Source: Pseudomonadales bacterium | Lineage (GTDB): Bacteria > Pseudomonadota > Gammaproteobacteria > Pseudomonadales > Pseudohongiellaceae | Reading direction: 5' to 3' | Length of the DNA stretch: 15,305 bases | Assembly (NCBI GenBank): GCA_031277435.1 | Contig: JAITMI010000089.1 | Coordinates: 1-15,305, forward strand | Shown here: in pieces, positions 1 to 15,305 of the stretch | Layout of the letters: each line of letters opens with the position of its first letter | Position numbering within the stretch: the stretch's first letter is position 1 | The notes under the pieces: model-generated | What the model was told of the DNA's origin: nothing | Database searches by the model: none | What the model saw: only the letters and a program-made list of their open reading frames with translations | Translations under genes and position numbers: made by a program

Positions 1-2
1 TC

Positions 3-59
3 GAATTCATGTCGGCAAAGCGGTTTGAGCAGTTGATGAAACGCCGTATTATTATGTGA
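3..59 (+). CDS. Possible 3' end of an upstream gene (partial)
   Basis: One plus-strand frame is open from the window edge to a TGA at 57-59 and would encode a basic tail ending KRRIIM. The other two plus frames stop within the first 36 bases. Nothing in the 18 or so residues identifies a family. It is called only because a hairpin that could be a terminator follows immediately. It may equally be non-coding sequence. Confidence 0.25.
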   Translation, partial: EFMSAKRFEQLMKRRIIM

Positions 60-127
60 CAAAGCCTGGGCTCCTTGATTTGCTGCGGTGTGGTAACTAC
101 AGCATAGCAAGTTAGCTCAGGCTTTGT
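59..127. repeat. Long imperfect inverted repeat (terminator or small palindromic element)
   Basis: ACAAAGCCTGGGCT at 59-72 is matched, with one mismatch, by the reverse complement of AGCTCAGGCTTTGT at 114-127. Inside this the arms keep pairing imperfectly (CTTG with CAAG, TGCTG with CAGCA). The 69 bases can therefore fold into one long bulged hairpin with a loop near 86-100. It starts at the stop codon of the possible upstream reading frame and is followed by a T-rich stretch. A terminator is possible, and so is a REP- or MITE-like palindromic unit. Which of these it is cannot be decided from one copy. Confidence 0.5.
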
Positions 128-178
128 TTATTCAGATTGGGAAATTGTGGGACAGTAGTGGCTGCGCCCCCATCCTCG

Positions 179-202
179 CCTTCCCCCGTGAACGGGGGAA
201 GG
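179..202. repeat. Perfect GC-rich palindrome, likely dispersed intergenic repeat
   Basis: CCTTCCCCCGT at 179-189 and ACGGGGGAAGG at 192-202 form an 11-bp perfect stem with a 2-base spacer. No T tract follows, so it is not a classical terminator. Short palindromes of this composition are common as dispersed intergenic repeats in proteobacterial genomes; that part is inference. It lies in the untranslated stretch before the Uma2 gene, which argues against an early start for that gene. Confidence 0.5.
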
Positions 203-303
203 AGTTGGCGGGCGCATGGGTTACAGCTTCCGCCCTGCTTTGCTCTTGCGGGAACCGGCAGGCGCGGCGATACTCGGCCATGCTTACTACCCGCGAGGAC
301 GTC

Positions 304-891
304 ATGGGAAACGCAGCCATCAAAACCAACATGAGCGCCGAGGAATTTCTGGCCTGGGAGGCCGGGCAGACCGAACGCCATGAATTCGTCGAAGGCGAGG
401 TGTACGCGATGGCGGGGGCGCAGGCGCGGCATATCACGGCGAGTATGAATGTGGCCTTTGCGCTACGCCAGCATCTTGCGGGCACCCCTTGCCGCGCGTT
501 CATGGCCGACATGAAAGTCGCCGCCGCTGACAGCAGCGATTTCTTCTATCCCGATGTCGTCGTCACCTGCAACCAGGCTGATCGCTTGGGCCAGTCGGTG
601 GTGACGCGCGAGCCTACGCTCATCGTCGAAATCCTGTCGCCAAGCACCGCCGCTTACGATTTGGGCAAAAAATCCGCGCAATACCGGCGCATCCCCTCGC
701 TGAGCGAAATCGTCTTTATCGACCTCGACGAGCGCCACACCAGCGTCTACCGCAAAGGCAACGATGGCTTGTGGGTATTGCACGACTTCGATGCCGGCGC
801 CGACGTGCGTTTCGATTCGGTCGATCTGGTCATCACCGCCGCCGCGCTGTTCGCCGACGTGGACGACGACGCGCCCGCCAGCGCCGGGTAG
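304..891 (+). CDS. Uma2 family endonuclease-like protein
   Basis: The protein has 195 residues, normal for the Uma2 family (PF05685, DUF820), a PD-(D/E)XK nuclease fold common in cyanobacteria and some proteobacteria. No biological substrate is established for it. Visible family marks are the N-terminal MSAEEFLAWE, the acidic EFVEGEVYAMAG near residues 27-38, FYPDVVVTC with the core aspartate near 84, TLIVEILSPST with the glutamate near 109, and the following YDLGKKSAQYRR lysines. The reading frame is open upstream to 124, and ATG at 281 is also possible. I chose 304 because the family N-terminus begins there and GAGGAC lies just ahead. The upstream part would translate across a palindrome. 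It stands alone with no evident operon partner. Confidence 0.85.
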   Translation: MGNAAIKTNMSAEEFLAWEAGQTERHEFVEGEVYAMAGAQARHITASMNVAFALRQHLAGTPCRAFMADMKVAAADSSDFFYPDVVVTCNQADRLGQSVVTREPTLIVEILSPSTAAYDLGKKSAQYRRIPSLSEIVFIDLDERHTSVYRKGNDGLWVLHDFDAGADVRFDSVDLVITAAALFADVDDDAPASAG

Positions 892-1064
892 ATTTTGGGC
901 GGGGCTTGCTTGACGGCCATCAAAAAAGCTCAGCACGCAGCCGCGCAAGGTTGCCAGCGGTAAGCGCCGCGCTGACAATCCGTCTTCACAATTCACAGAG
1001 TGTGCGTGATTTATCCTTCATAACGATGTATTGTGGATCCATCAAATAAGCGGAGGCTTTGCCC

Positions 1065-2486
1065 ATGCGTCTTTCCATCTGCTGGTCCCTGGCGTTTTGC
1101 GCCTTGTTCAGCGCCCCGCTGTGGGCGCAGCCGGCTTTGCCTGATGCCGCCACGGTATCGCAACCCGAGGGCTGGGCCGATGATCTGGCGTTGGCGATTC
1201 CCGAGGATTTGAACCCCGACCCCAACATTCTCGAAATCAATCTGGAGGCGGTGATCCGCGAGATGGAGATCGTCCCCGGTACGCTGACGCCGGTGTGGAC
1301 CTATAACGGTTCGCTGCCCGGCCCGCTGATCCGCGCCAAGGTGGGCGACCGCGTGATCGTGCATTTCAAGAATTCCCTGCCCGAGGACACCAGCGTGCAC
1401 TGGCACGGCCTGCGCGTACCCAACGATCAGGACGGCGTGCCCGGCTTCACCATGGACCCGGTGCGGCCCGGCGAGGTATTCACTTATGACTTCGTGCTGC
1501 CGGACGCCGGCACGTTTTGGTACCACCCGCACGTCAATTCCGCCGCTCAGGTTGGCTGGGGGCTGTATGGGCCGCTGATCGTGGACGACCCGAATGAGCC
1601 TGATTTCGGCGACGAACAGGTATTGGTGTTCTCCGATATGGGCGTGGACGAGCAAGGGCAGTTCCGGCCCATGGATTCCGGCGGCTCCGCTGGTTTTCTG
1701 TTTGGCCGCGAGGGCGAGGTGCTGTTGGTCAATGGCAAGGTCAAGCCCACGCTGTTGGTGCGGCAGGGTAAGCCGCAGCGCTGGCGCATCATCAACGCCA
1801 CCCGTTCGCGCTATTACACGCTGCGTTACAAGCGCGCGCCGCTGGTGAAGATCGGCGGCGACGGCGGCTTGGCGGCGCGCAGCGAAACCCGCGATGAATT
1901 CAAGCTGGTGCCCAGCGAGCGCCTGGACCTGATCTTCACCCCGCCCGATGAGCCGGGCTCGGAAGGCTTTTTGCGCTGGTACCCCACCAACCGCGGCTAT
2001 GGCACCACGTATTACCGCGTGCCCGAGGACATCATGCGGATCGTGACGGTGGACGCCGAGCCAGTGCAGGCGGCGCCGGTGCCGGAGGAATTGATCCCCT
2101 ACGAGCCGCTCGATTTGAGCAACGCGATCGAGCGCGAAATCAACCTCACCATCGCTTTCGATAAAGACGGCAAGGTGGTGATGGGCATCAACGGCATTCC
2201 GCACGAACGCGCGATACCGATCGAAGCCAAGGTGGGCACCACGGAGATTTGGACCATCAATAACGACACGGACTTTTCCCATCCTTTCCACATGCACGGC
2301 TTTTTCTTCCAGGTGCTGGACGAGGGCTGGATTCCGCAGTGGAAGGACAGCGTGGACGTGCCCTTCAAAACCTCCTTGCGGCTGGCGGTGCATTTCGATG
2401 ACCGCCCCGGCATGTGGATGTACCACTGTCATATTCTCGACCATGCCGAAGTCGGCATGATGGGGCATTTACACGTCATGCCGTAG
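1065..2486 (+). CDS. Exported multicopper oxidase
   Basis: This 473-residue laccase/CueO-like protein is expected to oxidise a phenolic, metal or similar one-electron donor and reduce oxygen to water outside the cytoplasm. All copper ligand motifs are present in order: HWHG (112-115), HPHV (154-157), HPFHMHG (406-412) and HCHILDHAEVGM (454-465). The last includes the type 1 cysteine 455 and a methionine at the axial position. Residues 1-21 form a Sec-type signal peptide ending near LWAQ. The start is the ATG at 1065, with GGAGG at 1052-1056, rather than the TTG six bases earlier. No methionine-rich insert like that of CueO is seen, so a copper-detoxification role is not supported. The natural substrate cannot be read from the sequence. 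It is monocistronic, with a terminator after it. Confidence 0.93.
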   Translation: MRLSICWSLAFCALFSAPLWAQPALPDAATVSQPEGWADDLALAIPEDLNPDPNILEINLEAVIREMEIVPGTLTPVWTYNGSLPGPLIRAKVGDRVIVHFKNSLPEDTSVHWHGLRVPNDQDGVPGFTMDPVRPGEVFTYDFVLPDAGTFWYHPHVNSAAQVGWGLYGPLIVDDPNEPDFGDEQVLVFSDMGVDEQGQFRPMDSGGSAGFLFGREGEVLLVNGKVKPTLLVRQGKPQRWRIINATRSRYYTLRYKRAPLVKIGGDGGLAARSETRDEFKLVPSERLDLIFTPPDEPGSEGFLRWYPTNRGYGTTYYRVPEDIMRIVTVDAEPVQAAPVPEELIPYEPLDLSNAIEREINLTIAFDKDGKVVMGINGIPHERAIPIEAKVGTTEIWTINNDTDFSHPFHMHGFFFQVLDEGWIPQWKDSVDVPFKTSLRLAVHFDDRPGMWMYHCHILDHAEVGMMGHLHVMP

Positions 2487-2532
2487 ACGCGGCGGCACGG
2501 TTTAACGGGTGAGCGCAAACTTTTCTCACCGG

Positions 2533-2565
2533 CGCGGCGAAAGGCATCTTTCGCCGCGTTTCCTT
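2533..2565 (+). terminator. Rho-independent terminator after the multicopper oxidase
   Basis: An 11-bp perfect GC-rich stem (CGCGGCGAAAG with CTTTCGCCGCG) has a GCAT loop and is followed by TTTCCTT. It sits 46 bases after the oxidase stop codon and separates that gene from the molybdenum hydroxylase operon. Confidence 0.75.
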
Positions 2566-2712
2566 GTATAAAGTACGGGCTGGACCTTGATTCACCCGGC
2601 GCGCTGGTTTACTTTGAGCCCCTTTCTATATTGGCAGTGTCAGTAGCGACCGTGCGCGGCAATCCGCCACGCACTCTTAATCAACAACCACACAGAACCT
2701 GGGAGAGTTGTT

Positions 2713-3216
2713 ATGGCAACTTTGCGAGTCAATGGTCAAACGCGGGAAATCGGAGATCTCGATCCATCCACTCCATTATTGTGGGTGCTCAGGGATGAGT
2801 TGAATCTCCTTGGCACCAAATACGGTTGCGGCATCGCCCAGTGCGGCGCGTGCACCGTGCATCTGAACGGCGCGCCGGTGCGCTCCTGCCAGATTCCGGT
2901 GGGCAACCTCACTAACGAAGAAATCACCACCGTCGAAGGGCTGGCCGCCGCCGACGGCACGCTGACCGCCCTGCAACAAGCCTGGATCGAAAACGACGTG
3001 CCGCAATGCGGCTACTGCCAGGCCGGCCAGTTGATGAGCGCCACCGCGCTGCTCCGCGACAACCCGAATCCCAGCGACGCCGACATCGACGCCGCCATGT
3101 CCGGCAATATCTGCCGCTGCGCCACTTACGTCCGTATCAGACGCGCCATCAAGGCCGCCGCTGGCGCGACCGCCACCGCCTTCTACGATGCCACCGCTCA
3201 GGGAGCCCGCGTATGA
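2713..3216 (+). CDS. iorA: [2Fe-2S] small subunit of molybdenum hydroxylase (IorA-like)
   Basis: This 167-residue electron-transfer subunit belongs to the xanthine oxidase family (isoquinoline 1-oxidoreductase alpha / CoxS / aldehyde dehydrogenase small subunit type). It carries electrons away from the molybdenum centre. The plant-type cluster cysteines are C39, C44, C47 and C59 in the [11 protein letters not shown] region. The second cluster uses C99, C102 (PQCGYC), C134 and C136 (NICRC). Length and both motifs are complete. GGGAGAG lies just upstream of the ATG. Its stop codon overlaps the start of the large subunit (ATGA), so translation is coupled. It has no signal of its own, so it is presumably carried to the periplasm with the Tat-bearing large subunit. 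Whether the substrate is an N-heterocycle or an aldehyde is not determined. Confidence 0.92.
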
Positions 3217-5534
3217 ACATGCAAATCAATTCTCAATTGACCTCCACCGAAGCCTTCTTCCAAGAGCAGCTAAAGCCCGCCGCGCCAGAGGCGCCCGCGC
3301 TGCCGCCGCTCAACCGCCGCCAGTTCTTCAAGCTCTCCGGCATCGCCGGGGGCGGCTTGGTATTGGGCGGCGTATCCGCTGGCATCGCGCCGAAAGCGCT
3401 GGCGCAACAGGCGGACGCCGCGGCGGCGGTCGAGGTACATACCCTCAGCCCCTACGTGCAGATCAAGCCTGATGGCCGCATCAACATCTTCTCCAAGAAC
3501 CCCGAATGCGGCCAGGGCATCAAGACCGGCCTGCCGCTGATCATCGCCGAAGAACTCGACTGCGCCTGGACCGACGTGGACGTAGTACAAGCGGACATCG
3601 ACCGCAGCAAGTACGGCAACCAGTTCGCCGGCGGCTCCACCTCCACTCCCACCAACTGGATGCCGATGCGTCAGGCCGGCGCCACCGCGCGCGCCATGAT
3701 CCTGGCCGCCGCCGCACAGCAGTTGAATATCGACGTCGCGGAATTGAGCACAGCCAACACCAAGGTGATTCATGCTGCCAGCGAGCGCGAATGGCCCTAC
3801 AGCGAATTCGCCGAACTGGCCGCCACCATGCCGGTGCCCGAGGCCGACACGCTGACCCTGAAAACCACTGAGCAATTCACCCTGCTCGGCAAGCGCCATA
3901 GCGGCGTCGACAACCGCGCCATCGTCACCGGCCTGCCGCTCTTCGGCGCCGATACCGTGCTGCCGGACATGCTCTACGCCTCCTACACCAAGTGCCCGCA
4001 GATCGGCGGCTTGGCGGTGGCCTTCAACGAAGAGCACATCAAGGGGCTTCCGGGCGTGGTCGATGCCTTCATCCTCGCCCCCTTCGACGAACCGCGCGCC
4101 TTCCTCGCCGCCGCCGGTAACGGCGCCATGTTCGGCGGCGTCGCCATCGTCGCCACCAGCACCTGGGCCGCGATCAAGGCCAAGCGCGAACTCGAAGTCG
4201 CCTGGGACACCAGCAAAGCCGAAACCGGCACCTGGGAAGACCTGCGCGAACGCGCGCTCGCCGCCGTCAACCAGGACGGCCCGATGGAAGTCGTCAACAA
4301 GGGCGATGTCGCCGGCGCCATGCAAAGCGCCGCCAAGGTGATCTCCGCCGTGTACGAATATCCCTACGTCACCCATGCCCAGCTTGAGCCGGAAGTCACC
4401 ACCGCGCTCTACCGCGAAGGCAAGATCGAAGTATGGGCGCCCAGCCAAATGCCGCTCAACGGCGAAGCTGGCCTCGCCGCCATCATGAGCGTGCCGGCGG
4501 AAAACGCCATCATGCACCAGACCCGCATCGGCGGCGGTTTTGGCCGCAAGCTGGGCAACGACTACGTGTTCGAGGCCGCCGCCATCGCCCGCCGCATGGA
4601 AGGCCGCCCGGTCAAATTGCAGTGGACCCGCGAAGACACCACCACCCACGACTACTACCGTCCGGGCGGTCTGCACTCCTACAAGGCGGCGCTGGATGGC
4701 AACGGCAATCTCACCGCCTGGCAGGATCACTTCTTTTCGCACACGCTCGACGGCAAGGCGCCGATGTTCTCCGCCGACCTTGGCCCCGCGATCTTCCCGC
4801 AGGACGTACTGACCAACGTCAAGGTAACGCAAACCTTGTTCCAGAACGCCATGCCGGTAGGCCCGATGCGCGCGCCAAGTTCCAATGCCTTCGGCTTCAC
4901 CTTCCAGAGCTTCCTGCACGAACTGGCGGTAGCCGCCGGCAAGGACCATGTGGAATTCCTGCTTGGCGTGCTCGGCGAACCGCGCCTGGCCAACCCCGAA
5001 GGCCGCGGCTCCATGCACACTGGCCGCGCCCGCAACGTCATCAGCGCGGTGGCCGAACGCGCCGGCTGGGGCAAGCAAATGCCGCCGAACCGCGCGCTGG
5101 GCCTGTCGTTCTACTTCAGCCACTCCGGCTACGTAGCGCAGATCGCCGACGTGGAAGTACGCGCCAACAAGGAAGTGAAGGTACACAAAGTGTGGGCGGT
5201 GGCCGACTACGGCTTCATCCACAACATGAGCGCCGCCGAAAGCCAGATCGAAGGCGGCATCATCGACGGCCTGAGCCAGCTCTTCAACGCCAAGATCACC
5301 TTCATCAACGGCGTGATACAGCAGCAGAACTTCCATCAATATCCGCTCCTACGCATCCCGCAGGCGCCGGAAATTGATACCTTCTTCCTGCAACCCGAGG
5401 AATTCCCGCCCACCGGCTCCGGCGAACCTTCCTTGCCGCCGCTCTTGGCCGCGGTGAACAACGCCATCTTCAACGCCACCGGCGAGCGCGTCCGCAAGAT
5501 GCCGCTGTCGGAGTCGGGCTACACCTTGGTGTAA
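3213..5534 (+). CDS. iorB: Molybdopterin large subunit of molybdenum hydroxylase (IorB-like), Tat-exported
   Basis: This 773-residue catalytic subunit is of the isoquinoline 1-oxidoreductase beta / aldehyde dehydrogenase type. It would hydroxylate an N-heterocycle or aldehyde at a molybdenum cofactor, usually the cytosine dinucleotide form. A twin-arginine motif [10 protein letters not shown] at residues 34-43 is followed by a glycine/alanine-rich segment and ALAQQA near 62-67, so export by Tat is likely. Family marks are [10 protein letters not shown] (387-396), RIGGGFGRK (438-446) and GSGEPSLPP near 735-743, whose glutamate 738 fits the conserved catalytic base. The reading frame is open well upstream, but the ATG at 3213 overlaps the small subunit stop and starts the Tat leader. 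No cytochrome c subunit or XdhC-like maturation factor is present in the window. Confidence 0.92.
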
Positions 5535-5577
5535 GAGCACGCAACAAGGCCAGCGCAAGCCGGCCTCGCATCACCAG

Positions 5578-5614
5578 CAAACCCCAGTCCGCAAAACTGG
5601 GGTTTGTTGTTTTT
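5578..5614 (+). terminator. Rho-independent terminator after the molybdenum hydroxylase pair
   Basis: An 11-bp perfect stem (CAAACCCCAGT with ACTGGGGTTTG) has a 7-base loop and is followed by TTGTTTTT. It ends 31 bases before the PepSY gene start, so that gene is probably transcribed separately or by read-through. Confidence 0.85.
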
Positions 5615-5645
5615 GGGTCGGCCTCATCCGCACAAGGATTTCATC

Positions 5646-6725
5646 ATGAAAAACCCATTCCTCTCCCTCCTGCGCACCCTGCACGCCTGGGGCGGCCTTA
5701 CGCTTTGTTTGCTGCTGATGCTGATCAGCTTCACCGGCACCTTATTGGTATGGAAGGACAATTATCTGCGTCTGACGGAGCCAGCGGCGCGCGTGGCGTT
5801 TACGCCAACGCCCGAGGCACTGGCTGTGATTGGCGCGGCGGTGGATCGTCAGTTCGACCCGGCGCAAGTGCTGGGCATACGTTTCGCCACCGAGGAATTG
5901 CCGCTGACGCAGGTGCTGCTCGACGAGGAACGCTATGCCTACCTGGATACGCAAGGCGCGATCATCGACGAATGGCAGGGCAATGGCCGCATCGAGGAAT
6001 GGCTGTTCGATCTGCACCACCGCTTGCTGCTGGGCAATCTTGGCCTCAGCATCGCCGGCATCGCGGGCTGCGCCGCGTTCATTCTGGTACTGGCCGGGGT
6101 AATCGTGTTCTGGCCCATGCGGCGCGGCTGGCGGCATGGCCTCGTGCCGCGCTCCAGCGAGCGGCCCGCCCTGCTCGCCAGCCATCGCAACCTTGGCATC
6201 GTATTGGCCTTGCCGCTGCTCTTGAGCTTCATTACCGGCGCCATTCTGGCCTTCCCCACCCAGGTTGAAGACTGGTACTTGCGCGAGGTTCGCCTTGATG
6301 AGGACTACAGCAACGCCATGGTCGAGGGTCTGGATTCCCTCGAAGGCGCGCAAAACGCCACCTGGCTGACCGCCATGCAGCGCACCGCCGCGGTATTCCC
6401 CGGCGCCACCTTACGTACCGCGCAAGTGCCAAACGCGTTTTCCGCCTACCGCATTCTGGGCGTGCAGCAGCAAAATGAATGGAACCGCTCAGGCATGAGC
6501 CAAGTCTACATAGACACCGACGGCGGCTGGATGGACCTGCGCATCGACGCTCTGAACGCGCCCCTGCCGGTGCGCCTCTTCAACGACGTAACGCCGCTAC
6601 ACACCGCCCGCATCGGCCAGCTCTGGTACAAAGTGCTGCTGACCTTGAGCGGCGCCGGCCTGTTCCTGCTCAGCGCCTTGGGTTTGGTGAGCTTCGTGAA
6701 GCGTTATACGCGGCAGCTTGCGTAG
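5646..6725 (+). CDS. PepSY-associated transmembrane protein
   Basis: The protein has 359 residues with four predicted membrane helices at about 15-36, 135-157, 182-204 and 327-351, and two large loops outside the membrane. This is the layout of PepSY-associated TM proteins (PF03929), found among iron-regulated membrane proteins and membrane reductases. Candidate haem-binding histidines lie near the helices: H13 (TLHAWGG), H124/H125 (DLHHRL), H180 (ASHRN) and H319 (PLHTARIG). The start is ATG 5646, preceded by AAGGA; the longer open frame runs back through the terminator. It could carry electrons between a periplasmic enzyme and the quinone pool or a ferric substrate, but that role is inferred from family and neighbours. 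Its stop codon lies only two bases from the decayed end of the cassette array. Confidence 0.88.
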   Translation: MKNPFLSLLRTLHAWGGLTLCLLLMLISFTGTLLVWKDNYLRLTEPAARVAFTPTPEALAVIGAAVDRQFDPAQVLGIRFATEELPLTQVLLDEERYAYLDTQGAIIDEWQGNGRIEEWLFDLHHRLLLGNLGLSIAGIAGCAAFILVLAGVIVFWPMRRGWRHGLVPRSSERPALLASHRNLGIVLALPLLLSFITGAILAFPTQVEDWYLREVRLDEDYSNAMVEGLDSLEGAQNATWLTAMQRTAAVFPGATLRTAQVPNAFSAYRILGVQQQNEWNRSGMSQVYIDTDGGWMDLRIDALNAPLPVRLFNDVTPLHTARIGQLWYKVLLTLSGAGLFLLSALGLVSFVKRYTRQLA

Positions 6726-6727
6726 CA

Positions 6728-6750
6728 GGGTTGAGCGCAATGCCCGGCCC
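6728..6750 (-). repeat. Decayed attC half-site, distal end of the cassette array
   Basis: GGGTTGAGCGCAATG at 6728-6742 is the same arm (TTGAGCGCAATG) found in the intact sites at 7581-7640 and 13139-13201. The expected GTTAGGC end is replaced by CCCGGCC. The opposite arm is absent, because the PepSY coding region begins there. This marks the left edge of the array. Confidence 0.65.
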
Positions 6751-6752
6751 AA

Positions 6753-7115
6753 TCAAGTGCATGACAAGAACGCATATTCGTCCGGCTCAACCGGAAGCGC
6801 GAATTGGCCGCCTGAATAATCGAGGATGGCCATTGTGTCCAAGAAGTTCAGTCTGAACCCAGACCCAGACACTACTTTTCCGGGCAGATAAGTAGCGGGA
6901 GCAAATTGCCAGCCTTGTTGATTTTTAATTACCCACGCGCGTAGTTGATCATATTGGGGAGAATTTCGCTCCAGCGTACAAGTCACTTCCCCATCAATGG
7001 AATATAGCGAGAGGGTGAGGCTTGCCGTATCAAAACGCTCCACCGGAAAATCGCGATCACGATCACACCCGGCAAGACAAAGGGCGGCAAACAGCAATGA
7101 AGGAAGTTTAATCAT
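6753..7115 (-). CDS. Small lipoprotein, cassette-borne, function unknown
   Basis: The product has 120 residues with a lipoprotein signal peptide: MIKLPSLLFAALCLAGC, lipobox LAGC with the lipidated cysteine at 17. Aspartates follow the cysteine. The mature part looks like a compact beta-rich domain with two further cysteines, CTLE near residue 46 and LSCT at the C-terminus. I do not recognise the family. It is the most distal cassette in the array (last in the direction of transcription) and its attC is decayed. The ATG at 7113-7115 begins a few bases after the previous half-site, as is usual for cassettes that carry little untranslated leader. Confidence 0.75.
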   Translation of the reverse strand: MIKLPSLLFAALCLAGCDRDRDFPVERFDTASLTLSLYSIDGEVTCTLERNSPQYDQLRAWVIKNQQGWQFAPATYLPGKVVSGSGFRLNFLDTMAILDYSGGQFALPVEPDEYAFLSCT

Positions 7116-7122
7116 AGGTCAC

Positions 7123-7147
7123 ACCTAACAGTTCACATAAAAGGCCC
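7123..7147 (-). repeat. Partial attC (L'/R' half)
   Basis: ACCTAACAGTTCACATAAAAGGCCC carries the RYYYAAC core and the CACATAAAAGGCCC arm seen at 11299, 13683 and 14303. The matching GTTRRRY arm is not recognisable, because the coding region that ends at 7148 has taken its place. Confidence 0.6.
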
Positions 7148-7366
7148 TTAAGTATTTTTTGGGAGCCGTTTCTGATAATCGCGTATTTTGCGCGCGAGTT
7201 CTTTGCGTAATATATTTTCAAGTCGAATAATCTCGGATTTTACTTCTTGGGCCGGCAATTGAGACGAAAGTAATTTATTGAATACTTCCATAAGCAATCC
7301 CTTGGTTTTATATTCAAGCGCACTCTCGCTATTAGTAATTCCTTGATCCCTATCTGGCGAGTACAT
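7148..7366 (-). CDS. Small helical protein, second gene of a two-gene cassette
   Basis: The predicted product has 72 residues, is highly charged and probably all-helical. Its second half (EVKSEIIRLENILRKEL) looks like a short coiled coil or helical hairpin. No family is recognised. It starts 3 bases after the stop of the CPCC gene with no attC between them, so both genes lie in one cassette and are probably co-translated. A later methionine at residue 26 (MEVFNKLL) is an alternative start. Its stop abuts the partial attC. Confidence 0.55.
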   Translation of the reverse strand: MYSPDRDQGITNSESALEYKTKGLLMEVFNKLLSSQLPAQEVKSEIIRLENILRKELARKIRDYQKRLPKNT

Positions 7367-7369
7367 TAT

Positions 7370-7573
7370 TCAGTATTTAAGAAAATTTTGACGCGCTTCC
7401 GTCAGTGAGTAGCCTGAGTTCGGGCCTCCTCTTACTTCATCTGCGTTGGCATCTCCTTGCCCACTATCTTCCCAGCCGCACAATTCACAGATATCGTAAC
7501 TCCCCATTTCATCCAGAGTCGGATAACCGCAACAAGGACAAACAAAACGAGAATGGAGTGGAGAGTTTGGCAT
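7370..7573 (-). CDS. CPCC family cysteine-rich protein
   Basis: The protein has 67 residues and matches the Cys_rich_CPCC family (PF14206): a FVCPCCGYPTLDEMGSYDIC segment followed by LCGWEDSGQGDANADEVRGG and YSLTEARQNF. Cysteines 12, 14, 15, 29 and 32 form a probable zinc-binding knuckle. The family is widespread, of unknown biochemical role, and is often found near toxin or immunity genes; that association is general knowledge, not shown here. The length is complete. It is the first gene of a two-gene cassette whose attC lies past the following small gene. Confidence 0.9.
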   Translation of the reverse strand: MPNSPLHSRFVCPCCGYPTLDEMGSYDICELCGWEDSGQGDANADEVRGGPNSGYSLTEARQNFLKY

Positions 7574-7580
7574 TTGTGAT

Positions 7581-7640
7581 ACCTAAGGCCCTAGCCAGCC
7601 GACGACCCTAGGCCGCCCGGCTTGAGCGCAATGTTAGGGC
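7581..7640 (-). repeat. attC recombination site, 60 bp
   Basis: The plus-strand ends are ACCTAAGG (7581-7588) and GTTAGGGC (7633-7640), with the CGGCTTGAGCGCAAT arm inside. The middle, GGCCCTAGCC...CCTAGGCCGCC, is self-complementary and forms the variable stem. It terminates the WGR-DUF4240 cassette. Confidence 0.88.
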
Positions 7641-7643
7641 CAT

Positions 7644-8411
7644 TCATGTTGGACGCCGGTTTCCTGGCGGAATACTTTCGTCAGTATACTTCCCCGAGCG
7701 AGTCGCCACGGTTGGCGCCCACCCCGCCACATTCTGAAAACTTTCGTAACTAACGGGCGTGGTGTGTTCGTATTCGTTACCGGTTTTTCGCTCATAGGCG
7801 ATAACGGGCAATGAGAGTAGGGATTCGAATTCCATGTCTTGTGGCATTTTCTCTGGATTATTTAAAACCGACGCATAAAAATTTTCCCCGTTTGCAACTA
7901 CAACGCATCGAGAATAAAGAAAATCGTCTGGAGAAATGTAGTCATCACCATCATCTGGGTCGAGCTCTCCTCTATAACAGGCACGACAGTATTCCCGCGT
8001 ATCCAGTGCATGTAATTTTTCCGCCAGGATATCTTCAAATTTATGAATTTCCACCACGCTCATTTGAGCCAATGCTTTGACAACGGGCTCAAGCACGACG
8101 GAATCATCTCCTGTTTTCTTCCAGTTCAGGAGAGCGATTAGACGCCAGAACACCTCCTCCGTCATTGCCATAGTTGACCACTCGGGGTTTTTATAAGGTG
8201 GAGCCACACCCTCAATGTAGTCGTTTTTGAGCTTTGACGCGATCAATCGCTCGAATTCCTTTTGTGCTTCGGATTCAGTAGCAAAAGTCTTTTTTGTTTC
8301 CCGCGCCCGCGCGCCAACACGTCCGTTAGCGGTCACAAGTTCCGTACCCATGCACTCAATCGTCCAGAATTTGTTTGAACGATCATCTTGAAAATAAAAC
8401 TCTCGTTTCAT
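7644..8411 (-). CDS. WGR domain plus DUF4240 protein
   Basis: The predicted 255-residue protein has two recognisable parts. Residues 1-75 are a WGR domain (KREFYFQDDRSNKFW, TANGRVGARARETKKTF, EFERLIASKL), the module that in PARPs and bacterial proteins contacts nucleic acid. From about 88 to 230 it matches DUF4240 (PF14024): MTEEVFWRLIALL, a VEIHKFEDILAEKLHALDT helix, SPDDFLYSRCVVVANGENFY and a proline-rich stretch. The reading frame extends to an ATG at 8435. I chose 8411 because the WGR domain classically begins MKREF and AAAGG lies just ahead. DUF4240 proteins are common beside polymorphic toxin or immunity loci. This is one of the largest cassettes here. Confidence 0.85.
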   Translation of the reverse strand: MKREFYFQDDRSNKFWTIECMGTELVTANGRVGARARETKKTFATESEAQKEFERLIASKLKNDYIEGVAPPYKNPEWSTMAMTEEVFWRLIALLNWKKTGDDSVVLEPVVKALAQMSVVEIHKFEDILAEKLHALDTREYCRACYRGELDPDDGDDYISPDDFLYSRCVVVANGENFYASVLNNPEKMPQDMEFESLLSLPVIAYERKTGNEYEHTTPVSYESFQNVAGWAPTVATRSGKYTDESIPPGNRRPT

Positions 8412-8500
8412 CGCCTTTGCTCTGAATGTCAGCATTCTCGATGGCTACTCCCATCTCGAAGAAAGAACTTTCGTTTTCTAATCGCATTACCGTCATTGAT

Positions 8501-8535
8501 GCCTAACGCTTCAGGGATTGAACGCCATGTCAGGC
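8501..8535 (-). repeat. Compact attC-like site, 35 bp
   Basis: GCCTAAC (8501-8507) and GTCAGGC (8529-8535) are canonical ends. Between them CGCTTCA pairs with TGAACG around a 5-base loop. The site lacks the longer variable stem of its neighbours. Confidence 0.7.
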
Positions 8536-8586
8536 CGCCGCCGCTAGCACGCGACCCGTACCCTTTGCGCCGCCCTCCCATACACA

Positions 8587-8625
8587 GACTAACGCTCAAA
8601 TTAACCCGCAGCGAAATGGTTGCTC
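8587..8625 (-). repeat. Degenerate attC overlapping the end of the DUF1801 gene
   Basis: GACTAACGCTCAAATTAACC (8587-8606) is clearly the L'/R' arm shared with the sites at 9105, 12377 and 12926. The opposite arm is reduced to AATGGTTGCTC. The stop codon of the DUF1801 gene lies inside it at 8601-8603. Confidence 0.6.
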
Positions 8626-9068
8626 TGAATAGCCAGCTTCTTGCGCAAGTGGTATGTGAGCGAAGCAGATATGCAAAACGCCACTGCATCTTTCGGGATG
8701 CGCTCACCCACCTTGAACACCAATGCACGCTTGCCTTCAAACTCGAAGTCGTTGGGGAAAAGGGTTCGGAAGGTTTCGACCAGGTTGGTCTGGCAGTGGA
8801 AATACAGGGCGAACTGCTCTGGTTTTTTTGGCTTCCAGTCAATTCGAACCGTACTGCCGCTTTTAGTGGCCGAAGTGATGTACGCGGGCTCACCCCACCT
8901 AAGCGCTTCCTCGATTGGACCGACCCCTTCCGTGTCTGCCGCAGCTTGGAAGATAAGCTCACGAAGCTCCAGCATACTGCTGCGCACTTTATCCGGGTAG
9001 CGCTCGAACACGCGCTCAACGGCTGCGTTGCCGAACGGCGTGAGCTTGTTCTTCGAGCGTGCAGTCAT
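8601..9068 (-). CDS. DUF1801 (YdhG-like) domain protein
   Basis: The protein has about 155 residues and fits DUF1801 (PF08818): MLELRELIFQAAADTEGVGPIEEALRWGEPAY, then a beta-rich core with FALYFHCQ and a C-terminal FKVGERIP helix region. The family has a small alpha/beta fold and no established enzyme activity. Start choice: an upstream TTG at 9083 is in frame, but ATG at 9068 gives MTARSKNKLTPF, a normal N-terminus. The last codons and the stop run into the degenerate attC, so the C-terminal few residues may be attC-derived rather than family sequence. Confidence 0.85.
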   Translation of the reverse strand: MTARSKNKLTPFGNAAVERVFERYPDKVRSSMLELRELIFQAAADTEGVGPIEEALRWGEPAYITSATKSGSTVRIDWKPKKPEQFALYFHCQTNLVETFRTLFPNDFEFEGKRALVFKVGERIPKDAVAFCISASLTYHLRKKLAIQSNHFAAG

Positions 9069-9104
9069 GGCGCGTAATCTCAATAGGACAGTGGATGGTT
9101 TTTA

Positions 9105-9148
9105 GCCTAACGCCTAAATTAACCGGCGCCCTTATGGCATTGTTAGGC
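9105..9148 (-). repeat. attC recombination site, 44 bp
   Basis: GCCTAAC (9105-9111) and GTTAGGC (9142-9148) are perfectly complementary ends. The CGCCTAAATTAACCGG arm matches most sites of the array. The central stem is short. Confidence 0.9.
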
Positions 9149-9158
9149 AATTGTCCAG

Positions 9159-9443
9159 CTAGTTGTTTTTTAATAACCATATTGTTGTGCCTTTCGGTAA
9201 TTGTATTTTGTCGGTTATTTCGCCGAATAGAAGGCCAATGTTTCGCGTATTCCCAAAGCATTTCGTAAAAAAATCAACGCCTGTTAAGTGAGTTACGAAC
9301 GCCTTTCCATCTGGCTGAATGACTTCAATTTGATCTCCAACGTCCAGCCTCTGACTCTCATCAAACCATACGCCGATGACAACAGTTCCCCGATCTGCAA
9401 TCGAAAACGAATCCTCAACCACTGTGATCTGCGCCCTGTTCAT
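9159..9443 (-). CDS. Stand-alone EF-Tu domain-2-like beta-barrel protein
   Basis: The 94-residue product resembles domain 2 of translation elongation factor Tu and nothing else. VEDSFSIADRGTVVIG near residues 8-23 corresponds to the VEDVFSI.GRGTVVTG strand-turn. LDVGDQIEVI corresponds to the next strand. TGVDFFTK, then NIGLLFGEI and LPKGTTIW, follow in the EF-Tu order. The GTPase domain and domain 3 are absent, so it cannot bind GTP like EF-Tu. Start ATG 9443 is preferred to an upstream TTG that lies in the neighbouring attC. Such a free barrel might bind a partner that normally contacts EF-Tu, but this is speculation from fold alone. Confidence 0.75.
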   Translation of the reverse strand: MNRAQITVVEDSFSIADRGTVVIGVWFDESQRLDVGDQIEVIQPDGKAFVTHLTGVDFFTKCFGNTRNIGLLFGEITDKIQLPKGTTIWLLKNN

Positions 9444-9445
9444 GA

Positions 9446-9482
9446 GCCTAACTACCAATAGACGGCTAAATTTAAGTTATGC
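9446..9482 (-). repeat. Short degenerate attC, 37 bp
   Basis: The ends are GCCTAAC (9446-9452) and GTTATGC (9476-9482). The body, GACGGCTAAATTTAA, differs from the common arms. The stop codon of the next gene lies inside it. Position and ends fit a cassette boundary, but pairing of the arms is weak. Confidence 0.6.
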
Positions 9483-9780
9483 ACTGGCATGGGGAGGAAA
9501 CTAACTGAAAAGTTTTAACGATAGGCTCCATGTAAGCAGATGCCATGCCACTTGAAACTTTTAGTTCTACCAATTTTTGCTCGCCAGTGGATTCGTGCCA
9601 CATTTCAATTGAACTTCCATCTTTACATGACTCCCAGATCGAACTTTCGGCGCAAAGGTTCATGTAGTGCCACTGCCCCTCACTCTCCGAAAGACCTTCC
9701 CAGATAGCGCGGAGTAGTTCTTGATGTCTCTCGAATGCCCGCCATCCACACGCTGGCTCAAATGCAACCCAGTTGCTCAT
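9472..9780 (-). CDS. Cassette-borne hypothetical protein
   Basis: The product has 102 residues. It has no signal peptide and no membrane segment. It is rich in tryptophan and glutamate (WVAFEPACGWRAFERHQ, AIWEGLSESEGQWHYMN, SSIEMWHE). It looks like a compact alpha/beta protein with four cysteines that show no zinc-finger spacing. No family is recognised. The ATG at 9780 is 8 bases from the next attC. Size, isolation and cassette context are those of a free-standing soluble factor such as an immunity or accessory protein, without further evidence. Confidence 0.65.
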   Translation of the reverse strand: MSNWVAFEPACGWRAFERHQELLRAIWEGLSESEGQWHYMNLCAESSIWESCKDGSSIEMWHESTGEQKLVELKVSSGMASAYMEPIVKTFQLVSSPCQCIT

Positions 9781-9787
9781 GTGATTA

Positions 9788-9846
9788 GCCTAGCGCCTAA
9801 ATTAAACCGCCGCCAAAGACGGCCTCGCTTGAGCACAATGTTAGAC
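9788..9846 (-). repeat. attC recombination site, 59 bp
   Basis: GCCTAGC (9788-9794) and GTTAGAC (9840-9846) flank CGCCTAAATTAAACCGCC and a GCTTGAGCACAAT arm. The variable stem GCCGCC..AAAG..GGC folds between them. Read on the minus strand, it is a close match in layout to the ~60-bp class of attC sites such as that of aadA cassettes. Confidence 0.92.
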
Positions 9847-9855
9847 CAAGCACAT

Positions 9856-10323
9856 TCATAGGGAATCAGGCCGCCATTGATTGATGCCATCCTGTCTTTC
9901 CAGAGTGGCGATGCGCCAAACCTTACCGCGCTGCTCCAGTGTAAAGCGAAATGATGGCGAGTTTGGTTTCTTTTGTTCCGTGATGACCCTGCATAAGTTT
10001 TTGCCAATAACTTCTTCCGTAGCAATTTTTGCATAGGCATTCGCAGTTCCATTGACAAAGAAATAACCCACGGAGCGCCAGTATTGCCTGTTTTTGGATG
10101 TGCAGTATCTGGACTGGATTTGAACCAACGCATCCCGGCCACCTGCTTGCTTGAGACCTTCGAGATTGTCTCCATTTTGCTTTAACCAATAGCGGCAATC
10201 TTGCGCCCACTTCTGGAAGGCTTGAATGTACTCAGTAACGGTATCCGCCGCGCTCCGATCTTTTTCTTCATGCGCTGACACCAGATATTTGCCAGGATCA
10301 AACTCAGTCACCAATGCCCCCAT
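9856..10323 (-). CDS. NTF2-fold immunity-like protein
   Basis: The protein has 155 residues and resembles the NTF2-fold immunity proteins of polymorphic toxin systems (PF15655). It has an N-terminal helix TVTEYIQAFQKWAQDCRYW, then IQSRYCTSKNRQYWRSVGYFF, and a C-terminal strand pair FRFTLEQRGKVWRIATLER typical of NTF2-like barrels. In such systems the protein binds and neutralises a partner toxin nuclease or deaminase. No toxin gene is adjacent, so it would be an orphan. The assignment rests on pattern resemblance, and a generic NTF2-like/SnoaL fold is the alternative. The ATG at 10323 is two bases from the next attC. Confidence 0.55.
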   Translation of the reverse strand: MGALVTEFDPGKYLVSAHEEKDRSAADTVTEYIQAFQKWAQDCRYWLKQNGDNLEGLKQAGGRDALVQIQSRYCTSKNRQYWRSVGYFFVNGTANAYAKIATEEVIGKNLCRVITEQKKPNSPSFRFTLEQRGKVWRIATLERQDGINQWRPDSL

Positions 10324-10325
10324 AT

Positions 10326-10385
10326 GAGGGAAAAGCCAAAATCAACCGGACGGCGAAGCCGTCCGAGTTGAGCATAATATTACTC
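10326..10385 (-). repeat. attC site with decayed ends, about 60 bp
   Basis: The inner arms are well preserved: AAAATCAACCGGACGGC and CCGTCCGAGTTGAGCATAAT, with a strong GGACGGC/GCCGTCC stem. The terminal boxes have drifted to GAGGGAA and ATTACTC. It may no longer be an efficient recombination substrate. Confidence 0.75.
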
Positions 10386-10388
10386 ACT

Positions 10389-10826
10389 TTACTCAATTGC
10401 CTGTAGTGTTATTTGAGCGCCATCTGGGAGATCGTTGATTTGGCGCGCAATATCACCAGAAAAACGCACAAGCTCGATGAGCGGCGCGGTGGCAAGGTTA
10501 TCTCCTCCATATTCGCCACCTAAAACACCAGGAATTTTTAAGCAATATTTTCTCCCTTCGCTCAAAGGCCCGCATTGCGTGTTTGCGAGAGAAATAAGAT
10601 TTTCCATATACCAATCTTCGAGAAATTCTTGATCTTTCAACACCACATCAAGTTCCGCGCGATTCTCGGCAATGACCTCGCAGTAGCAATCTTCAGGACA
10701 CAGCCGCCAATATCTTCCGCTTTTGTCTTTGATGATAAGATTACCAAAATCATTTTCTCCAATGACCTCAACCGGCTCAATGCCAACCCAACTCCAAGAC
10801 TGGAAAATTTCTTCAACGAGTTCCAT
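10389..10826 (-). CDS. Tdi1-type T6SS immunity protein (DUF1851 C-terminal domain)
   Basis: The protein has 145 residues. The C-terminal part, LKIPGVLGGEYGGDNLA followed by ELVRFSGDIARQINDLPDG, fits T6SS_Tdi1_C (PF08906, DUF1851). This domain is found in Tdi1, the immunity protein for the Tde1 DNase of the type VI system. The N-terminal part has GIEPVEVIGENDFGNLI and YWRLCPEDCYCEVIAE, as in GAD-like/DUF1851 proteins. The frame is open 90 codons further upstream, but ATG 10826 has AGGAATC ahead and begins the conserved part; the extension would translate a cassette boundary. No cognate effector is nearby, so it is an orphan immunity gene. DUF1851 also occurs outside T6SS. Confidence 0.8.
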   Translation of the reverse strand: MELVEEIFQSWSWVGIEPVEVIGENDFGNLIIKDKSGRYWRLCPEDCYCEVIAENRAELDVVLKDQEFLEDWYMENLISLANTQCGPLSEGRKYCLKIPGVLGGEYGGDNLATAPLIELVRFSGDIARQINDLPDGAQITLQAIE

Positions 10827-10844
10827 GTGATTCCTGCGTGACAA

Positions 10845-10899
10845 GTCTAAGGCCAAAATTAACCGGCGCGCACGAAATGCGCGTCCTGCCTTGTTAGGC
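10845..10899 (-). repeat. attC recombination site, 55 bp
   Basis: GTCTAAG (10845-10851) and GTTAGGC (10893-10899) bracket the common GCCAAAATTAACCGG arm. A GCGCGCAC...GTGC-like central stem lies between the arms. The stop codon of the next gene is inside the GTTAGGC box. Confidence 0.88.
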
Positions 10900-11283
10900 G
10901 ATGGCAGAGAACAAATAGTGCTCGCCTTCATGGTTTGCATAGTAGCCCGCATTGACGCTTGGGAAAAAGATCGCGGCATCTTCACCACCTTGTTCAAGAA
11001 AGACCGATAGCGCAACTCTTTGGCCATCCAATTCGCTTCTGGCCGCCAAAACGTAGCCGGCCTCTTTAACTCCCAACCGCTTAAAATGGTCAACAACTAC
11101 TGCCTTCGGATCAACGGCATTTAATATCGGAGTAAATTTCTTCATGTCCAGATGCCGGGTGTCGTGTAACAAGTCCCAGAGCCCGTCAGACCGCCTCTTT
11201 GCATTAGCTAGAAGACTCAAGTAGCGATCTCTCCTTTCGCGTTTCACGAATGTAGAAATAAATTTATCCAGATCTTCAGTCAT
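10894..11283 (-). CDS. Cassette-borne hypothetical protein
   Basis: The product has 129 residues. The N-terminal half is helical and basic (FISTFVKRERRDRYLSLLANAKRRSDGLW). The C-terminal half looks like an alpha/beta domain with AGYVLAARSELDGQRVALSVFLEQ and a tyrosine-rich end, NAGYYANHEGEHYLFSAIA. No family is recognised. Start MTEDLDKF at 11283 is preferred; the open frame before it reads through attC sequence. The last codons, including the stop, use the GCCTAAC of the attC (AIA then TAA), so the site supplies the stop codon. Confidence 0.65.
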   Translation of the reverse strand: MTEDLDKFISTFVKRERRDRYLSLLANAKRRSDGLWDLLHDTRHLDMKKFTPILNAVDPKAVVVDHFKRLGVKEAGYVLAARSELDGQRVALSVFLEQGGEDAAIFFPSVNAGYYANHEGEHYLFSAIA

Positions 11284-11298
11284 ATGGTGACTATTATC

Positions 11299-11382
11299 GC
11301 CTAATGGCTTACATAAAAGGCCCACGGCAAGGGCGAACTCGACCCGCCACCAAAGGCGGCCGGCTTGAGCGCAATATCAGGC
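11299..11382 (-). repeat. attC recombination site, 84 bp, alternative L' arm
   Basis: GCCTAAT (11299-11305) and ATCAGGC (11376-11382) are the ends. The right arm, GGCTTGAGCGCAATATCAGGC, is the common one. The left arm, GGCTTACATAAAAGGCCCA, is the alternative type shared with 7123, 13683 and 14303. An internal CCGCCACCAAAGGCGG hairpin is present. It is the longest site of the array. Confidence 0.85.
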
Positions 11383-11384
11383 GC

Positions 11385-11912
11385 TTATTGCGCCAATATT
11401 TTGTTAAATTTGAATACGATATAACCATTTACTATGGAGAAATTTTCAGACACAAACTGAGCCGTCCATGAGGATGCTGACTCAGGGGCATACCCCACAG
11501 ATGATATATGCCTATTTATCTCCAGATCTCGTATTAGCCCTAAATCAGAGAGGTTTTTTTCAATAACGGAAATTTCTTTTGCTTTTGGCTTTTTTATTCT
11601 TGCGTTGTATATACAATCTATGGCTGACGGCTCATATTCACGGAATTTTTTATATAATTCCTCATTCTGAGAAATGAATAAATTCACCTCACTTTTTTCA
11701 GATGAGCTTAATGGCGTGATAAGCGATGGATCGCAGCACTGCTCTTTGAAGGACGGCTTAAATTTGTTTGTGACAAAACACTTGGAAAATATGGTTACCG
11801 CGTCTTGCTCAAGACCCGTAACAGGATTTTGGCATTTGTACTCAAGTACGCGATATATCTGCCATATCCCGGCCCGATGACTTTTTACCCAATCTCCAAC
11901 TTTCAAGGACAT
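11385..11912 (-). CDS. Cassette-borne hypothetical protein with SH3-like N-terminus
   Basis: The 175-residue protein begins SLKVGDWVKSHRAGIWQIYRVLEY, a pattern of short strands typical of SH3- or KOW-like barrels, although no family is certain. The middle is helical and charged (EKSEVNLFISQNEELYKKFREYE, KKPKAKEISVIEKN). The end is strand-rich (SIVNGYIVFKFNKILAQ). Codon use is more AT-rich than in its neighbours, suggesting a separate origin. ATG at 11912 with AGG about ten bases upstream is preferred to the GTG immediately before it. It starts 29 bases after the previous attC. Function unknown. Confidence 0.65.
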   Translation of the reverse strand: MSLKVGDWVKSHRAGIWQIYRVLEYKCQNPVTGLEQDAVTIFSKCFVTNKFKPSFKEQCCDPSLITPLSSSEKSEVNLFISQNEELYKKFREYEPSAIDCIYNARIKKPKAKEISVIEKNLSDLGLIRDLEINRHISSVGYAPESASSWTAQFVSENFSIVNGYIVFKFNKILAQ

Positions 11913-11941
11913 CACCTGCTTCCTTCTGGCCGATGCGTGGA

Positions 11942-11991
11942 CGACCTAACGCCGAAATTCGAAATGCGCGTCTGGGTTAACGCCTTATCAG
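11942..11991 (-). repeat. attC recombination site, 50 bp
   Basis: The left end is ACCTAACGCCGAAATTCG and the right end is GTTAACGCCTTATCAGGC (box TATCAGGC at 11984-11991). The middle, AATGCGCGTCTGG, forms a poor stem. It ends the BamE-like cassette. Confidence 0.8.
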
Positions 11992-12008
11992 GCACAACGC
12001 CAACTAAA

Positions 12009-12370
12009 CTAACGAGCGTAGTAACACGTAACATTCGTGACAATATTACTTCGGCTAAAGAAAAATACGAGTTGCGGAAAGCCGCCTCCAAACTGATGCG
12101 GCGGAACAGGGCTTGTAAAGAAATAGCCCCACTCATCGTTATTGCCTATATAGTCTGGCTCTCCAAGCGTACCTTGCACCTGATCGCGCCGCAGCCCTAC
12201 AAGCAATTTTTTTCCTCTGGACAGCGGCTTTTAGTAACAGCACCTACTGGTAAAGAACGCAGGCTCTTTAGCTCCTGCGCCAAGTTATCAAGTAACGATA
12301 AATTTGGTTCCGCGCGCAAAGGGGCCGCCATGACGAGAAAAATCAATACATATTTAGAATAGCGACACAT
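12009..12370 (-). pseudogene. BamE/SmpA-like exported protein split by a frameshift at an A7 run
   Basis: Two overlapping frames together give one sensible protein of about 120 residues. From ATG 12370 the first frame encodes a signal peptide (SKYVLIFLVMAAPLRAEP) and a helical linker (LSLLDNLAQELKSLR), and stops at TAG 12197-12199. The second frame continues with LVGLRRDQVQGTLGEPDYIG, then DEWGYFF and GGGFPQLVFFF, and ends at 12009. The RDQVQGTLGEPD part resembles the BamE/SmpA-type fold. The frames join if the ribosome slips -1, or if one A is added, at seven As (T7 on plus, 12207-12213). It may be a mutation, a sequencing error or slippage. It lies as one cassette between two good attC sites. 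Confidence 0.65.
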
Positions 12371-12376
12371 GGTATA

Positions 12377-12433
12377 GCCTAACGCCTAAATTAACCGATA
12401 AAGAAGCCGTCTGGGTTGAGCGCAATGTTAAAC
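12377..12433 (-). repeat. attC recombination site, 57 bp
   Basis: GCCTAAC (12377-12383) and GTTAAAC (12427-12433) flank the common arms CGCCTAAATTAACCG and GGGTTGAGCGCAAT. Confidence 0.9.
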
Positions 12434-12446
12434 CAACGAATCATGC

Positions 12447-12905
12447 TCAAGCCAACATGGCGGTAATTTTATTGTAGACGGCGACTACTTCAGCGGAGGC
12501 CGGCCCACTCATTGATGACGGCTCAGCGGATTCCGCCTTTTCAAAAAGCTGCTCGGCGATAGCCTCGATACCCGCAACATTGCCAGACAGAAATTCAGAC
12601 CACCCTTCCAACGCCAGCATGGCCGCCAATAACTCCGCCTGCATATTACCCTCAAATTGACCGCCATTATCAATGCGCTCAACCCATGCCAGGACGGCTT
12701 TGCCAGTCGCGGTGCTATACCCGGCACGCGCCTCATGAAAAGCAGCCAATCCATCTTTATTTAATTCGCCACTATGATCGATATCGCTAAGCGTGGGGTC
12801 GTTAATTAAGGTTGCCAATGCCGACTCCGCGAATTGCCGTAAGCGGGCAGGCTTGGCCTTGTTAATTACCTTATTAGCGCGCTCAACTACTGCTTCATAC
12901 TGCAT
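12447..12905 (-). CDS. Cassette-borne all-helical hypothetical protein
   Basis: The 152-residue product is predicted to be almost entirely helical. It has a basic N-terminal helix (VVERANKVINKAKPARLRQF), an acidic turn (DPTLSDIDHSGELNKDG) and two long helices (LLAAMLALEGWSEFLSGN, IEAIAEQLFEKAES). There is no signal peptide or membrane segment. I do not recognise the family. The general form recalls small helical immunity proteins, but no specific motif proves it. AGAGGA lies eight bases before the ATG at 12905. Intact attC sites border it on both sides. Confidence 0.7.
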   Translation of the reverse strand: MQYEAVVERANKVINKAKPARLRQFAESALATLINDPTLSDIDHSGELNKDGLAAFHEARAGYSTATGKAVLAWVERIDNGGQFEGNMQAELLAAMLALEGWSEFLSGNVAGIEAIAEQLFEKAESAEPSSMSGPASAEVVAVYNKITAMLA

Positions 12906-12925
12906 GAAAAATCCTCTGGATACCC

Positions 12926-12980
12926 GCCTAACACCTAAATTAACCGGGCACAGGCGTCCGGGTTGAGCATAATGTCAGGC
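12926..12980 (-). repeat. attC recombination site, 55 bp
   Basis: GCCTAAC (12926-12932) and GTCAGGC (12974-12980) flank the arms ACCTAAATTAACCGG and CCGGGTTGAGCATAAT. The CCGG..CCGG stem is strong. The end of the small membrane protein gene runs into it. Confidence 0.9.
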
Positions 12981-13147
12981 GGATAAATATGGAACTTCAC
13001 CAAAAAGAATAGAACACAGGGGAAAACAATGGCCGCAACGCAGGCGCCGATTAATGCACGGCCCGCGCGAATCGCATGTAATAGTTCATAAAAAAGCCCC
13101 TTTTTCTCCAAGTGATCGAGGGGAATATGATTGATCTGGCGGCTCAC
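12935..13147 (-). CDS. Small single-span membrane protein
   Basis: The predicted product has 70 residues with one strong hydrophobic segment at about 31-53 (LIGACVAAIVFPCVLFFLVKF), preceded by a basic amphipathic helix (LEKKGLFYELLHAIRAGR). This suggests a cytoplasmic N-terminus. The start is uncertain: GTG at 13147 lies inside the upstream attC and no good ribosome site is seen. The last 12 or so residues (from NPDACARLI outward) are encoded by the downstream attC, so the gene occupies the cassette from one site to the next. Small membrane proteins of this type are common in cassettes. Function unknown. Confidence 0.5.
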   Translation of the reverse strand: MSRQINHIPLDHLEKKGLFYELLHAIRAGRALIGACVAAIVFPCVLFFLVKFHIYPPDIMLNPDACARLI

Positions 13148-13201
13148 ATGAAAGGCCCATAGCCGCCGCCAAAGGCGAGCGGCTTGAGCGCAATGTCAGG
13201 C
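13139..13201 (-). repeat. attC recombination site, about 63 bp, one end decayed
   Basis: The right arm, GGCTTGAGCGCAATGTCAGGC, ends at 13201 and is typical. The left arm, GGCTCACATGAAAGGCCCATAG, is the alternative type, but its RYYYAAC box is not recognisable. An inner GCCGCC..AAAG..GGCGAGCGGC stem is present. Confidence 0.75.
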
Positions 13202-13209
13202 GCACGCAT

Positions 13210-13662
13210 TCATGCCCCGACAGGCAGGCGGCTGGAAATGGCGATGCGGTTCCAGGCGTTGATAACTACCGCTAGCCATTCAATAGCGGATATTTCGTCT
13301 TTCGATAACGTATTGGCCGCCCGTTCATAAACGGCATCGGGCACTTGTCCGTCGGATATCAGGGTGATGGCTTCCACGAGCGCTAATGCCGCTCGCTCTT
13401 TGGGACTGAAGTAGCTGGTTTCCCGCCAGGCGGGGAGCACGGCGATACGATCATGCGGCTCGCCGCCGGCAAGAGCATCGCGCGTATGCAGCCTGACGCA
13501 AAAAGCGCATTGATTGATCTGAGACCCGCGCAAACGCAAGAGATGCGAGAAGCCATTTTCGATGCCAGCCTGCGCGATAGCTTCTGAGGCGAGCTGATCA
13601 AGCGCGGCTACTGACTGATACAGGGCCGGCGCGCTCTTGCCAAGGTTAACTCTTTCGATCAT
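13210..13662 (-). CDS. AhpD-like carboxymuconolactone decarboxylase family protein
   Basis: This 150-residue protein is of the alkylhydroperoxidase/CMD family (PF02627). The active-site motif is complete: LLRLRGSQINQCAFCVRLHTRDA, with redox cysteines C52 and C55 and histidine H59. A second conserved helix (SPKERAALALVEAITLI) and the C-terminal VVINAWNRIAI also fit. Members reduce peroxides or serve as small oxidoreductases, usually as oligomers in the cytoplasm. The GC content is higher than that of several neighbouring cassettes and close to the backbone. It is a normal-length, intact gene with ATG at 13662. It is the only clear enzyme in the array. Confidence 0.93.
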   Translation of the reverse strand: MIERVNLGKSAPALYQSVAALDQLASEAIAQAGIENGFSHLLRLRGSQINQCAFCVRLHTRDALAGGEPHDRIAVLPAWRETSYFSPKERAALALVEAITLISDGQVPDAVYERAANTLSKDEISAIEWLAVVINAWNRIAISSRLPVGA

Positions 13663-13682
13663 GTGAATATCTCATGTGATGC

Positions 13683-13758
13683 GCCTAAGCTCGCATAAAA
13701 GGCCAGACCCATAGCCATTTTCCATATTTAAACGTCCGGACTGAATACCTCGTCAGGC
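13683..13758 (-). repeat. attC recombination site, 76 bp, alternative L' arm
   Basis: GCCTAAG (13683-13689) and GTCAGGC (13752-13758) are the ends. The left arm, CTCGCATAAAAGGCCAGACC, is of the CATAAAAGG type. The right arm is less typical (GACTGAATACCTCGTCAGGC). The in-frame extension of the next small gene runs into it. Confidence 0.75.
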
Positions 13759-13793
13759 TCGCCCGTAGATGACACCTCGTATACGTGCCACTG

Positions 13794-13931
13794 TTATTGA
13801 TATTCATATGAACGAGCTAAGTCTAAAAGAGTGCGCCAATCCTTTAGCTCCGCCTTATACAGATACACATCACGAAGTGAGCCATCTTGAATCCATAGAT
13901 CGCTTGGTTGTTGCATGGATGGACGATTCAT
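13794..13931 (-). CDS. Short cassette protein, possibly truncated by an in-frame TAA
   Basis: ATG 13931 opens a 45-codon frame (MNRPSMQQPSDLWIQDGSLR, then YLYKAELKDWRTLLDLARSY) ending in TAA at 13794-13796. In the same frame, after the TAA, a further 21 sense codons (QWHVYEVSSTGE, then PDEVF) run to a second TAA at 13728-13730. This suggests that the original protein was about 67 residues and has been cut by a nonsense mutation. The SDLWIQDGSLRD segment followed by a tryptophan-leucine helix looks like a real folded family, but I cannot name it. The cassette between the two attC sites holds nothing else. Confidence 0.5.
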   Translation of the reverse strand: MNRPSMQQPSDLWIQDGSLRDVYLYKAELKDWRTLLDLARSYEYQ

Positions 13932-13939
13932 GATTCTTA

Positions 13940-13987
13940 GCCTAAGGCATAAATTAACCGGCGCCGAAGGCGGGTTGAATGTTAGGC
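13940..13987 (-). repeat. attC recombination site, 48 bp
   Basis: GCCTAAG (13940-13946) and GTTAGGC (13981-13987) flank GCATAAATTAACCGGCGCC and GGCGGGTTGAAT, with a GCGCC..GAA..GGCG stem. Confidence 0.9.
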
Positions 13988-13997
13988 CATAACCGAT

Positions 13998-14291
13998 TCA
14001 TTGCTGCCATGCTTCCTCTACATTGGCGAGAACTTCGCAATCACAGTGACCACCGTAGCTGCCGAGCCAAGGAATAATTTTAGCCTCTGGCAAAGCATTG
14101 GTTTGAAGAAATTGGCGTGTGAGCTTGAGGGAATGATCGCAGCCAGTTTCCAAGGCACTGTCCAGATAGTCGAACAGTTGAGATAGCTGACTCTGTGAAA
14201 TTGGCATTGACGCAACTGCTTCGGCTTTCTGTCTCTGCACAATTTCAAGGACTATCGCCTTGCGGCGCTCTCGTTCAGTTTTTGAAGTCAC
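13998..14291 (-). CDS. DUF2695 family protein
   Basis: The 97-residue protein matches DUF2695 (PF10905): LFDYLDSALETGCDHSLKLT, then RQFL, and the cysteine-rich WLGSYGGHCDCEVLANVEEA at the end. The CDH and HCDC cysteines and histidines suggest a bound metal. Role unknown. The start is GTG at 14291, six bases after a good AAGGAG. The N-terminus is a basic helix (TERERRKAIVLEIVQRQKAE). It is the first cassette in the direction of transcription, next to the array edge. Confidence 0.9.
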   Translation of the reverse strand: MTSKTERERRKAIVLEIVQRQKAEAVASMPISQSQLSQLFDYLDSALETGCDHSLKLTRQFLQTNALPEAKIIPWLGSYGGHCDCEVLANVEEAWQQ

Positions 14292-14302
14292 TTAATCTCC
14301 TT

Positions 14303-14333
14303 GCCTAACCGCCCACATAAAAAACCCATAGCC
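14303..14333 (-). repeat. Half attC or attachment-site remnant at the proximal edge of the array
   Basis: GCCTAAC (14303-14309) is followed by CGCCCACATAAAAAACCCATAG, the alternative arm type seen at 7123, 11299, 13139 and 13683. No GTTRRRY partner follows; the sequence runs into a terminator. An attI site would be expected here in a complete integron, but there is nothing to identify one. Confidence 0.65.
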
Positions 14334-14343
14334 CTTTCCATGC

Positions 14344-14371
14344 AAAAAGCCCGGCAAAGGCCGGGCTTTTT
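14344..14371 (-). terminator. Rho-independent terminator of the ankyrin gene
   Basis: AAAAAGCCCGGC and GCCGGGCTTTTT form a long stem around a short loop, with T tracts on both strands, so it can act bidirectionally. It follows the ankyrin gene and stands between it and the first cassette, which is on the same strand. It should limit read-through into the array. Confidence 0.88.
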
Positions 14372-14393
14372 GTTGTACTGCGTGATGTTCGTA

Positions 14394-15305
14394 TCAGTTC
14401 AAATCGAGTGGGTTGTAATCCACTGAACAGACTTCGACGATGCAGATCGATTCCAGGGTGCGGCCTTCGGGCGGGGTTTCGATGCCGGCGTCGATCATGA
14501 GTTGGCGCAGCACCGCCGCCGTTTCGGGGTGTGGGATGGCGGATTGCACGCCGACGCGCACCAGGCCGTCGGCGTAATCGATCGCCTGCCAGGTGTGGGC
14601 GGCCAGTTCGGGGCTGCCGCGGTTGTCGGTGTTGCCGAAGTCACGCAGGTCCATGCGGGCGCCGGCGGCTACCAAGAGTTTTACCACTTCGGTGGAGCCT
14701 TTGTGCGCGGCGCCGTGCAGCGCCACTCTGCCGGTATTGGCCTGGTAATTGGGGTCGATGCCCAGTTCCAAGAGCAGCTTGACCGCTTCCACCGTCTGCG
14801 CGGTCGACCATTCGTTGGTGACGCCTTCGACCCAGCCGATGCCGGCGGCTACCGCCAGCGGGGTCACGCCCAGGTTGGTGTTGATGTAGGGATCGGCGCC
14901 GTAGCTGAGCAACAGCTTCATCAAGGGCAGATCGCCGGACTGCGAGGCGCGCAGGAACGCGGTGGCGCCATCTTCATCCAGCCATTGGTTGGTGAACACG
15001 GTGCGGGTTTCCGAGCTTTCGACCATGCGCGCGTTGGGATCGGCGCCCTTGTCGAGCAAGAGCTTGATGTATTCCAGGGAATCCATGTCAGCCATGCGCG
15101 TCGGGTAGTCGCCGCCTTCGATATTGCGGTTGTCGGTGGCCAGATACAGCGGCGTCCAGGCGCCTTTGTTGGCCAGATTCACGTCAGCGCCGTTTTCGAT
15201 GAGGAACTTGCCCATCTGGTAGTTCTGGTTTTGCGTGGCGGCCAAGAGCGGGCTCCAACCGTAGCGCGTGGTCTGGTTGACGTCGGCGCCGGCATCCAGA
15301 AGAAC
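14394..15305 (-). CDS. Ankyrin-repeat protein (partial, 5' end outside window)
   Basis: The frame is open from the window edge to a TAA at 14394, giving 303 residues of C-terminal sequence. Repeats of the ankyrin pattern are clear: LLDAGADVN, LIENGADVNLANKGAWTPLY, KLLLDKGADPNA, LPLMKLLLSYGADPYINTN, VKLLLELGIDPNY, RVALHGAAHKGSTEVVKLL and VAAGARMDLRD. Two repeats carry long inserts, as is common in bacterial exported ankyrin proteins. The tail (CIVEVCSVDYNPLDLN) is outside the repeats and has two cysteines. These proteins mediate protein binding; the partner is unknown. High GC and lack of attC place it in the chromosomal backbone. Whether it has a signal peptide cannot be seen. Confidence 0.92.
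   Translation of the reverse strand, partial: VLLDAGADVNQTTRYGWSPLLAATQNQNYQMGKFLIENGADVNLANKGAWTPLYLATDNRNIEGGDYPTRMADMDSLEYIKLLLDKGADPNARMVESSETRTVFTNQWLDEDGATAFLRASQSGDLPLMKLLLSYGADPYINTNLGVTPLAVAAGIGWVEGVTNEWSTAQTVEAVKLLLELGIDPNYQANTGRVALHGAAHKGSTEVVKLLVAAGARMDLRDFGNTDNRGSPELAAHTWQAIDYADGLVRVGVQSAIPHPETAAVLRQLMIDAGIETPPEGRTLESICIVEVCSVDYNPLDLN

Follow-up and report, generated by a model that had tools for sequence, protein, structure and literature searches.

The window, that is, the whole stretch of 15,305 nucleotides analysed here, belongs to a MAG of an uncultured bacterium (G000; 408 contigs, bin completeness 73%), which we compared with ten other genomes of its genus. G005 (JAIRJU01) is a close relative in the same genus and comes from a separate bin. 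The window contains about 16 small cassettes (18 ORFs, 84% coding), all on the minus strand as the initial annotation had described, with a GC content of 48% vs 62-63% in the flanks. The array begins directly behind the terminator of an ankyrin gene (proximal border) and stops 2 bases past a PepSY gene (distal border). On the proximal side, the end of the contig cuts the ankyrin gene 0.9 kb in. Borders and genes are as follows.

5646..6725, plus strand: chromosomal gene for a PepSY-associated TM protein, distal border (PF03929, E 8.9e-39; 69% identical in G005, where it has other neighbours)
6753..7115, minus strand: cassette gene, 120 aa (ORF), no Pfam match, lipoprotein-like by eye
7148..7366, minus strand: cassette ORF, 72 aa, no Pfam match
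7370..7573, minus strand: cassette gene, cysteine-rich CPCC protein (PF14206, E 6e-20)
7644..8435, minus strand: cassette gene, WGR and DUF4240 (PF05406, PF14024)
8601..9083, minus strand: cassette gene, DUF1801 (PF08818, E 1e-9)
9159..9458, minus strand: cassette gene resembling central EF-Tu, positions 205-284 (NCBIfam EF-Tu models, best E 2e-7, far under the cut-offs)
9472..9780, minus strand: cassette gene, 102 aa (ORF), Pfam match only weak and sub-cut-off
9856..10323, minus strand: cassette gene, NTF2-fold immunity protein (PF15655, E 7e-11)
10389..10829, minus strand: cassette gene, Tdi1-type T6SS immunity C-terminal domain (PF08906, E 2e-14)
10894..11283, minus strand: cassette gene, 129 aa (ORF), no Pfam match
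11385..11915, minus strand: cassette gene, 176 aa (ORF), no Pfam match
12009..12370, minus strand: cassette with two overlapping ORFs (57 and 65 aa), possibly one interrupted gene (weak sub-cut-off BamE match, E 0.011)
12447..12905, minus strand: cassette gene, 152 aa (ORF), no Pfam match at E < 0.1
12935..13147, minus strand: cassette ORF, 70 aa, membrane protein-like by eye, overlapping attC at its end (weak sub-cut-off match)
13210..13662, minus strand: cassette gene, carboxymuconolactone decarboxylase/AhpD family (PF02627, E 8e-15; TIGR00778 above cut-off)
13794..13931, minus strand: small cassette ORF, 45 aa, no Pfam match
13998..14291, minus strand: first cassette gene, DUF2695 (PF10905, E 4e-18)
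14344..14371, minus strand: intrinsic-terminator-like hairpin of the ankyrin gene, marking the limit of the homology shared with relatives (the alignments with G005, G009 and G006 end at 14344)
14394..15305, minus strand: ankyrin-repeat gene, proximal border, cut by the contig end (PF00023 and others)

The flanks resemble those of the genus: DNA identity to G005 was 82 and 84% over 1143-5566, and the ankyrin gene has 83-89% identical matches in nine of the ten other genus genomes. A profile search of the genomes gave no matches with the PepSY gene as query, and matched loci in named relatives with an ankyrin alignment, itself weakened because one of its five members came from the opposite strand and shared 30% identity with the window. 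Among the named-relative loci listed, 7 of 18 have a hairpin that looks alike by eye. No relative was found to have both window flanks next to each other, so no empty site could be set against the window array.

Some cassettes of the bin encode members of polymorphic-toxin immunity families: Imm-NTF2 and Tdi1_C occur in the window, and SUKH on another contig (C185). Judged by these family assignments, such cassette genes would fit a role in competition. PADLOC found no defence families in the 10 cassette proteins tested out of the 18 cassette ORFs.

About one attC site was found per small gene. The sites are imperfect palindromes with pairing R''/R' and L''/L' boxes, and they share arms and differ in their central stems, as had been claimed.

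6728..6751, minus strand: half attC (R''-L'' side), distal end (by eye; repeat family D1; overlapping stretch only E 5 with model R3)
7122..7147, minus strand: half attC (L'-R' side, second arm type; by eye; repeat families D5/D7; unscored by models)
7581..7639, minus strand: attC (R1 20.2 bits; R3 23.3 bits, E 2.3e-4)
8501..8535, minus strand: short attC (R3 22.1 bits, E 5e-4)
8587..8634, minus strand: weak or half attC (R1 15.1 bits, E 0.055; unsupported by R3, E 2.3)
9105..9148, minus strand: attC (R3 24.0 bits, E 1.4e-4)
9788..9846, minus strand: attC (R3 41.3 bits, E 2e-9)
10328..10385, minus strand: attC with decayed R' (R3 41.9 bits, E 1.3e-9)
10845..10899, minus strand: attC (R1 54.9 bits, training site; R3 13.7 bits, E 0.11)
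11299..11382, minus strand: longer attC, second arm type (R3 22.3 bits, E 4e-4)
11944..11993, minus strand: attC (R3 16.7 bits, E 0.017)
12377..12433, minus strand: attC (R3 62.1 bits, E 3e-15)
12926..12980, minus strand: attC (R3 57.2 bits, E 7e-14)
13136..13201, minus strand: attC, second arm type (R1 15.3 bits, 13134-13201; R2 26.0 bits, 13148-13201; R3 19.0 bits, E 0.004, 13162-13201)
13684..13758, minus strand: degenerate attC, second arm type (by eye; repeat family D7; missed by models)
13940..13987, minus strand: attC (R3 39.2 bits, E 8e-9)
14304..14330, minus strand: half attC (L'-R' side), proximal end (by eye; repeat family D5; unscored by models)

Three covariance models of our own making, rather than the one supplied with IntegronFinder, were used. 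R1 was trained on 7 window sites, R2 on 20 sites, 8 of them from the window, and R3 on 29 sites of G005 only; R3 contains no window letters, yet a window influence remains in it through R2, with which its sites were gathered. R1 gave 13 matches in the window at E < 0.1, none of them on the plus strand or outside 7581-13987; 7 were its training sites. R3 recovered 11 matches with an E of 0.017 or less and one more with E 0.11, in the same places and on the same strand; its next match, at noise level (E 2.3), corresponds to the 13th of R1. In all, there are 12-14 two-ended sites, fewer than the approximately fifteen initially reported, while the three half or decayed sites reported with them agree with our own inspection. 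Furthermore, the arms of the 29 G005 sites covary, with 24 cells changed on both sides vs a shuffled mean of 11.4 (0 of 500 shuffles reached 24; slid controls gave at most 16), in an alignment that was fitted to the model and is to that extent biased toward covariation.

We considered the possibility that these palindromes are terminators, REP elements or other intergenic palindromes rather than attC. A simple motif count did not separate the array (4 observed vs a simulated mean of 1.85 and a maximum of 10 in 200 runs) and was judged too crude. When folded as single-strand DNA, 12 of 15 stretches did no better than shuffles (z above -2), the other three reaching -2.6, -2.65, and -5.4; G005 is also rich in other repeats. 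Yet, the strand bias is strict, the R boxes are conserved with paired changes, small accessory genes lie between the sites, and the same models find matches next to intI in two other genomes. These matches, together with the strand bias and the covariation, led us to reject this reading, to which we give next to no probability. The covariance searches confirmed that the window sites are attC, and the array is a genuine integron cassette array. Among RNA families, only Brucella sRNA 120 matched, over the terminator; at 26.5 bits vs a cut-off of 114, this was taken as chance.

An attI site and an intI gene normally touch the first cassette. Here, the ankyrin gene, correctly placed on the proximal side by the initial annotation, occupies that position with its terminator, which sets the locus apart from a complete integron. 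The reported absence of an integrase from the window held in a TIGR02249 search of the whole bin (0 matches at E <= 0.001; 73% of the genome covered), and tblastn of the G005 IntI against the window and ten contigs of the window's own bin gave a best E of 0.28. With 12 attC at E <= 0.11 and no integrase in the window or bin, as far as the contig end allows, the locus is a CALIN, which supports the earlier interpretation; since the bin is only 73% complete, the term names the locus and is no proof of a cell without IntI. If this were an ordinary integron, its intI would either follow the ankyrin gene directly, on sequence that the contig does not reach, or belong to the part of the genome that the bin lacks, where attI would face the array. 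The incompleteness of the bin, a contig that stops 0.9 kb past the array and the presence of intI over cut-off in 4 of the 10 other genus genomes would accommodate this. The first cassette, however, meets a terminator and a gene shared by the genus, and the array stops there in half an attC, which makes this arrangement very improbable.

The same attC type was found next to intI elsewhere. G005 has one intact and one decayed intI; attC sites lie beside the decayed one (L109), while on C324 the intact gene and attC sites are at opposite contig ends, about 10 kb apart. An intact integrase gene in a genome from a different family of the order (L003) has an attC next to it, which R2 matched at 36 bits and R3 at 35 bits. 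As R2 matched attC (E < 0.1) at only 1 of 18 intI-bearing loci of other genomes, this one, the tie between the attC type and intI rests on G005 and L003.

The search for further arrays of the same attC type, which the initial annotation had proposed, was productive. Scoring at most 150 candidates per genome, R2 gave (E <= 0.01) 25 matches on 10 contigs of the window bin (the window and 9 others), 28 on 21 contigs of G005, and none in the other 9 genus genomes. In a draw of 79 family genomes, one or two matches were found in 5 of the 77 others (best E 1.7e-5). In the window bin, the chromosomal neighbours of the ten attC contigs differ from contig to contig, indicating that cassettes are scattered over the chromosome. 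Could attC repeats have joined cassettes to unrelated flanks during assembly, or could some attC contigs be foreign? The MAG is in 408 contigs, and C185, whose second cmk gene shares 47% identity with the one on C214, may be foreign to the bin; as its aroA-cmk flank is not conserved in the genus, it was left out of the dispersal argument. But both window flanks match the genus (the PepSY protein at 69% identity to G005, the ankyrin gene at up to 89%), and G005, a separate bin, has the same attC type on many contigs. We therefore hold a contig or bin artefact to be a slim possibility.

Two loci of G005 could be compared with empty sites. A single cassette lies between glmU and glmS, a site that is empty in all 7 genomes with both flanks, and another lies between rpmF and fabD, empty in 8 of 8; both are empty in the window's own genome. 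The exact attG-type junction is unreadable at both empty sites because the intergenic stretches have diverged. At the valS locus of G005, the right flank is not conserved, and in the guaA comparison the query sequence lay beyond the gene. Many scattered sites, among them one on G005 C62, have a covarying AAT/ATT crossover in place of AAC/GTT, so that the integrase may have relaxed or shifted its crossover specificity. As a hint only, arrays were co-oriented with the preceding gene in 10 of 10 loci with a Pfam-named, presumed chromosomal gene (window ankyrin and C403 WG-repeat; G005 guaA, glmU, rpmF, valS, glucosaminidase, YncE-like, TrmO, and DUF3999), a set selected from 31 attC contigs. Of the other contigs, G005 C253 has an unnamed ORF pointing the opposite way; on C305, C294, and C177, the named gene may be a cassette gene, which leaves them ambiguous; on C241, an IS-like ORF intervenes; and the remainder start inside an array or are unclassified.

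The array might instead be a displaced or broken piece of one ordinary sedentary chromosomal integron, with pieces spread by inversions, IS or homologous recombination between attC repeats and intI left elsewhere. Consistent with this, both array ends are half attC, gene order around the PepSY gene is unlike in G000 and G005, one cassette with its attC occurs on both C403 and C370, and several of the bin's other arrays reach the end of their contig. On five G005 contigs, attC adjoins an IS110/IS1111-type end; the transposase ORFs there are incomplete and score under the cut-off of the family, and no IS110-like end was seen in the window. A PDB search with an IS ORF gave weak matches only, and tblastn in plasmids gave distant IS110 transposases, all with < 60% identity. 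Breakage does not predict single cassettes between the adjacent housekeeping genes glmU-glmS and rpmF-fabD with flanks otherwise in order. We judge it unlikely, though it carries real weight; the alternative offered by the initial annotation, part of a rearranged large integron, keeps some probability in view of the 9 other contigs of the bin that share the attC type.

The explanation that we favor, with a fair degree of reserve, is that the window is a true CALIN produced by IntI-driven scattering of cassettes outside attI. The IntI of the lineage, intact in G005 and, in the window genome, located elsewhere, unbinned or lost, would be the recombinase. Folded attC of circular cassettes would have recombined with other attC and with chromosomal attG-like sites outside attI, cassettes landing behind chromosomal genes, where they may be read by run-through from the neighbour or from their own promoters. 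The window array would have grown by attC x attC insertion, and later decay at its ends would have left the half sites. Direct insertion would not leave such ends, so deletion or rearrangement must be added to the proposal. The analysis establishes the attC identity, strand and bounds of the array, the occurrence of this attC type next to intI in G005 and in one genome of another family, and two single-cassette insertions in G005 at sites that relatives have empty; that IntI was the agent at these sites, and that cassettes are expressed and active today, we infer.

CALINs are common, and the kind of locus described here, CALIN or SALIN, is already known; of interest are the breadth of the dispersal and the empty sites. 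Like a CALIN, the window has at least 2 attC, small genes on one strand and no neighbouring intI; it differs in nothing essential, except that its bin has attC on ten contigs at once. Several G005 loci, with one scored attC and one cassette, resemble a SALIN, a term used in PMC12690207 for a single attC site lacking integrase; unlike it, two of them correspond to positions that are empty in sister genomes. In Xanthomonas, CALINs outside ilvD are found at seven loci relatively conserved across species, according to PMC12444791. Cassettes at several chromosomal loci away from intI are a shared trait, whereas the two tested G005 loci are empty in the window genome, and 9 of 11 genus genomes are without a match to the attC type. 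IS1111 elements targeting attC (Tetu and Holmes 2008, Post and Hall 2009, as mentioned in PMC11187229) have a parallel in the IS110-family-like ends on the five G005 contigs, from which they differ by the partial, sub-cut-off transposase ORFs there and by the window, where none was seen.

These loci bear on the origin of CALINs, which may be what is left of lost integrons or may arise by insertion outside attI. In E. coli, experiments reportedly show cassettes inserting into the chromosome outside both attI and attC. The entry proposed here, at chromosomal sites other than attI and attC, is akin to attG-type integration (Loot et al. 2024, as cited in PMC12444791 and PMC12901181), which is experimental, whereas no such junction is readable in our genomes. 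Scattered cassettes in two sister genomes, two intI genes in one of these (one intact, one decayed) and sites left empty in 7 and 8 relatives put a direct test of the question within reach, since the IntI and its sites are available. Somewhat short of an even chance, in our estimate, is the wider reading that the integrase placed cassettes, singly or in small arrays, at about 20 positions, frequently downstream of housekeeping genes and co-oriented with them, with possibly relaxed or shifted crossover specificity, creating a chromosome-wide dispersed gene family for which operons would serve as expression platforms. If true, cassettes would have entered places other than attI naturally and on a large scale, and the empty sites would document it.

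The initial annotation had read the palindromes between the minus-strand genes of the window, which is the complete 15,305-base contig C123 of a genome bin, as attC sites. This was borne out by a covariance search with our own model R3, which found 11 window sites at E ≤ 0.017 and one more at 0.11, the next match having an E-value of 2.3. R3 was trained on 29 sites of G005, the closest to the window bin (G000) of ten other genomes of the genus (G001–G010), and on no others; as these sites had been gathered with another model, R2, the test was free of window letters, yet not of window influence. R2 had 20 training sites, eight from the window, 11 from elsewhere in the bin and one from G005. Model R1, for which seven clean window sites were used and the R''/R' and L''/L' pairings assigned manually, detected 13 window sites at E < 0.1 (7581–13987), exclusively on the minus strand. 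Outside its training set it matched contigs C185 (62, 55 and 44 bits), C160, C393, C165 and C403, all of the same bin.

The paired arms covaried: 24 cells of the G005 alignment were changed on both sides, versus a shuffled mean of 11.4, a value that none of 500 shuffles reached; controls with slid structures peaked at 16 two-sided changes. Covariation was weaker in the R2 set (8 versus 3.3; 5 of 500 shuffles), and both alignments were fitted to the model structure, toward which the bias leans. The attC consensus at the crossover is AAC...GTT. The 18 sites of the R2 set had C-G as the crossover pair in 10 cases and T-A in 2, with 6 unpaired; among the 25 G005 sites with letters on both sides, the pair was T-A in 10, C-G in 8 and mixed or unpaired in 7. 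Part of the sites thus form an attC subclass reading AAT...ATT rather than AAC...GTT. Its crossover letters are altered jointly on both sides (G005 loci L110, L111, L112, L114, L119 and others), and closely alike members lie on G005 contigs C62, C294, C170, C179 and C328, that on C179 having an altered R'.

Sites of the window's attC type were scattered over many contigs. With at most 150 candidates scored per genome, R2 gave at E ≤ 0.01 at least 25 matches on at least 10 contigs of the window bin (the window itself contributing 10 matches), at least 28 matches on at least 21 contigs of G005, and none in the other nine genomes of the genus. When 79 genomes drawn from the family were screened with stricter filters, 5 of the 77 other genomes gave one match or two, the best at E 1.7e-5. 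Arrays elsewhere in the bin adjoin or lie near pbpC (C160), gshA (C393), rpoN (C293) and a WG-repeat gene (C403). Contig C185 may be foreign to the bin and was left out of the scattering argument; it carries aroA-cmk, and a different cmk gene is present on C214.

Some of the ten attC contigs may derive from a single locus. According to the accessible part of PMC9024848, CALIN counts run too high in draft genomes and attC sites that resemble each other make assembly harder, a caution that applies to the present bins. It does not account for cassettes that stand alone within long contigs and whose sites are empty in relatives. Eight of the 21 attC contigs of G005 exceed 10 kb and have one scored attC (C62, C170, C179, C328, C349, C66, C166 and C241). 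The glmU-glmS flanks are 700 bases apart in cassette-bearing G005, versus 25–189 bases in all seven genomes with both flanks (G000, G001, G002, G003, G004, G009 and G010; G006 had one flank, G007 and G008 none). Similarly, the rpmF-fabD flanks are about 670 bases or more apart in cassette-bearing G005, versus 134–214 bases in 8 of 8 genomes (G000, G001, G002, G003, G004, G007, G009 and G010; no match in G006 and G008). By eye, a terminator-like hairpin followed rpmF in the four genomes viewed, and none was seen before the G005 cassette. The names of these four genes and of the array neighbours are based on Pfam.

Side observations were made on G005 repeats. On five contigs (loci L112, L117, L118, L126 and L127), one and the same IS110/IS1111-like end directly adjoins attC close to the L'' arm; ORFs of L126 and L127 partially matched the IS110 transposase NF033542, below cut-off. 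A repeat of about 200 bases near 21223–21431 of C66, which is not attC, had some 60 partial matches across G005 and no match in any other genus genome.

The window array differs in composition from its surroundings, with a GC content of 48.4% versus 62.3% and 62.9% in the flanks; accepted ORFs cover 84% of it. The proximal ankyrin gene had matches of 83–89% identity in nine of the ten other genus genomes. Window alignments to G005, G009 and G006 end at 14344, the outer edge of the ankyrin-gene terminator, and those to the remaining genus genomes end where the gene ends or close to that point. A terminator-like hairpin was seen by eye after the ankyrin gene in 7 of 18 loci of named relatives, two of the 18 showing only two bases. 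R3 at E ≤ 1 found no attC in the closest 20 of 79 loci retrieved with the ankyrin query, L201 and L205 being left out. The genus is rich in ankyrin-repeat genes: a single genome gave as many as 42 matches, and some of the genes are arranged in tandem. Distally, two bases separate the end of the PepSY gene (6725) from the start of a half attC (6728). G005 has this gene in inverted orientation beside other neighbours, so the gene order before the array is not readable. The genes at 1059–5534, which we take to be multicopper oxidase-like and two-subunit oxidoreductase-like, keep their order in G005 (82 and 84% DNA identity).

Seven of the 18 window cassette ORFs exceeded a Pfam cut-off, and one further cassette resembles part of EF-Tu (NCBIfam, far below cut-off). 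PADLOC matched none of 10 window cassette proteins. Among 10 cassette proteins of the other arrays, six matched a family at E ≤ 0.01, in four cases over cut-off.

Named cassettes of the bin
Window (Pfam): CPCC; WGR+DUF4240; DUF1801; NTF2-fold immunity; Tdi1-type immunity; CMD/AhpD; DUF2695
Other arrays, over cut-off: SUKH (C185); DUF2262; DMP19; DUF4240
Other arrays, below cut-off: a second SUKH-like protein; integron cassette protein Hfx_Cass5

The window cassette at 12009–12370 has two overlapping ORFs, possibly a single interrupted gene. One cassette gene with its attC is duplicated in G000 (C403 5587–6165 and C370 12857–13435), followed by what is presumably the start of a FitA-like gene. 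At two different chromosomal places in G005 (L112 on C134, L114 on C170), attC is followed by an 89-aa ORF that is nearly the same in both over the first 60 residues, the part compared. Beta-lactamase-domain proteins, which may or may not belong to cassettes, are encoded shortly before attC sites of G005 (L111 3135–3581, L115 1591–2589).

An integrase gene over cut-off was found in 20 of the 57 genomes searched (the window bin being one of the 57) and in four of the ten other genus genomes; the search of the window bin itself (2.13 Mb, 408 contigs, completeness 73%, contamination 0.9%) found none. In G005, an intact intI, scoring 463 bits against a cut-off of 265, lies 114 bases from one end of contig C324, with both attC matches of that contig at the opposite end. 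On C20, pieces of a decayed minus-strand intI lie between 448 and 1250, followed by a GTTAGGG motif, a 111-aa ORF and a plus-strand attC (2042–2097). R2 and R3 both matched an attC absent from every training set in L003, a locus from a different family of the order (1031–1086, minus strand; intI at 1501–2445, plus strand), the normal divergent layout. This was the only match among 18 intI-bearing loci of other genomes, indicating that the models are lineage-bound.

In the partial collection of integron and CALIN literature searched, no publication title on these MAGs was found. The simplest account of the scattering is an integrase acting in trans, which would insert cassettes into attC sites and also into chromosomal sites outside attI. 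Integration at attG provides an experimental precedent for entry outside attI (Loot et al. 2024, as cited in the accessible parts of PMC12444791 and PMC12901181). The accessible part of PMC12444791 describes CALINs at seven relatively conserved Xanthomonas loci and contrasts them with a broad distribution in E. coli; set against that description, the pair formed by the window bin and G005 looks closer to the broad, E. coli-like distribution.
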